Assembly (NCBI GenBank): GCA_011390955.1
Contig: JAABRM010000053.1
Location: forward strand, 1-51,741
Reading direction: 5' to 3'
DNA from: Oscillatoriales cyanobacterium
GTDB lineage: Bacteria; Cyanobacteriota; Cyanobacteriia; Cyanobacteriales; Laspinemataceae
Length of the DNA stretch: 51,741 bases
Part shown: piece after piece, positions 1 to 51,741 of the stretch
How positions within the stretch are numbered: the stretch's first letter is position 1
Layout: each line of letters begins with the position of its first letter
Made by a program: the position numbers and the translations under genes
The notes under the pieces: generated by a model
Told to the model about the DNA's origin: nothing
The model's input: only the letters and a program-made list of their open reading frames with translations
Database searches by the model: none

Positions 1-1347
1 TGTATTTAAGAGTCTAAACAAAAGTAATAGTAATAATTTTTCACCAGCACAAATTTCAGGAATCTGTCATACTAATCCGACGATCAATAATATTAATATT
101 TTTACTGACCAAGAGCGATCGCCCACACCGCCCCAACCCTCCCCAGACACCCCAACTGAACCCCAGATAAACTTAGATGATGCACCGGCTATTCTTACTT
201 GCTACAGTCGCACCACCGAACTGAACACCCTAGAACATTGGATCGTACAAGACCGTTGCCGGATTGTGGAACTTTTGGGCATGAGTGGCATCGGTAAAAC
301 TGCGCTATCTCTTTGGCTAATTAACCAAATCAAGACCAATTTTGACTATATTATCTATCAAACCCTTTGCTTTTCTCCCACCCTAGAAATTACCCTCACC
401 AACCTGCTAGAAAATTTCGGCAAACCTACAGAAATTCCCCAACAGCTTGAAAGCAAAATTTCCCAAATCTTCAAATATCTCCGCCAGCATCGATGCTTGA
501 TTATCCTGGATGACGTGCAAATGCTGTTTAGCCCAGGAAAATTGGCCGGTGAATATCAACCATCTTTGGAAAATTATCCGCTATTTTTTAAACGAATTGC
601 CGAAATAGAACACTCCAGTTGTTTCCTATTGATAAGTGCTGAACAACTCCAAGAATTTACCCAGTTGAAAAAAGGCGATCGCTCAGTTCGCTCATTAGTA
701 TTAGCAGGTTTAGGCATTGCCGCCAAAGAAATATTAAAAGAATATGAATTATCCGATGAAAACCAGTGGGAAAAGCTAATTAATCTCTACCAAGGTAATC
801 CGCTTTGGTTAGAGATGACTGCGATGATGATTCAGGATTTATTTGCCGGGAATGTTGCTGATTTCCTAGAATATAAAAGCTTGATTATTTGCGACGCTTT
901 GAAAGCAGCAATCCAGCGACAATGGCAGCGATTAACCCCACAAGAACAGGCGATTATAATTCAGTTTACAGCGGTTGACGCGCCAGTCAGTTTACCGCAA
1001 CTTGGCCAAAAACTTAATTTAGCGGATTCCGACTTATTAAATGGCGTGAAATCTCTAAGACGACGGTTATTTTTGGCGGATATCCAACGGGAAAAACAAA
1101 AATTATTTCAGCTAAACCCCGTTTATCAACAATATCTAAAAGAACAAAACCCAGAAATTTGCGATCGATCTTAACTCAATCCATCCCAAAATAACGCCTC
1201 AGCCACGGATACCGCAACCCAATAAACCATTGGTAGTCGGCGACAATAGCGGAATCAAATATTCTGCTATTGTTTTTTTCTATCTACCAAACTTTTAGCG
1301 CTTTGATGGTAAATTTCCCAACTCCTCAATAAGCTGACTCGGAGTGA
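1..1347. repeat. Terminal inverted repeat, left arm
   Basis: The first 1347 bases reappear as reverse complement at 50395..51741. The match starts exactly at the first and last base of the window and ends inside the small gene at 1295..1546, after the shared GGAGTGA. The arms differ at scattered positions, so they are diverged genomic copies and not one read folded back perfectly. Each arm holds an NB-ARC gene without its 5' end. The exactly symmetric ends suggest an assembly break at a repeat. Confidence 0.95.
2..1174 (+). CDS. NB-ARC/STAND ATPase, 5'-truncated by window edge
   Basis: The frame is open from base 2 with no stop, so the gene starts outside the window; about 390 codons are visible. 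An NB-ARC NTPase core is clear: Walker A GMSGIGKT around visible codons 93-100 (bases about 278-301), Walker B LIILDDV, and a C-terminal winged-helix-like part ending shortly after YLKEQNP. The first ~90 codons are a low-complexity Asn/Pro-rich linker followed by CYSRTTEL, a junction common in cyanobacterial STAND proteins that carry an N-terminal effector or vMAP-type domain (family knowledge). There are no WD40 or TPR repeats after the winged helix, so the protein ends early compared with most relatives. A GTG at 266 could be read as a start, but it lies just before Walker A and would remove the linker. A second copy lies inverted at the right edge. Confidence 0.8.
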   Translation, partial: VFKSLNKSNSNNFSPAQISGICHTNPTINNINIFTDQERSPTPPQPSPDTPTEPQINLDDAPAILTCYSRTTELNTLEHWIVQDRCRIVELLGMSGIGKTALSLWLINQIKTNFDYIIYQTLCFSPTLEITLTNLLENFGKPTEIPQQLESKISQIFKYLRQHRCLIILDDVQMLFSPGKLAGEYQPSLENYPLFFKRIAEIEHSSCFLLISAEQLQEFTQLKKGDRSVRSLVLAGLGIAAKEILKEYELSDENQWEKLINLYQGNPLWLEMTAMMIQDLFAGNVADFLEYKSLIICDALKAAIQRQWQRLTPQEQAIIIQFTAVDAPVSLPQLGQKLNLADSDLLNGVKSLRRRLFLADIQREKQKLFQLNPVYQQYLKEQNPEICDRS

Positions 1348-1546
1348 GAATTCTAGGACTGACCACGGGAAAATCTTGGGGCACATAAGGTGCGCCTGTA
1401 TCCACCACCGCTTGAGTGGGAATGCCTTGAATTTCTACTTCAAGGAAAATCCGATTTGTGGTTTCTGTTTTTGTTGCCGGACGATAATCATAACCCATTG
1501 CACCAGTAGCAAAGGATTCGCCGTTGTCAAAGTTAAGAAGTGTCAT
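1295..1546 (-). CDS. Small retropepsin-like fragment with foreign C-terminal tail
   Basis: 83 codons. Residues 30-52 carry an aspartic-protease signature: a beta strand IFLEVEIQG and then VVDTGAPYV, the DTG active-site loop of retropepsin-like proteins. A full domain needs about 100 further residues, which are missing. Instead the protein runs into FPVVSPRILTPSQLIEELG, which resembles the C-terminal end of PIN-domain toxins (usually PIVSPREFL-like). The gene overlaps the stop of the upstream DUF5678 gene by one base (TAATG), so translation is probably coupled. Its last ~50 bases lie in the terminal inverted repeat. I infer a deletion-made chimera; it may not be functional. Confidence 0.5.
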   Translation of the reverse strand: MTLLNFDNGESFATGAMGYDYRPATKTETTNRIFLEVEIQGIPTQAVVDTGAPYVPQDFPVVSPRILTPSQLIEELGNLPSKR

Positions 1547-1905
1547 TAATAAATCACCGTTACAAGGATGCCAGTGTTTTTGATCGGGCCAACTTGGGCG
1601 ATAATTTCATCGTGATTGTTGCCGACAGCTAAAAGCTGACCGTTCTTAATTCCCACCCAGCGCCCGCGATATTCAGCCCGGTTTTTTTGCATCCACTCGC
1701 GATCGGCGCGGATTTCTGGATGTCCACCGCGATCGACCGATGTTACTTTCGGAGGGGCGAGAATATGCTCATACTTTTGCAATTCGGCGTGGTCGGGGAA
1801 ATGCTTGAGTCCTTCTACGGCAATTTTCCAAGCGCCATGCCAATCGCCGCGTTCTATTTCTAAATCCGCTTGTTTGATGAATTCTTCTGCTGTTTTGTGG
1901 TTCAT
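1546..1905 (-). CDS. DUF5678-type protein with short TPR-like N-terminus
   Basis: 119 aa. Residues 1-45 form a helical pair resembling a single TPR (FIKQADLEIERGDWHGAW). Residues 70-119 match the DUF5678 pattern as I know it: REWMQKNRAEYRGRWVGI, then a beta hairpin NGQLLAVG and NNHDEI. Such proteins often sit beside retropepsin-like proteins in cyanobacteria, as here. Function unknown. The stop TAA shares its first base with the ATG of the next gene. A decayed relative is visible at 49024..49125 near the other end of the window, sharing KYEHILAPPKVTSV. Confidence 0.65.
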   Translation of the reverse strand: MNHKTAEEFIKQADLEIERGDWHGAWKIAVEGLKHFPDHAELQKYEHILAPPKVTSVDRGGHPEIRADREWMQKNRAEYRGRWVGIKNGQLLAVGNNHDEIIAQVGPIKNTGILVTVIY

Positions 1906-2130
1906 ATTTTTTCAATTTTTTTGTTTATTTGTTTACCTACATTATATATCTTTTTCGCTAGATAATCAACTTAATTGACCTCGCGATCGCCAATTATGGC
2001 AGTCAGGTAAAGGCCGATGTGAGGTTTTGTAAATGCTAAAATATCAGGGTTACGATCGCGATCGCCCCCTCTTCTAAAAATGGCATTTATCAGGGCGATC
2101 GCTGTTATTGAGTGAGTTTAATCGATAAAT

Positions 2131-2904
2131 TTAATCGATGTCCTCTGGATTGATTCCCATTTCTCGTAACCGCTGGGCTAATTTTTCCGCCCGTTGGCGT
2201 TCGGTTTGGGCTTCTTGTTCCAGAGTTTTGATTTTCGCTTGTTCCTCCTTAATTAATTGCTCAACAACCGGCGGATTAAGCAATTCTTTGACCGATAAAT
2301 CAAGCTGGTCAAACTGACCGGAAACTATCGAGCTATCTTCGCTAAAATCAACCCAGTTATATCCTTCTTCATTGGTTGAATTTGCCAAGACTCTCACTCG
2401 TTTCTTTTGGGGGTCTACAATCCAATATTCGGGAATTTCTGCCAGTTCGTATTCGCTCCGTTTAATGATATAATCATCCCGGCGATTACTGCTGACAATT
2501 TCGACTACCAGAATCGGCTTTTCCGCAAAATCTAATACCCCAGCACCGGGACGCGAAATCACTTCTTCCCAAACACTTTGGCTACAGACTACTACATCAG
2601 GAATTCGCGATGAATTTTCGGCGGTGCGGACCCCCGTCCCTAAAGAGTTGGCGACTAAATTCAAGTTTTTATCCGCAAAGTAGCGCTGTAACTTGTAAAT
2701 CAGAAATTTGCAAATATTGGTATGTAAGTGACTTTGTGCTGGCATTGGTATGAGTTTACCCCTGAATAATTCATAGAGAACATCCGGTTCTCCCTCGTAA
2801 TCGAGATATTCGGCAAAAGTTAACTTCGGTTCAGTTGACGGCTGTGCTTGTTCTGGAGGTTGCTTAATAGCCACCTCGGTTACTCTTTCGACAGCTTGAG
2901 TCAT
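2131..2904 (-). CDS. Uma2 family endonuclease-like protein, tandem copy 1
   Basis: 257 aa when started at MTQAVERVTEV, the start shared by all four copies; GAGAGG lies just upstream, and the longer reading from 2952 adds only HIP1-containing spacer. The core is the Uma2/DUF820 PD-(D/E)XK fold: SRIPDVVV supplies the Asp, ILVVEIVSS the E-x-V motif, then KRSEYELAEIPEYWIVDP. A charged coiled coil follows with one TERQRAE heptad before KLAQRLREMGINPED. Uma2 proteins are very abundant in cyanobacteria and proposed to be nucleases; substrate unknown. It is the last gene of the four-copy row and shares its core type with copy 3. Confidence 0.85.
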   Translation of the reverse strand: MTQAVERVTEVAIKQPPEQAQPSTEPKLTFAEYLDYEGEPDVLYELFRGKLIPMPAQSHLHTNICKFLIYKLQRYFADKNLNLVANSLGTGVRTAENSSRIPDVVVCSQSVWEEVISRPGAGVLDFAEKPILVVEIVSSNRRDDYIIKRSEYELAEIPEYWIVDPQKKRVRVLANSTNEEGYNWVDFSEDSSIVSGQFDQLDLSVKELLNPPVVEQLIKEEQAKIKTLEQEAQTERQRAEKLAQRLREMGINPEDID

Positions 2905-3013
2905 AATTTTAGACCTCTCGTCGCGATTATTATCTGGCGCGATCGCCCCCAATAATCTTGTTAAATTAATCTTCGGTGCGATCGCTGTTATTGAGTGAGT
3001 TTAATCGATAATA

Positions 3014-3889
3014 TTAATCGATGTCCTCTGGATTGATTCCCATTTCTCGTAACCGCTGGGCTAATTTTTCCGCCCGTTGGCGTTCAGTTTCCGCCCGTTG
3101 GCATTCGGTTTCCGCCCGTTGACATTCGGTTTCCGCCCGTTGGCGTTCAGTTTCCGCCCGTTGGCGTTCGGTTTCCGCCCGTTGGCGTTCGGTTTGGGCT
3201 TCTTGTTCCAGAGTTTTGATTTTCGCTTGTTCCTCCTTAATTAATTGCTCCACTACCGGCGGATTAAGTAATTCTTGCACCGATAAATCAAGCTGGTCAA
3301 ACTGATCCGAAACTACTGAACTATCTTCGCTGAAATCAACCCAATTATATCCTTCTTCATGGGTCGCATTTGCCAACACTCTCACTCGTTTCTTTTGGGG
3401 GTCTACGATCCAATATTCAGGAATTTCTGCCAGTTCGTATTCGTTACGTTTAATGATATAATCATCCCGGCGATTACTGCTGACAATTTCGACTACCAGA
3501 ATCGGCTTTTCCGCGAAATCCAAAACCCCAGCACCGGGACGATCGCTAATTTGCTCCCAAAGACTTTGCTGGCAAACAATTGCATCAGGAATTCGGGATG
3601 AATTCTCCTCGGTTCTTACCCCCACAGTAGTTTTGGCTACCAAAGCTAAATTTTGGTCGGCAAAGTAGCGCTGTAATTTGTACACTAAAAATTCGCAAAT
3701 TTTGGCGTGATATAAAGTTGGTGCTGGCATTGGTATGAGTTTCCCCCTGAATAATTCATAAAGAACATCCGGTTCTCCCTCGTAAGCGAGATATTCGGCA
3801 AAAGTTAACTTCGGTTCGGTTGACGGCTGTACTTGTTCTTGAGGTTGCTCGATCGCTACCTCGGTGGCTCTTTCGACAGCTTGAGTCAT
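3014..3889 (-). CDS. Uma2 family endonuclease-like protein, tandem copy 2
   Basis: 291 aa, the longest of the four tandem paralogues. The PD-(D/E)XK residues are present (RIPDAIV, LVVEIVSS, KRNEYELAEIPEYW). The difference from copy 1 is in the middle: here APTLYHAKICEF and KTTVGVRTEENSS, shared with copy 4, whereas copies 1 and 3 have AQSHLHTNICKF and SLGTGVRTAENSS. The C-terminal coiled coil contains seven heptads (TERQRAE, two as TECQRAE), encoded by 21-bp tandem repeats. Start chosen at MTQAVERATEV with GAGAGG upstream. The intergenic DNA between copies is itself repeated. Confidence 0.85.
   Translation of the reverse strand: MTQAVERATEVAIEQPQEQVQPSTEPKLTFAEYLAYEGEPDVLYELFRGKLIPMPAPTLYHAKICEFLVYKLQRYFADQNLALVAKTTVGVRTEENSSRIPDAIVCQQSLWEQISDRPGAGVLDFAEKPILVVEIVSSNRRDDYIIKRNEYELAEIPEYWIVDPQKKRVRVLANATHEEGYNWVDFSEDSSVVSDQFDQLDLSVQELLNPPVVEQLIKEEQAKIKTLEQEAQTERQRAETERQRAETERQRAETECQRAETECQRAETERQRAEKLAQRLREMGINPEDID
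3068..3207. repeat. 21-bp VNTR inside Uma2 copy 2
   Basis: Seven units of about 21 bp (core TTGGCGTTCGGTTTCCGCCC) encode consecutive TERQRAE heptads. The same unit occurs once in copy 1, four times in copy 3 and three times in copy 4, so length varies by whole heptads and keeps both the frame and the coiled-coil register. Confidence 0.85.
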
Positions 3890-4007
3890 AATGCTAGACC
3901 TCTCGTCGCGATTATTATTAAATTAATCTTCGGCGCGATCGCCCCTCTTCTAAAAATGGCATTTATCAGGGCGATCGCTATTTCATTGAAGAGTTTAATC
4001 GATAATG

Positions 4008-4844
4008 TTAATCGATTTCCTCTGGATTGATTCCCATTTCTCGTAACCGCTGGGCTAATTTTTCTGCCCGTTGGCATTCAGTTTCCGCCCGTTGGCGTTC
4101 ATTTTCCGCCCGTTGGCGTTCATTTTCCGCCCGTTGGCGTTCGGTTTGGGCTTCTTGTTCCAGAGTTTTGATTTTCGCTTGTTCCTCCTTAATTAATTGC
4201 TCCACTACCGGCGGATTAAGTAATTCTTGCACCGATAAATCAAGCTGGTCAAACTGACCGGAAACTACTGAACTATCTTCGCTGAAATCAACCCAATTAT
4301 ATCCTTCTTCATGGGTCGCATTTGCCAACACTCTCACTCGTTTCTTTTGGGGGTCTACGATCCAATATTCGGGAATTTCTGCCATTTCATACTCATAACG
4401 TTTAGTCACATAATCATCTCGGCGATTACTGCTGACAATTTCTACCACCAGAATCGGCTTTTCCGCAAAATCTAAAACCCCAGCCCCGGGACGCGAAATC
4501 ACTTCTTCCCAAACACTTTGGCTACAGACTACTACATCAGGAATTCGCGATGAATTTTCGGCGGTGCGAACGCCAGTCCCTAAAGAGTTGGCGACTAAAT
4601 CCAAGTTTTTGTCAGCAAAGTACCGCTGTAACTTGTAAATCAGAAATTTGCAAATATTGGTATGTAAGTGACTTTGTGCTGGCATCGGTATGAGTTTCCC
4701 CCTGAATAATTCATAGAGAACATCCGGTTCTCCCTCATACGCGAGGTATTCTTGGAAGGTTAAGAGATGTTCGGTTTCCGACTGTACTTGTTCTTGAGGT
4801 TGCTGAATCGCTACCTCGGTGGCTCTTTCGACAGCTTGAGTCAT
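4008..4844 (-). CDS. Uma2 family endonuclease-like protein, tandem copy 3
   Basis: 278 aa. Same fold and motifs as its neighbours (RIPDVVV, LVVEIVSS, KRYEYEMAEIPEYW). The N-terminus (SETEHLLTFQEYL) is shared with copy 4, while the middle (AQSHLHTNICKF) is shared with copy 1, so the gene is a mosaic of the two sub-types. Four heptads in the tail, two with Asn instead of Thr (NERQRAE). Start ATG is preceded by GAGAGGTCTAGC. Confidence 0.85.
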   Translation of the reverse strand: MTQAVERATEVAIQQPQEQVQSETEHLLTFQEYLAYEGEPDVLYELFRGKLIPMPAQSHLHTNICKFLIYKLQRYFADKNLDLVANSLGTGVRTAENSSRIPDVVVCSQSVWEEVISRPGAGVLDFAEKPILVVEIVSSNRRDDYVTKRYEYEMAEIPEYWIVDPQKKRVRVLANATHEEGYNWVDFSEDSSVVSGQFDQLDLSVQELLNPPVVEQLIKEEQAKIKTLEQEAQTERQRAENERQRAENERQRAETECQRAEKLAQRLREMGINPEEID

Positions 4845-4965
4845 AATGCTAGACCTCTCGTCGCGATTATTATTAAATTAATCTTCGGCGCGATCGCCCC
4901 CAATAATCTTGTTAAATTAATCTTCGGTGCGATCGCTGTTTGATTAATGAGTTTAATCGATAAAT

Positions 4966-5778
4966 TTAATCGATGTCCTCTGGATTGATTCCCATTTCTC
5001 GTAACCGTTGAGCTAATTTTTCCGCCCGTTGGCGTTCAGTTTCCGCCCGTTGGCGTTCGGTTTCCGCCCGTTGGCGTTCGGTTTGGGCTTCTTGTTCCAG
5101 AGTTTTGATTTTCGCTTGTTCCTCCTTAATTAATTGCTCAACCACCGGCGGATTAAGCAATTCTTGCACCGATAAAACTAGCTGGTCAAACTGCTCCGAA
5201 ACTATGGAACTATCTTCGCTAAAATCAACCCCACTATATCCTTCTTCATTGGTTGCATTAGCCAACACTCTCACTCGTTTCTTTTGGGGGTCTACTATCC
5301 AATATTCAGGAATTTCTGCTGCCTCATATTCGTTACGTTTAATGATATAATCATCTCGGCGATTACTGCTGACAATTTCGACTACCAGAATCGGCTTTTC
5401 CGCAAAGTCTAAAACCCCAGCACCCGGACGATCGCTAATTTGCTCCCAAAGACTTTGCTGGCAAACAATCGCATCAGGAATTCGGGATGAATTTTCCTCG
5501 GTTCTTACGCCTACAGTAGTTTTGGCTACCAAAGCTAAATTTTGGTCGGCAAAGTAGCGCTGTAACTTGTAAACTAAAAATTCGCAAATTTTGGCGTGAT
5601 ATAAAGTTGGTGCTGGCATCGGTATGAGTTTCCCCCTGAATAATTCATAGAGAACATCCGGTTCTCCCTCATACGCGAGGTATTCTTGGAAGGTTAAGAG
5701 ATGTTCGGTTTCCGACTGTGCTTGTTCTTGAGGTTGCTGAATAGCCACCTCGGTTGCTCTTTCGACAGCTTGAGTCAT
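4966..5778 (-). CDS. Uma2 family endonuclease-like protein, tandem copy 4
   Basis: 270 aa, first gene of the minus-strand row. N-terminus SETEHLLTFQEYL as in copy 3, middle APTLYHAKICEF as in copy 2. PD-(D/E)XK residues are intact (RIPDAIV, LVVEIVSS, KRNEYEAAEIPEYW). Three TERQRAE heptads precede the conserved end REMGINPED. GAGAGG lies upstream of the ATG. A promoter for the row would lie in 5779..6000; none is obvious by eye. Confidence 0.85.
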   Translation of the reverse strand: MTQAVERATEVAIQQPQEQAQSETEHLLTFQEYLAYEGEPDVLYELFRGKLIPMPAPTLYHAKICEFLVYKLQRYFADQNLALVAKTTVGVRTEENSSRIPDAIVCQQSLWEQISDRPGAGVLDFAEKPILVVEIVSSNRRDDYIIKRNEYEAAEIPEYWIVDPQKKRVRVLANATNEEGYSGVDFSEDSSIVSEQFDQLVLSVQELLNPPVVEQLIKEEQAKIKTLEQEAQTERQRAETERQRAETERQRAEKLAQRLREMGINPEDID

Positions 5779-6000
5779 AATGTTTAAACCTCTCGTCGCG
5801 ATCGCTTTCTGTGAATATTTTAGCTAATTTCTTATCGAATCTCCGCAATCAATCGTTATTTCTGGAATCTTTACCTCTTGGATATCAGCAGAAATCCCTA
5901 TTTTTGGCAATAGCAGATTTTTTATGCGGGAAAATTGAATCAAAAAATCAGGTAAGCGATCGCCTACCTGATTAATCAATAAAAAATCTGGTTTCTTAAA

Positions 6001-6032
6001 AAACCCGGTTTCTTGAAGAAACCGGGTTTTTT
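6001..6032. terminator. Bidirectional hairpin terminator of the AAACCCGGTTTCT family
   Basis: AAACCCGGTTTCT (6001-6013) pairs perfectly with AGAAACCGGGTTT (6017-6029) across a 3-nt loop and is followed by T on both strands. It lies about 30 bp past the stop of the first SLH gene, so it can end that minus-strand transcript. The same sequence recurs near 23.0, 25.2, 30.5 and 34.2 kb. Confidence 0.7.
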
Positions 6033-6059
6033 GAATACTTTCTCACACAAGCGGGGCAA

Positions 6060-7931
6060 TTATGCGGAGACAATATAATTAGAATTCACCGCAGTCAAAA
6101 CCCCAGAATTAACCAAAGCTTGATATACAATTGCCGCAACTTCAGCGCGAGTGGCGTCGCGATTAGGATTTAATTCGGCTTTGTTGGGATAATTCACCAC
6201 TAAACCTTTGACCGTTGCCGTTGCTACCGCAGATTTCGCATAATCCGGGATAGCATTGTTATCGCTATATTGGTTCAATGCTGAAATATCGCCCCCAGAT
6301 AAACCCAATCCATTCACCAAAGAAACCAACACTTGAACTCGTTGGATATTTTGATTGGGACGGAAACTATAATCGGTAAAACCAGAAATAAATTCCGCTT
6401 TATAGGCTTTTTGAATTGCCGCATAACCCCAGAAATCCGGTGGCACATCCGGGAAGTTGATGCCTGCTCGTTTTTCCGGTGGGTTAATCGCTTTGGCAAT
6501 TAACGAGGCATATTGCGATCGCGTCATCAAGCCATCGGGGTTGAAGCTACCATCAGGCAAGCCGTTAATTAAACCATTATTGTACAGACCGACAATAAAC
6601 GGTTCTGCCCAGTGACCATTGATATCGCTCAATGGGTGGGGGACTACGCTAGTCGCAGTGACAATATAGCTGGAGTCGATCGCGCTGACTTCTCCTTGGG
6701 AAACCAAGGCCTGGTAAACAATTGCCGCCACTTCAGCCCGGGTAATCTCCCGCATCGGATTAAGCTGGGTTAAGTTGGGATAGTTGACGATGATTTGTTT
6801 TTCCGTGGCAGTGGCAATTTCATCGGTGGCATAGCTGGGGATTTGGGCGCGATCGCCATAATATCCGACAATATCCAAATTGCCGCCCACTAAACCCAAA
6901 CCATTAATCAATGCCACCAATGCTTGCACGCGGGTTAACTTCTCGTTGGGTCGGAAAGTACCATCGGGGAAACCAGCCAAAAAGCCCATGCGATTGGCTT
7001 TCGCGATCGCCTCTTTCGCCCAAAACGTCGAAGCCACATCCCGGAAATTCGTAGCTTCCCGGATATCGCTGCGGTTAAAAGCCTTAGCCAAAATTGCCGC
7101 ATATTGAGCGCGAGTTAAGCTTTCATCAGGCTTAAATGTACTATCCGGGAAACCCGTAATAACAGATTTTTCCACCATCCCCTGAATAAATGCCGCTGCC
7201 CAGTGATTCGCAATATCCGTCAACGTTGTCCCGGAAGGTTGCGGCAACGGTAGCGGTTGTTCTGGGGCTGGTTCTTCCTCTGATGGACTCTCCGTCGGGG
7301 TCGGAGTGGGGCTGGGGGTTGGTTCTAAGGCGATCGGTTCCCCGGTTACATCATCGATCGACTCATCCGAGGCTGCGTCTTCCTCTGTTGGGTCGGGAGT
7401 TGGGTCGGGAGTTGGGTCGGGAGTCGGTTCCTCTAAAGCAACTGGTTCCCCGGTTACATCATCGATCGACTCATCCGAAACTGGTTCTTCTTCTGTTGGG
7501 TCGGGAGTTGGGTCGGGAGTTGGGTCGGGAGTCGGTTCCTCTAAAGCAACTGGTTCCCCGGTCACATCATCGATCGACTCATCCGAAACTGGTTCTTCTT
7601 CTGTTGGGTCGGGAGTTGGGTCGGGAGTTGGACTGGGAGTCGGTTCCTCTAAAGCAACTGGTTCCCCGGTCACATCATCGATCGACTCATCCGAAACTGG
7701 TTCTTGCTCTGATAGACCTTCCGTTGAGTCTTCTAAAGAATCCGACGTATTAACATCATCGGTCAACTCATCGGCGGCTGATTCTTGTAGTGGTTCTTCT
7801 GGGGATGGAGTGGGTTCCTCGGTGGCTGTTGTTTCTGATGGGGAAACCGGATTTTCCGTCAACTCACCAGAGGAAATTTCCTGATTATTATCATCAGAAT
7901 CTTTGTCCGGGGATGAATTAATTATAGACAT
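6060..7931 (-). CDS. Six-SLH-domain protein with Pro/Glu repeat region
   Basis: 623 aa. Residues 1-220 are acidic and low complexity, with four 36-residue repeats built from SDESIDDVTGEPVALEEPTP plus DPTPDPT. Residues ~230-623 hold six S-layer homology domains in two sets of three, beginning LTDIANHWAAAFIQG and LSDINGHWAEPFIVG. SLH domains bind peptidoglycan-linked polymers or porin-type envelope partners. No N-terminal signal peptide is visible (MSIINSSPDKDSDDNN), which is odd for an envelope protein; the paralogue downstream lacks one too. Start supported by GGAG nine bases upstream and by the equivalent start in the paralogue. The last SLH set is nearly identical to that at 8590..10728. 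Confidence 0.85.
   Translation of the reverse strand: MSIINSSPDKDSDDNNQEISSGELTENPVSPSETTATEEPTPSPEEPLQESAADELTDDVNTSDSLEDSTEGLSEQEPVSDESIDDVTGEPVALEEPTPSPTPDPTPDPTEEEPVSDESIDDVTGEPVALEEPTPDPTPDPTPDPTEEEPVSDESIDDVTGEPVALEEPTPDPTPDPTPDPTEEDAASDESIDDVTGEPIALEPTPSPTPTPTESPSEEEPAPEQPLPLPQPSGTTLTDIANHWAAAFIQGMVEKSVITGFPDSTFKPDESLTRAQYAAILAKAFNRSDIREATNFRDVASTFWAKEAIAKANRMGFLAGFPDGTFRPNEKLTRVQALVALINGLGLVGGNLDIVGYYGDRAQIPSYATDEIATATEKQIIVNYPNLTQLNPMREITRAEVAAIVYQALVSQGEVSAIDSSYIVTATSVVPHPLSDINGHWAEPFIVGLYNNGLINGLPDGSFNPDGLMTRSQYASLIAKAINPPEKRAGINFPDVPPDFWGYAAIQKAYKAEFISGFTDYSFRPNQNIQRVQVLVSLVNGLGLSGGDISALNQYSDNNAIPDYAKSAVATATVKGLVVNYPNKAELNPNRDATRAEVAAIVYQALVNSGVLTAVNSNYIVSA
7320..7745. repeat. 108-bp coding tandem repeat, four units
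   Basis: Within the first SLH gene the segment around CTCTAAAGCAACTGG recurs at about 7431, 7539 and 7647, exactly 108 bp apart, with a diverged fourth unit. It encodes the acidic Pro-rich 36-residue repeats, and smaller GTTGGGTCGGGA units lie inside it. Confidence 0.85.
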
Positions 7932-8030
7932 AATTAAGTTGCTCCAAAAAAATTTTTTTTGACTGGCGGTGTTCAGTACACAAGATGAATCAGAGAAATC
8001 AAAATTCCGATCGCATTATCAGCGATCGCT

Positions 8031-8076
8031 ATCTCATCATGGCATGAGGTTAGATTGCCACGCTCCATGATGAGAT
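8031..8076. promoter_or_regulatory. Hairpin in the leader of the first SLH gene
   Basis: ATCTCATCATGG (8031-8042) is the exact reverse complement of CCATGATGAGAT (8065-8076), with 22 nt between. It lies 100-145 bp upstream of the minus-strand start at 7931, in a gene-free stretch from 7932 to 8589. The rest of that stretch is AT-rich with a few HIP1 sites; I see no gene in it. Confidence 0.5.
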
Positions 8077-8083
8077 TTGACCA

Positions 8084-8120
8084 GATAGAGGTCTTTTTTT
8101 CAGGAATTCGGCGGTAGCTT
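8084..8120 (-). promoter_or_regulatory. Leader block conserved between the two SLH genes, copy 1
   Basis: Read on the minus strand, 37 bases containing GAATTCCTGAAAAAAAGACC match 10888..10924 upstream of the second SLH gene at about 29 of 37 positions. The copies lie about 155 and 160 bp ahead of the start codons. Conservation in otherwise dissimilar leaders suggests a shared RNA or promoter element; I cannot match it to a riboswitch class I know. Confidence 0.45.
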
Positions 8121-8508
8121 AGATAAGTTTTGCCTTCCTTTAACCTAACCAGATCGAACTTGTCTGAACATTTAACAATATTAACATTTTATCATAAAAT
8201 TGACTATTAGGGTTAAATGAAGCCTTGTATATCCGCGAGTGGCGATCGCCAAAAATACTTGTAGGGTTGATTCGCGTTCTCCACCCTAAATTTAACTACA
8301 GGTTATACCAAGCATTAAAAATTATTGCTATAATTACCAGGTTAATTTCGGCCACAGCATCGCCCCATAGACATCAATTTTTGTAAATATTATTTTAGTA
8401 AATATTATTACTTCAACTATTTATATTGTCGGTTGGGCAAAAGTTTACCCATCATAAATGGTAGGACGATTATTTTTTTGCCCACCCTACGAATCTTAGG
8501 TAATCATT

Positions 8509-8563
8509 AACAAATAGAGCGATTATTCAAATATATATTATCTGAATAATCGCTCTATTTGTT
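8509..8563. terminator. Long perfect hairpin downstream of the second SLH gene
   Basis: Twenty-one bases at 8509-8529 (AACAAATAGAGCGATTATTC plus A) pair perfectly with 8543-8563 across a 13-nt AT-rich loop. It sits 27 bp past the stop at 8590 on the minus strand. The T-tract is weak, so it may be a terminator or an mRNA-stabilising hairpin. Confidence 0.55.
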
Positions 8564-8589
8564 ATCTGTTAATTAGACAATATTGGCAA

Positions 8590-10728
8590 TTATGCGGAGA
8601 CAATATAATTAGAATTCACCGCAGTCACAACCCCAGAATTAACCAAAGCTTGATAAACCATTGCCGCCACTTCAGCGCGAGTAGCATCGCGATTAGGATT
8701 TAATTCCGTTTTGTTAGGATAATTTACCACTAAACTTTTAACGGTTGCCGTGGCCACAATTCCTTGAGCATAATTCGGAATGCTATTTTTATCGGTGTAT
8801 TTGTTCAACGCCGAAGCATCACCCCCAGATAAACCCAATCCATTTACCAAAGAAAGCAAGATTTGAACTCGTTGGATATTTTGATTGGGGCGGAAACTAT
8901 AGTCGGGAAAACCCGAAAGAAATCCCCCTTTATAGGCTTTTTGAATCGCTGCATAACCCCAGAAATCTGGTGGCACATCCGGGAAATTGGTGCCCGCTCG
9001 TTTTTCTGGCGGGTTAATCGCTTTGGCAATTAAAGATGCATATTGCGATCGCGTCATCAAGCCATCAGGATTGAAGGTGCCATCAGGTAAACCATTGATT
9101 AAACCTTTGTTGTACAAACCCATAATAAATGGTTCCGCCCAGTGACCATTAACATCGCCGAACAAACTGGGTAATACGCTGGTAGTTTTGACAATATAGC
9201 TGGAGTTAATGGCGGTGGCTTGTCCTTGGGAGAGTAAGGCTTGATAAACAACTGCCGCCACTTCAGCCCGGGTAATCTCCCGCATAGGATTAAGTTGAGT
9301 TAAGTTGGGATAGTTGACCACAATTTGTTTTTCCGTGGCAGTGGCAATTTCATCGGTAGCATAGCTGGGAATTTGGACGCGATCGCTGTAATATCCCAGA
9401 TGATTCAAGTTACCGCCCACTAAACCCAAACCATTAATTAATGCCACCAATGCTTGCACGCGAGTTAACTTATCATTAGGTCGGAAAGTACCATCGGGGA
9501 AACCGGACAAAAAGCCCATCCGATTGGCTTTCGCGATCGCATCTTTCGCCCAAAAAGTCGCCGCCACATCCCGGAAATTCGTTGCTTCTCGGATGAAACT
9601 ACGATTAAAAGCCTGCGCTAAAATAGCCGCATACTGAGCACGAGTTAAACCGTCATCGGGCTTAAACGTCCCATCGGGAAAACCCGTAATCATAGATTTT
9701 TGCACCATCCCCTGAATAAACGCTCCTGCCCAGTGATTCGCAATATCCGTTAACCCACTGGGATTTGGTGTCGGTGTGGGAGTCGGTGTGGGTGTGGGTG
9801 TGGGAGTCGGTGTGGGAGTGGGAGTCGGTGTGGGAGTCGGTGTGGGTTCTGGCAGTGGCACCGCAGCAGCCTGAAATTCCACTTGACCTTTGACCCGCGT
9901 TGGCTGCAAATTATTGCCAATAGAAATAATAACTTCCGAACTGGTACTTTCCAGATCGTAGCTGCCATTATTACTAAAAGTATTATTGCCCGGATCGCTG
10001 CTAGTTCCCAGATCCGGTTTTGCCTTCGCGATCGCAATCATCCCCACATCAGTATTTTTTTCAATCGTATTTTGCCGCAACACCGGACGAGATTCACCTT
10101 GAAGAATCACCCCCGTGCGATTTTCTGCCATTCGGTTGCCGACGATTAGCGGGGCAGATCGATCGGACAAATTAATCCCATATCCGGTTTTTTCCAAGAC
10201 ATTCTCGCGGATTTCCCCTTTAGCATTACCAATCAAAGAAATCCCATTGCCGGTGTTATTTCTAAATACGCTTTTTTCCACAATTGGTTTAGCGCTACCC
10301 GCCACAAACACCCCTTCTCGGTTAGAGTCAATCAAGCTACAGTTGGCAATTCTCGGTGCGCCATTTTCAATCCAAACCGCCGTCCCGCGAGTTGATTTAT
10401 TCGTCACCGTAACTCCTCGCAACTGCGCCCCATTGACCAACAAAATCGTTACACTTTGACTGGCCATCACCGGACTAATGTATTGTCCCCCACCGGCGAT
10501 CGCAATTCCACTCCCTTTCGTGGATTCATTGCCCAATAATGTCACGCGATCGGGAATGGTCAGGGGAAACTTTTCGCCGCTAGTCTCCGTATAGTTACCG
10601 GAAGCCAGTTGGACGATATCACCGGCAACGGCTTTTTTCAGCGCCTGGGCGATGGTTTTGAACGGTGCCGTTTGGCTACCATTATTAGCATCGTTGCCTG
10701 TGGATGAATTAACGTAGAGTGTGGGCAT
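8590..10728 (-). CDS. DUF1565 beta-helix protein with six SLH domains
   Basis: 712 aa from MPTLYVNSSTGNDANNG; the reading from 10857 adds 43 residues with no family resemblance, and GGAG precedes the chosen ATG. Residues 1-290 are a DUF1565/right-handed parallel beta-helix domain (FKTIAQALKKAVAGDIVQL, then repeated short strands such as NRMAENRTGVILQG). Residues ~305-330 form a PTPTP linker encoded by a GTGGGAGTCG minisatellite. Two triplets of SLH domains follow (LTDIANHWAGAFIQG; FGDVNGHWAEPFIMG), near-identical to those of 6060..7931. The gene looks like a surface protein, but no signal peptide is visible. The pair probably arose by duplication of the SLH part onto different N-termini. Confidence 0.85.
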   Translation of the reverse strand: MPTLYVNSSTGNDANNGSQTAPFKTIAQALKKAVAGDIVQLASGNYTETSGEKFPLTIPDRVTLLGNESTKGSGIAIAGGGQYISPVMASQSVTILLVNGAQLRGVTVTNKSTRGTAVWIENGAPRIANCSLIDSNREGVFVAGSAKPIVEKSVFRNNTGNGISLIGNAKGEIRENVLEKTGYGINLSDRSAPLIVGNRMAENRTGVILQGESRPVLRQNTIEKNTDVGMIAIAKAKPDLGTSSDPGNNTFSNNGSYDLESTSSEVIISIGNNLQPTRVKGQVEFQAAAVPLPEPTPTPTPTPTPTPTPTPTPTPTPTPTPNPSGLTDIANHWAGAFIQGMVQKSMITGFPDGTFKPDDGLTRAQYAAILAQAFNRSFIREATNFRDVAATFWAKDAIAKANRMGFLSGFPDGTFRPNDKLTRVQALVALINGLGLVGGNLNHLGYYSDRVQIPSYATDEIATATEKQIVVNYPNLTQLNPMREITRAEVAAVVYQALLSQGQATAINSSYIVKTTSVLPSLFGDVNGHWAEPFIMGLYNKGLINGLPDGTFNPDGLMTRSQYASLIAKAINPPEKRAGTNFPDVPPDFWGYAAIQKAYKGGFLSGFPDYSFRPNQNIQRVQILLSLVNGLGLSGGDASALNKYTDKNSIPNYAQGIVATATVKSLVVNYPNKTELNPNRDATRAEVAAMVYQALVNSGVVTAVNSNYIVSA

Positions 10729-10887
10729 AATTAATAGACTCCAAAAATTTTCTTTATCGGAGGTGAATAAACACACAGTTATCATTGATGAATAGAACGT
10801 ATGTTTACTCTTTTCCGAAAACAACATCATCGGGGCATGGTGTTTGACTGCCGCCAAATTTCTGATGTTGCCTCTGATGTTGCCACC

Positions 10888-10924
10888 GATATCGGTCTTT
10901 TCTTCAGCAATTCCGCTGTGGCTC
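10888..10924 (-). promoter_or_regulatory. Leader block conserved between the two SLH genes, copy 2
   Basis: Minus-strand block with GAATTGCTGAAGAAAAGACC, partner of 8084..8120. It lies about 160 bp upstream of the start at 10728. Between block and gene are TGATGTTG repeats and GGAGG-like purine runs. No gene is seen in 10729..11486 apart from this leader and the 20-bp repeat. Confidence 0.45.
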
Positions 10925-11050
10925 AGACTTTCGCTTGGGCTTCGCGAACGCTGGCCTCCATTCTAACTAAGTCCCTTGCTTTACCAGCTTGACATTTTTT
11001 TTCCCAACTGGCGAGGGGGGTTGGGGGCTTATTTCACCGCGATCGCTGGC

Positions 11051-11310
11051 CGTAAATTATCGTAATTTCCCGTAAATTATCGTAATTTCCCGTAAATTAT
11101 CCTGATTTCGCGTAAATTATCCTGATTTCCCGTAAATTATCGTAATTTCGCGTAAATTATCCTGATTTCCCGTAAATTATCCTGATTTCGCGTAAATTAT
11201 CCTGATTTCGCGTAAATTATCCTGATTTCCCGTAAATTATCCTGATTTCGCGTAAATTATCCTAAATTCGCGTAAATTATCCTAATTTCGCGTAAATTAT
11301 CCTGATTTCC
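11051..11310. repeat. 20-bp tandem repeat, 13 units
   Basis: Thirteen direct units of 20 bp (CGTAAATTATCCTGATTTCG with two or three variable positions), with degenerate further units to about 11340. The period is near two DNA helical turns. It occupies the region 100-440 bp upstream of the SGNH-like gene. Not CRISPR: there are no spacers. Confidence 0.95.
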
Positions 11311-11486
11311 GATAATTTGGGGTAATTTGCGATAATTTTTGGCTATCCCTGGGAAATTATATCGATCGATATCTCTCTAACGAGACAAAAACCATCTCTT
11401 TAATTATTCAAACCTGTATCAAACCCTGTAGTTAAAAAATGCTTTGGTTATTTAAAGACAAGGAAATCACAAAATTTCTTGGTGTT

Positions 11487-12695
11487 ATGAATAAATTGCC
11501 CATATTGCCGATTCTGTGGGGAATTTTTTCCGGGCTACTCTGGGAAACAACATTAGCTAAGGCACAAACTGTCCCGACCTTGCCGGGAGAAATGATTGCC
11601 CGAAATGCCTCAACCCCAGCTTACCCCAGTTTTAACAGTCAGCGATTAGATGAGCAATTATTTCTCTATCAGCAAATGTTGACCACCGTTGGGCCGCCGG
11701 ATATTCTGATTGTGGGCAGTTCCAGATCACTTCAAGGAGTCGATCCGATCGCCTTGCAGCAAGGGTTAGCCCATCAAGGCTATCCGGGCTTAAAAATTTA
11801 TAACTTTAGTGTCAATGGTGCCACAGCCCAAGTCATCGATCTGGTAGTGCGGAGAATTTTACCCCAGAATCAGTTGCCCCGTTTGATTATTTTTGCTGAT
11901 GGAGTCAGGGCATTTAATAGTGGTCGGGTCGATCGCACTTATGAAGCGATCGTCGCTTCCAAAGGCTACCAAGCGATCGCCAGTGGCATCAACCCTTTAG
12001 CCAACGCGACCCCAGGGAGAACTACCACATCACCCACAGACCCATCGAGAGAGTATATCAATCTTGCCATGAATCGCCAGGAAGAGGGCAATGTCCTGAG
12101 TACAGGATACCAAGCCGTAAACCAGTGGTTTTCCACCGTCAGTACCGTTGTCACCGAGAACTATCACCGACAAAAAGAACGGGCTATTTGGTTTCCGGGG
12201 TTTGAACCCCCTCCAATGCCCACCTTAGAAACCGCGATCGCCCAACAGTCCCCCAATCTTATGCAACCCACCGGCTTTTTCCCCATCACCAACCGTTACG
12301 ACCCCACCACTTATTATCAGAAGTTTCCCAGAGTTCCCGGTCGCTACGACGGTGACTATAGCAACTTCACCCTAGAAGGACAACAAAAAGCCGCATTATC
12401 ATCCCTCATTACCTACACCAAAGCCCAAGGCATTCCCTTTGTCTTCGTCAACCTGCCTTTAAACCAAGACTATTTAGCCGATCCGATCCGGCAATCCTCC
12501 GAACAACAATTTCGGCAAATGATGGTTGCCCTTTCTCAACAGAGAGGGTTTATTTTCCGCGACCTGGGTAATGAATGGCCCAGAGAACATGGGAATTTTG
12601 CTGACCCCAGTCATCTCAACCGCTACGGTGCTTTTGCCGTATCCTTGCGGTTAGCACAAGATGAGACAATTCCGTGGGCAAACGCTTTCCGATAA
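11487..12695 (+). CDS. Secreted SGNH/DUF1574-like protein
   Basis: 402 aa from the ATG at 11487, which opens a good signal peptide (MNKLPILPILWGIFSGLLWE, cleavage near AKA-QT). An upstream ATG at 11439 adds 16 polar residues ahead of it and is less likely; neither has a strong ribosome site. SGNH-type blocks are visible: ILIVGSSRSLQGVDP (block I, Ser), a middle FSVNGAT (Asn), and DPSHLNRYGA near the C-terminus (Asp-x-x-His). Such proteins resemble AlgX/DltD-like or DUF1574 acyl-transfer or esterase folds acting on envelope polysaccharide. Substrate unknown. Confidence 0.7.
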   Translation: MNKLPILPILWGIFSGLLWETTLAKAQTVPTLPGEMIARNASTPAYPSFNSQRLDEQLFLYQQMLTTVGPPDILIVGSSRSLQGVDPIALQQGLAHQGYPGLKIYNFSVNGATAQVIDLVVRRILPQNQLPRLIIFADGVRAFNSGRVDRTYEAIVASKGYQAIASGINPLANATPGRTTTSPTDPSREYINLAMNRQEEGNVLSTGYQAVNQWFSTVSTVVTENYHRQKERAIWFPGFEPPPMPTLETAIAQQSPNLMQPTGFFPITNRYDPTTYYQKFPRVPGRYDGDYSNFTLEGQQKAALSSLITYTKAQGIPFVFVNLPLNQDYLADPIRQSSEQQFRQMMVALSQQRGFIFRDLGNEWPREHGNFADPSHLNRYGAFAVSLRLAQDETIPWANAFR

Positions 12696-12832
12696 TCCCT
12701 TCTTTGAGAAGCGTTCGCGGCAGCGTTGCGGAGCAATATCGGCTTTTCTTACCCAAACCCCAAGCCACCACCGAAACAAATAAGATAGACTAATTATCTG
12801 AAATCTTTAGTCATTCCATACAGGTGATCGAC

Positions 12833-12991
12833 ATGAAAAAAATCCTCGGTTGCTGCCTCAGACCCATTCGTAAGGCGATCGGACTCGGCTTTATCATCCT
12901 GGGCACCATTCCCACATTACTGCTTCCGGGAATTGGCCTATTTTTGGGTCTGCCTTTCCTGATTATCGGTGGCGTTCTCGTGGGCTGCTAA
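12833..12991 (+). CDS. Small 52-aa membrane protein
   Basis: 52 aa. AGGTGATCG precedes the ATG. The N-terminus MKKILGCCLRPIRKAIG is basic with a Cys pair, followed by one long hydrophobic stretch rich in Gly/Leu/Ile with GTIPTLLLPGIGLFLGLPFL, enough for a helical hairpin or one long segment, ending VGC. I do not recognise the family. Codon use and the ribosome site make it a real gene candidate. It lies alone after the SGNH-like gene in the same direction. Confidence 0.6.
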   Translation: MKKILGCCLRPIRKAIGLGFIILGTIPTLLLPGIGLFLGLPFLIIGGVLVGC

Positions 12992-13133
12992 TCGATTTTA
13001 ATCGGTTCTCTTGTTGGCAGCCAGTTGGCAGCCAGTTGGCAGCCAAAAAATTCAGGGCAGCGCCGATGATCTGGTTTCTATGAAGTGCTACCGGATGCGC
13101 GATCGCCACTGAATCTCCCCTAAAACGCAACAA

Positions 13134-13445
13134 GCCTAGCCAAAGGTGGCTAGGCTTAATCAAATTCAAGAGACAAATTGCTTTCGGTTTTAAGGAACAA
13201 ATAAAACGACGTTCCTATAGTAAAAGGTACACAACTAGAGTTTACAAGATTTATCGCAGAGTCCTTTAGGTGGGCTGTTAATAACCTCCTGTATGAACAA
13301 CAGACTTGCCTTCAATTCATGACGAAATGCCACGCCTATCTAGACAATCCGCTCTCAGATGGCTGACTACCGTTGATACCCTGTAGCAGCCAGGTGAAAC
13401 CTGTTTTTTCTGAACTCTCGGTATCTATTATTAAAGTAGCATACC
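13134..13445 (-). ncRNA. Candidate structured RNA A
   Basis: One of two homologous non-coding elements. Shared with element B, in minus-strand order: an AT-rich start (ATGCTA...TTAA...AATAGA at ~13423-13441), CTTGTAAAC (near 13240), an identical 22-bp hairpin sequence at 13194-13215 (GGAAC...GTTCC), and a 9-bp terminal hairpin GCCTAGCCA/TGGCTAGGC with tetraloop at 13134-13155. There is no ORF. The layout reads as promoter, variable middle and terminator-like end on the minus strand. Family unknown; boundaries are approximate. Confidence 0.45.
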
Positions 13446-13555
13446 TTTTTTAAATTGGCTCGAAAAGTTACAAAACTTTACAAATAAATAGTTGACAATT
13501 GACCGTTGACCCTAAAACCGTTGCGCCTATTAGCTTTCAGCTAATCAAAAACAAG

Positions 13556-13770
13556 AGACCTAGCCAACGGTGGCTAGGTCTGGATTAAATGAGAACAAAT
13601 TAACCTCAAAAGTTGAAACGGAACAAATAAAACGACGTTCCTAAAAAAAAGGTCAAAAACTAGGGGTTTACAAGTGTCGCAGATACCTGCGAGTTAGCTT
13701 CCAGTCGGCGACACCGGACAGAAGCTTACCGGACTTGTTTTCTCTAACCTGGTGTCTATTGTTAATTTAG
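13556..13770 (-). ncRNA. Candidate structured RNA B, homologue of A
   Basis: It repeats the layout of element A: a promoter-like AT stretch at 13746-13764, CTTGTAAAC at ~13665, the identical GGAAC...GTTCC hairpin at 13620-13641, and an 11-bp terminal hairpin AGACCTAGCCA/TGGCTAGGTCT at 13556-13581. The middle (13680-13740) differs from A but forms its own stems (TGTCGCCGACTGG region). Conserved ends with a diverging middle suggest duplicated regulatory RNAs. The family is not one I can name. Confidence 0.45.
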
Positions 13771-14022
13771 CATTTTTTGAGCAAATTGACGATTTTTTTT
13801 ACAAAACTTTACATTTACGCCGAAATTGACTCTTGATGATTCAAGGGAAATTGGCGCTAAAAATCATCAGGGATCGGAACAAAAGACTCTGATGGCTGTA
13901 TTTTCCGTATTAATACTGAGGAAATGATTCAGAACTGCTGAGAAGCTGATAAATATACCAGATAGGGCGATTCCTAAACCTGTATCCGATCTGAAAGCAG
14001 TATCGCGCTAAGTAGCCAAAGC

Positions 14023-14055
14023 AAAAAATTCCTCCTGAACTTGCAGGAGGAATTC
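14023..14055 (-). terminator. Rho-independent terminator (candidate short RNA C)
   Basis: AATTCCTCCTG (14028-14038) pairs with CAGGAGGAATT (14045-14055). On the minus strand the stem is followed by T6. No minus-strand gene lies just upstream, so it may end a short RNA. TGTCTCTTGAAT just before it on the minus strand also precedes the terminal hairpin of element A, linking the three elements. Confidence 0.6.
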
Positions 14056-14254
14056 AAGAGACATCGATATGTTTATCTGTACCTATCTTAATCCAAATTC
14101 AGGCTAATTGGGGAAAATCACCAAAAAAATTTATATAAGTATTGAAAACTAAATAATTATCGCAAAATTTTCTCCCGCATGGGGTGGTTTTTTCCCGATC
14201 TCTGACCGCAACCCCCGTAATTAGGAGTATCAGCCTAAAAACGGGAGGTTTAAT

Positions 14255-14422
14255 ATGCGCTTTTGCACATCGATTGTTTTGTTACTACTTCTCACTGTGG
14301 GAATTACGGTCAAGTCATTTAGTACAGTTGAATATCAAAGTGCCAAAGCTTATACAGCCTTAAATGGCCAAGTCAGCGATGCTGGAGAAAAAGGCCCAAT
14401 CCATGTCAGAGGCCGTCGATAA
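14255..14422 (+). CDS. Small 55-aa secreted or membrane protein
   Basis: 55 aa with a strong ribosome site (GGGAGGTTTAAT before ATG). The N-terminus MRFCTSIVLLLLLTVGITVK is a signal peptide or membrane anchor; the remainder is short and polar and ends HVRGRR. Not recognised. It stands alone on the plus strand between the RNA elements and the convergent TPR gene. Confidence 0.6.
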   Translation: MRFCTSIVLLLLLTVGITVKSFSTVEYQSAKAYTALNGQVSDAGEKGPIHVRGRR

Positions 14423-14611
14423 CCTTTTCCGTTCCCACATCCTTACTTTCTGGGAAAATTTTTCATAAAAAATTAAATAACCCTAAAAATAATCCTAAAT
14501 AATGCCGCGATAAATCTCTCATTTTCCGGGGTTTAATGCGCGGCGTTCTGGATCGGGCGATCGCGTTGCGGACAGAGGGCTAAAAAACAAGAAAATCAGC
14601 GCCAATTTTAC

Positions 14612-15727
14612 TTACAAATTTACTCGGAGAAAAATTAATCCACTATAAAGCTGAAATGCCGGATCCCAATTGGTAGGCACATCACGCAATAAATCGATAT
14701 GAGATGTAATGCGATCGAGCATCTCTAATTCGTGTAAAGTTGTCTCAGCAAAAGCAGTAAAATCAGACCACAAAGGGGTTTGTGGCAATTTTTCTTTGAG
14801 AAATTTTAATAAATTTTGCCATTTGAGTTGTGTACTGAACTTTTCCACTCTTGGAGCAAAACCTTGGGCGGGCTGATTGGCTTCGGGAGTGAAGTCAAAC
14901 CCTTGCGGAAATTCATAAGTATCTTGGCACAACCGCAAAATACAACCCCGTTGGGGCAAATGTAAATCGCAAACCCCCACATAATTAATAATTTTCTGTT
15001 TATAGTTCGTGCGAGTTCGACGATGATTTTGAATGCCCACTTCTTCAAAAATTGGCAGTAACCCGGTGACAATTTGGGTCACTTCTGACCAGCTAAAAGC
15101 AATTTGTCCGAATTGATTCATTTCATTCTGACAAACCACCGTTGCTTGAGGGGCAACCGACTGAAAATAGCTGGTGCGGAAGACGCGAATCTGATTAATT
15201 TGCTCTAGAGTGGCACAAAAGGCCGGGATGTTCGCCTTGCGAAGTTCATGGACAAATACCCGTAATTCACCGATCGCCCCTGTCCGGTACATCCGCCAAC
15301 TCCGAGTGGGCAGCAGCAGTCGGGCTGAGTAAGGTTCCAACTGCATAATCCGGGCAAAGCTTTGCGCCGCTTGGGTTTTCAATTCTGGGTCAATGGGTTG
15401 GAGCACCAGTAGTCCGGGTAAAAGCTGACTGGGGTCTTCTTTGGCACGAGCGATCGCGGCAATGCGGCGTTCTTTGGGAATCATTTCCACCCGCTTCAAC
15501 CCCTGCCTTGCCTGTGAAACCACCTTGGGATTTTTCGCTTGACTGAGCAATTTGCGGTAAATTTTTTCTGCCGCTTCTAGCTTATCAGTTACTTCATACA
15601 ACTTGCCCACATAAAATTGCACCCAAGGATTCTCTGGGGAATCCTTAAGTAAGATTTTCAGTAATTTTGTGGCTTCTCGATAGTCACCGGCATCAAAAGC
15701 CGCTTTCACTTCATCTAGCGAAATCAT
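14612..15727 (-). CDS. TPR-containing conserved cyanobacterial protein
   Basis: 371 aa. Residues 1-75 form two TPR units (FDAGDYREATKLLKILLKDS; YVGKLYEVTDKLEAAEKIYR). The rest is a conserved globular part with no catalytic motif I can identify, including a PFCATLEQI-like segment around residue 170 and LPQRGCILRLCQDTYEF around 270. Probably cytosolic scaffold function. Start ATG at 15727 is the only good one; GAG precedes it weakly. Confidence 0.65.
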   Translation of the reverse strand: MISLDEVKAAFDAGDYREATKLLKILLKDSPENPWVQFYVGKLYEVTDKLEAAEKIYRKLLSQAKNPKVVSQARQGLKRVEMIPKERRIAAIARAKEDPSQLLPGLLVLQPIDPELKTQAAQSFARIMQLEPYSARLLLPTRSWRMYRTGAIGELRVFVHELRKANIPAFCATLEQINQIRVFRTSYFQSVAPQATVVCQNEMNQFGQIAFSWSEVTQIVTGLLPIFEEVGIQNHRRTRTNYKQKIINYVGVCDLHLPQRGCILRLCQDTYEFPQGFDFTPEANQPAQGFAPRVEKFSTQLKWQNLLKFLKEKLPQTPLWSDFTAFAETTLHELEMLDRITSHIDLLRDVPTNWDPAFQLYSGLIFLRVNL

Positions 15728-15840
15728 CTCAATTGATTATATGTATTAAGTATGAGTAAGAAAATATGAACTGAGACTTAGCTGAATCAGTCGATGAGCA
15801 ATTGCCAGCCAAGCAAATATGCTAAAATATGCTTAATTAT

Positions 15841-16431
15841 TTATTCCGCAGGCGTAATCACTTCTTCTATACTTTCTTCGGGTTGATATTCATAAGGTTG
15901 TCTGATAGTTTCCACAATAAAGGGAAGAGATGCTCCTTTTAAGCCTTTTTTAATTCGCTCAGGGGTTTCCTCAAAAATGATAAAAAGTGGATAAATCGAT
16001 TCAGCCGCTTCACCAAGAATATATTTATGTTTTAGGGGCATTAACCATTCATAACCGTGACTTAACCAGACCTGAGTATTCCGCCAACGCATGAGTAACT
16101 CAGAAAATTCTTCACGGGGGCGATAAATAAAGACAAAAATTTCCACGCCGACTTTAATTTGCCATTCCGGATCGCACATAATAATCCCCAGATCGCAAGG
16201 AAGGCTAATCACTTCTTGTGCAGCGGCACTAAAGCCACCGGGTTTAGACGGTGATATCGGTTCGCGGACTCGCACCGTCGGCAAAGGAATGGGAATGACA
16301 CTTTCTTTAGACCGACGCATACTGGGAATCATTTCTAAGTAAGGTCGATATTTTTTTAGGAGTTCTACTACTTTGGTGGAGTCGCTATAGTCAGAAAGTA
16401 ACTCTTCGTAATGAGATTGTTGAATTGACAT
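15841..16431 (-). CDS. Conserved hypothetical protein, 196 aa
   Basis: 196 aa, soluble, no signal peptide. Features are an N-terminal helical part, a proline-rich turn (SVIPIPLPTVRVREPISPS), a mixed alpha/beta middle with WQIKVGVEIFVFIYRPREEF, and an acidic tail. I do not recognise a family. A nine-unit 9-bp repeat begins 7 bp upstream of the ATG, in the place of a promoter or ribosome site. Confidence 0.5.
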   Translation of the reverse strand: MSIQQSHYEELLSDYSDSTKVVELLKKYRPYLEMIPSMRRSKESVIPIPLPTVRVREPISPSKPGGFSAAAQEVISLPCDLGIIMCDPEWQIKVGVEIFVFIYRPREEFSELLMRWRNTQVWLSHGYEWLMPLKHKYILGEAAESIYPLFIIFEETPERIKKGLKGASLPFIVETIRQPYEYQPEESIEEVITPAE

Positions 16432-16437
16432 ATTTTT

Positions 16438-16518
16438 GCTAATTTCGCTAATTGTGCTAATTTCGCTAATTTCGCTAATTGTGCTAATTTCGCTAATTGT
16501 GCTAACTTGGCTAATTAT
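16438..16518. repeat. 9-bp tandem repeat, nine units
   Basis: Nine contiguous units GCTAATTTC/GCTAATTGT (last two GCTAACTTG, GCTAATTAT). It abuts the start codon of the 196-aa gene and replaces any recognisable ribosome-binding site. Confidence 0.9.
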
Positions 16519-16702
16519 GATTATGTGATGGGAACATCGGTTAAGGAGAATCCAGCCCAGGGAACATACTTCAGGTATGAGTTCCGGTTTTGCCAGGGGT
16601 CTATTTATCGATCTAGATACTGCACTGACTCAAGTTAATCTGGCAAGACTGGCGATCGCCCTCAGCATGAGTCATGGCTGGATTCATGGACAAAAATTGG
16701 GA

Positions 16703-17824
16703 TTAACCTAATTTGTCAAACACAGCAAACATGGGCAAATACATGGACATGAGGATGGAACCTACCAATCCCGCAATCCCCACCATCATAATTGGTTCCA
16801 AGGTACTGGTCAGACCTTTAATGGCTTGTTCTACTTCATCTTCGTAGAATTCGCCCACTTTAGAAAGCATTTTATCCAGTTCTCCTGTCTCTTCGCCAAT
16901 TCTCATCATAGAAACAGCCATGCTGGGAAAGATTTTTTCTTTTTCAAAGGCGTGGGTTAAACTGCCCCCTTGTTGAACTTCATCTTTGGCACTGGTAATT
17001 GCATTACAGATTGCTTGGTTGCCAGCGGTTCTGCCCACAATATCAAAGCAGGTCAGCATGGGCACCCCCGCCGAGGTTAACATAGCAAAGGTGTTGCAAA
17101 AACGAGCCACGGCAATGAGTTTCATCAGTTCTCCAATAATGGGCAAGTAAAGCATTCCGCGATCGATCATCAGACGACCTACCGGGGTTTTGTAATAGGT
17201 CTTGATCAAGAAAATTACAAACCACAATACGCCGATCGCTGGCCCCATTCTCATGGGATCTCGGGAAAATTTACTAATTTCCAGCAGCGCAACGGTAATA
17301 AAGGGTAATTTAGCGCCTAAGTCTTCAAAGATCCCGGCAAATGTGGGCAGCAGAAAGGTGGTCATAGCGAAAAACACAATCACAGCGATCGTCCCCACGG
17401 CTTTGGGATAAGACGAAGCGGATTTGATTTCGTTTTCCATTTTCGCGGACTTTTCCAGGGCGATCGCCAGTCGGTTGAGCACCGTATCCAAAACCCCCCC
17501 AATTTCCCCGGACTCTACCATCGCGCAATATAGGTCATCAAACACATCGGGAAATTTGGCCATTGACACGGACAAAGGCACCCCGGTTTCCAGGTCTGCC
17601 TTGATCCGTTTGAGCGCGTACTTCATTTTGGCGTTTTCTGCTTGACTGCCTAAGATGTCGATCGCTTTCATTAAGGCAATCCCAGAAGCGAACATCATGG
17701 CCAACTGACGGGAGAACACGGCTTTATCCTTCACCGTGATACTCGCCATCATCATGTTGAGCCTTTCTTCTATTTGTGAGAAATCAAACCCTTGTTTTGG
17801 TTTCTCACCTATCGCTTGTGCCAT
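16703..17824 (-). CDS. pilC: PilC-like type II secretion/type IV pilus platform protein
   Basis: 373 aa inner-membrane platform protein of type IV pilus/type II secretion machines, with two T2SSF domains (VKDKAVFSRQLAMMFASGIA near residue 35 and ARFCNTFAMLTSAGVPML near 240) and three hydrophobic segments (~145, ~195, ~350). Conserved GEIGGVLD and GEETGELD follow each domain. Usual cyanobacterial PilC is about 400 aa and starts with an extra ARVRD..G subdomain that is missing here. It stands without pilB or pilT neighbours. Start has GGAGG a few bases upstream. It could be a PilC paralogue rather than the main one. Confidence 0.85.
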   Translation of the reverse strand: MAQAIGEKPKQGFDFSQIEERLNMMMASITVKDKAVFSRQLAMMFASGIALMKAIDILGSQAENAKMKYALKRIKADLETGVPLSVSMAKFPDVFDDLYCAMVESGEIGGVLDTVLNRLAIALEKSAKMENEIKSASSYPKAVGTIAVIVFFAMTTFLLPTFAGIFEDLGAKLPFITVALLEISKFSRDPMRMGPAIGVLWFVIFLIKTYYKTPVGRLMIDRGMLYLPIIGELMKLIAVARFCNTFAMLTSAGVPMLTCFDIVGRTAGNQAICNAITSAKDEVQQGGSLTHAFEKEKIFPSMAVSMMRIGEETGELDKMLSKVGEFYEDEVEQAIKGLTSTLEPIMMVGIAGLVGSILMSMYLPMFAVFDKLG

Positions 17825-18281
17825 AGCATCCCTCCATAACCGTAAGCATTGAGTAATCGAGTCACCTGTCTTCTATTGTAGAGCCTTTATCTAATTCGGA
17901 GAATAAGTCAGCGATTGATTCTCCTGATTTTATGTTACTAATTGCTCTTTTTTCATCATCTTAATCTATTCATAATTATTCAATATTTCCTAGGTTAAAT
18001 TAATATCTAATTATCTATAAACTGATTCGGTTAATTTCAATACTTATATCGATCATTTAAGTTAACCGAAAAAATGCAATTTAATCCTAATTCTTATGAA
18101 AAATAAAAAAACATTGGATAAATTAAAGGTAAATTAGCTAATTTGATTCACGGAATCAGTTTAATTATACCGGATGAGATTAAAAAAATTAGAAAAAAAT
18201 TTTTTCTTTCCGGATCGAGCATCGGTGTGGGTGAATCATGTTTTCAGATGCCAAACCGGAGAAAATCACACATAATATCTA

Positions 18282-18304
18282 CATGAGGGGTGTAACCCCT
18301 CATG
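18282..18304. promoter_or_regulatory. Perfect 10-bp hairpin upstream of 18382
   Basis: CATGAGGGGT and ACCCCTCATG pair across GTA. It lies ~80 bp before the ATG at 18382, in the divergent gap 17825..18381 that otherwise is AT-rich and shows no gene. It could be an operator or 5'-UTR hairpin; no T-tract follows closely. Confidence 0.45.
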
Positions 18305-18381
18305 GATCCATAGCAGGGTGAAACGATTTTTTTGGTCATCCCACGACAAGCAAACCGCACGCAATAGGTCAATAGGGTCTT

Positions 18382-18945
18382 ATGTTTCAGTCATCTAGTT
18401 TTACCACCCATAGCATCACCGCAGCTTTTGAGCCAACTTTGCCGCCGTTTCACCGATCGCTCTTCTTTCCGAGTGAATCTGAACAGGTAGGTTTGGCGGT
18501 AAATACTGAAAATTCCGAGTTACGCTGCTTGAACTTGGAAACGTTGACACCCTTTGAAGCGATCCATAGACAATTTGAAACCTTGGGCATTACTTTTAAC
18601 AATGCGATCGCCCTGAAACCTTCCAATCCGGCTTTTCCGACTTACTCCGGTCAAATGCTATTGTTAGCGGCTCCTGACAATGGATGCATTGAAATGACAT
18701 TTACCCAACCCGTCTCTTATGTCAGCGGTCGAGTCACCAGTTCCCGTCCCACGATTATCACCGCCTATAATTCTCTCGGTCAAGAACTGGTGCGGAAAAA
18801 ACTCCCCAGTGCCAATTTAGCGGGTAGCAATGCACCGATTCCCCCCAATGAGTTATTGTTTGTCGAGGCGCGGAATATCCATAAAGTCAATTTTTATGCC
18901 TTTGATGGTCAACTGACTTTAAATGCAATTAGTTTTAGGAAATAA
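18382..18945 (+). CDS. Conserved cyanobacterial hypothetical, beta-sandwich-like
   Basis: 187 aa without a clear signal peptide. Residues 55-187 read as alternating short beta strands with FETLGITFNNAIALKPSNP, IEMTFTQPVSYVSGRV and HKVNFYAFDGQL, a pattern of galactose-binding-like or lectin-like sandwiches. No catalytic residues are apparent. The protein type is familiar from cyanobacterial genomes as an uncharacterised family, but I cannot assign a function. Confidence 0.5.
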   Translation: MFQSSSFTTHSITAAFEPTLPPFHRSLFFPSESEQVGLAVNTENSELRCLNLETLTPFEAIHRQFETLGITFNNAIALKPSNPAFPTYSGQMLLLAAPDNGCIEMTFTQPVSYVSGRVTSSRPTIITAYNSLGQELVRKKLPSANLAGSNAPIPPNELLFVEARNIHKVNFYAFDGQLTLNAISFRK

Positions 18946-19159
18946 AACATTGACGATAAACAAGGCGATCGCGCTTAGGTGAGCAACTTGCTCTCGATGG
19001 TTACTCCAGTAAAGCGGTTTCTGGTCGGCTATCTTTTCTGCCCTGACCAACGCCCTGGTGGTGTAAATGAGATAAAAAAGATATTATAAAAAATTAGTTT
19101 CAGTGATAAAGTCCTAAACTAGGTGTTCTTCTTTGCTGGGCAATAACTAGGTAAATAAC

Positions 19160-20002
19160 GTGGCACAAGCTTCGTCGCAATGGCAACAACTGGTTAATCT
19201 AATTTCGGAGTTGTGGGATCCAGAAGAGGTTCAGCAATTTCTCAAGCCGTTGACTCGGTTGAGATGGCGCAAACAGACCGGCCCTTTGGTGGTATTCGGG
19301 ATGGCGGTGGCAATTCTATTGTGGAATTGGCAACTGTTGTTGGCAACCGGGGCTGGTATCGTCGCGATGCTGGCGATGTATTTGATGCAACAATGGGATT
19401 GGCGGCGAATTTTGCAGCAGTGGCGGCGGTTTTATAAACTCGAATTCCGGGGGACAAATCAAGCGATGGCGATCGCCGTGGCGATCGGTGGCATGACTAG
19501 CTTGTTGACTTATCTGGCTGTGTCTATGTGGTTGTCAACAGATAACCACTGGATGGCTACGGGGATGATTTTGCAAACAATGGGAATTTTTGCTACTTTT
19601 TGCTTATTAGTTTGGCAATTTTTGACCCATAAATCTAGTGAAGCAGAACTGACCCTGAATCAGTTAATTGTCAATTTAACCGATGCAGATCCCCTGAAAC
19701 GGTTAATTTCAGTGCGTCAGCTAACCAGTTTAATTAGAAAGAATCATGGTCAGCGAGAACAACAGGAAGCGATCGCGGACTATTTTCACTTAATGTGGGG
19801 TCGAGAAACTGAACCTTTGGTTCGGGAAGCGCTTTTAGAAGGATTAGAAACTTTAGGAGAAACCAAACAACTTGGTCAAGGAATATCGCCTTTATCAATT
19901 CCCTTCTCCCCCAAGCCAGTTTCTAATCACATTCCTTGGGTGATGGAACATAATGAATCGACCGCAGCAAACCCATCCGGGCAACGCCCAAATTTGGATT
20001 AA
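19160..20002 (+). CDS. Membrane protein with armadillo-type C-terminal part
   Basis: 280 aa with a GTG start (AGGTAAATAAC upstream). Four hydrophobic segments at about residues 42-58, 60-76, 103-125 and 132-152. A soluble helical C-terminal region (~160-235) reads like a HEAT/ARM repeat pair: DADPLKRLISVRQLTSLI and TEPLVREALLEGLETLG. Such proteins occur in cyanobacteria as armadillo-type fold proteins of unknown role. It is followed by a strong bidirectional terminator. Confidence 0.6.
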   Translation: MAQASSQWQQLVNLISELWDPEEVQQFLKPLTRLRWRKQTGPLVVFGMAVAILLWNWQLLLATGAGIVAMLAMYLMQQWDWRRILQQWRRFYKLEFRGTNQAMAIAVAIGGMTSLLTYLAVSMWLSTDNHWMATGMILQTMGIFATFCLLVWQFLTHKSSEAELTLNQLIVNLTDADPLKRLISVRQLTSLIRKNHGQREQQEAIADYFHLMWGRETEPLVREALLEGLETLGETKQLGQGISPLSIPFSPKPVSNHIPWVMEHNESTAANPSGQRPNLD

Positions 20003-20069
20003 AAATTTGGCTTAAAATATCGAAAATATCGATTAAACCTTTACTTCTGGATCGGACGACTTTCTATAG

Positions 20070-20101
20070 AAAAAACACGAAGAGAAATCCTCGTGTTTTT
20101 T
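20070..20101. terminator. Bidirectional Rho-independent terminator
   Basis: AAAAAACACGA pairs with TCGTGTTTTTT around a 10-nt loop. It sits between the convergent ends of the ARM-type gene and zds, with A and T tracts that serve both strands. Confidence 0.85.
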
Positions 20102-20124
20102 CTGTTTGAAGGGGTAAAAATCTA

Positions 20125-21561
20125 CTATTTACCGGCAAATTCCAGAATCACTTTGGCCGCTTGTCGCCCAGAAATGGTCGCCCCTTCCATGCTATCGATA
20201 TAATCCTGTTGGGTATAGGCACCCGCGAGGAAGAAGTTGGGAATGGGGGTTTTTTGGGCGGGACGATAAGGATCCATGCCGGGGGCTTCCCGATAGAGGG
20301 ATTGGGCCAGTTTGACCACACTGTACCAAGTCATGTTGAGGTCGCGGGCTGAGGGGAATAAGTCCCGCACTTGTTTGAGTACGTGGTCGGCGATCGCCTG
20401 GTTACTCTGTTTAATAAATGGATCTCCTGGAGTCAAGACCAACTGCATCAGAGAACCTTGTCCCTCGCGATAGTAGTCTGCGGGAGAGGTTAAGGCTAAA
20501 TCGGCAAAACAAGAAAAGTCCGCGTCTGGGGTATAAAGCAGATTATCTAATCCCGCTGCTTCCTGTAATTGTTTGCGTTTTTCCGCGTCATGCAGTTCTG
20601 TGACCCAGCCATCAAAACGCAGTTGTACGGTGGCGACGGGGACAGCTTCGAGTTTATAGATATTGTCAAATTCCGACCATTTCCGCCATTCCTGGGGCAA
20701 CACTTTCTGAATGCCGGGGATATCACAGGCGAAAAGATAGGCGTCAGCGGTGATGGTTTCTTCGCTTTCCCCGTTGGCAACCCGTAGACCTGTGACGGTT
20801 GTAACGGCGCGATCTTCAAATAAGATTTGCCGCACTTGCCGTCGGGTGTGGATTTTGGTGCCCCGGTCTTCGAGATACTTGACGATGGGTTTGTGTAAGT
20901 ATTCATGGGGGGAACCTTCCAGCATTCGCAAGACTGAGGCTTCCGTTTTGACCGCAAAGAATTGGAAGATGGTCAGCATACACCGGGCTGAGATGTTTTC
21001 ACAGTCGATGAACCCCAAAGCATAAGCGATCGGGTTCCACATTCTTTTAATACTGCCGTCGCTGCCCCCATGTTTGCGGAACCAGTCCGCAAAGCTGATT
21101 TTATCTAGGTCGCGGATATTTCTCATGGCGCCGTCGAAGTCCACTAATCCACGGACGATCGGGCTGGTTCCCAGGGCGATCGCATTTTGGAGTTTATCCT
21201 GGACCGATAGCTGTGAGGTGGTGAAGAAGGCTTTTAAGCCATTGAACGGGGCGCCGGTCAAGAAGCGAAAATCTAATTCGCCGATTTTGCCCCCGTGATT
21301 GACAAAGGTGTGGGTATGCTCTTTGAGTCGGAGGTTATTTCCTGCCCCCACTTTGTTCATTAAGTCGAAGAGGTTGTAGTAGCAGCCAAAAAAGACGTGC
21401 AACCCCATTTCAATATGATTGCCGTCGGGGTCTACCCAACTGCCTACTTTGCCACCGACAAACGGACGGGATTCAAAGATTTCTACTTCGTGTCCCGCGT
21501 CTACTAGGTCTATTGCGGTGGCCATACCTGCTAGTCCCGCACCGGCGATCGCAACTCGCAT
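20125..21561 (-). CDS. zds: 9,9'-di-cis-zeta-carotene desaturase
   Basis: 478 aa. It desaturates zeta-carotene through neurosporene to lycopene, the second desaturase of the plant-type carotenoid pathway, at thylakoid membranes. The N-terminal FAD-binding motif [20 protein letters not shown], then [13 protein letters not shown] and [15 protein letters not shown] distinguish ZDS from phytoene desaturase, which reads GLHIFFGAYPN. The C-terminal FAD contact is [18 protein letters not shown]. Length is that of the family. AGGAAAGGG lies upstream of the ATG. No other carotenoid gene is adjacent. Confidence 0.93.
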
Positions 21562-21659
21562 TCTCTGCCCTTTCCTACTGAATTTTTTTACTTTTTCTTT
21601 ACATATTGTAATATGAGCGATCGCCGTAGGTTAATCCTTGCCAGAAATAAAATTTAGTT

Positions 21660-21780
21660 ATTGGTTGGTGGTTGTTGGTTGTTGGTTGTTGGTTGGTGGT
21701 TGGTGGTTGGTGGTTGGTGGTTGGTGGTTGTTGGTTGTTGGTTGTTGGTTGTTGGTTGTTGGTTGTTGGTTGTTGGTTGT
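21660..21780. repeat. GT-only minisatellite (GGTTGTTGGTGG type)
   Basis: About 120 bases with almost only G and T on the plus strand, made of TTGGTTG/GTGGTTG units. The same class of array occurs at 36206-36268 (opposite strand) and 45067-45150. Short ORFs across it (NNQQPTT or GGWWLVV strings) are artefacts. It lies between divergent zds and the M23 peptidase gene. Confidence 0.9.
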
Positions 21781-21782
21781 TT

Positions 21783-21925
21783 GCACCCCTGCCCCTCCGC
21801 CCCTCCGCTCCCCCGCTCCTGAAGCCCCTCCGCTCCCCCGCTCCTGAAGCCCCTCCGCCCCTCCGCCGACGGCGGGCTCCTCTGCTCCTCTGCCCCTCCG
21901 CCCCTCCGCCCCCCCTGTCCGGGTA
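21783..21925. repeat. C-rich CCCCTCCG minisatellite
   Basis: GC-rich array of CCCCTCCGCTCC-like units with two copies of GCTCCTGAAGCCCCTCC. The plus strand is almost all C and T, with few purines. It directly follows the GT array, the same pairing as at 45200-45265. No gene. Confidence 0.85.
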
Positions 21926-22107
21926 TGGAGTGGCGATCGCTGAAGTCATAAAGGTAGGATTTCAATAGGGTTGCTTGACGCGATCGCACAGATGAATTGT
22001 TATTGGTTATTTGTTGGAAAGTTGTTTGTTGTTTGTTAACTAACGAATAACCAATAACGAATAACCAATAACGAATAACTTAGAAATTTCTCACATTTAT
22101 TATTAAT

Positions 22108-23019
22108 ATGACTTCACCGTTAAGGCTGTGTTTGCTGTCTACAGTTATATATTTAGTCCTGCCCGGGTTAAATGCTACAGCCAATCAAATTCCCCAAACA
22201 GAAAATCAGCAAATTTCACCGGAATCAGGTTGTCCGTTACCGGCCTTATCTCGGCTGCAAAAGCATCGCATTGCTGCCGGTGAAACCCTGGAAACTATTG
22301 CCGCACAATATAATCTGATTCCCGCCACCTTGATGGGAATGAATCCGATTTTAAGACAAAGGAAAGCCCCAGTTGGGGCAGAGATTTTGATTCCCCCTTA
22401 CAACGGAATTCGGGTTGATATCCCAGCAGGTGAAACCTGGCAAGATGTGGCCCAAAAATATAATTTGCGGCCTGATGTTTTGTTTGAGGTGAATGGTTGT
22501 CAAGCCAACCCGCGAGTGGTATTTGTTCCCGGAGTGAATTGGTCGCCGGTTAATTCCGCAGCATCCGCTAGTCAAGTAGTGCGACAAGGAGTTTTAGGCG
22601 GTTTTCCCTTACCCAGCCCGTCCGAAGAATTACTGGGCTATGGTTGGCGGTTACGACCGACAAGCAGTGAAGTGACTTTTCACAGTGGCGTTGACCTCCA
22701 AGCGGCGGTGGGGACTCCCGTGTTGACCGTAGGGGATGGGGTGGTGGCTTTTGCTGACTCCCGTGGGCCTTATGGCAATTTGGTGGTGATTAACCATGCT
22801 AACGGGAAACAAACTCGTTATGCCCATTTGGAGTTAATGTCGGTGCAAGTCGGTCAGCAGGTGAAAAAGGGAGAACAAATTGGCACCGCAGGCAACACCG
22901 GAAGCCCGGATCTAAATGAGCCCCATTTACATTTTGAGGTGCGATCTAATTCCGATCTCGGTTGGGTGGCAGAAGATCCACAACTTTATTTGCATTTAGC
23001 CGATATGAGCGATCGATAA
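22108..23019 (+). CDS. LysM-M23 family metallopeptidase (envelope, LytM type)
   Basis: 303 aa. An N-terminal signal peptide (LCLLSTVIYLVLPGLNATA) is followed by two LysM-like segments at ~52-97 (HRIAAGETLETIAAQYNL) and ~102-148 (IPAGETWQDVAQKYNLRP), then an M23/LytM domain from ~170. Zinc ligands and catalytic His are visible: FHSGVDLQ (HxxxD) and HLHFEV. It is a probable peptidoglycan endopeptidase or NlpD-like amidase activator; with both zinc motifs intact it may be active. No clear ribosome site precedes the ATG. Confidence 0.85.
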   Translation: MTSPLRLCLLSTVIYLVLPGLNATANQIPQTENQQISPESGCPLPALSRLQKHRIAAGETLETIAAQYNLIPATLMGMNPILRQRKAPVGAEILIPPYNGIRVDIPAGETWQDVAQKYNLRPDVLFEVNGCQANPRVVFVPGVNWSPVNSAASASQVVRQGVLGGFPLPSPSEELLGYGWRLRPTSSEVTFHSGVDLQAAVGTPVLTVGDGVVAFADSRGPYGNLVVINHANGKQTRYAHLELMSVQVGQQVKKGEQIGTAGNTGSPDLNEPHLHFEVRSNSDLGWVAEDPQLYLHLADMSDR

Positions 23020-23035
23020 ATGCGCGAAGGGGGAA

Positions 23036-23192
23036 AGAAACCGGTTTCTTTGAGCAATTCCTGCTGAAAACGAAAGATTTACATAGAAACCCGGTTTCTG
23101 CTATTTGTTTCCCGACGTAAATCCGTGGATTCCCGCATTCGCGGGAATGACAGTTTTTTTCTGCTATTTGGGAAAGAAACCGGGTTTCTGGA
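23036..23192. repeat. Composite of GAAACCGGGTTTCT and ATTCCCGC palindromes
   Basis: Holds the AAACCGGTTTCTTT...AGAAACCCGGTTTCT inverted pair (~23040-23100) and one GTGGATTCCCGC..GCGGGAATGACAG hairpin with T7 (23125-23160), then another AAACCGGGTTTCT. It lies between the convergent M23 and JAB-E1 genes and may act as a terminator. Confidence 0.7.
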
Positions 23193-23201
23193 CTGCTATT
23201 C

Positions 23202-25094
23202 TTAAGAACGAGAACGACTCAAAGCAGCGCGAATATCACCCACCTGCAACTCCTGTAATGGTACTTGGCGCGGATCGACTCGATGGTGAACGCTACCACA
23301 AACAGGACATTCCTCCCGACTCTTTGCTGTTAACCACACGCTTTGATAAGCGTATTGTCCCGGTGTTTCGCCAAATATAGCAGGATAAAACCAGTAATTT
23401 GGCACCATTGAAAGGGTGAGATAATTAAACCCTGCTTCAATTGCTGGATTTAAGAATCCTTTTAGCTTAACTTGTGTATTTTCCGGCAACAATAACGACA
23501 GCGCCATTTTTACCGCCACACTGGTGACATGGTGGATATCTGCTGACAGCGCCACTTCACCCATTACCCGACCATTGCTACCATAATCCCCATCTGCACT
23601 TACCCGTCCTAAATCCACTTCAGCTTGATGACGATTAGCCGTAGCGCAAAGATAACAGGGTGTTTTTTCCGGTAAAGTAAAAATTACTTCGCCACCTTCT
23701 GCACCCTTATATAACCCAACAAACAAAGTAGGTTTGCCGTGAAAATAGGCAAAACGGTTGAGAATCCGCTGTGCTGCTGGGTCATCAGTTGTTGCTATTA
23801 CCAAGTCTGCTTGTTGCACCAAAGCATCAAAATCTGCCACTTGATAATCTAATAAACTCTTGGATTGTAGCGTCAATTCCACCAAGGGGTTAATATGCAA
23901 TAGTCGCCGTCCTAAAGCTTCTACCTTGGGATGTCCTACGTCGGTGAGATCGTAAGTTGTGCGACAAAGATTCACCGTTTCTACTATTTCCGGGTCAATT
24001 AAAGTTACTGCACCTACACCACTGCGAATCAGTTGTTCCGCTAAGTAGGAACCCACAGAACCCGTCCCAGCAATTAACACCCGTTTCGTGCTAATCTGTT
24101 GACTCAAAATTCCCGTACTGCGAGCAAATAATCCTTGTTGCACCTCAGTCGCGGCGGTTTTTGGGTTTTCTCCCGAATAACAGCCAGTCCATCCAGCTAA
24201 ACGAGCAATTTCGCTGTCTGCGGTGAGGGCGGACTTTCCCAAAGGGCGGTAAACTTTTCGGTAAGAACCAGAACCTTTAATAATGCTTTTGACTGCGGTT
24301 AATAAACGTTCTTCGGCGGGTGTTTCTAGGGACCAGGGGAGTTGAATTTGTTCGGTGTTTTCCCCTGCTGGTGTTGCTAACAATAAGGGTGGTGTGATGG
24401 GATAATTATTGCTGAATAAAAACAGCAGTTCCAAACCGTCGAGGGTGACGCAACCAGCAGGAATAGTGCGTCCTTCTATTTCGGTGGTAAAGATTTCTGG
24501 CGGTTTGATGCTGCCAAAGGTGCGACTAATTAGTTCTAAATCAGGTTGCATGGGTATAGATGGGGGTTGAGAAGATTGTGTGGTTAGATTCTGGTTGGGT
24601 TTAATTCGCCCTAACTCTCGTTGAGAAATTTTCTCCACTGGCAGAGTTTCCACCCGTACCCCACCGCGATCGCGGTAAGCTGCGTAGCAGGAAATTTTGC
24701 CTGGACTGAGGGAAAGTTCGTGGTTGCGTAATTGACACCGAGGCCGCTGTGTGGTGACAATGGGAGCAACAAAGTAGGGAATATGAGGGTTGATACTAAG
24801 TCCTTCCAGCATTGCTTCTTCATCAGGTCCTGAAGGGCGATCGTAACCGCCGGGGTGAGAGTGGATAACGCCTTTAAACTCGATTCCCAGTTCTATTTCT
24901 AGTCGCTGTACTCGTTCGGTGAGTTGGCGAGAAGGGAGATAACTGGCGCCACTGGTTTGCGCTTGTTGGTCTAAGATAAAGTGGGTGATGATGGGTTGAC
25001 CGATGGGCCCTAACAATGCACCACCGCGTTCGGGGGAATAAGCTGCGATCTCGCGCTCAATTTGACGCAAAACATCCTCAGAGATTTGCAACAT
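23202..25094 (-). CDS. JAB deubiquitinase-E1 (ThiF) fusion protein
   Basis: 630 aa from MLQISEDVLR; AGAGGT precedes this ATG, and the reading from 25205 adds only repeat-derived residues. Residues 1-140 form a JAB/MPN domain with a complete JAMM set: E22, H78-S-H80, S88 and D91 in HSHPGG...SGPD. Residues ~186-275 have the shape of a degenerate E2 fold (LFLFSNNYPITPPLLLATPAG) without an obvious catalytic Cys. Residues ~335-600 form an E1/ThiF adenylation domain: IAGTGSVGSYLAEQL, LIDPEIVETVNLCR with the Arg, GHPKVEAL with the Lys, and zinc CxxC pairs at 480/483 and 596/599. Expected role: process and adenylate a ubiquitin-like protein. It follows the E2-like gene in one transcription unit, separated by a small repeat. 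Confidence 0.88.
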   Translation of the reverse strand: MLQISEDVLRQIEREIAAYSPERGGALLGPIGQPIITHFILDQQAQTSGASYLPSRQLTERVQRLEIELGIEFKGVIHSHPGGYDRPSGPDEEAMLEGLSINPHIPYFVAPIVTTQRPRCQLRNHELSLSPGKISCYAAYRDRGGVRVETLPVEKISQRELGRIKPNQNLTTQSSQPPSIPMQPDLELISRTFGSIKPPEIFTTEIEGRTIPAGCVTLDGLELLFLFSNNYPITPPLLLATPAGENTEQIQLPWSLETPAEERLLTAVKSIIKGSGSYRKVYRPLGKSALTADSEIARLAGWTGCYSGENPKTAATEVQQGLFARSTGILSQQISTKRVLIAGTGSVGSYLAEQLIRSGVGAVTLIDPEIVETVNLCRTTYDLTDVGHPKVEALGRRLLHINPLVELTLQSKSLLDYQVADFDALVQQADLVIATTDDPAAQRILNRFAYFHGKPTLFVGLYKGAEGGEVIFTLPEKTPCYLCATANRHQAEVDLGRVSADGDYGSNGRVMGEVALSADIHHVTSVAVKMALSLLLPENTQVKLKGFLNPAIEAGFNYLTLSMVPNYWFYPAIFGETPGQYAYQSVWLTAKSREECPVCGSVHHRVDPRQVPLQELQVGDIRAALSRSRS

Positions 25095-25155
25095 AGTTGA
25101 CCTCTTGCTATTAGTTATATTGGGGTATATTGGGGGAAATATTGGTGTAATAAGT

Positions 25156-25198
25156 TTGGGAAGAAACCGGGTTTTTCCAGAACAAAACCCGGATTTTT
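25156..25198. repeat. AAACCCGGTTT-type inverted repeat between E2 and JAB-E1 genes
   Basis: GAAACCGGGTTTTTCC and AAAACCCGGATTTTTC form an inverted pair in the 122-bp spacer. The spacer is otherwise featureless. This insert creates the false long N-terminus of the JAB-E1 reading frame. Confidence 0.7.
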
Positions 25199-25216
25199 CA
25201 GCCAAGAATGTAGAAA

Positions 25217-25744
25217 CTAGAAAGGAAATTGTCCGGTGCGGACATAGAAGCTAAAACCTGTTGCCCAGAGTACGGATTTAGCGTAAGCTTTCTCTAGGGT
25301 AGGGTAGCCATGTTCTTCGTTGAGACAGATGCAACCGTTGGAAAATAGATGTCCTTCGCTGGGACTGTAACGCCCTGCAACTTCTGGGAAGAGGACCATT
25401 ACTTGATAGAGGCTACCGTCGTTGAAGATGAACATGGTGTAGGTGTCGCCTACTTCGCTGGTGATTTCGTAAACCCAGCCGGTGACACCGCTGATCTGCA
25501 TTTCTTGGGCGTTGGCGGGGAGTTTGTGTGCCACAACTTGCCGATCTTGCATTAAAGTGGCGGCGAAGAGTTTTTGCGGCACTCGCGAGAGGTTGCGTTG
25601 TTGACCGGGTTGGGGTTGAGTGAGGATGTTGCCGCCGTTGTCTACGAAAACGGCGCGGTTTGGTGAGCTAGGATCGTCGATACCGCTTTGACGGTTAGTC
25701 ATAACGCGGTTGCGGACTTCGTTAAGATCGACTTGTTGTGCCAT
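25217..25744 (-). CDS. E2-like ubiquitin-conjugating (UBC-fold) protein
   Basis: 175 aa. Residues 85-125 read as the UBC antiparallel sheet (WVYEITSEVGDTYTMFIFND, YQVMVLFPE). The segment GHLFSNGCICLNEEHGYPTL matches the E2 active-site pattern HPN..G.ICL, making C140 the likely catalytic cysteine (C138 is adjacent). The C-terminal helix ends FYVRTGQFPF. Together with the downstream JAB-E1 fusion it makes an E2/E1/JAB set of the kind described for bacterial ubiquitin-like systems. AGAGGT precedes the ATG. A terminator 170 bp upstream isolates the pair as its own unit. No ubiquitin-like gene was found beside it. Confidence 0.8.
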   Translation of the reverse strand: MAQQVDLNEVRNRVMTNRQSGIDDPSSPNRAVFVDNGGNILTQPQPGQQRNLSRVPQKLFAATLMQDRQVVAHKLPANAQEMQISGVTGWVYEITSEVGDTYTMFIFNDGSLYQVMVLFPEVAGRYSPSEGHLFSNGCICLNEEHGYPTLEKAYAKSVLWATGFSFYVRTGQFPF

Positions 25745-25911
25745 ATTTACCTCTATTAGCTTTTGAGTGCTTCTACTATTCAGTCGTTAGACGGTTTGAG
25801 TTTTATGCAGAAGTCGCGGGGGAATCTTGGGTGGTGTTCCCTTGCTTGTGTCTGCTTACTGGTTTATCGGTGGGGGGGAGAATGTTTATGCAAGTGGGGG
25901 AAATTTTCGAC

Positions 25912-25938
25912 AAAAAAGGGGCGCAAGCATTGCGCCCC
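25912..25938 (-). terminator. Rho-independent terminator ahead of the E2-like gene
   Basis: GGGGCGCAA (25918-25926) pairs with TTGCGCCCC (25930-25938). On the minus strand the stem is followed by T6 (25917-25912). It ends transcription coming from the CHAT/DUF433 block, so the E2/JAB-E1 pair needs its own promoter between 25745 and 25911. Confidence 0.85.
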
Positions 25939-26014
25939 TAAAGTTTGTGGCTGATATTTGCGTCCTTCCTGGCTCCAGCCTGGGAACGAGACCTCGTAAC
26001 TGTAGCAATAATTT

Positions 26015-26347
26015 TTACAATTGGGCTTTTCTGGTAGCTCTGAATTGCCTAAGTTTTTCGGATACAGGTGGAGGGTTTAGGCGCTGTTGTTCTCTCATTC
26101 TGTGACCATGTTCTATCCAATTTTTTAGGTAATTGCTGATAGTTTCTTTGTTCTGTAGGTAATAAAGAATTGTGGCATAAACTTGTTCTAAGGTTAGGGA
26201 GGGGTAGGTTTGGGCAATTTCTTCTGGAGTTAAAGCGCGATCGATTTAGTCATAAAGGATAGTTTCGATGCCAATTCTTGTACCTTTGAGTCGAATGTCA
26301 TCGGGGGTGATAAAGTTAAAATAATCTGTTAGTTGTGCTGTTGACAT
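26015..26347 (-). pseudogene. DUF433 antitoxin-like gene with in-frame stop
   Basis: 110 residues if one TAA (26246-26248, codon 34) is read through. Before it: ITPDDIRLKGTRIGIETILY; after it: LTPEEIAQTYPSLTLEQVYA, together a standard DUF433 helix-turn-helix antitoxin domain. The stop replaces a residue that is usually Tyr in the family (IETVLYEYI-type motif), so a single base change explains it. The ATG lies 3 bp after the CHAT gene stop, which suggests an operon. No partner toxin remains. Confidence 0.75.
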
Positions 26348-26350
26348 GGG

Positions 26351-27502
26351 TTATATTCTCATTCTTATTAGGGTTCCTAACAAAGTAGACAAGATAACTT
26401 CCAGAGCATACCTTAAATTACTCTCCTGTAACTTTGGCCAAATTAGTGGTAATTCCGCTAAATTTTGACAAATTACTGGCAACCAACTGGCACAGGGAAA
26501 CAGGCTTTCCCAACCTTGCAATCTTTCCCGCGCTTCCTTAACAGCTAAATAAAATGACTGACCCTCCGAAAAAGAACACAGAAAATATTTTAAAAATTCC
26601 TGTGCTACTTTGTCAGGAACAGGTTCTCGCATGACAATCATTTGAGGTAGATTCAAGTCAGCTAAATCCTGAGCTAAACCCAAACCATCACAGGAGTTAA
26701 AAATCGCTAATTGTAAACCGTTTTCAATGGCTTTTTTTAACGCATACTTTAAGTCAGGAATAGTTAAACTATCAGTCTTATTAATATAAATAACTCCTGT
26801 CTCTCCTTCCGTGCGGCTATGTCCGGCAAAAAATAGAATATCCCAAGACTGTTCCCATAGTCGATCGTTGAGTGCTTGTCGATTTGGTTTAACTAAAAAC
26901 TCAACTTTAGCACCGGGAATAGAATTTAAAATTTTTCTATCTTCTTCAACATTAATTCCCTGATCATCGCCCAAAATAGCCAAAATATTCACTTCATTTT
27001 TAGCAACTTTGGCTGAGGTCACTTGTTTAAACTTGGGCGCACTGACACTAATTTCGGCTTTAGGGTAACTTTCTAATAGATCCCAAAGATGCCAGGGAAG
27101 TTGGCGTAGCTGAATATTTGAAGTTTGGATAATTAACCGCACTTCATCATCATATTTTAAATATCCTCGTAACTCTTCCCTAATATGACTAAATTGCTGC
27201 GATTTTAGCCAAAGATTAAAATTATGCTTGAAATCATCAGATTTTTCCTTAACATCAAGGATAGAAAAGTTAGTCGTTTGTGCTGCTTTTTTTGCCTCTA
27301 ATTTTCTAATTTTTACCCCAATAAAGCCATAATAAGTCACTTTCCAATTGATGTGAGACTCAACCACTTTTGAATTTGGCGGCAAAGATCCGGTTTCCTG
27401 AATAGTCGCAGGTTTCCCTTCATCCCCCATCTGTAATGTCACCGGAAAACCTGTTTTGTCCAAGTCTCCCTCGGCAAAAGTCAGCAGCACTAACTTCTCC
27501 AT
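26351..27502 (-). CDS. CHAT-domain (caspase-like) protein
   Basis: 383 aa. The N-terminal ~150 residues are a conserved cyanobacterial module (MEKLVLLTFAEGDLDKTGFP...). The CHAT peptidase domain spans ~165-360 with the dyad His228 (FFAGHSR) and Cys271 (IFNSCDG). The end LRYALEVILSTLLGTLIRM is hydrophobic and short; relatives often continue with membrane helices or effector modules, so a C-terminal truncation is possible. AGGAG lies 7-8 bp upstream of the ATG. It belongs with the sigma-like and DUF1822 genes upstream, a recurring cyanobacterial set, though a toxin-antitoxin pair now separates them. Confidence 0.85.
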   Translation of the reverse strand: MEKLVLLTFAEGDLDKTGFPVTLQMGDEGKPATIQETGSLPPNSKVVESHINWKVTYYGFIGVKIRKLEAKKAAQTTNFSILDVKEKSDDFKHNFNLWLKSQQFSHIREELRGYLKYDDEVRLIIQTSNIQLRQLPWHLWDLLESYPKAEISVSAPKFKQVTSAKVAKNEVNILAILGDDQGINVEEDRKILNSIPGAKVEFLVKPNRQALNDRLWEQSWDILFFAGHSRTEGETGVIYINKTDSLTIPDLKYALKKAIENGLQLAIFNSCDGLGLAQDLADLNLPQMIVMREPVPDKVAQEFLKYFLCSFSEGQSFYLAVKEARERLQGWESLFPCASWLPVICQNLAELPLIWPKLQESNLRYALEVILSTLLGTLIRMRI

Positions 27503-27520
27503 CGCTTTCTCCTGGTTAGA

Positions 27521-27609
27521 TTAGATGACGAAATTTTCCACAATACTAGCATCGGTGACTATTATATCACCAATTTTTCCGTGAATCAGCACCGCCAAAG
27601 TGAGATAAC
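27521..27609 (-). pseudogene. DUF1822 C-terminal remnant
   Basis: The 28 codons before the CHAT gene end in DASIVENFVI-stop, nearly the same as the true DUF1822 end at 28355 (DANIVENFAI-stop). Upstream of it is LTLAVLIHGKIGD with no start. This is a leftover 3' end of a second DUF1822 gene, or the original end displaced when the toxin-antitoxin pair was inserted. Confidence 0.7.
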
Positions 27610-27615
27610 GGGGAA

Positions 27616-27978
27616 TTATTCATCGCGATCGCACTCGGCTAAGATACTTAAAATATCATTAGCATTAATATCTTCTCTGTCTGATTTAGAGTAAATTGTC
27701 AGCAGAATTATGCTAGTTTCTGATTCAACTTGATAGATAAGTCGATAACCGGCGCTTTTCCCTTTTTGGATGTCGCTATTTTTAACTCTCACCTTGAGGA
27801 TGACATAATTTTCACCCATCCCGGCAAGGCGATCGCCTATAAAATTCCCACCTTGTAATTGCTCAATAATGGACTGAGTATCTAACCGAATCTTGCGATA
27901 TTTTTTGGATAATTCCCGTAAATTTCGTTTATACTCAGGTGTTAAATCAATCTAAACAAAAGGCGTGTTATTCGACAT
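27616..27978 (-). pseudogene. RelE/ParE-type toxin with nonsense codon 9
   Basis: 120 codons from the ATG at 27978, which overlaps the antitoxin end. Codon 9 is TAG (27952-27954), in the order TPFV-stop-IDLTPEYKRNLREL; a TGG-to-TAG change would explain it. The rest is intact: LGG-like middle QGGNFIGDRLAG and the RelE core SAGYRLIYQVESETSIILLT followed by YSKSDREDI. Without a start after the stop, only a 67-residue piece from 27819 could be made. Likely an inactivated mRNA-interferase-like toxin, or a sequencing error. Confidence 0.75.
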
Positions 27979-28222
27979 CTATTCCCTCCCACATTTCAGA
28001 AAGGGGGATGCGTTGTCCTGATTTAGCTTGTTTTAATGCTCGTCGGAGACTGGCTTTTACTTCTGCAATGGGAGTATCATCAGGATCGGTTTCAACTTCC
28101 TCATTTACTTCGGGATAAAGCACAATAACTCGCACTCGACTAGGAGATAAATTTTCAATGGGGTAGTCGAGGGATAAATGGCCTTTTTCATCCAGGGTTC
28201 CTGTCACTTCAATGGCTTTCAT
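27968..28222 (-). CDS. RelN-like type II antitoxin
   Basis: 84 aa from MKAIEVTGTLDEKGHLSLD, with GAGGATAACC upstream; the ATG 33 bp earlier lacks this site. N-terminal AbrB-like strand region with DYPIENLSPSRVRVIVLYPE, then an acidic linker and a helical toxin-binding tail (VKASLRRALKQAKSGQRIPL). It overlaps the start of the RelE-type toxin by 11 bases, the usual antitoxin-toxin arrangement. If the toxin is dead, this is an orphan antitoxin. Confidence 0.75.
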   Translation of the reverse strand: MKAIEVTGTLDEKGHLSLDYPIENLSPSRVRVIVLYPEVNEEVETDPDDTPIAEVKASLRRALKQAKSGQRIPLSEMWEGIDVE

Positions 28223-28354
28223 TTGGTTATCCTCAAGTTTGCATCTATGAGACATTTTACAAAATTCTTAAAAGCCCCCCTTTTTTACGGGAGTTGGGGG
28301 GATTTCGGTATTTTGCCAGATATCTATTATATTAGATTAGCCTAAGAATTGAAA

Positions 28355-29680
28355 TTATATCGCAAAATTTTCCACAATATTAGCATCCCCTAAAGCTACT
28401 TTAACACTAAACTGCTCTCCTGGAACACCGCGAAAATCCAGTTGGATCCAATTGTCAGCATTTCGAGATTCGGCTTCTAAAAAGACTTCTCCATTTTCAT
28501 CCAGGATAATTAATTGTGTAGCCGGTGGTAAATAATTTTGTGCTTCATTACGGGGATATAATCTTACCAGGATGTCCCGTTTATCATCACTTTTTTGCTG
28601 ACAGTTGACAATCAATGCAACCGGATAATCTCCTAATGTGATTTTACTGACTTTACTTACACTTAAAGTGGGATTTTCGGCATCAGTCCTGCTGGAACGC
28701 GGTGTAGTGGCAAATCGAAAAATTAGATTTCCCTGTAATTCACTTAAAAAGGATTCCAATGTTTGCCAATTTGATTCAAAAGCACTTTCAATATTTTGCA
28801 ACCATTGACTTAGATTTATAACATCTATAACAGTGGCTAAATCTTGGGATAAAGGAGCAACTACAGGTTGCTCTATATTAACCGTTTCTTCTGATTCATC
28901 ACCCCCCCAAAGTTCTGCTAACTTGTCTAGCAATTCTTCTGCTAAATCTTGCAGTTCATTTTGTTGTGATTCATCAAAATCTTCTTTTGCTGCCACTGTA
29001 TCACCTCTAAAAGCAAGACCTCCTACGGTTAAATAACTTGCTAAAAACTCACCACCGGCATACCGTCGCTCGTATTTTTTATAGGTGCGATATATTCGCT
29101 CTAATTGAGTGACAATTTCTGAAAAAGATTCGTCATTTAATCGCTGTTTAACTTTAGCAGCTACGGGGTCATTACTCTGAAAAAAATCCAGGGCTGACTC
29201 TAGGCGATCGAGATAATCAATCAATGTTTCTATCGGTTGAAGACTGGTAATTTCTATTGTTTCTAGCGGTGATTGTGGGTCTGTGGTCGGATAAAATCCT
29301 AACAATTGCACCTCGTTTAACTGTTCTGGGAATTGCACCCCAATATAGGCAATTCTGTCCTCTGTCACCTCTGAAGGTAGAGAAATAACTGTTTCTCCAG
29401 GGAAAACCGGACGACATTCTAGTTTACCTAAATTGGGAATGACTAAATCAGCGACATCATTAAAACATCGGACAACAGGATGCCAACTGTCGCCAGCGTT
29501 TAAATCCGTTTCAATTTCCAGCCAGTCTAAAAAACTGCGAACCCCTAAAACAGCAAGAGTGTTTAAGTAAACTTGCTTACCTTTTTCAACTGTATCTTGT
29601 TGTCCAGAGAATTTTCGAGCAGTTTCATGGTTTTCTCTGCTTAAAGCCATCGTCAAAAAGTTAGTTTTTGTGGTATCCAT
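28355..29680 (-). CDS. DUF1822 family protein
   Basis: 441 aa, cyanobacteria-specific family of unknown function. The diagnostic N-terminal part is YLNTLAVLGVRSFLDWLEIE with CFNDVADLVIPNLGKLECRP and EVQLLGFYP. The C-terminal ~110 residues are a beta-rich domain ending ANIVENFAI (FSVKVALGD). AAGGAG lies before the ATG, and only 12 bases separate it from the sigma-like gene upstream, so the two are cotranscribed. DUF1822 genes typically accompany CHAT-domain proteins, as here. Confidence 0.85.
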   Translation of the reverse strand: MDTTKTNFLTMALSRENHETARKFSGQQDTVEKGKQVYLNTLAVLGVRSFLDWLEIETDLNAGDSWHPVVRCFNDVADLVIPNLGKLECRPVFPGETVISLPSEVTEDRIAYIGVQFPEQLNEVQLLGFYPTTDPQSPLETIEITSLQPIETLIDYLDRLESALDFFQSNDPVAAKVKQRLNDESFSEIVTQLERIYRTYKKYERRYAGGEFLASYLTVGGLAFRGDTVAAKEDFDESQQNELQDLAEELLDKLAELWGGDESEETVNIEQPVVAPLSQDLATVIDVINLSQWLQNIESAFESNWQTLESFLSELQGNLIFRFATTPRSSRTDAENPTLSVSKVSKITLGDYPVALIVNCQQKSDDKRDILVRLYPRNEAQNYLPPATQLIILDENGEVFLEAESRNADNWIQLDFRGVPGEQFSVKVALGDANIVENFAI

Positions 29681-29692
29681 AAGATTCTCCTT

Positions 29693-30409
29693 TTAGTTCT
29701 CGTATCCTAATTCTCTAGCAATTCTTCTAAGTAAAGGAAGACAGTAATTTCGCCAGCGATCGTACACTGTTTGTTCGGGAATTGTTTTTTCGGGAGTAGT
29801 TAACTCCTTAGCAACTTGCCTGGGGTTAAGAGGCGGTTCTTCAAACAGTAGTTTTCGACTCAAAAGTTGGCAGTCAAGATTGGCATTGTTACGCGGGTGA
29901 CAATTTCTCAGTTTCATTTCCGGATCTTCTCCAATATAGCGTCTTATTTTCCCAGCAAGAGAATGACGTTCTTTTTGCAGCAGGCGACTAATGCCAGTGA
30001 GAGTTAGATCATCTGCTATGGTATCTTCAATAGTCAAATCTTCATTCCCTCCAATAGTCTCGCTCGTACTAACAGTTTTAGATTTTCGTCCGCGCTTGAC
30101 ATCTTTACAATCAGTCTTCAGAATCATCATTACCCAGTTAATAAAGCATTCGCGAACCTTAGCAGCCTCAGAAGGGTTTTGACAGTTAACGGTTTCCAAG
30201 TTCAAAGAATATCTTTGAGGAAACCTATTAATATTTCGCTTAACGTCCCTTTCTGTTATTGGCAAAGCTTCATCATAATAGGGTAGCCAACCTTGATTAA
30301 GACGTCTCTTAACTTCCGGCAAATGGTCGATCGCGAATCCTAGTGCCTCAGCCTTTTCAGGAGAGTGCAAGGCTTCTCGAATCAATTGACATAATGACGC
30401 ATCATCCAT
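29693..30409 (-). CDS. Sigma-70-like protein linked to DUF1822/CHAT
   Basis: 238 aa from MDDASLCQLI; an upstream reading from 30472 adds 21 hydrophobic residues of doubtful value. Region-2-like helices around FINWVMMILKTDCKDVKRG are followed by a linker (SETIGGNEDLTIEDTIADD) and a C-terminal helix-turn-helix-like part (PLNPRQVAKELTTPEKTIPE, VYDRWRNYCLPLLRRIARE). This matches the divergent sigma-like proteins that precede DUF1822 in cyanobacteria. Role: perhaps dedicated transcription of the CHAT module; inferred from context only. Confidence 0.6.
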   Translation of the reverse strand: MDDASLCQLIREALHSPEKAEALGFAIDHLPEVKRRLNQGWLPYYDEALPITERDVKRNINRFPQRYSLNLETVNCQNPSEAAKVRECFINWVMMILKTDCKDVKRGRKSKTVSTSETIGGNEDLTIEDTIADDLTLTGISRLLQKERHSLAGKIRRYIGEDPEMKLRNCHPRNNANLDCQLLSRKLLFEEPPLNPRQVAKELTTPEKTIPEQTVYDRWRNYCLPLLRRIARELGYEN

Positions 30410-30474
30410 AGGGGCGCGAATCAAAGCAAAAATAGGGATGCCCGGATTATAGCCCAAAGCACCCCCCACCAAGA

Positions 30475-30541
30475 CAGAAACCAGGTTTTTCTGAAAAATA
30501 GGCGGTTGGAAACCAGATTTCTAGGCAGAAACCCGGTTTCT
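30475..30541. repeat. AAACCAGGTTTTTC...AAACCCGGTTTC inverted element
   Basis: An approximately 65-bp element with arms of the AAACCCGGTTTCT type, between the 134-aa gene and the sigma-like gene. It supplies the false upstream codons of the latter. Possible hairpin terminator or attenuator. Confidence 0.6.
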
Positions 30542-30547
30542 TTAGCC

Positions 30548-30952
30548 TCAAGCTATGTCGTCTAAGTCACCCCCAAATTCCTGATGGTCTTCCTTCCAGT
30601 TGCGGTAAGCGTCGTCATACCGTTGCTGCGCGGCAATAACGTCTTGTTCACATTGTTGAATTTGGGTGGCGTAACGGTGCGCGATCATCTCTTTATCTTC
30701 CGCTAAAACCTCCTCTAATTCAGCGCGTTTTTGCTCTACCCATTCCCGACGCATTCGTTCAACTTTTTGCTGTCTTTCTTTTGTTTCATGGGGGGCACCT
30801 GTTATGTCGATTTCTGGCGCGGGAAATTTATTCGGCAATTCGGTTAAGTTACTACGGTGTTTAAATAGGCGTTCTTCCAAAGTCCGATCGCCTTCTAATT
30901 CTAACTCTTTTTTGCGATCGCGCCCCATGTTGATATCATAATCCGCAACCAA
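30548..30952 (-). CDS. Charged coiled-coil hypothetical protein, possibly frameshifted
   Basis: 134 aa in this frame, opening with TTG; an internal ATG (30928) is an alternative. Very charged helices: LEGDRTLEERLFKHRSN, then VERMRREWVEQKRAELEEVL and QQCEQDVIAAQQRYDDAYRN. No family recognised. Upstream an in-frame ATG at 31014 opens a Pro/Tyr-rich peptide (MNRYYQPETYSPPTPNQPNE) in the +1-shifted frame, which runs into A-AAA-AAG at 30907-30913. A -1 shift there would fuse both parts into one ~155-aa protein. It may be a mutation or programmed. Confidence 0.5.
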   Translation of the reverse strand: MVADYDINMGRDRKKELELEGDRTLEERLFKHRSNLTELPNKFPAPEIDITGAPHETKERQQKVERMRREWVEQKRAELEEVLAEDKEMIAHRYATQIQQCEQDVIAAQQRYDDAYRNWKEDHQEFGGDLDDIA

Positions 30953-31201
30953 GGTTCGTTAGGCTGGTTCGGGGTCGGTGGGCTGTAGGTTTCGGGTTGA
31001 TAATATCGGTTCATGGTGATTTCTTTGCTAACGGTGTTATGGATATATCGAAGGTTGTCACCGTTGTTATGCAAAGCTGCGGAAAATAACGAATTTACTC
31101 GTAGGGGCGAAGCATAAAGCCTACGGCATGGCTTCGCTTACCGGGCGAAAAATCTTGGGAAAAAACAAATAACTCATATCCCCGAATGCTTCGCCCCTAC
31201 A

Positions 31202-34105
31202 TTAACGCAAACCAGAACAGATAAAACCAGCCCAATAAAAGGGATCGGCAAAAGGATATTCTTTACCACAGAGAATTGGCAGGTTTTGTTGTACCCTGAA
31301 AATGCGCTTTCCTATCGCATTCCACTGTTTATATTCTTCATCCCATCGCTGGTAGTCGGGCGTTCCTGCAACTAGACGCTGGCGATTTTTCTTGGCTTTT
31401 TGGCGCTTTTGTTCGGCTATTTGTAATTGCTGCTGATAATGCTTTTGTAGTTCAGCTTTGTAATTACTTGCTAGGGTTTGATCAGATAAATTTCTGAGGT
31501 CAATTTGCGCTTTTTTCAGGGCTTCAGGACGGTTTAAACGCTGACGATTTTGATAATAAAAAATGGAAAATAAGGCAGTGGCTAAATCATCAACAGACCA
31601 CAAGGTACTCACCACATTTCGCGCCCCGGCACATAAAAAGCCGGTGGATAATGATAAGATATCATCACTAATTCCCGCCACACCCAGGTTAGTTTCGCAA
31701 CAGGAAAGAAACACATCAGAGAGGTTAGGCAGGCGAAAACCGGGGGTCATTATTTGCCCTAATGTAATTTGACCATCGGCTAATATGAGAATCGATTCTA
31801 AAGGACGATCCAGACGAGATTGGGCGTGATGGCTAGAGTGTAATACTTGCACTTGTTTGGCAAGTTGGCGATAATTTTTTACGGTTGCTTGTTCACGACC
31901 TTTTAAGCGTTGATCGGCAGGAATTTGGTGTAAATTTGCAATTTTTTCGCATTCAAATTCTACACTGGGTAGGCTACCATCGGGGTTTTCTACCGTACCG
32001 TAATTAATTTTATCAAGTGGGGGACGTTGTTGGCAATATTGCAAGATTTGGCTACTGGGAACGTAGCGAATGGGGAATTTATCGCCTAAGTATTGAGTGG
32101 AAACTGTTTCTGTTTCCGTAGGCATACTGATATTAGTAGTAGTTTTCTTTTTCTCCAGTCGGGTGAAAATTTCGATAGCTTGGCGCATCATTTCTGATGG
32201 TTTTTTTTCTGGCGTTTGAGATTTAATGGGAACCGTTAAAGGTAAGGCGGCAAAGGGAATTTGATGCCAATATAAATGGGGAATGATAATCAGTTCCTTA
32301 ATATCCTGGAGATAGGTTTCTACTAAGGTTTTGAGTTGCAATTTATCGGCTAATTGCTGCAAAAAATCTGATATTTTGGCATACCACAGGCTATCTTGTT
32401 TCTTGTTAAAATAGGGATTTAACCACTCGTCAACTACTAAATCCTGTAAAGTTTGATAGCCAAAGCCGGTACAAGTATGTAGTTCGGGGTTTTTGTCTTT
32501 GTAGATGATGAAAATGTGGGTGTCGTTGTTGGTGGTAAAGAAATTGAGAATCGCAGTCTGGGGTTTTTCGGTGAGTTGCTGAATGGTGGCAAAATCTAGG
32601 GGATTAACTTCCTTTTCTCCCGCTAAAACGGGGTCTAAACGGCGCATTTGTTCCCAAACTTGTTGTTTTTCTGCTTCCAAAGCGGCGATTTTTTCCGTAG
32701 CAGCTTGGAAAGCAGCGCGAGTCGAGGTGACAGTGCCTTTATTTGTTGGTTTATCTGTTCCTTGATTGGTTGAGTTTTCTGTCTGTTGTTGGCTAGAGTC
32801 AGAGTTATTTTGCAGGCGGTTTCGTTCTGCATCAATTTGGGCTTGGAGTTGGTCGTATTGTTGCAAATATGCCTGAACTTGGGGCGGAATTTCTCCATCT
32901 GCATAGAGGTCATTACTGGCCATTAAGTCTACCAGACGTTTAGCGCGAGAGCGATCGACATAAGCAATGGCTTTTTCCAAATTGCCGCTATTGATGTAGG
33001 CTTGAATAATATTTTCATAAACATCAATAGAATCAGCGATAATCTGTTGACGGCTGGCATCAGTTTTTGACCAACTGCGGCTTTTTTCCACCGCTTTAAT
33101 GGCGGATTCGTAGCCTTCTATAGCTATCTCCCATTTACCTTCTTTTAAGCCAAGATCGCCGAGATTTCTGCCCGATCTTAAACAATCTTGAGGAAAGGCT
33201 TCTGGTGTTATAATTTCTAATGCCCGTTGATAACAACAAATCGCCTCATCAATATTCTCAGCCCGGTTGCCGGTGATTTTGTCAGAGTAGGCATTTCCCA
33301 GATTATTTTGAATCCCTGCCCAATGTTCGGGAAAATCCTCACGAGTTCTTACTTCTAAAGCCTGTTGAAAACAACGAATGGCCGCATCAATATTCTCAGC
33401 CCGGTTGCCGGTGATTTTGTCAGAGTAGGCAGAACCCAGATTATTTTGAGTCGTTGCCCAATTTTGGGGAAAATCCTCACGGGTTATTACTTCTAATGCC
33501 CGTTGAAAACAACAAATCGCCGCATCAATATTCTCAGCCCGGTTGCCGGTGATTTTGTCAGAGTATGCATTTCCCAGATTATTTTGAGTCATTGTCCAAT
33601 ATTGAGGAAAATCCTTACGGGTATAAACTTTTAATGCCAGTAGATAACAACTAATGGCCGCATCAATATTCTCAGCCCGGTTGCCGGTGATTTTGCTTCT
33701 GTAGGCAATTGCCAGATTATTTTGAGTTACTGCCCAATCTTGGGGAAAATCAGCACGATTGAAGAGGTTTAAAACTAATTTATAACCAATAATGGCAATG
33801 TCTAAGTTACTCGATATTTTGCCTAAAGGAAACTGCTGAATTAAATTGCTGAAATAGAAAAAAACTTGTGCATAGCCTGGGGCTTGTTCGGGTGCGACTT
33901 GGGAGAGAATATGGTTAGCCCAATCTGAGTACAAGGCAACTAATTTATGATTGAGTTTATCTTGGTTAGCCTTCAGAATGGGATAGACAACTTGTGGGTT
34001 GCCCTCACTGTTAGCAGTAGCTTGTACTACTTGAGCCAAAAAATTGATATATTCTTGTTGAGATTCTGGTGATAAGAGATATTTTTGTAGGCGTTGTTCG
34101 TTCAT
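31202..34105 (-). CDS. TPR-CHAT protease (caspase-like)
   Basis: 967 aa. Residues ~100-330 hold tandem 46-residue TPR-like repeats marked by KITGNRAENIDAAI and TQNNLGNAYSD, at least four copies with near-identical DNA. Residues ~395-490 are coiled coil. The CHAT domain occupies the C-terminal ~430 residues with the His in VLHSSHHAQSRLD and the catalytic Cys in VFLSCCETNLG. Such proteins are proposed peptidases in cyanobacterial conflict or cell-death pathways. It is on the same strand as, and upstream of, the sigma-like/DUF1822/CHAT block, with ~170 bp of repeat-containing spacer after it. AGGA precedes the ATG. Confidence 0.88.
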   Translation of the reverse strand: MNEQRLQKYLLSPESQQEYINFLAQVVQATANSEGNPQVVYPILKANQDKLNHKLVALYSDWANHILSQVAPEQAPGYAQVFFYFSNLIQQFPLGKISSNLDIAIIGYKLVLNLFNRADFPQDWAVTQNNLAIAYRSKITGNRAENIDAAISCYLLALKVYTRKDFPQYWTMTQNNLGNAYSDKITGNRAENIDAAICCFQRALEVITREDFPQNWATTQNNLGSAYSDKITGNRAENIDAAIRCFQQALEVRTREDFPEHWAGIQNNLGNAYSDKITGNRAENIDEAICCYQRALEIITPEAFPQDCLRSGRNLGDLGLKEGKWEIAIEGYESAIKAVEKSRSWSKTDASRQQIIADSIDVYENIIQAYINSGNLEKAIAYVDRSRAKRLVDLMASNDLYADGEIPPQVQAYLQQYDQLQAQIDAERNRLQNNSDSSQQQTENSTNQGTDKPTNKGTVTSTRAAFQAATEKIAALEAEKQQVWEQMRRLDPVLAGEKEVNPLDFATIQQLTEKPQTAILNFFTTNNDTHIFIIYKDKNPELHTCTGFGYQTLQDLVVDEWLNPYFNKKQDSLWYAKISDFLQQLADKLQLKTLVETYLQDIKELIIIPHLYWHQIPFAALPLTVPIKSQTPEKKPSEMMRQAIEIFTRLEKKKTTTNISMPTETETVSTQYLGDKFPIRYVPSSQILQYCQQRPPLDKINYGTVENPDGSLPSVEFECEKIANLHQIPADQRLKGREQATVKNYRQLAKQVQVLHSSHHAQSRLDRPLESILILADGQITLGQIMTPGFRLPNLSDVFLSCCETNLGVAGISDDILSLSTGFLCAGARNVVSTLWSVDDLATALFSIFYYQNRQRLNRPEALKKAQIDLRNLSDQTLASNYKAELQKHYQQQLQIAEQKRQKAKKNRQRLVAGTPDYQRWDEEYKQWNAIGKRIFRVQQNLPILCGKEYPFADPFYWAGFICSGLR

Positions 34106-34154
34106 GGTTGTTTTCCTGTGGGTAAAGGGGTAAGCGGCGATCTAGGGTTTAGTG

Positions 34155-34400
34155 GGCATTGCACGAAACCGGGTTTCTTTGATTAATCTCTGCGGAAAAC
34201 GAGAAAGTCTCATAGAAACCCGGTTTCTGAGATTTGGAGTCCCATAAAAACCCGGTTTCTGAGATTATTATCGTAGGAAGTGTTGGAGTTTATGCAGTCG
34301 CGGGGAAAGAAACCGGGAAACCGGGAAAGAAACCGGGTTTCTTTGATTAATCTCTGCGGAAAACGAAAGAATCTCATAGAAACCCGGTTTCTGAGATTTC
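34155..34400. repeat. Cluster of GAAACCGGGTTTCT elements
   Basis: Two ~65-bp elements with the inverted arms AAACCGGGTTTCT and AGAAACCCGGTTT around TTTGATTAATCTCTGCGG (34160-34230 and 34315-34395), plus extra single arms. It fills the gap between the TPR-CHAT start and the 63-bp array, leaving little room for an ordinary promoter. Confidence 0.75.
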
Positions 34401-34417
34401 GTTCCTGACGTAAATCT

Positions 34418-35090
34418 GTGGATTCCCGCATTCGCGGGAATGACAGTTTTTTTCTGAGATTTGTTTACCGACTTAAATTAGTGGATTCCCGCATTCGCGG
34501 GAATGACAGTTTTTTTCTGAGATTTGTTTACCGACTTAAATTAGTGGATTCCCGCATTCGCGGGAATGACAGTTTTTTTCTGAGATTTGTTTACCGATGT
34601 AAATCCGTGGATTCCCGCATTCGCGGGAATGACAGTTTTTTTCTGAGATTTGTTTACCGATGTAAATCCGTGGATTCCCGCATTCGCGGGAATGACAGTT
34701 TTTTTCTGAGATTTGTTTACCGATGTAAATCCGTGGATTCCCGCATTCGCGGGAATGACAGTTTTTTTCTGAGATTTGTTTACCGATGTAAATCCGTGGA
34801 TTCCCGCATTCGCGGGAATGACAGTTTTTTTCTGAGATTTGTTTACCGATGTAAATCCGTGGATTCCCGCATTCGCGGGAATGACAGTTTTTTCTGAGAT
34901 TTGTTTACCGACTTAAATTAGTGGATTCCCGCATTCGCGGGAATGACAGTTTTTTCTGAGATTTGTTTACCGACTTAAATTAGTGGATTCCCGCATTCGC
35001 GGGAATGACAGTTTTTTTCTGAGATTTGTTTACCGACTTAAATTCGTGGATTCCCGCATTCGCGGGAATGACAGTTTTTTTCTGAGATTT
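34418..35090. repeat. 63-bp tandem hairpin array, 11 units
   Basis: Eleven head-to-tail units of 62-63 bp. Each starts with GTGGATTCCCGC and its mirror GCGGGAATGACAG, followed by T6-T7, CTGAGATTTGTTTACCGA and a short variable TGTAAATCC or CTTAAATTA. Starts are near 34418, 34481, 34544, 34607, 34670, 34733, 34796, 34859, 34921, 34983 and 35046. Each palindrome plus T-tract resembles an intrinsic terminator. The array separates divergent TPR-CHAT and glycosyltransferase genes. The open frame through it (repeating VDSRIRGNDS) is an accident of 63 = 3x21. Confidence 0.95.
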
Positions 35091-35145
35091 GAGACTATAA
35101 TAAATCAAAAATCAACTCCAAAACTGAAAAAAAACTAAAAAACTT

Positions 35146-36111
35146 ATGACTGCGCCTTTAATTTCCGTGATTATTCCCACCTATAATCGTGAAGATGCCC
35201 TACGAGACAGTATTGCGGATGTACTCAAGCAAGACTATCCCAATTTTGAGGCGATAGTCGTTGACCAAACCGCTACTCATAAACCAGAAATTCAACAGTA
35301 TTTAGCAGAAATGTCTAATCAGGGAAAAATTCGCTGGTTTAGAGTGAACTGGGCCAGTTTACCTGGGGCGCGAAATTATGCAGTTCGTCGGGCAAAAGGC
35401 GAGATTATTCTATTTATTGATGATGATGTGCAGTTGCCAGAAAACTTTCTAGCCAACCATGCCAAAAACTATCAAGACAACCCCGAAATAGGCGCGATCG
35501 CGGGTCGAGTTTTTGACCGGATGAAACTAACCGATTCTCAGGGAAATTTAATCATAGAACAACTGCCCCCGGAAGCAATGGATCCGGGAATTGCTTGGTA
35601 TTATATTGATTTAGTCCATACGGTAAAACCCCAGCAAGTTCTCTCTGCCAGAGGCTGCAATATGTCGTTTCGCCAGGAAATATTTACGCAGCATGGACTC
35701 AAATTTGATGAGCGATTTAGAGGGTCTGCGGTGCGCGAAGAGTCTGATTTTTGTCTGCGGTTACGGTCAACAGGATATAAAATATGGTATGACCCAGAAG
35801 CCCATTTAGTTCACCTGGGAGAAGAGACGGGCGGATGTCACGATATTAGCACAAAATCTTGGCAATATCAGATTACTTTTTATCACAATCATTTCTTTTT
35901 AGGCTTAAAAAATCTCACCTTTTCTCAATGTGTCCGCTTTTTTGCCCGGTTATTTGATTGTCATGTCCTCGGTCATCCCCCTTGCAATAAAAGTGGTTCA
36001 CCGCTAAAAATGTTGGTGCGGGGTTTTTTTTATACCCTGGGTTTTTTCAATGCAGTTGGCACTCAAATCAAATCTCTCTGGAATGATGGGCAAATTTATA
36101 CTAAGGAATAA
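35146..36111 (+). CDS. Glycosyltransferase family 2, probable HpsN
   Basis: 321 aa GT-A fold. SVIIPTYNREDALRDSIADV opens the nucleotide-binding domain; the metal motif is FIDDDVQLP; the acceptor loop is REESDFCLRL after GCNMSFRQEIF. The C-terminal ~70 residues are amphipathic or hydrophobic. The order GT2-GT4-GT4 and the sequences resemble the hormogonium polysaccharide transferases HpsN-HpsO-HpsP; that name is from memory and moderately sure. The next gene begins 167 bp on in the same direction. Confidence 0.85.
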   Translation: MTAPLISVIIPTYNREDALRDSIADVLKQDYPNFEAIVVDQTATHKPEIQQYLAEMSNQGKIRWFRVNWASLPGARNYAVRRAKGEIILFIDDDVQLPENFLANHAKNYQDNPEIGAIAGRVFDRMKLTDSQGNLIIEQLPPEAMDPGIAWYYIDLVHTVKPQQVLSARGCNMSFRQEIFTQHGLKFDERFRGSAVREESDFCLRLRSTGYKIWYDPEAHLVHLGEETGGCHDISTKSWQYQITFYHNHFFLGLKNLTFSQCVRFFARLFDCHVLGHPPCNKSGSPLKMLVRGFFYTLGFFNAVGTQIKSLWNDGQIYTKE

Positions 36112-36205
36112 TTGATAATTAATAATTGATAATTGATAATTATTTTTTAATAGTTATTAATTATTTTCCCCAACCAACAACCCCCCCAACCCCCCCGTCA
36201 ACCGC

Positions 36206-36268
36206 CATCGGGCAAGCAACAACCAACAACCAACAACCAACAACAACCAACAACCAACAACCAACCAA
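36206..36268. repeat. CAACCAACAACC array abutting the GT4 start
   Basis: A/C-only array of AACAACCAACA units ending 10 bp before the ATG at 36279. It mirrors the G/T arrays at 21660 and 45067. The upstream-extended reading frame through it (NNQQPTT) is not a believable N-terminus. No Shine-Dalgarno site is present. Confidence 0.85.
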
Positions 36269-36278
36269 TAATAAAATT

Positions 36279-37457
36279 ATGAAAATTTTAGTCGTTAGCC
36301 ATACTTATATTGTTGACCTAAACCGAGAAAAGTTTAGGGCTTTAGCTAAGTTAGCACCAGGAATTGAGGTGACGGTGGTGGTGCCCCGACGGTGGCAACC
36401 CGGTGGGGTGCAAAATAAAATTATTGAAACCCAACCCATTCAAGAAGGTTCTTTTCAAGTAGTGCCGGTTTCTAATTTTAGTGAAAATAATCAGGGTTTG
36501 TTGGTATTTGGGGCAGATTTAATTAAGGTATTGCAGCGTTTTCGCCCGGATATTATCCAGGTTGAACAAGGTGCAAAAGCGCTGGCTTATGCTCAGTTAA
36601 TTACTCTGAATCGTTGGTTAAAAATTGGGGCAAAAAATGTCTTCTTTACTTGGTGGAATTTGCCTTATACTTTAAAGTGGCCGATTTCTTGGTTGGAAGC
36701 TTATAATTTAAAGGCTACTGATGGGGTAGTGGTGGGTAATCAAGATGGGGCAGATATTTTGCGCGATCGCGGATATAATGGCCCGATGGTGGTGATGCCT
36801 CAATTGGGGGTTGATGAAACTTTGTTTCGTCCCCAAAGCCAACCGGAATTAGCGGCTAAATTGGGAATTAAAGCTACTGATTTTATTGTGGGATTTGTAG
36901 GCCGATTTGTGGAAGAAAAAGGCTTAATTACCCTGGCAAAAGCTTTGGAAAAAATCCCCGAAAAGCCTTGGAAATGGTTATTATTAGGACGCGGCGATTT
37001 AGAGTCACAGTTACTTGCTTGGGCGGCTGAAAATGGCTTTACAGATAGAGTGGTTATAGTGGAAAGTGTCCCCCATGACCAAGTATATCAATATATTAAT
37101 TTAATGAATGTTTTGGTTTTACCTTCGGAAACTACCTATAAGTTTAAAACTTTAACTTCTGTGGGCTGGAAAGAACAGTTTGGTCATGTTTTAATTGAGG
37201 CGATCGCTTGTAAAGTGCCGGTAATTGGGTCGGACTCTGGAGAAATTCCTTATGTGATTGATGACGCTGGGTTAGTGTTTCCTGAAAAAAATGTGGCAGC
37301 GTTGCAAAATTGCTTGATGCAACTGATGGAAAATCCCCAGTTAGCTGCGGAATTGGGGGAAAAAGGTTATCAAAGAGCGATCGCGCACTATACCAATCAA
37401 GCCCTAGCCCAAGAACTGTTAAAATTTTACCAACAATTGCTCACCGCTGATAAGTAG
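36279..37457 (+). CDS. Glycosyltransferase family 4, probable HpsO
   Basis: 392 aa from MKILVVSHTYIVDLNREKF, the natural start of the GT-B N-terminal domain. The C-terminal domain begins near DFIVGFVGRFVEEKGL and carries the E-x7-E donor motif EQFGHVLIE followed by GSDSGEIPYVI. Resembles HpsO of hormogonium polysaccharide synthesis (from memory). Its stop codon TAG lies inside the left end of a 129-bp MITE-like element, so the last residues and the stop are supplied by the insert. Confidence 0.85.
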   Translation: MKILVVSHTYIVDLNREKFRALAKLAPGIEVTVVVPRRWQPGGVQNKIIETQPIQEGSFQVVPVSNFSENNQGLLVFGADLIKVLQRFRPDIIQVEQGAKALAYAQLITLNRWLKIGAKNVFFTWWNLPYTLKWPISWLEAYNLKATDGVVVGNQDGADILRDRGYNGPMVVMPQLGVDETLFRPQSQPELAAKLGIKATDFIVGFVGRFVEEKGLITLAKALEKIPEKPWKWLLLGRGDLESQLLAWAAENGFTDRVVIVESVPHDQVYQYINLMNVLVLPSETTYKFKTLTSVGWKEQFGHVLIEAIACKVPVIGSDSGEIPYVIDDAGLVFPEKNVAALQNCLMQLMENPQLAAELGEKGYQRAIAHYTNQALAQELLKFYQQLLTADK

Positions 37458-37579
37458 GTGGGCAGAAATAAATGCACCACAGACCCCATTAGAAGAAAAA
37501 CTGTCATTCCCGCGAAGGCGGGAATCCAAGGATTTACGGTGGGGAACGAAAAGTGCAATTAATTATGTTCACCTACTTA
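37451..37579. mobile_element. 129-bp MITE-like element, copy 1 (TAAGTAGGTG ends)
   Basis: Ends are exact 10-bp inverted repeats TAAGTAGGTG and CACCTACTTA. The interior carries an ATTCCCGCG/CGCGGGAAT-type palindrome. A second copy of identical length lies inverted at 49243..49371. TA at both tips fits a TA-targeting (IS630/Tc1-like) helper, an inference. It has no coding capacity. Confidence 0.85.
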
Positions 37580-37610
37580 TTTCTTAAATCTAAAAAAACC
37601 AATCATAATT

Positions 37611-38783
37611 ATGCGAATTCTGCAAATTATTCCGGCAATATCCCTCGTTTATGGCGGCCCCAGTCAAATGGTTTTAGGGCTTTCTGCTGCCCTAGCTAAT
37701 GAAGGGGTTGATGTGACAATTTTAACCACTAATTCTAATGGAGATACGGGACAAACGCCATTAGATGTCCCCTTAAATCAGCCCATTGCCCAAGATGGTT
37801 ATCAGGTGATTTATTTTCGCTGTAGTCCATTTCGGCGATATAAATTTTCTGTAGATTTATTGACTTGGCTGGCAACCCATGCCCATGAGTTTGATTTAGC
37901 CCATTTACACGCCTTATTTTCTCCAGTAATTTCCGCCGCAGCGACGGTGGCAAGAGTGAAAAAGTTACCTTATATTTTACGACCTTTAGGCACTCTAGAT
38001 CCCGCTGATTTACAGAAGAAAAAACAGCTAAAAAAAATCTATACGACTCTGTGGGAACGGGGCAATATTGCTGGGGCGTCAGCGCTGCATTTTACCAGTC
38101 ATCAAGAGGCGATTATTTCTGAACGGTTTGGGGTGAAAACCCAGGATTTAATCATTCCCTTGGGGGTAAAATTTCAGTCCGTTAATCCAGAAGTTTGTGA
38201 CGTGAGAAGTCAGTTAAATATTCCCCGCGATCGCCCCTTATTATTATTTCTTTCGCGCATAGAACCAAAAAAAGGACTAAATCTGCTTTTGCCTGCTTTG
38301 GAAACCCTAATCGCCGAAGGGTTTAACTTTCACTTTGTCCTCGCTGGAAGTAATCCCCAAGACCCGGATTATGAGGCGATGATTAAGGCCAAAATTAAAG
38401 CCTCACCCCTGGAAAAATGCACAACTATCACCGGATTTGTCACCGGAAATTTTAAGGCTGCTTTATTACAACAAGCGGATTTATTTGTCTTACCTTCTTA
38501 TTATGAAAATTTTGGCATTGCGGTGGCAGAAGCAATGGCAGCAGGGACAGCGGTTTGTATTTCGCGGGGGGTCTATATTTGGGAAGATGTACAAGGGGCA
38601 GATGCCGGTTGGGTTTGTGATTGTAATCTGGAAGATTTAGTGAGTCAATTAAGGATGGCATTACAACATCCAGAAGATTTGTCCCGTCGGGGAAAGAATG
38701 GACAAGTTTATGCGAATCATGCTTATCGTTGGTCGGCGATCGCCCAGGAAACTATCAAAGCTTATCAAGGGATTATTTTTTAG
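37611..38783 (+). CDS. Glycosyltransferase family 4, probable HpsP
   Basis: 390 aa GT-B enzyme. MRILQIIPAISLVYGGPSQM opens the acceptor domain; DLAHLHALFSPVISAAA and PYILRPLGTLDPADL follow; the donor domain begins at PLLLFLSRIEPKKGL, with E-x7-E as ENFGIAVAE and EAMAAGTAV. Closely resembles HpsP of hormogonium polysaccharide synthesis (from memory). The gap from the previous gene is mostly the MITE, so the three transferases were probably one operon. Confidence 0.88.
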   Translation: MRILQIIPAISLVYGGPSQMVLGLSAALANEGVDVTILTTNSNGDTGQTPLDVPLNQPIAQDGYQVIYFRCSPFRRYKFSVDLLTWLATHAHEFDLAHLHALFSPVISAAATVARVKKLPYILRPLGTLDPADLQKKKQLKKIYTTLWERGNIAGASALHFTSHQEAIISERFGVKTQDLIIPLGVKFQSVNPEVCDVRSQLNIPRDRPLLLFLSRIEPKKGLNLLLPALETLIAEGFNFHFVLAGSNPQDPDYEAMIKAKIKASPLEKCTTITGFVTGNFKAALLQQADLFVLPSYYENFGIAVAEAMAAGTAVCISRGVYIWEDVQGADAGWVCDCNLEDLVSQLRMALQHPEDLSRRGKNGQVYANHAYRWSAIAQETIKAYQGIIF

Positions 38784-38967
38784 AACTGAGACAAGCGGAT
38801 CTGATGGGTTAATCGTGTTTATATCATAGTTCATCAAATTGTCTCAAAACTAAACCCTTGGATAATTCAGTGAAAGCAATGGAATTATAATAGTGGTAGA
38901 TTTTATGCAATATTTGACGCGAAAAATCTACTAACCAAACAAGAGTCAAATTTACTGATATAAAATA

Positions 38968-39318
38968 ATGGGCTTGCCAAGTAAGGGAGTGGGTGGGAAT
39001 GGGATAGCGTCTGAATTTGGTGATTTAACCGGAATGACTCGTCAAGAGGTCGATCGGTTCTTAAAAGAATTGGATGCTAAAGTAAAAATAACAGTGGGCG
39101 GTTATGTCGAATATAAATTTCCCGATCGCTCAAAAGTAATCATTCGTCCTGACGGTGAAGTGGTGCGAACTCCTGCACCCATATATGCCTCAGACGGATC
39201 GAGAACTAATCGGGGTTTGCGCTTAGATAAACAGGGTCGGTTAATGACCACTTTGGATCAATTAGGCAATCCAATGCCTGAGACTCATAATACTGGAGAA
39301 ACAGTGAGGGATGAATGA
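38968..39318 (+). CDS. Orphan polymorphic-toxin-like C-terminal domain
   Basis: 116 aa with no signal peptide and no good ribosome site, starting in a low-complexity Gly stretch (MGLPSKGVGGNG) like the end of a linker. The domain has MTRQEVDRFLKELDAKVK, then a beta-rich basic core YVEYKFPDRSKVIIRPDGEV and GRRL-like TNRGLRLDKQG. This layout is typical of toxin tips cut from large secreted proteins. It overlaps the next small acidic gene by 4 bases (ATGA), as toxin-immunity pairs do. The toxin class is not recognised. Confidence 0.5.
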   Translation: MGLPSKGVGGNGIASEFGDLTGMTRQEVDRFLKELDAKVKITVGGYVEYKFPDRSKVIIRPDGEVVRTPAPIYASDGSRTNRGLRLDKQGRLMTTLDQLGNPMPETHNTGETVRDE

Positions 39319-39686
39319 ATATGTCAGATGATTATCAGTTGCTAAATCTGGGAGGATTAACCTCCTTAGTTACTAATGTCACAATGTCGTTATGGGGTAA
39401 TGATGTTGCGATCGAATGTCTCTACGATCCAACGGGCGATCGCCTGCCTTATATTCTGAATTTTCAAGATTGTAGAGAAATTCGCTGGGAAATTCATGAT
39501 CCAGAGGAAGTCCACGAAACTTTTGCTGAGTTAATCGGAATTCATCTGGGAGAGGGCGATCGTCAAAAACCCGCTTTGATTCATACAGATATTTTTGAGA
39601 TTTCACTGCTTTACGGCACTTTTAATCTTGAACGAATTCCATCATCTCAGAATATTCTGCAAACTAAACCGTTAGTTGAAGCGTAA
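39315..39686 (+). CDS. Probable immunity protein
   Basis: 123 aa, acidic, soluble (WGNDVAIECLYDPTGDRLPY, FQDCREIRWEIHDPEEVHET). It starts 4 bases inside the end of the toxin-like gene. Inferred immunity partner from position, size and acidity; no family recognised. Followed directly by repeat DNA. Confidence 0.5.
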   Translation: MNMSDDYQLLNLGGLTSLVTNVTMSLWGNDVAIECLYDPTGDRLPYILNFQDCREIRWEIHDPEEVHETFAELIGIHLGEGDRQKPALIHTDIFEISLLYGTFNLERIPSSQNILQTKPLVEA

Positions 39687-39795
39687 TTAGAGAGGCGATC
39701 GCTTTTTTCCCGGTTGCCAATAATTCTGGAATAATCTTAATTGATTTAAGGAAGAAGCAAATTTGACTATCATTAGATTGGTTAACCTGATGACA

Positions 39796-39918
39796 GCGAT
39801 CGCCTCCTAATTTACTAAAAATCTTATTCACCACAGAGACACAGAGGACACAAATAATACAGAGGCGATCGCTTTTCTTTGTGTCCTTCGTGTCTTTGTG
39901 GTAAATGATCCATTTTTT
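39796..39918. repeat. ACCACAGAGACACAG palindromic element, copy 1
   Basis: Imperfect hairpin: ACCACAGAGACACAGAGGAC pairs with GTCCTTCGTGTCTTTGTGGT around a HIP1 centre (GGCGATCGC). Complete copy of ~120 bp flanked by CCTAATTTACTAAAAAT and AAATGATCCATTTTTT. It fills most of the gene-free gap 39687..40027. Confidence 0.85.
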
Positions 39919-40027
39919 ATGGACGGGATCTCGCATCTATTTCTTGAGAGGCGATCGCCAATTTCATGTTAAACTAAATCTAGATAATCACCAGCCCAAA
40001 CATTTTGGCCTAATCTGATATTAACTT

Positions 40028-40249
40028 ATGCTAGAATCCAGTAGTTCTCAATTTCCTTCTTTGAATAAATCCGTATTCCAAGTATCATCTTTGTTTGATC
40101 AATCTGATGAACAACAATATTGGTTGAGTCAAACCCCCACAACTCGCTTACAAGCTCTAGAATTAACTCGAAAAATTATTTATGGCTATGATGCTTCTAC
40201 CACCCGACTTCAAAGAGTTTTTGAAGTTACTCAACTTATCCAAAGTTGA
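40028..40249 (+). CDS. Small protein paired with nucleotidyltransferase
   Basis: 73 aa, Ser/Gln-rich, helical in the second half (PTTRLQALELTRKIIYGY). It overlaps the next gene by 68 bases. Such short proteins commonly precede MNT/AbiEii-like nucleotidyltransferases in cyanobacteria, where the pair may act as toxin-antitoxin (inference). Function unknown. Confidence 0.5.
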   Translation: MLESSSSQFPSLNKSVFQVSSLFDQSDEQQYWLSQTPTTRLQALELTRKIIYGYDASTTRLQRVFEVTQLIQS

Positions 40250-40427
40250 ATATTTGTTAATTGGCGGCTATGCGGTCGCTTATCATGGTTATCCTCGTGC
40301 GACTGGTGACATGGATATCTGGATAGCGATCGCTCCTGAAAATGCCGAAAAAGTAGTAGAAGTCTTACGAAAGAAAATTTGGGTTTTGGGCATATTCGAT
40401 TTTGCTGCCAAACAAATCGCCTCCTAA
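40182..40427 (+). pseudogene. Nucleotidyltransferase (AbiEii/DUF6036-like), truncated
   Basis: 81 codons remain. The first 65 are a clear nucleotidyltransferase start: LNLSKVEYLLIGGYAVAYHG with GG..A and ATGDMDIWIAI with DxD. Relatives are about 150-200 aa. After VVEVLRK the frame is off; shifting one frame gives KFGFG, the usual continuation, so a frameshift is likely. Ten codons later the reading enters a palindromic repeat element beginning ATCGCCTCCTAATTTACT. Confidence 0.65.
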
Positions 40428-40745
40428 TTTACTAAAAATATTATTCACCACAGAGACACAGAGGACACAAAGAATACAGAGGCGATCGCTTTAGAATGTG
40501 TCCTTCGTGTCGAAAGTGGTAAATGATCAATATTTACTGAAAATATTATTCACCACAGAGACACAGAGGACACAAAGAATACAGAGGCGATCGCTTTAGA
40601 ATGTGTCCTTCGTGTCGAAAGTGGTAAATGATCAATATTTACTGAAAATATTATTCACCACAGAGACACAGAGGACACAAAGAATACAGAGGCGATCGCT
40701 TTAGAATGTGTCTTTCGTGTCGAAAGTGGTAAATAATCCATTTTT
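40416..40745. repeat. ACCACAGAGACACAG element, three tandem copies
   Basis: TTCACCACAGAG starts at 40444, 40549 and 40654, exactly 105 bp apart. Units are nearly identical, so this is a recent local amplification. The first unit interrupts the nucleotidyltransferase gene. Confidence 0.9.
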
Positions 40746-40779
40746 TTAATAGGCAATCGCAATTTATTCTCTTTAACCT

Positions 40780-40953
40780 TTACTCTACACGACTCACTTG
40801 CCGGGAGTTAGCTGGGGATGTTTCTCTGATTTTTCGCTGATACTTTAAAGCCATATCTGTGGCAAATTCACACATTTCTTTAGCCTTTTCTTCTGATTCT
40901 TTAAAAACTTCTAGCATTTCCAGCATTTTTTTCTCATCTGGTAGTTCTTTCAT
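40780..40953 (-). CDS. Small charged protein, 57 aa
   Basis: 57 aa. MKELPDEKKMLEMLEVFKES is an acidic helix, and the tail is basic (YQRKIRETSPANSRQVSR). The ATG overlaps the stop of the upstream 115-aa gene (ATGA), so it is translationally coupled. Not recognised; size and coupling would fit a two-gene module. Confidence 0.55.
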   Translation of the reverse strand: MKELPDEKKMLEMLEVFKESEEKAKEMCEFATDMALKYQRKIRETSPANSRQVSRVE

Positions 40954-41297
40954 GGTAATTCCCTCAAAAAATTGACAATTTTTTCTACTCGCAGTTTACT
41001 TTCAATCGCTTTACCCAGTAAAATTCCTAAATCTTCTCCCGTTTCCTGAATCACATCTAACGAAAGATTTGCTTCAGAGAGAACGTTCACCATACTCTGA
41101 ATTTGTTGACGAGCAGTGGTGGTGAAAAATAGCAAGGCATTTAAGTAGGCGAAGTATTGTAACAGTATAGCATTTTCCGGAAATTGTGACATGACTCGCC
41201 TGAGTATATTTAGTCCGAAGGTTGCTTCGGCTTCGATTTGCTCAATTTCTAAATAAATTCGGTCAATTATCTTTAGTAGTTCTGATGGAATTTGCAT
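40950..41297 (-). CDS. Helical hypothetical protein, 115 aa
   Basis: 115 aa, nearly all helix: MQIPSELLKIIDRIYLEIEQ, a mildly hydrophobic middle YFAYLNALLFFTTTARQQI, then QETGEDLGILLGKAIESKLR. No family recognised. Forms a two-gene unit with the 57-aa gene through a 4-base overlap. Confidence 0.5.
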   Translation of the reverse strand: MQIPSELLKIIDRIYLEIEQIEAEATFGLNILRRVMSQFPENAILLQYFAYLNALLFFTTTARQQIQSMVNVLSEANLSLDVIQETGEDLGILLGKAIESKLRVEKIVNFLRELP

Positions 41298-41460
41298 CTA
41301 AATTAAATTGGTTTATGTCGAAATGTCATAAACATTTTAACATAAATAAGTTACCGTCGATTTATCTTGATTTAACCTCGTTTAGCCTAGTTGTTAGGCT
41401 CTGCCTGGGAACGCCTTATTGGAGGATCTGATTCGCGGAAGCGATCCGATGAAGCGGAAT

Positions 41461-41575
41461 CGCTTCTTAATTTACTGAAAATCTGATTCACCACAAAGGC
41501 ACAAAGAACACAGAGGCGATCGCTTTAGAATGTGTCCTTCGTATCTTTGTGGTAAATAATCCATTTTTTACTAAT
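41461..41575. repeat. ACCACAAAGGCACAAAG element variant
   Basis: Copy of the palindromic family with ACCACAAAGGCACAAAGAAC as left arm and TTTGTGGT as right end. It lies in the gap 41298..41773, which also has GCGGAAGCGATCC/GGATCGCTTCCGC inverted segments (~41437 and ~41613) and no gene. Confidence 0.8.
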
Positions 41576-41773
41576 GCGATTCCCTCGCCCGATCTGCGCG
41601 ATTCCGCAAAGCGGATCGCTTCCGCGAATCGCCCTTTAGCCATTGGGAACTTCAAAATAAACTACTCGTGGCTGTTGAAATCGCGAAAATCGTTATCATT
41701 GGTTTAATGTCCCAGAAATTGCCTAGGATAAAATTGAAGCATCTCTAGAAAACTGAGATCCACGGTATCAAAA

Positions 41774-42304
41774 ATGACTCCAGCATCCAACCCAGAATCG
41801 GCAAGCACTCAATTGCCGAATTTAACCCTAAGTTCAGAACAAGTTGCTCAACTCGACTGGTTGCGTATGGCGATCGGCGCCGAAAATACCAAAGAAGCGA
41901 TTCTGCGGTCAATTTCTGTGATGGTGACGCTGAAACAAAATCTCAAATCCGGTAGCCAGCTTTTTATCCATAATTCCGATGGACAAATTCGCCTGTTGAT
42001 TCCAGAATTGGAACCTTCACCAATTGAAAATTGGCAATATTTAGTCGAACGTCCTCACCCTTGGCGACGGCAACTTTATATTAAAGGTCGTAAACTTTTG
42101 GCTTCAACAGTTTGGCGAGATGCGATCGCTAATGAAATGTCCCCAGAAGAAGCTGCCGAAAATTGGGATTTACCTCTCGCTGCCATTCAAGAAGTCATGC
42201 ACTACTGCGAAATGCATCAAGAACTATTGCAACTAGAAGCAGAAGAAGAACGTTATCGTTTAGAAGTCAAAGGAGTCTCCCTTGAGTCTAAGACTACTGC
42301 TTGA
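41774..42304 (+). CDS. DUF433-containing antitoxin
   Basis: 176 aa. The N-terminal ~70 residues are a helical extension (LSSEQVAQLDWLRMAIGAEN). The C-terminal DUF433 helix-turn-helix domain reads RRQLYIKGRKLLASTVWRD, then MSPEEAAENWDLPLAAIQE. It overlaps the following PIN-like toxin gene by 23 bases. Standard cyanobacterial DUF433/DUF5615 pair in which DUF433 acts as antitoxin and autoregulator (family knowledge). Confidence 0.8.
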   Translation: MTPASNPESASTQLPNLTLSSEQVAQLDWLRMAIGAENTKEAILRSISVMVTLKQNLKSGSQLFIHNSDGQIRLLIPELEPSPIENWQYLVERPHPWRRQLYIKGRKLLASTVWRDAIANEMSPEEAAENWDLPLAAIQEVMHYCEMHQELLQLEAEEERYRLEVKGVSLESKTTA

Positions 42305-42641
42305 TGAAGACTCCCAAGCCAAGAAATTGGTTACTTTACTTCAACAAGCCGGTTACGATATTGTCACCGTCAATCAAGCTGGATTAATGGGAAAAGCTGA
42401 TGCAATTGTGCTTGATTTTGCCAGACAAGAAGGGCGGATATTATTGACTCGAAATTGCCATGATTTTTTCAATCTTCATGCGGCAAATTCATCTCATCCA
42501 GGAATATTGGCGATTTATGAATATCCGAATCCGGCTAAAAATTTGAGTTATGCTATGATTGTCAAAGCTATTGCTAATATAGAGGCGGCAGGTATCGAGT
42601 TAAACCAGCAATTTATTCCTCTAAATCAATGGAATTATTGA
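42282..42641 (+). CDS. DUF5615 PIN-like toxin
   Basis: 119 aa from a TTG start set by AGGAG at 42271-42275, six bases upstream. PIN-like nuclease motifs: LRLLLDEDSQAKKL (acidic pair), GKADAIVLDFARQEGRILLT, RNCHDF. Probably a ribonuclease neutralised by the DUF433 protein encoded just upstream. Confidence 0.82.
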   Translation: MSLRLLLDEDSQAKKLVTLLQQAGYDIVTVNQAGLMGKADAIVLDFARQEGRILLTRNCHDFFNLHAANSSHPGILAIYEYPNPAKNLSYAMIVKAIANIEAAGIELNQQFIPLNQWNY

Positions 42642-42695
42642 TGTTTTACCTCAGTTAGCTAACCCTGGGTGAGTGAATTATAGTGAATTCTGCAT

Positions 42696-42802
42696 GGCGA
42701 TCGCCTCCTAATTTAATGAAAATATTATTCACCACAGAGACACAGAGGACACAAAGAATACAGAGGCGATCGCTTTTCTTTGTGTTATTCGTGTAGAAAA
42801 AT
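42696..42802. repeat. ACCACAGAGACACAG element, right end degenerate
   Basis: A copy of the family with a good left arm and HIP1 centre. The right arm decays after TTTGTGTTATTCGTGT, which then leads into the ribosome site of the 70-aa gene. Confidence 0.8.
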
Positions 42803-42832
42803 GAAAATCAAATATATTTTGGAGTAAAGGTT

Positions 42833-43045
42833 ATGGAATTTGTAGTTTGCATTAATAATCAAGATTATTCAGCTTCCTTGGAAGTCCGCAAAATTTATCA
42901 AGTATTACCCGACCCTCAAGCCAACGCCCATCTTATGATTCGCATTATTGATGAATCTGGAGAAGATTATTTATATCCCAGTCGTTATTTTATGTCAATT
43001 GAACTATCAGAACTTCTCCAACAAGCTCTGGTTGCCTCAAGCTAA
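42833..43045 (+). CDS. Small hypothetical protein, 70 aa
   Basis: 70 aa with a fair ribosome site (GGAGTAAAGG). Compact beta-rich protein: VVCINNQDYSASLEVRKIYQ and GEDYLYPSRYFMSIELS. This type is common in cyanobacteria near toxin loci, but its function is unknown to me. Confidence 0.6.
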   Translation: MEFVVCINNQDYSASLEVRKIYQVLPDPQANAHLMIRIIDESGEDYLYPSRYFMSIELSELLQQALVASS

Positions 43046-43118
43046 TACCTGTGATTGACCAACCTAAAGATTTAATCGGCTTTATACAGCCTCAAACATC
43101 GAAAATATCCCCTCTGGG

Positions 43119-43245
43119 CGATCGCTTCTTAATTTACTGAAAATCTGATTCACCACAAAGGCACAAAGAACACAAAGAATACAGAGGCGATCGCTTTTCT
43201 TTGTTTCCTTCGTGTCTTTATGGTAAATAATCCATTTTTTTAATC
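43119..43245. repeat. ACCACAAAGGCACAAAG element, complete copy
   Basis: Seventh copy of the family in this island, complete with CTTCTTAATTTACTGAAAAT on the left and AAATAATCCATTTTTTTAAT on the right. AT palindromes (TTAATTAATTAT) lie further right near 43310-43335, downstream of the ABC gene. Confidence 0.8.
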
Positions 43246-43345
43246 GGCGATCGCTCAGATTAATTACCCGAAAAATTATTAATTAATTGTGGTAATTGCG
43301 ATTGCTATAGGTGATAATTAATTATTAATTAATTATTGTCATACC

Positions 43346-45061
43346 CTAAGTACGCGCCAGCAATGGGGCAGCGTTTAATAAAGTTTTGGTATAGGGATGT
43401 TGGGGTTTAGTAAAAATATCGTGAGTGATGCCAATTTCCACAATTTTGCCAGAATTCATCACGGCAATGCGATCGCAGAAAAATCGTGCTACCCACAAAT
43501 CATGGGTAATAAATAAATAGGTTAAATCAAACTCTTTTTTCAAGTCCAACATTAACTCTAATACTTGGGTTTGGACGCTGGCATCCAGCATACTCACCGG
43601 CTCATCACAAATTACTAATTGGGGTCGGGTAATCAGGGCTCTGGCGATCGCCACTCGCTGCTGTTGTCCCCCGGACAATTCTCCTGGATAGCGATGGTAA
43701 AATATCCCTGGATCTAACCCCACTCTGGCTAACATTTGTTCAACTTGTTGTTTCGCTTCCGTGGGCTTGGCTAATTTATGAATTAACAACGGATCCGCAA
43801 TACTTTGACCCACGGTCATCATCGGATTTAAACAAGCATGGGGGTCTTGAAAAACCATTTGCATATTTCGCCGTTGTTGTCGAATAGAATTCGGCGAAAG
43901 TTTAGTTAAATCATGGCCAAGAAACTCCACTTTTCCCCCAGTGGGTCGGACTAAGTGTAAAATCGTCCGGGAAAGGGTACTTTTGCCACAACCAGACTCG
44001 CCAACTAAGCCTAAAATTTCCCCCGGATACAGTTCTAAACTGATTCCATCTACCGCTTTAATTTTTTGTCCCGGTTGGGAAAATAACCACCGTTGAATAA
44101 AATTACTTTCTAAAGTATAATGTTGTTGTAAATCCGTTAATTTTAGCAGCGGATATGGCTCTACTTTATCTATATTTTCTATATTATTACTCTTGACAGT
44201 AGCATCTTTTTTTGCTATAATATTGTCGGGATTATCGGCAGGAATCTGAGGGTTATTTGGCTTAACCGCTTGAATATGTAACGCCGCTTTTAACAAGGAT
44301 TGGGTATAGGGATGTTGGGGATTTGCTAACACATCTTGGGTATGGCCAATTTCTACTAATTCGCCCTGATACATCACCGCAATGCGATCGCAATATTCTC
44401 CCACCATTGCTAAATCGTGAGAAATCAACAATAGTCCTAAATCCAATTCGGCACAAAGGCGAGTCAATTCCTGCAAAATTTCCGCCGATACGGTGACATC
44501 TAAACTGGTGGTCGGTTCATCAGCGACAATCATTTTGGGCTGGAGTAAAAGGGCAAGAGCGATCGCCACCCGTTGCCGCATCCCCCCACTAAACTCATGG
44601 GGATATTGGGACCATCTCCCAGGAGGAATTTTCACCGTTTCCAGGGTTTTCTTGGCAATATTCTCCGCTTCCTGCTTCGTCAGGGTAGGCTTATGAGCGA
44701 TTAAAGTCTCAACACAATGTTCGCCAATGGTCATCAGGGGATCCAAGCGAGTCATCGGGTCTTGAAAAATCAAGGCAATTTCTTCGCCCCGAAAGCGTCT
44801 CAGGTCATCTGGTGACAAATCAAACACCGATTTTCCGGCAAACTTAATTCCCCCCTCAACCTGGCTCCCAGAGGGCAACAAGCGCATCGCCGCCCGTCCC
44901 AAAGTGGACTTGCCGCAGCCCGACTCACCCACCAGTCCCAAGCGTTCTCCTGGGGCAATTTGGAATGACACCCCATCCACAGCCCACTTCAGAGATTTCT
45001 CATCCTCATCTTGGGGGTAAGCAATACGCAGATTTTCTACAGAAAACAAAACATTTGGCAT
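43346..45061 (-). CDS. Dipeptide/oligopeptide-type ABC transporter, fused double ATPase
   Basis: 571 aa from MPNVLFSVENLRIAYPQDED; the longer frame runs through a CA-rich array. Two full ABC ATPase domains of the DppD-DppF/GsiA type: Walker A GESGCGKSTLG and GESGCGKSTLS, signatures FSGGMRQR and LSGGQQQR, Walker B MIVADEP and LVICDEP, and the family C-terminal ends NPQHPYTQSLL and KPQHPYTKTLL. It energises uptake of peptides or related solutes. Permease and binding-protein genes are not adjacent. No ribosome site is present; the array fills the leader. Confidence 0.9.
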   Translation of the reverse strand: MPNVLFSVENLRIAYPQDEDEKSLKWAVDGVSFQIAPGERLGLVGESGCGKSTLGRAAMRLLPSGSQVEGGIKFAGKSVFDLSPDDLRRFRGEEIALIFQDPMTRLDPLMTIGEHCVETLIAHKPTLTKQEAENIAKKTLETVKIPPGRWSQYPHEFSGGMRQRVAIALALLLQPKMIVADEPTTSLDVTVSAEILQELTRLCAELDLGLLLISHDLAMVGEYCDRIAVMYQGELVEIGHTQDVLANPQHPYTQSLLKAALHIQAVKPNNPQIPADNPDNIIAKKDATVKSNNIENIDKVEPYPLLKLTDLQQHYTLESNFIQRWLFSQPGQKIKAVDGISLELYPGEILGLVGESGCGKSTLSRTILHLVRPTGGKVEFLGHDLTKLSPNSIRQQRRNMQMVFQDPHACLNPMMTVGQSIADPLLIHKLAKPTEAKQQVEQMLARVGLDPGIFYHRYPGELSGGQQQRVAIARALITRPQLVICDEPVSMLDASVQTQVLELMLDLKKEFDLTYLFITHDLWVARFFCDRIAVMNSGKIVEIGITHDIFTKPQHPYTKTLLNAAPLLART

Positions 45062-45066
45062 ATTTT

Positions 45067-45150
45067 TTGTTGGTGGTTGGTTGTTGGTGGTTGGTGGTTG
45101 GTTGTTGGTGGTTGGTGGTTGGTTGTTGGTGGTTGGTTGTTGGTTGTTGT
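45067..45150. repeat. GT-rich array abutting the ABC ATPase start
   Basis: GTTGGTGGTTGG units, on the coding strand CAACCACCAAC, end 5 bp before the ATG at 45061. A C/T-rich CCCCTCCGCTCCTCTG array follows at ~45200-45265, the same pair of repeat types as at 21660-21925. Confidence 0.85.
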
Positions 45151-45267
45151 TGGGTAGGGAACGGGGAACAGTTATCGGGGAACGGGGAAATATTTTTCTC
45201 CCCTGCACCATTCGCTCCCCTGCTCCTCTGCCCCTCCGCTCCTCTGCCCCTCCGCTCCTCTGCTCCC

Positions 45268-45834
45268 TTACTGCGGTTTATCCAAGCGACGCATTAAATA
45301 AGCGACGCCAAAATCCCCGTTGGGATGTTGTTCTAAGATTTCTGCGAGGGCAAAAATTTTTCCGGCGATTTCTTGACCGAGTTTATCAACGATCGCCTGA
45401 CGCTCGTTTTCCAGATATTGTCTGGAGCGAATCAGGGATTGCCATTCCCCAGAAAATACTTGTTCTAGGTTATAGCTCAAACCTAGTTCTACCAAAGCTT
45501 CCCATTCGCCGCGATCGCACCAAAAGCCCCCACAAGCGGAACAACGCTCTACATAAAAAGGAGTTTTGATGTTGACTTTGCTGCGAGAAAGATAGCGATC
45601 GCACTTAGGACACAAACCCGCACGGTTATCATACCCAGAGACTTCCACCATCATCTCCCCTGGAGTTGCGGTAGCGCCCCGTTGTCGTAACCATTGGGGT
45701 TGTTGGCTGCGCCATTCCTCATAAGTATCCAGGGAAATCCAATTTCCCTGACAATCTGGACAACATTGGACGGCCAAATCCTCACTTAACCAGCCATCTA
45801 CCAACTCAACTTTTCTATCTTTGGGACATTTCAC
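45268..45834 (-). CDS. Zinc-ribbon (zf-TFIIB) protein
   Basis: 188 aa from a GTG at 45834 with AGGAG upstream; the frame open to 45903 starts in a doubtful leader. Two zinc ribbons: CPKDRK...CCPDCQGNWI near the start, and CPKCDRYL...CSACGGFWCDRGEWE at ~75-115, the second being the classic zf-TFIIB pattern. A helical C-terminal half follows. Probably nucleic-acid or protein binding; role unknown. Confidence 0.75.
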   Translation of the reverse strand: MKCPKDRKVELVDGWLSEDLAVQCCPDCQGNWISLDTYEEWRSQQPQWLRQRGATATPGEMMVEVSGYDNRAGLCPKCDRYLSRSKVNIKTPFYVERCSACGGFWCDRGEWEALVELGLSYNLEQVFSGEWQSLIRSRQYLENERQAIVDKLGQEIAGKIFALAEILEQHPNGDFGVAYLMRRLDKPQ

Positions 45835-45935
45835 AACTTCATCACTCCTGAGCAATATTGACGAACTCCAGACTTTAGTGAGGGATAATCTCCCTCTTGA
45901 CAAAAATTTTGCTGATGCTCACGTAGCAGCCGATT

Positions 45936-46301
45936 TTATTCTAAAAGTACATCACAGTAGCGAATCAAAGTCTCTAGGCGACTCGCTATTTGTGCCAACC
46001 GTTGTTGCTTAGTGGTAGATTGTCTGGCGGTTTGGAAAAACATCACATCCGTCGCCAACAAGCCCATCTGCTTGTGCATTTCCGTCCGGTATGACTGGAC
46101 GGAAGATATGCGTTCTCCGGGCAATTCATCCAAGTTCATGGTGAGAATTTCTTGTTTAAATAATTCTTGGACTTGGGATAGGGCAGCTAACAAGGCAGGA
46201 TGATTCCCATCAGGCTGGTGATTTAACTGAGCGATCGTTCGCTGGATTTCTTTGAGGGATTCTTGCAAGGTTAGATATTGCGGGTAATGAATCTCTGACA
46301 T
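45936..46301 (-). CDS. patD: PatD family protein (heterocyst frequency control)
   Basis: 121 aa, all helical. The C-terminal half EMHKQMGLLATDVMFFQTAR, SRLETLIRYCDVLL is the pattern I associate with PatD, which in Nostoc tunes heterocyst frequency and interacts with FtsZ. Homologues occur in non-heterocystous filaments, so here it more likely relates to division. It stands just upstream of the zinc-ribbon gene on the same strand. Confidence 0.7.
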   Translation of the reverse strand: MSEIHYPQYLTLQESLKEIQRTIAQLNHQPDGNHPALLAALSQVQELFKQEILTMNLDELPGERISSVQSYRTEMHKQMGLLATDVMFFQTARQSTTKQQRLAQIASRLETLIRYCDVLLE

Positions 46302-46600
46302 ATTTATTTCTGCCTAAAAATTTGGTTTATATAATAGAAAGTAAGAGTTTTACACAAACCTATAAAGCTGGAGTAGGGGTGCATTGGCGATCGCGCCTTT
46401 GGGGACAACCTAATTCATCCTCTCATCTCTACTCTAGGGACACAATCCCCTGAAGCCGATAACTTCAGATGGTGGGACTTTATGTTCTCTCTTAACAGTA
46501 AAATGTATCTATAGATACAAACATCCTTTACAATTATCCAATTATCGACCGCCCGAAACCGCTCATGGCTCCCTAAATCCTTTCACTGTATAAAATCCTT

Positions 46601-48871
46601 ATGAACACTGCCGCACCTGTCTGCACTTTTAATGTTGAATTACCCGATTGGCTAAAAAATTGCCTGAAAGCCGAAACCCAAGGTAAATCAACCTCTCCAG
46701 ATATGTCTCCCGGAGACAATGCCTTGATTTGTCGGGCATTTGAATTTGCCTATCACCTCCATGAATGTCAGCGAAGAGCATCGGGAGAACCCTATATCTG
46801 TCACCCGATCGCCGTAGCGGGACTACTCCGAGAACTCGGTGGCAGCAGCGCTATGATTGCTGCCGGTTTTCTCCATGACATTGTAGAAGATACCGATGTC
46901 ACCGTAGCAGATTTAGCACAACGGTTTGGCCCGGAAGTTGCCAGCTTAGTCGAAGGGGTGACTAAACTTTCTAAATTCAACTTTTCTAGCAAAACTGAGC
47001 GGCAAGCAGAAAACTTTCGGCGAATGTTCTTGGCAATGGCTCAAGATATTCGGGTCATTGTAGTAAAATTAGCCGATCGCCTGCATAACATGAGAACCTT
47101 AGAGTCTCTAGCGGATGCCAAACGCCGCCGAATTGCCAGCGAAACTTTAGAAATTTTTGCCCCCTTAGCCAATCGTTTAGGCATTGGCCGATTTAAATGG
47201 GAATTAGAAGATTTATCCTTTAAGTATCTCGATCCAGAAGCTTACCGAGATACTCAATTATTAGTGGCAGAAAAACGCACGGAAAGAGAAGCCCGGTTAG
47301 CCACTCTGACTCAGACTTTAAGACAGCGGTTAGAAAAAGCTCATATTAAATGTGTAGATATTAATGGTCGTCCCAAACACCTGTATGGGATTTACCAGAA
47401 AATGCAGCGACAACAAAAGCAATTTCACGAAATTTATGATGTCGCTGCCATGCGAATCATTGTCGAAAATAATGAAGAATGTTATCGCGCTTTGGCCATA
47501 GTTCACGACCTGTTCCGTCCGATTCCCGGTCGATTTAAAGACTATATTGGGCTACCCAAACCCAACCGCTACCAGTCTTTACATACGGGAGTTATCGGCC
47601 CCACCGGGCGACCGATTGAAGTGCAAATTAGAACCCAAGAAATGCACCATATTGCTGAGTATGGCATCGCCGCTCATTGGAAATATAAAGAAACGGGTTC
47701 TTCTGAGGCTCAATTAACCAATGACGATGAAAAGTTCACTTGGTTACGTCAATTGTTGGACTGGCAAAGTGACCTGAAAGATGCTCAGGAATATCTCGAC
47801 AATATCAAAGATAATCTATTTGATGATGATGTCTATGTGTTTACCCCACGGGGGGATGTAGTTTCCCTGAAACGAGGGGCGACCCCCATTGATTTTGCCT
47901 ATCGCATTCATACAGAAATAGGCAATCATTGTTCTGGGGCAAGGGTGAACGATCGCATGGTGACGTTGGATACTTTGCTGAAGAATGGGGATATTGTGGA
48001 AGTGATGACCCAGAAAAATTCTCATCCTTCTTTGGATTGGTTGAATTTTGTCGTCACCACTACGGCTAAAACTCGAATTCGCCAATGGTATAAGCGATCG
48101 CACCGGGATGAAAATATCGATCGCGGTCGAGATATGTTGGAAAAAGAAATAGGTAAAAATGGCTTTGAAGCCTTACTCAAATCAGAACCCATGCAGATGG
48201 TTGCCCAACGATCTAATTACCAAACCGTCGATGATTTGTTAGCGGGTCTGGGATATGGCGAAATCACCTTGAATCAAGTGGTGCATCGTCTGCAAGATTA
48301 TGTCAAAGTCAATACCCCTCAACCCACAGAAATTGAGTCGGTTCAACCCACGGCGATCGCCTCCACTCGGCTATTACGAGAATCCCCGCCGATTCTACCA
48401 GGGAAAAAATCCCCGATCGCTGGTGTGGAAGGTTTACTTTATCAAATTGCTGGTTGTTGTAATCCCGTTCCTGGAGAAGAAATCATTGGGGTGGTGACTC
48501 GTGGCGCCCGGGGCATTTCTATTCACCGCCAAGGTTGTCCCAATGTGGATCAAATTCCCGGCGATCGCCTAGTTCCGGTGAATTGGAATCCCAGCAGCGA
48601 AGACGAAGCCCGTCCCCAAACCTATCCGATTGATATTTCTATTGAAGTGATCGACCGCGTGGGGGTTCTGAATGATATTCTTTCTCGCTTAAAGGATAAT
48701 CATGTGAATGTCCGCAGTGCTCAGGTGAAAACCTACATGAATCGACCAGCGGTGATTGACTTAGGGATTGAAATCCGCGATCGGGTACAACTCGATCGCA
48801 CCTTCACTCAAATTAAACAAATGAGTGATGTCTTAAATCTCCGCCGTATCAGTCATGTAGATAACAATTAG
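46601..48871 (+). CDS. rsh: Bifunctional (p)ppGpp synthetase/hydrolase (RSH)
   Basis: 756 aa. Order: HD hydrolase domain (HPIAVAG, GFLHDIVEDTDVT, ADRLHNMRTL), synthetase domain (GRPKHLYGIYQKM, GRFKDYIGLPKPNRYQSLH, VQIRTQEMHHIAEYGIAAHW), TGS domain (DDVYVFTPRGDVVSLKRGA), conserved-cysteine region (QIAGCCNPVPGEEI) and C-terminal ACT (DISIEVIDRVGVLNDILSRL). The RFKD form of the synthetase loop is that of bifunctional enzymes. It makes and degrades the stringent alarmone. No ribosome site before the ATG. The 299-bp leader contains only a GTATCTATAGATAC palindrome near 46505. Confidence 0.95.
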   Translation: MNTAAPVCTFNVELPDWLKNCLKAETQGKSTSPDMSPGDNALICRAFEFAYHLHECQRRASGEPYICHPIAVAGLLRELGGSSAMIAAGFLHDIVEDTDVTVADLAQRFGPEVASLVEGVTKLSKFNFSSKTERQAENFRRMFLAMAQDIRVIVVKLADRLHNMRTLESLADAKRRRIASETLEIFAPLANRLGIGRFKWELEDLSFKYLDPEAYRDTQLLVAEKRTEREARLATLTQTLRQRLEKAHIKCVDINGRPKHLYGIYQKMQRQQKQFHEIYDVAAMRIIVENNEECYRALAIVHDLFRPIPGRFKDYIGLPKPNRYQSLHTGVIGPTGRPIEVQIRTQEMHHIAEYGIAAHWKYKETGSSEAQLTNDDEKFTWLRQLLDWQSDLKDAQEYLDNIKDNLFDDDVYVFTPRGDVVSLKRGATPIDFAYRIHTEIGNHCSGARVNDRMVTLDTLLKNGDIVEVMTQKNSHPSLDWLNFVVTTTAKTRIRQWYKRSHRDENIDRGRDMLEKEIGKNGFEALLKSEPMQMVAQRSNYQTVDDLLAGLGYGEITLNQVVHRLQDYVKVNTPQPTEIESVQPTAIASTRLLRESPPILPGKKSPIAGVEGLLYQIAGCCNPVPGEEIIGVVTRGARGISIHRQGCPNVDQIPGDRLVPVNWNPSSEDEARPQTYPIDISIEVIDRVGVLNDILSRLKDNHVNVRSAQVKTYMNRPAVIDLGIEIRDRVQLDRTFTQIKQMSDVLNLRRISHVDNN

Positions 48872-48894
48872 TTGGTGATTTGTTGACGATTAAC

Positions 48895-48937
48895 TGCCCT
48901 TCGACAGGCTAATTACCGCCTGTCGAAACTCAGGGCA
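48895..48937. repeat. REP-like hairpin TGCCCTTCGACAGGC
   Basis: TGCCCTTCGACAGGC and GCCTGTCGAAACTCAGGGCA form a stem with a small bulge just past the rsh stop. CCTTCGACAGGC-type REP elements are common intergenic hairpins and could protect or end the rsh transcript. Confidence 0.65.
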
Positions 48938-49023
48938 AATTGAAAGTTAAAACTCAGATTTTTGCCGGATTTTTTACTACGCCCGTCGGTTCTTCTTGAC
49001 AGCGATATCAAGATAGCCGGATT

Positions 49024-49125
49024 GACTTTGCCGAATTGCAAAAATATGAGCATATTCTCGCCCCTCCGAAAGTAACATCGGTTCCTCGTGACCCCAATCA
49101 AGATGTCCAAGCAGATATTGACTAG
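49024..49125 (+). pseudogene. Remnant of a DUF5678/TPR gene
   Basis: The 33 codons FAELQKYEHILAPPKVTSV and on, to a TAG at 49123, match the middle of the gene at 1546..1905. No start and no upstream part remain. Read-through of the TAG as Trp gives WLKLRKYPE, resembling the WMQKNRAEY of the intact gene, so this is a broken paralogue. Confidence 0.7.
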
Positions 49126-49242
49126 CTCAAACTGCGAAAATATCCAGAAACTCACCAGAAGTTACAATAGGAATCGTAACTTTTTCTTTAATGTCCAGGA
49201 TATCCGCATCTCCTGAAATAATAAAATCAGCATTGACTGACC

Positions 49243-49371
49243 TAAGTAGGTGAACATAATTAATTGCACTTTTCGTTCCCCACCGTAAATCCTTGGATTC
49301 CCGCCTTCGCGGGAATGACAGTTTTTCTTCTTATGGGGTCTGTGGTGCATTTATTTCTGCCCACCTACTTA
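49243..49371. mobile_element. 129-bp MITE-like element, copy 2
   Basis: Same TAAGTAGGTG/CACCTACTTA ends and same length as 37451..37579, in opposite orientation, with nearly the same interior. Inserted in the PIN gene next to a second element. Confidence 0.85.
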
Positions 49372-49512
49372 TACCAAATCCGGTTGTCAAAACCCACTTA
49401 TAAAGCCATCTGTCATTCCCGCGAATGCCCATCTGTCATTCCCGCGAATGCGGGAATCCACAAGCCTTTTAGGGTATTACCATAGTCAGTCTATGAGAAC
49501 CGAATTTGGTAT
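49371..49512. mobile_element. 142-bp MITE-like element with ATACCAAAT ends
   Basis: Left end ATACCAAATCCGGTTGTCA, right end TGAGAACCGAATTTGGTAT: an imperfect 19-bp inverted repeat. The interior has two ATTCCCGCG palindrome pieces. It shares its first base with the right end of the 129-bp element, so the two are joined end to end, perhaps one having inserted at the TA of the other. Confidence 0.75.
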
Positions 49513-49817
49513 TAGCACAAGCAATAATTTGGTCATCGTCTGGGTCTGAAATCACAATTTTTTTAACTTCTCCAACTTCCACCACTTCCACCCATTCAAT
49601 AAAACGATTAACCACTTGTTGCGGACTCACATTTAATATAGCTAATCTCTTGGAAAACTTAGGCCGCTTTAAAACATCTAACAACTCCTCTAGTATCGCT
49701 TCAGAAGTGTAAACGGTAATTGTTCCCGATCGCATTAATTCCAAAATCTGAAAAGGCTTTCCTCGCCAAAAAAGACCAGAAATCACTGTATTCGTATCTA
49801 AAACGACTCGCATATTT

Positions 49818-50129
49818 TTATTTTTGTCGTTTTTCCCGCTTATATGCTCGAATTTCTTCCTCAATTTCTGCTTCAGAAATTGGCTCAACTTCATTGAGTT
49901 CTGCAAGGCGATCGGCTATGGCAAAAAAAGATAAATCCTGTAACCGTTCGTTTCCTGATTCTGATTTATTTTTTTCCTCAAAAACAGGTTTTTTTACCCT
50001 TTTTAGGATAATCGTATCTTCCTCTTCCCATAGCACAAATTCATCTCCGGATTGCAACCGAGAACGAATTGCGATCGGCAATTCTAACTGCCCATCTATT
50101 GTTACTTGAATCACGGTTTTTGATGTCAT
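49818..50129 (-). CDS. AbrB-type antitoxin
   Basis: 103 aa from MTSKTVIQVTIDGQLELP, a swapped-hairpin AbrB N-terminus (IAIRSRLQSGDEFVLWEEED), then a charged helical tail with EAEIEEEIRAYKREKRQK that would cap a PIN toxin. An ATG nine bases upstream (50138) is an alternative. The PIN gene starts 4 bp after the stop. With the toxin split, this is an orphan antitoxin. Confidence 0.75.
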   Translation of the reverse strand: MTSKTVIQVTIDGQLELPIAIRSRLQSGDEFVLWEEEDTIILKRVKKPVFEEKNKSESGNERLQDLSFFAIADRLAELNEVEPISEAEIEEEIRAYKREKRQK

Positions 50130-50394
50130 AGTTCCCATGACTCCTTACTTAAATCCCAACTTAAATATTATAACATTCTCTCTAACTCTGTCAAATCTGG
50201 CAAATTTCCCTAAAATCACCTTGGGCGGATCGCCGGGATTTCACCATTTACAAACCCTCACATCGGCCTTTAGTTTACTGCCATAATTGGCGATCGCGAA
50301 TTAATCAACCATAGACAAAATACATAATGTAGGGGCGAGAAAGCGAATCGTCTCTACATTATGGTGTGGTTTACTCGTGAGTAAAAGCGCTGTA

Positions 50395-51741
50395 TCACTC
50401 CGAGTCAGCTTATTGAGGAGTTGGGAAATTTACCATGAAAGCGCTAAAAGTTTGGTAGATAGAAAAAAACAATAGCAGAATATTTGATTCCGCTATTGTC
50501 GCCGACTACCAATGGTTTATTGGGTTGCGGTATCCGTGGCTGAGGCGTTATTTTGGGATGGATTGAGTTACGATCGCTCGCAAATTTATGGGTTTTGTTC
50601 TTTTAGATATTGTTGATAAACAGGGTTTAGCTGAAATAATCTTTGTTTTTCCCGTTGGATATCCGCCAAAAATAACCGTCGTCTTAGAGATTTCACGCCA
50701 TTTAATAAGTCTGAATCCGCTAAATTAAGTTTTTGGCCAAGTTGCGGTAAACTGACTGGCGCATCAACCGCTGTAAACTGAATCATAATCGCCTGTTCTT
50801 GTGGGGTTAATCGCTGCCATTGTCGCTGGATGGCTGCTTTCAAAGCGTCGCAAATAATCAAGCTTCGATATTCTAGGAAATCAGCAACATTCCCGGCAAA
50901 TAAATCCTGAATCATCATCGCAGTCATCTCTAACCAAAGCGGATTACCTTGGTAGAGATTAATTAGCTTTTCCCACTGGTCTTCATCGGATAATTCATAT
51001 TGTTTTAAGATTTCTTTCGCGGCAATGCCTAAACTATTTAATACTAATGAGCGAACTGAGCGATCGCCTTTTTTCAACTGGGTAAATTCTTGGAGTTGTT
51101 CAGCACTTATTAATAAGAAACAACTGGAGTGTTCTATTTCAGCAATTCGTTTAAAAAATAGCGGATAATTTTCCAGAGATGGTTGATATTCCCCAGCCAA
51201 TTTTCCTGGGCTAAACAGCATTTCCACATCATCCAGGATAATCAAGCATCGATGCTGGCGGAGATATTTGAGGAGTTGGGAAATTTTGCTTTCAAGCTAT
51301 TGGGGAATTTCTGTGGGTTTGCCGAAGTTTTCTAGCAGGTTGGTGAGGGTAGTTTCTAGGGTGGGAGAAAAGCAAAGGGTTTGATAGATAATATAGTCAA
51401 AATTGCTCTTGATTTGGTTAATTAGCCGGAGAGATAGCGCGGTTTTACCGATGCCACTCATACCCAGAATTTGCACAATCCGGCAACGGTCTTGTACTAT
51501 CCAATGTTCTAGGGTGTTCAGTTCGGTGGTGCGACTGTAGCAAGTAAGAATAGCCGGTGCATCATCTAAGTTTATCTGGGGTTCAGTTGGGGTGTCTGGG
51601 GAGGGTTGGGAAGATGTGGGCGATCGCTCTTGGTCAGTAAAAATATTAATATTATTGATCGTCGGATTAGTATGACAGATTCCTGAAATTTGTGCTGGTG
51701 AAAAATTATTACTATTACTTTTGTTTAGACTCTTAAATACA
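50395..51741. repeat. Terminal inverted repeat, right arm
   Basis: Reverse complement of 1..1347 with scattered substitutions. Just left of it, the gene-free 50140..50394 contains a further ~55-bp inverted match (50243..50298 to 1981..2033), so the homology between both flanks once went further. Confidence 0.95.
50586..51740 (-). pseudogene. NB-ARC ATPase, 5'-truncated, with nonsense codon
   Basis: Right-arm copy of the gene at 2..1174. Walker A GMSGIGKT (bases ~51441-51464) and Walker B LIILDDV are intact, but between them CAG has become TAG (51297-51299, in the context EIPQ-stop-LESK). It also stops seven residues earlier at the end (KEQNP-stop). As sequenced it can only make a 219-residue C-terminal piece without Walker A. 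Edge-truncated like its partner. Confidence 0.85.

Follow-up and report, generated by a model that had tools for sequence, protein, structure and literature searches.

We identified a gene pair in an Oscillatoriales cyanobacterium that is well supported, by sequence comparison, as a real two-gene ubiquitin-like conjugation module, an E2 plus a JAB-E1 fusion. Our preferred reading, to which we give a probability of about 0.6, is that the pair forms a compact machine for bacterial ubiquitin-like conjugation and deconjugation, with another protein's C-terminus as the likely modifier and a role in conflict or defence. The pair is probably a rare variant of such machinery. On the matches described below, the E1 and JAB parts are homologous to known families and the E2 part is likely to be so.

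The gene pair

The window, which is the whole stretch of DNA analysed, comprises 51,741 nucleotides of contig JAABRM010000053.1 (assembly GCA_011390955.1). Both open reading frames (ORFs) were found where an earlier note on this DNA had placed them.

23202..25094, minus strand: JAB, middle domain and E1 (ThiF) fusion, 630 residues; ORF list, Pfam and JAMM residues
23205..24104, minus strand: ThiF/E1 adenylation domain; ThiF, 5.2e-34
24105..24554, minus strand: unassigned middle domain, about residues 181-330; a YPxxPP stretch and low-confidence secondary structure are its only E2/RWD-like features
24660..25094, minus strand: JAB/JAMM metalloprotease-like domain, residues 1-145; Prok-JAB, 4.9e-8
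25167..25192: hairpin derived from a repeat, within the 122 bp that separate the two genes
25217..25744, minus strand: E2-like protein, 175 residues; ORF list, similarity to other E2s, PADLOC

The JAB-E1 chain

The ATG at 25094 is most likely the start of the 630-residue JAB-E1 protein. The listed ORF of 667 residues (to 25205) begins at a TTG and its first 37 codons traverse repeat DNA, while numbering from the ATG yields the residue numbers used earlier. The JAMM motif, E..HxH x7 S xx D, is complete as claimed (E22, H78, H80, S88 and D91) and invariant in three copies, which represent two independent lineages since two of them are 97-100% alike. The Prok-JAB match lies above the Pfam cut-off. 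Compared with the JAB protein of contig C19, which carries a second E2 of the genome, none of 2000 shuffles scored as well as the window JAB, and 80/2000 scored as well as the Arthrospira JAB.

The ThiF/E1 domain was likewise confirmed, with a match above the Pfam cut-off. The ATP-binding residues, on which the earlier note had made its assignment depend, are present (GxGxxG 343-348, D367, N375, R378, K390 and D437). The domain also carries C480xxC483 and C596xxC599, which we take to be of the zinc type. The crossover loop has no cysteine. Among ten aligned E1s, chosen from matches and not a survey, this cysteine is absent from the eight that are not fused to an E2 (one of which, L037, has no identified E2) and present in the two E2-E1 fusions. 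Pfam reported no rhodanese domain in the JAB-E1 chain. Fold comparison of the JAB-E1 model returned an E1 fold over residues 313-565, barely covering the JAB and middle parts, with MoeB, ThiF and MccB among the matches. Cap2 chains were absent among the matches listed there and were found by sequence search. Alignments with the split-E2 relatives of the E1 begin at query residues 267, 300 and 304. No relatives of the JAB plus middle parts were found on plasmids at E 0.1, and three scans of viral contigs gave no relatives.

The description of the middle domain as a degenerate E2 was not confirmed. It has a YPxxPP stretch of the E2/RWD type, and its AlphaFold model has a helix-then-strands order, in a region modelled poorly (block pLDDT 31-54). 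PADLOC gave no match; Pfam gave none in the window copy and, in the Arthrospira copy, only a match at chance level (RAG2_PHD at 0.11). Similarity to two E2s did not rise above shuffles. We set aside an E2/RWD assignment as unproven, with no usable family match and nothing clearly above shuffles against the window and C19 E2s, the C19 JAB protein and the N-termini of three CBASS-type E1s, apart from a short match to the L037 E1 that was equalled by 6/2000 shuffles for the window copy and 23/2000 for the Arthrospira copy.

The E2-like protein

The gene at 25217-25744 on the minus strand probably codes for an E2-like protein. The GCICL pattern with C140 reported earlier is present in all three copies, as is H132, and these residues align with the histidine and catalytic cysteine of CBASS-type E2s. 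H132, C140 and W160 are invariant across the 8 rows of our E2 alignment (A7). By alignment, the active-site cysteine occupies a position homologous to that of the E2/UBC superfamily. Residues 1-60 form an extension without an assigned fold.

The window E2 matched the C19 E2 with 30.0 bits in BLASTP, a score reached by 0/3000 shuffles, and when the window and Arthrospira copies were each compared with the C19 and G388 E2s, all four comparisons gave 0/3000. The PADLOC E2 model PDLC00876 matched both copies, at 8.9e-4 in the window and 1.8e-4 in Arthrospira. When profiles were compared, the C19/G388 E2s gave an E-value of 6e-4 at a probability of only 28.7%. With a profile from five other E2s, the window copy scored 3.5 bits, not above shuffles (7.6 for the best of 2000). 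Four of the eight E2s compared pairwise (Streptomyces, Arthrobacter, Phaeobacter and Nostoc) showed no similarity to the window copy; the Arthrospira copy matched the Arthrobacter E2 with 3/3000 shuffles as good. The AlphaFold model had a mean pLDDT of 48.7, too low to decide for or against a UBC fold, and Foldseek with this low-confidence model gave no match at E 0.001 or better. No relatives of the E2 were found on plasmids at E 0.01.

We set aside two further candidates. By eye, the first 60 residues look like the end of a 75-residue protein upstream of the C19 E2, which would suggest a modifier fused to the E2, and profile comparison gave no support. A match at L032 (KSB1; 31%, residues 27-100) lies within a 767-residue protein and was taken as chance; by eye, none of the 17 ORFs listed there is an E1 or JAB.

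The accessory block and the Arthrospira pair

The pair is part of an 11-kb block that also holds CHAT, DUF1822 and sigma-like genes. The block is absent at the same place in a close relative (G001) and present in another genome (G002). It is bounded by repeats in the same orientation, and further partial copies extend beyond the right edge, up to 35028.

23034..23173, plus strand: left-edge repeat; 88.7% over 141 columns to the single copy at the G001 empty site
25917..25939, minus strand: terminator-like hairpin with a T-run, upstream of the E2 gene
26351..27502, minus strand: CHAT-domain protein; Pfam CHAT, 8.7e-13
28355..29680, minus strand: DUF1822 protein; Pfam DUF1822, 4.9e-73
29693..30472, minus strand: sigma-factor-like neighbour, by position and look only; no Pfam match above cut-off
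31202..34105, minus strand: TPR-CHAT protein; Pfam CHAT, 1.8e-35, and TPR_12, 9.3e-17
34326..34463, plus strand: right-edge repeat; 91.3% over 138 bp to the single copy at the G001 empty site

The earlier note had a terminator isolating the pair. The terminator-like hairpin upstream of the E2 gene is there, but it is weak on its own because the region holds 7 such sites against 4.5 expected in shuffles, and "isolated" is misleading for a pair that belongs to a block that G001 lacks.

The same gene pair, 71-79% identical, is found in Arthrospira sp. PCC 9108, where the gap between the genes is 16 bp versus 122 bp in the window. Comparison of the two loci gave dN of 0.13 (E2) and 0.21 (JAB-E1), with dS of 2.2 and 2.9, near saturation. 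Both genes are under purifying selection, with dN/dS well below 1. The Arthrospira pair, too, lies immediately before genes of the sigma-like, DUF1822 and TPR-CHAT kinds, all on one strand. The neighbours at the two loci are not orthologous, so the tie of the pair to such genes could be coincidence.

Search for a modifier and a cyclase

Bacterial ubiquitin-like conjugation is known to act through ubiquitin-like proteins (Bil) or a cyclase (CBASS). Neither had been seen beside the pair, and our scans agree. Pfam found no beta-grasp modifier among nine window proteins, and there was no cyclase among these nine and three proteins of the Arthrospira locus (Pfam, with seven window proteins also scanned by PADLOC), within the Pfam and PADLOC models used, PF18144 included.

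We also searched four genomes by family profile: that of the window (G000, 95% complete, 113 contigs), G001, G002 and G419. PF14452 (polyUbl) and PF14454 (Prok_Ub) had no match above cut-off in any of them. Matches below cut-off (E 0.18-0.75, in three genomes each) were set aside; control genomes also give matches of this kind. PF18144 (SMODS) had no match at E 0.1 in the four. The ThiS family was found above cut-off at three places in each, and DUF1822 is scarce, with 3-8 matches per genome. A block protein at 30548-30952 that ends in Ala was rejected as the modifier because none of the ORFs listed for the Arthrospira locus corresponds to it.

The earlier note regarded a modifier or cyclase gene as usual in such pathways and suggested that the pair may use a modifier encoded elsewhere, or none. 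Systems without a ubiquitin-like gene are known, among them type II CBASS and type 6a. Taken alone, the lack of such a gene is not unusual, since CBASS Cap2/Cap3 works without a ubiquitin-like protein; according to the accessible text of PMC10097602, the cyclase is itself the modifier, through its C-terminal Gly/Ala.

Proposed mechanism and alternatives

We propose that the ThiF/E1 domain would adenylate the C-terminus of a carrier protein with ATP. As the E1 lacks a crossover-loop cysteine, the activated C-terminus would probably move from the adenylate to C140 directly, and the E2-like protein would then attach the carrier to a target. The JAB domain, which shares a polypeptide with the E1, may trim the carrier, remove it from targets, or both. 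As modifier, the machine would probably use the C-terminal end of a different protein, comparable to cGAS in CBASS, and not a dedicated beta-grasp protein. The machine lies among the CHAT, DUF1822 and sigma-like genes of the accessory block and would most likely serve a conflict or defence response.

A more specific proposal, which we consider rather unlikely, is that the pair modifies, or is modified by, a CHAT, DUF1822 or sigma-like protein of its own block and tunes a protease-based cell suicide as Cap2/Cap3 tunes a cyclase. The presence of the whole block in G002 and its absence from G001, the recurrence of the neighbour kinds in Arthrospira and the scarcity of DUF1822 all favour it. So do published precedents, as far as the accessible texts go: ECF sigma plus DUF1822 with caspase-type systems (PMC8195603), and ubiquitin-like conjugation with caspase-type effectors in FtsH-ternary systems (PMC7159879). 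However, the neighbours are not orthologous, in the window the terminator-like hairpin stands between the pair and the other block genes, and none of the three neighbour kinds shared by the two loci ends in Gly or Ala. We hold with the same reserve its stronger form, in which an E2 plus JAB-X-E1 with neither ubiquitin-like protein nor cyclase would conjugate the C-terminus of an own-block protein to control a CHAT-protease and sigma-factor response, as a conjugation-regulated cell-suicide switch. It is unlikely that the modifier is instead a housekeeping ThiS/MoaD-type sulfur carrier encoded elsewhere. The genome has three ThiS-family places and the E1 belongs to the same superfamily as MoeB and ThiF, but no ThiS-family place tracks the pair, because G001, without the pair, also has three (as do G002 and G419), and the JAB-E1 chain has no reported rhodanese domain.

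We regard as improbable a CBASS remnant without its former cyclase, either inactive today or put to another use: the split-E2 E1s examined sit in CBASS-type operons and the four genomes lack a SMODS match, but both genes show purifying selection between copies that are 71-79% identical, and neither of the two genomes has such a match. Least probable is a sulfur-transfer or small-molecule adenylation enzyme, like ThiF/MoeB or MccB, with no protein conjugation. The missing crossover cysteine and the structural matches to MoeB, ThiF and MccB would suit such an enzyme; the linked E2-like gene with its conserved His and Cys, and the JAB domain in one chain with the E1, speak against it.

A working pair with neither ubiquitin-like protein nor cyclase would indicate that yet another kind of modifier exists. 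Having JAB and E1 on a single JAB-X-E1 chain would ease joint study of attachment and removal, and the crossover-cysteine pattern (eight versus two in the ten chosen E1s) gives a hint, open to experiment, that the adenylate may transfer directly to the E2.

Comparison with known systems

Iyer et al. (2006; PMC1779556) described a JAB domain N-terminal to an E1 as type 6e. The pair shares with most type 6e cases the JAB N-terminal to the E1 in one chain, and with the type a sporadic occurrence that includes cyanobacteria. In contrast, the E2-like domain of type 6e lacks the cysteine, whereas the separate E2 here has C140, and all type 6e neighbourhoods hold a polyUbl gene, with none here in the nine window proteins or above cut-off in the genome. 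Type 6a (6A-MBL), usually only an E2-E1-JAB chain plus a metallo-beta-lactamase (PMC1779556), is likewise an activator-deconjugase fusion without a ubiquitin-like gene in its usual two-gene form; it differs in domain order, the E2 is separate here, and no metallo-beta-lactamase lies among the scanned neighbours.

Type II CBASS Cap2/Cap3 has the same E2, E1 and JAB domains, recognised here from sequence, and no ubiquitin-like gene. Its split-E2 forms, for example on Streptomyces rochei and Arthrobacter plasmids, have a short putative E2 gene preceding an E1 with an N-terminal extra stretch and no crossover cysteine, as here. Type II CBASS further includes a cyclase and an effector, whereas the pair has no cyclase among its scanned neighbours and no SMODS match in the genome; the CBASS JAB is a separate gene instead of being fused to the E1.

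Bil (BilABCD) shares the E1, E2 and JAB chemistry. According to the accessible text of PMC11354881, it combines a ubiquitin-like protein of two domains with a standalone JAB and an E1 that includes a Cys domain. The E1 here has a single ThiF match and a crossover loop without cysteine, not the IAD plus AAD and Cys domain of the Bil type; no BilA gene was found among the scanned neighbours, and PF14454 and PF14452, which are not a BilA model as such, gave no match above cut-off. FtsH-ternary conflict systems with their ubiquitin-like tri-ligase set, in the accessible text of PMC7159879, also have JAB, E1 and E2 in an operon with caspase-like effectors, but with a ubiquitin-like domain fused to the E2, an E3, vWA and AAA+, none of which is among the scanned neighbours here.

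The individual parts are of known kinds, and their combination differs from the systems found: a separate Cys-bearing E2, a JAB fused to the E1, no crossover-loop cysteine and, across the four genomes, no polyUbl or Prok_Ub match above cut-off and no SMODS match.

Gene pair and its conservation

The two genes of the pair lie on the same strand.

23202-25094, minus strand: ORF of the JAB-E1 protein, 630 aa, ATG start at 25094
25217-25744, minus strand: ORF of the E2-like protein, 175 aa

JAB-E1 matches the Pfam families Prok-JAB (4.9e-8) and ThiF (5.2e-34), both above cut-off, and the E2-like protein matches no Pfam family at E 1. A mechanical ORF list places an alternative JAB-E1 start at a TTG at 25205. 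The first 37 codons of that frame are repeat DNA, whose pattern matches 20 times in the window against 0.06 expected, most places being counted twice because the pattern is near-palindromic. The JAB-E1 residue numbers in the earlier note agree with the ATG at 25094.

A second pair is present in Arthrospira sp. PCC 9108 (locus L031), with JAB-E1 71% and E2 79% identical to the window proteins. Between the two copies, dN and dS are 0.21 and 2.9 for JAB-E1 and 0.13 and 2.2 for E2, with dS near saturation in both. Identity within JAB-E1 is 0.71 in JAB, 0.63 in the middle domain and 0.80 in E1, and is weakest in a linker (0.42, 26 columns) and the tail (0.47, 30 columns); for E2, it is 0.68 over residues 1-60 and 0.85 over the remainder. 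The JAMM residues are conserved, as are the ThiF/E1 ATP-site residues, on whose presence the earlier reading depended, and E2 C140, its proposed active site, together with H132. We regard the pair as genuine. Near the Arthrospira pair, L031 4126-5397 (minus strand) encodes an IscB-like protein with RRXRR (1.3e-74) and HNH (8.1e-13) matches.

Assignment of the E2

From sequence comparison, the 175-residue protein is a likely, rather than a proven, E2. PDLC00876, an E2 model, is the one PADLOC model reported for the window E2 (8.9e-4, list to E 0.1) and for the Arthrospira E2 (1.8e-4, list to E 1). In BLASTP, the window E2 matches an E2 on contig C19 of the same genome (30.0 bits) and its relative in genome G388 (25.4 bits), neither score being reached by any of 3000 shuffles, a short E2 of locus L048 that by eye adjoins a nucleotidyltransferase-like gene (23.5 bits, 6/3000) and the Bradyrhizobium E2 (21.2 bits, 19/3000). 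The Streptomyces, Arthrobacter, Phaeobacter and Nostoc E2s gave nothing with the window E2; the Arthrospira E2 matches that of Arthrobacter (3/3000 shuffles as good). The C19 E2 itself scores 3.2e-14 with PDLC00876 and 8.6e-4 with Pfam RWD, the latter below cut-off, and comparison of the window E2 family profile with that of C19/G388 gave E 6e-4 at a probability of 28.7%. Two results count against the assignment: the window E2 scores no better than shuffles with a profile from five other E2s, and its AlphaFold model, a check named in the earlier note, has a pLDDT of 48.7.

Distribution

The JAB-E1 query found a match at E 0.001 in 59/59 genomes (58 relatives plus that of the window), full-length in only two, the window's own and G002; the remaining matches listed start no earlier than query residue 300, within the ThiF part or shortly ahead of it. 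The E2 query matched 1 of the 386 cyanobacterial genomes in the drawn sample, namely the window's own, and two loci in a genome-contig collection that may omit records very near the window's genome. Of these loci, one corresponds to the Arthrospira pair; the second was taken as chance. Plasmids gave no match to this query. Within the collections searched, the E2 is rare. The top match to the window's E1 within the phage collection is a ThiF protein of a gut record (L037 584-6308), adjoining an FtsK-like ATPase by eye.

The pair lies in an accessory block

The earlier note described an isolated pair without a visible modifier gene nearby. The word isolated is misleading, as the pair sits among other genes in a block of ~11 kb. 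No ubiquitin-like domain was seen in nine scanned window proteins. In G001, a genome without the block, 218 bp separate what by eye are genes for an alpha/beta-hydrolase and a glycosyltransferase; in G002 these two genes flank the block, and the distance between them is 13.7 kb. The matches listed between G001 and window 23018-35016 include no long match and comprise short repeat matches and 69-72% matches to block parts. Repeats mark the block edges in the window, and a feature inside it differs between genomes.

23034-23173: left block-edge repeat, same orientation as the right-edge copy
34326-34463: right block-edge repeat, same orientation as the left-edge copy
26040-26345: DUF433 gene, with an in-frame stop; the G002 counterpart (110 aa) is intact

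The 218-bp gap of G001 holds a single copy of this repeat. The shared orientation of the edge repeats and the one copy at the empty site fit direct-repeat recombination, which we guess inserts or removes the block; it stays a guess because G002 has ~16 bp of the repeat at the left edge and partial copies at the right. The left flank differs in the window, where a peptidase gene (by eye) is found, so one side has undergone a further rearrangement. In window 34326-35028 the repeat forms tandem partial copies. Elsewhere in the window, two ORF copies near its ends (266-1174, of NB-ARC/AAA type, 4.1e-9, and 50586-51245) are nearly identical by eye, and four similar-looking tandem ORFs occupy 2131-5778, the one tested being Uma2 (1.9e-35).

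Beside the pair, the block encodes DUF433, CHAT, RelE-like (below cut-off), DUF1822, sigma-like and TPR-CHAT proteins. In Arthrospira, the genes share one strand and begin with E2 and JAB-E1, separated by 16 bp, followed by a sigma-like gene (Sigma70_r4 0.0086, below cut-off), DUF1822 and TPR-CHAT. These neighbours are not orthologous to those of the window: the DUF1822 proteins align mainly over 135 columns at the end (30%), the sigma-like proteins do not align and the CHAT proteins are distant. DUF1822 matches number six in the window's genome, eight in G001, seven in G002 and three in a further genome, G419; with so few per genome, finding DUF1822 next to the pair at both loci is unlikely to be a coincidence.

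Search for a modifier

The genome-wide ubiquitin-like search covered PF14452, PF14454 and the ThiS family. In the window's genome, G001, G002 and G419, neither PF14452 nor PF14454 gave anything above cut-off and PF18144 had no match at E 0.1. Each of the four has three ThiS-family places above cut-off; since G001 lacks the pair, no ThiS place tracks it.

The window's genome holds a second E2, E1 and JAB set on contig C19 (L036 3840-6375). Directly upstream is a 75-aa protein, 61% identical in G388 and with an invariant K-G-E-Y end, which would be a modifier candidate if JAB trims to Gly. Its only Pfam matches are glycine zipper (0.022) and Shadoo (0.054), both below cut-off.

Comparison with known systems

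We compared the pair to loci of its E1 matches. In Streptomyces rochei, E1 is accompanied by SAVED and JAB genes and a short gene, and in Arthrobacter by a nucleotidyltransferase, a short gene, JAB and SAVED; both short genes are annotated 'hypothetical' and we read them as E2s because His and Cys align. At the Bradyrhizobium locus, E1 is found with JAB, a short E2-like gene and what by eye is probably part of a cyclase gene. Lack of a modifier gene is, taken alone, not novel. Jenson et al. (PMC10097602) report conjugation of the CBASS cyclase itself via its C-terminal Gly, and Iyer et al. 2006 (PMC1779556) describe E2-E1-JAB chains usually accompanied by a metallo-beta-lactamase alone (type 6a). 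Iyer et al. also describe E1 proteins with an N-terminally fused JAB, alongside a polyUbl and a Cys-less E2-like domain (type 6e), and an archaeal Jab-E1 fusion is mentioned in PMC2948915. For the neighbours, Kaur et al. 2020 (PMC7159879) describe conflict systems combining ubiquitin-like conjugation with caspase-like effectors, and PMC8195603 ties both DUF1822 and ECF sigma factors to conflict systems of the caspase type. In the part of the literature covered, we found no description of a JAB-X-E1 chain paired with a separate E2 that bears a Cys. We read the pair as a real, rare and new variant of the bacterial ubiquitin-like conjugation machinery, carried in a block that is gained and lost.
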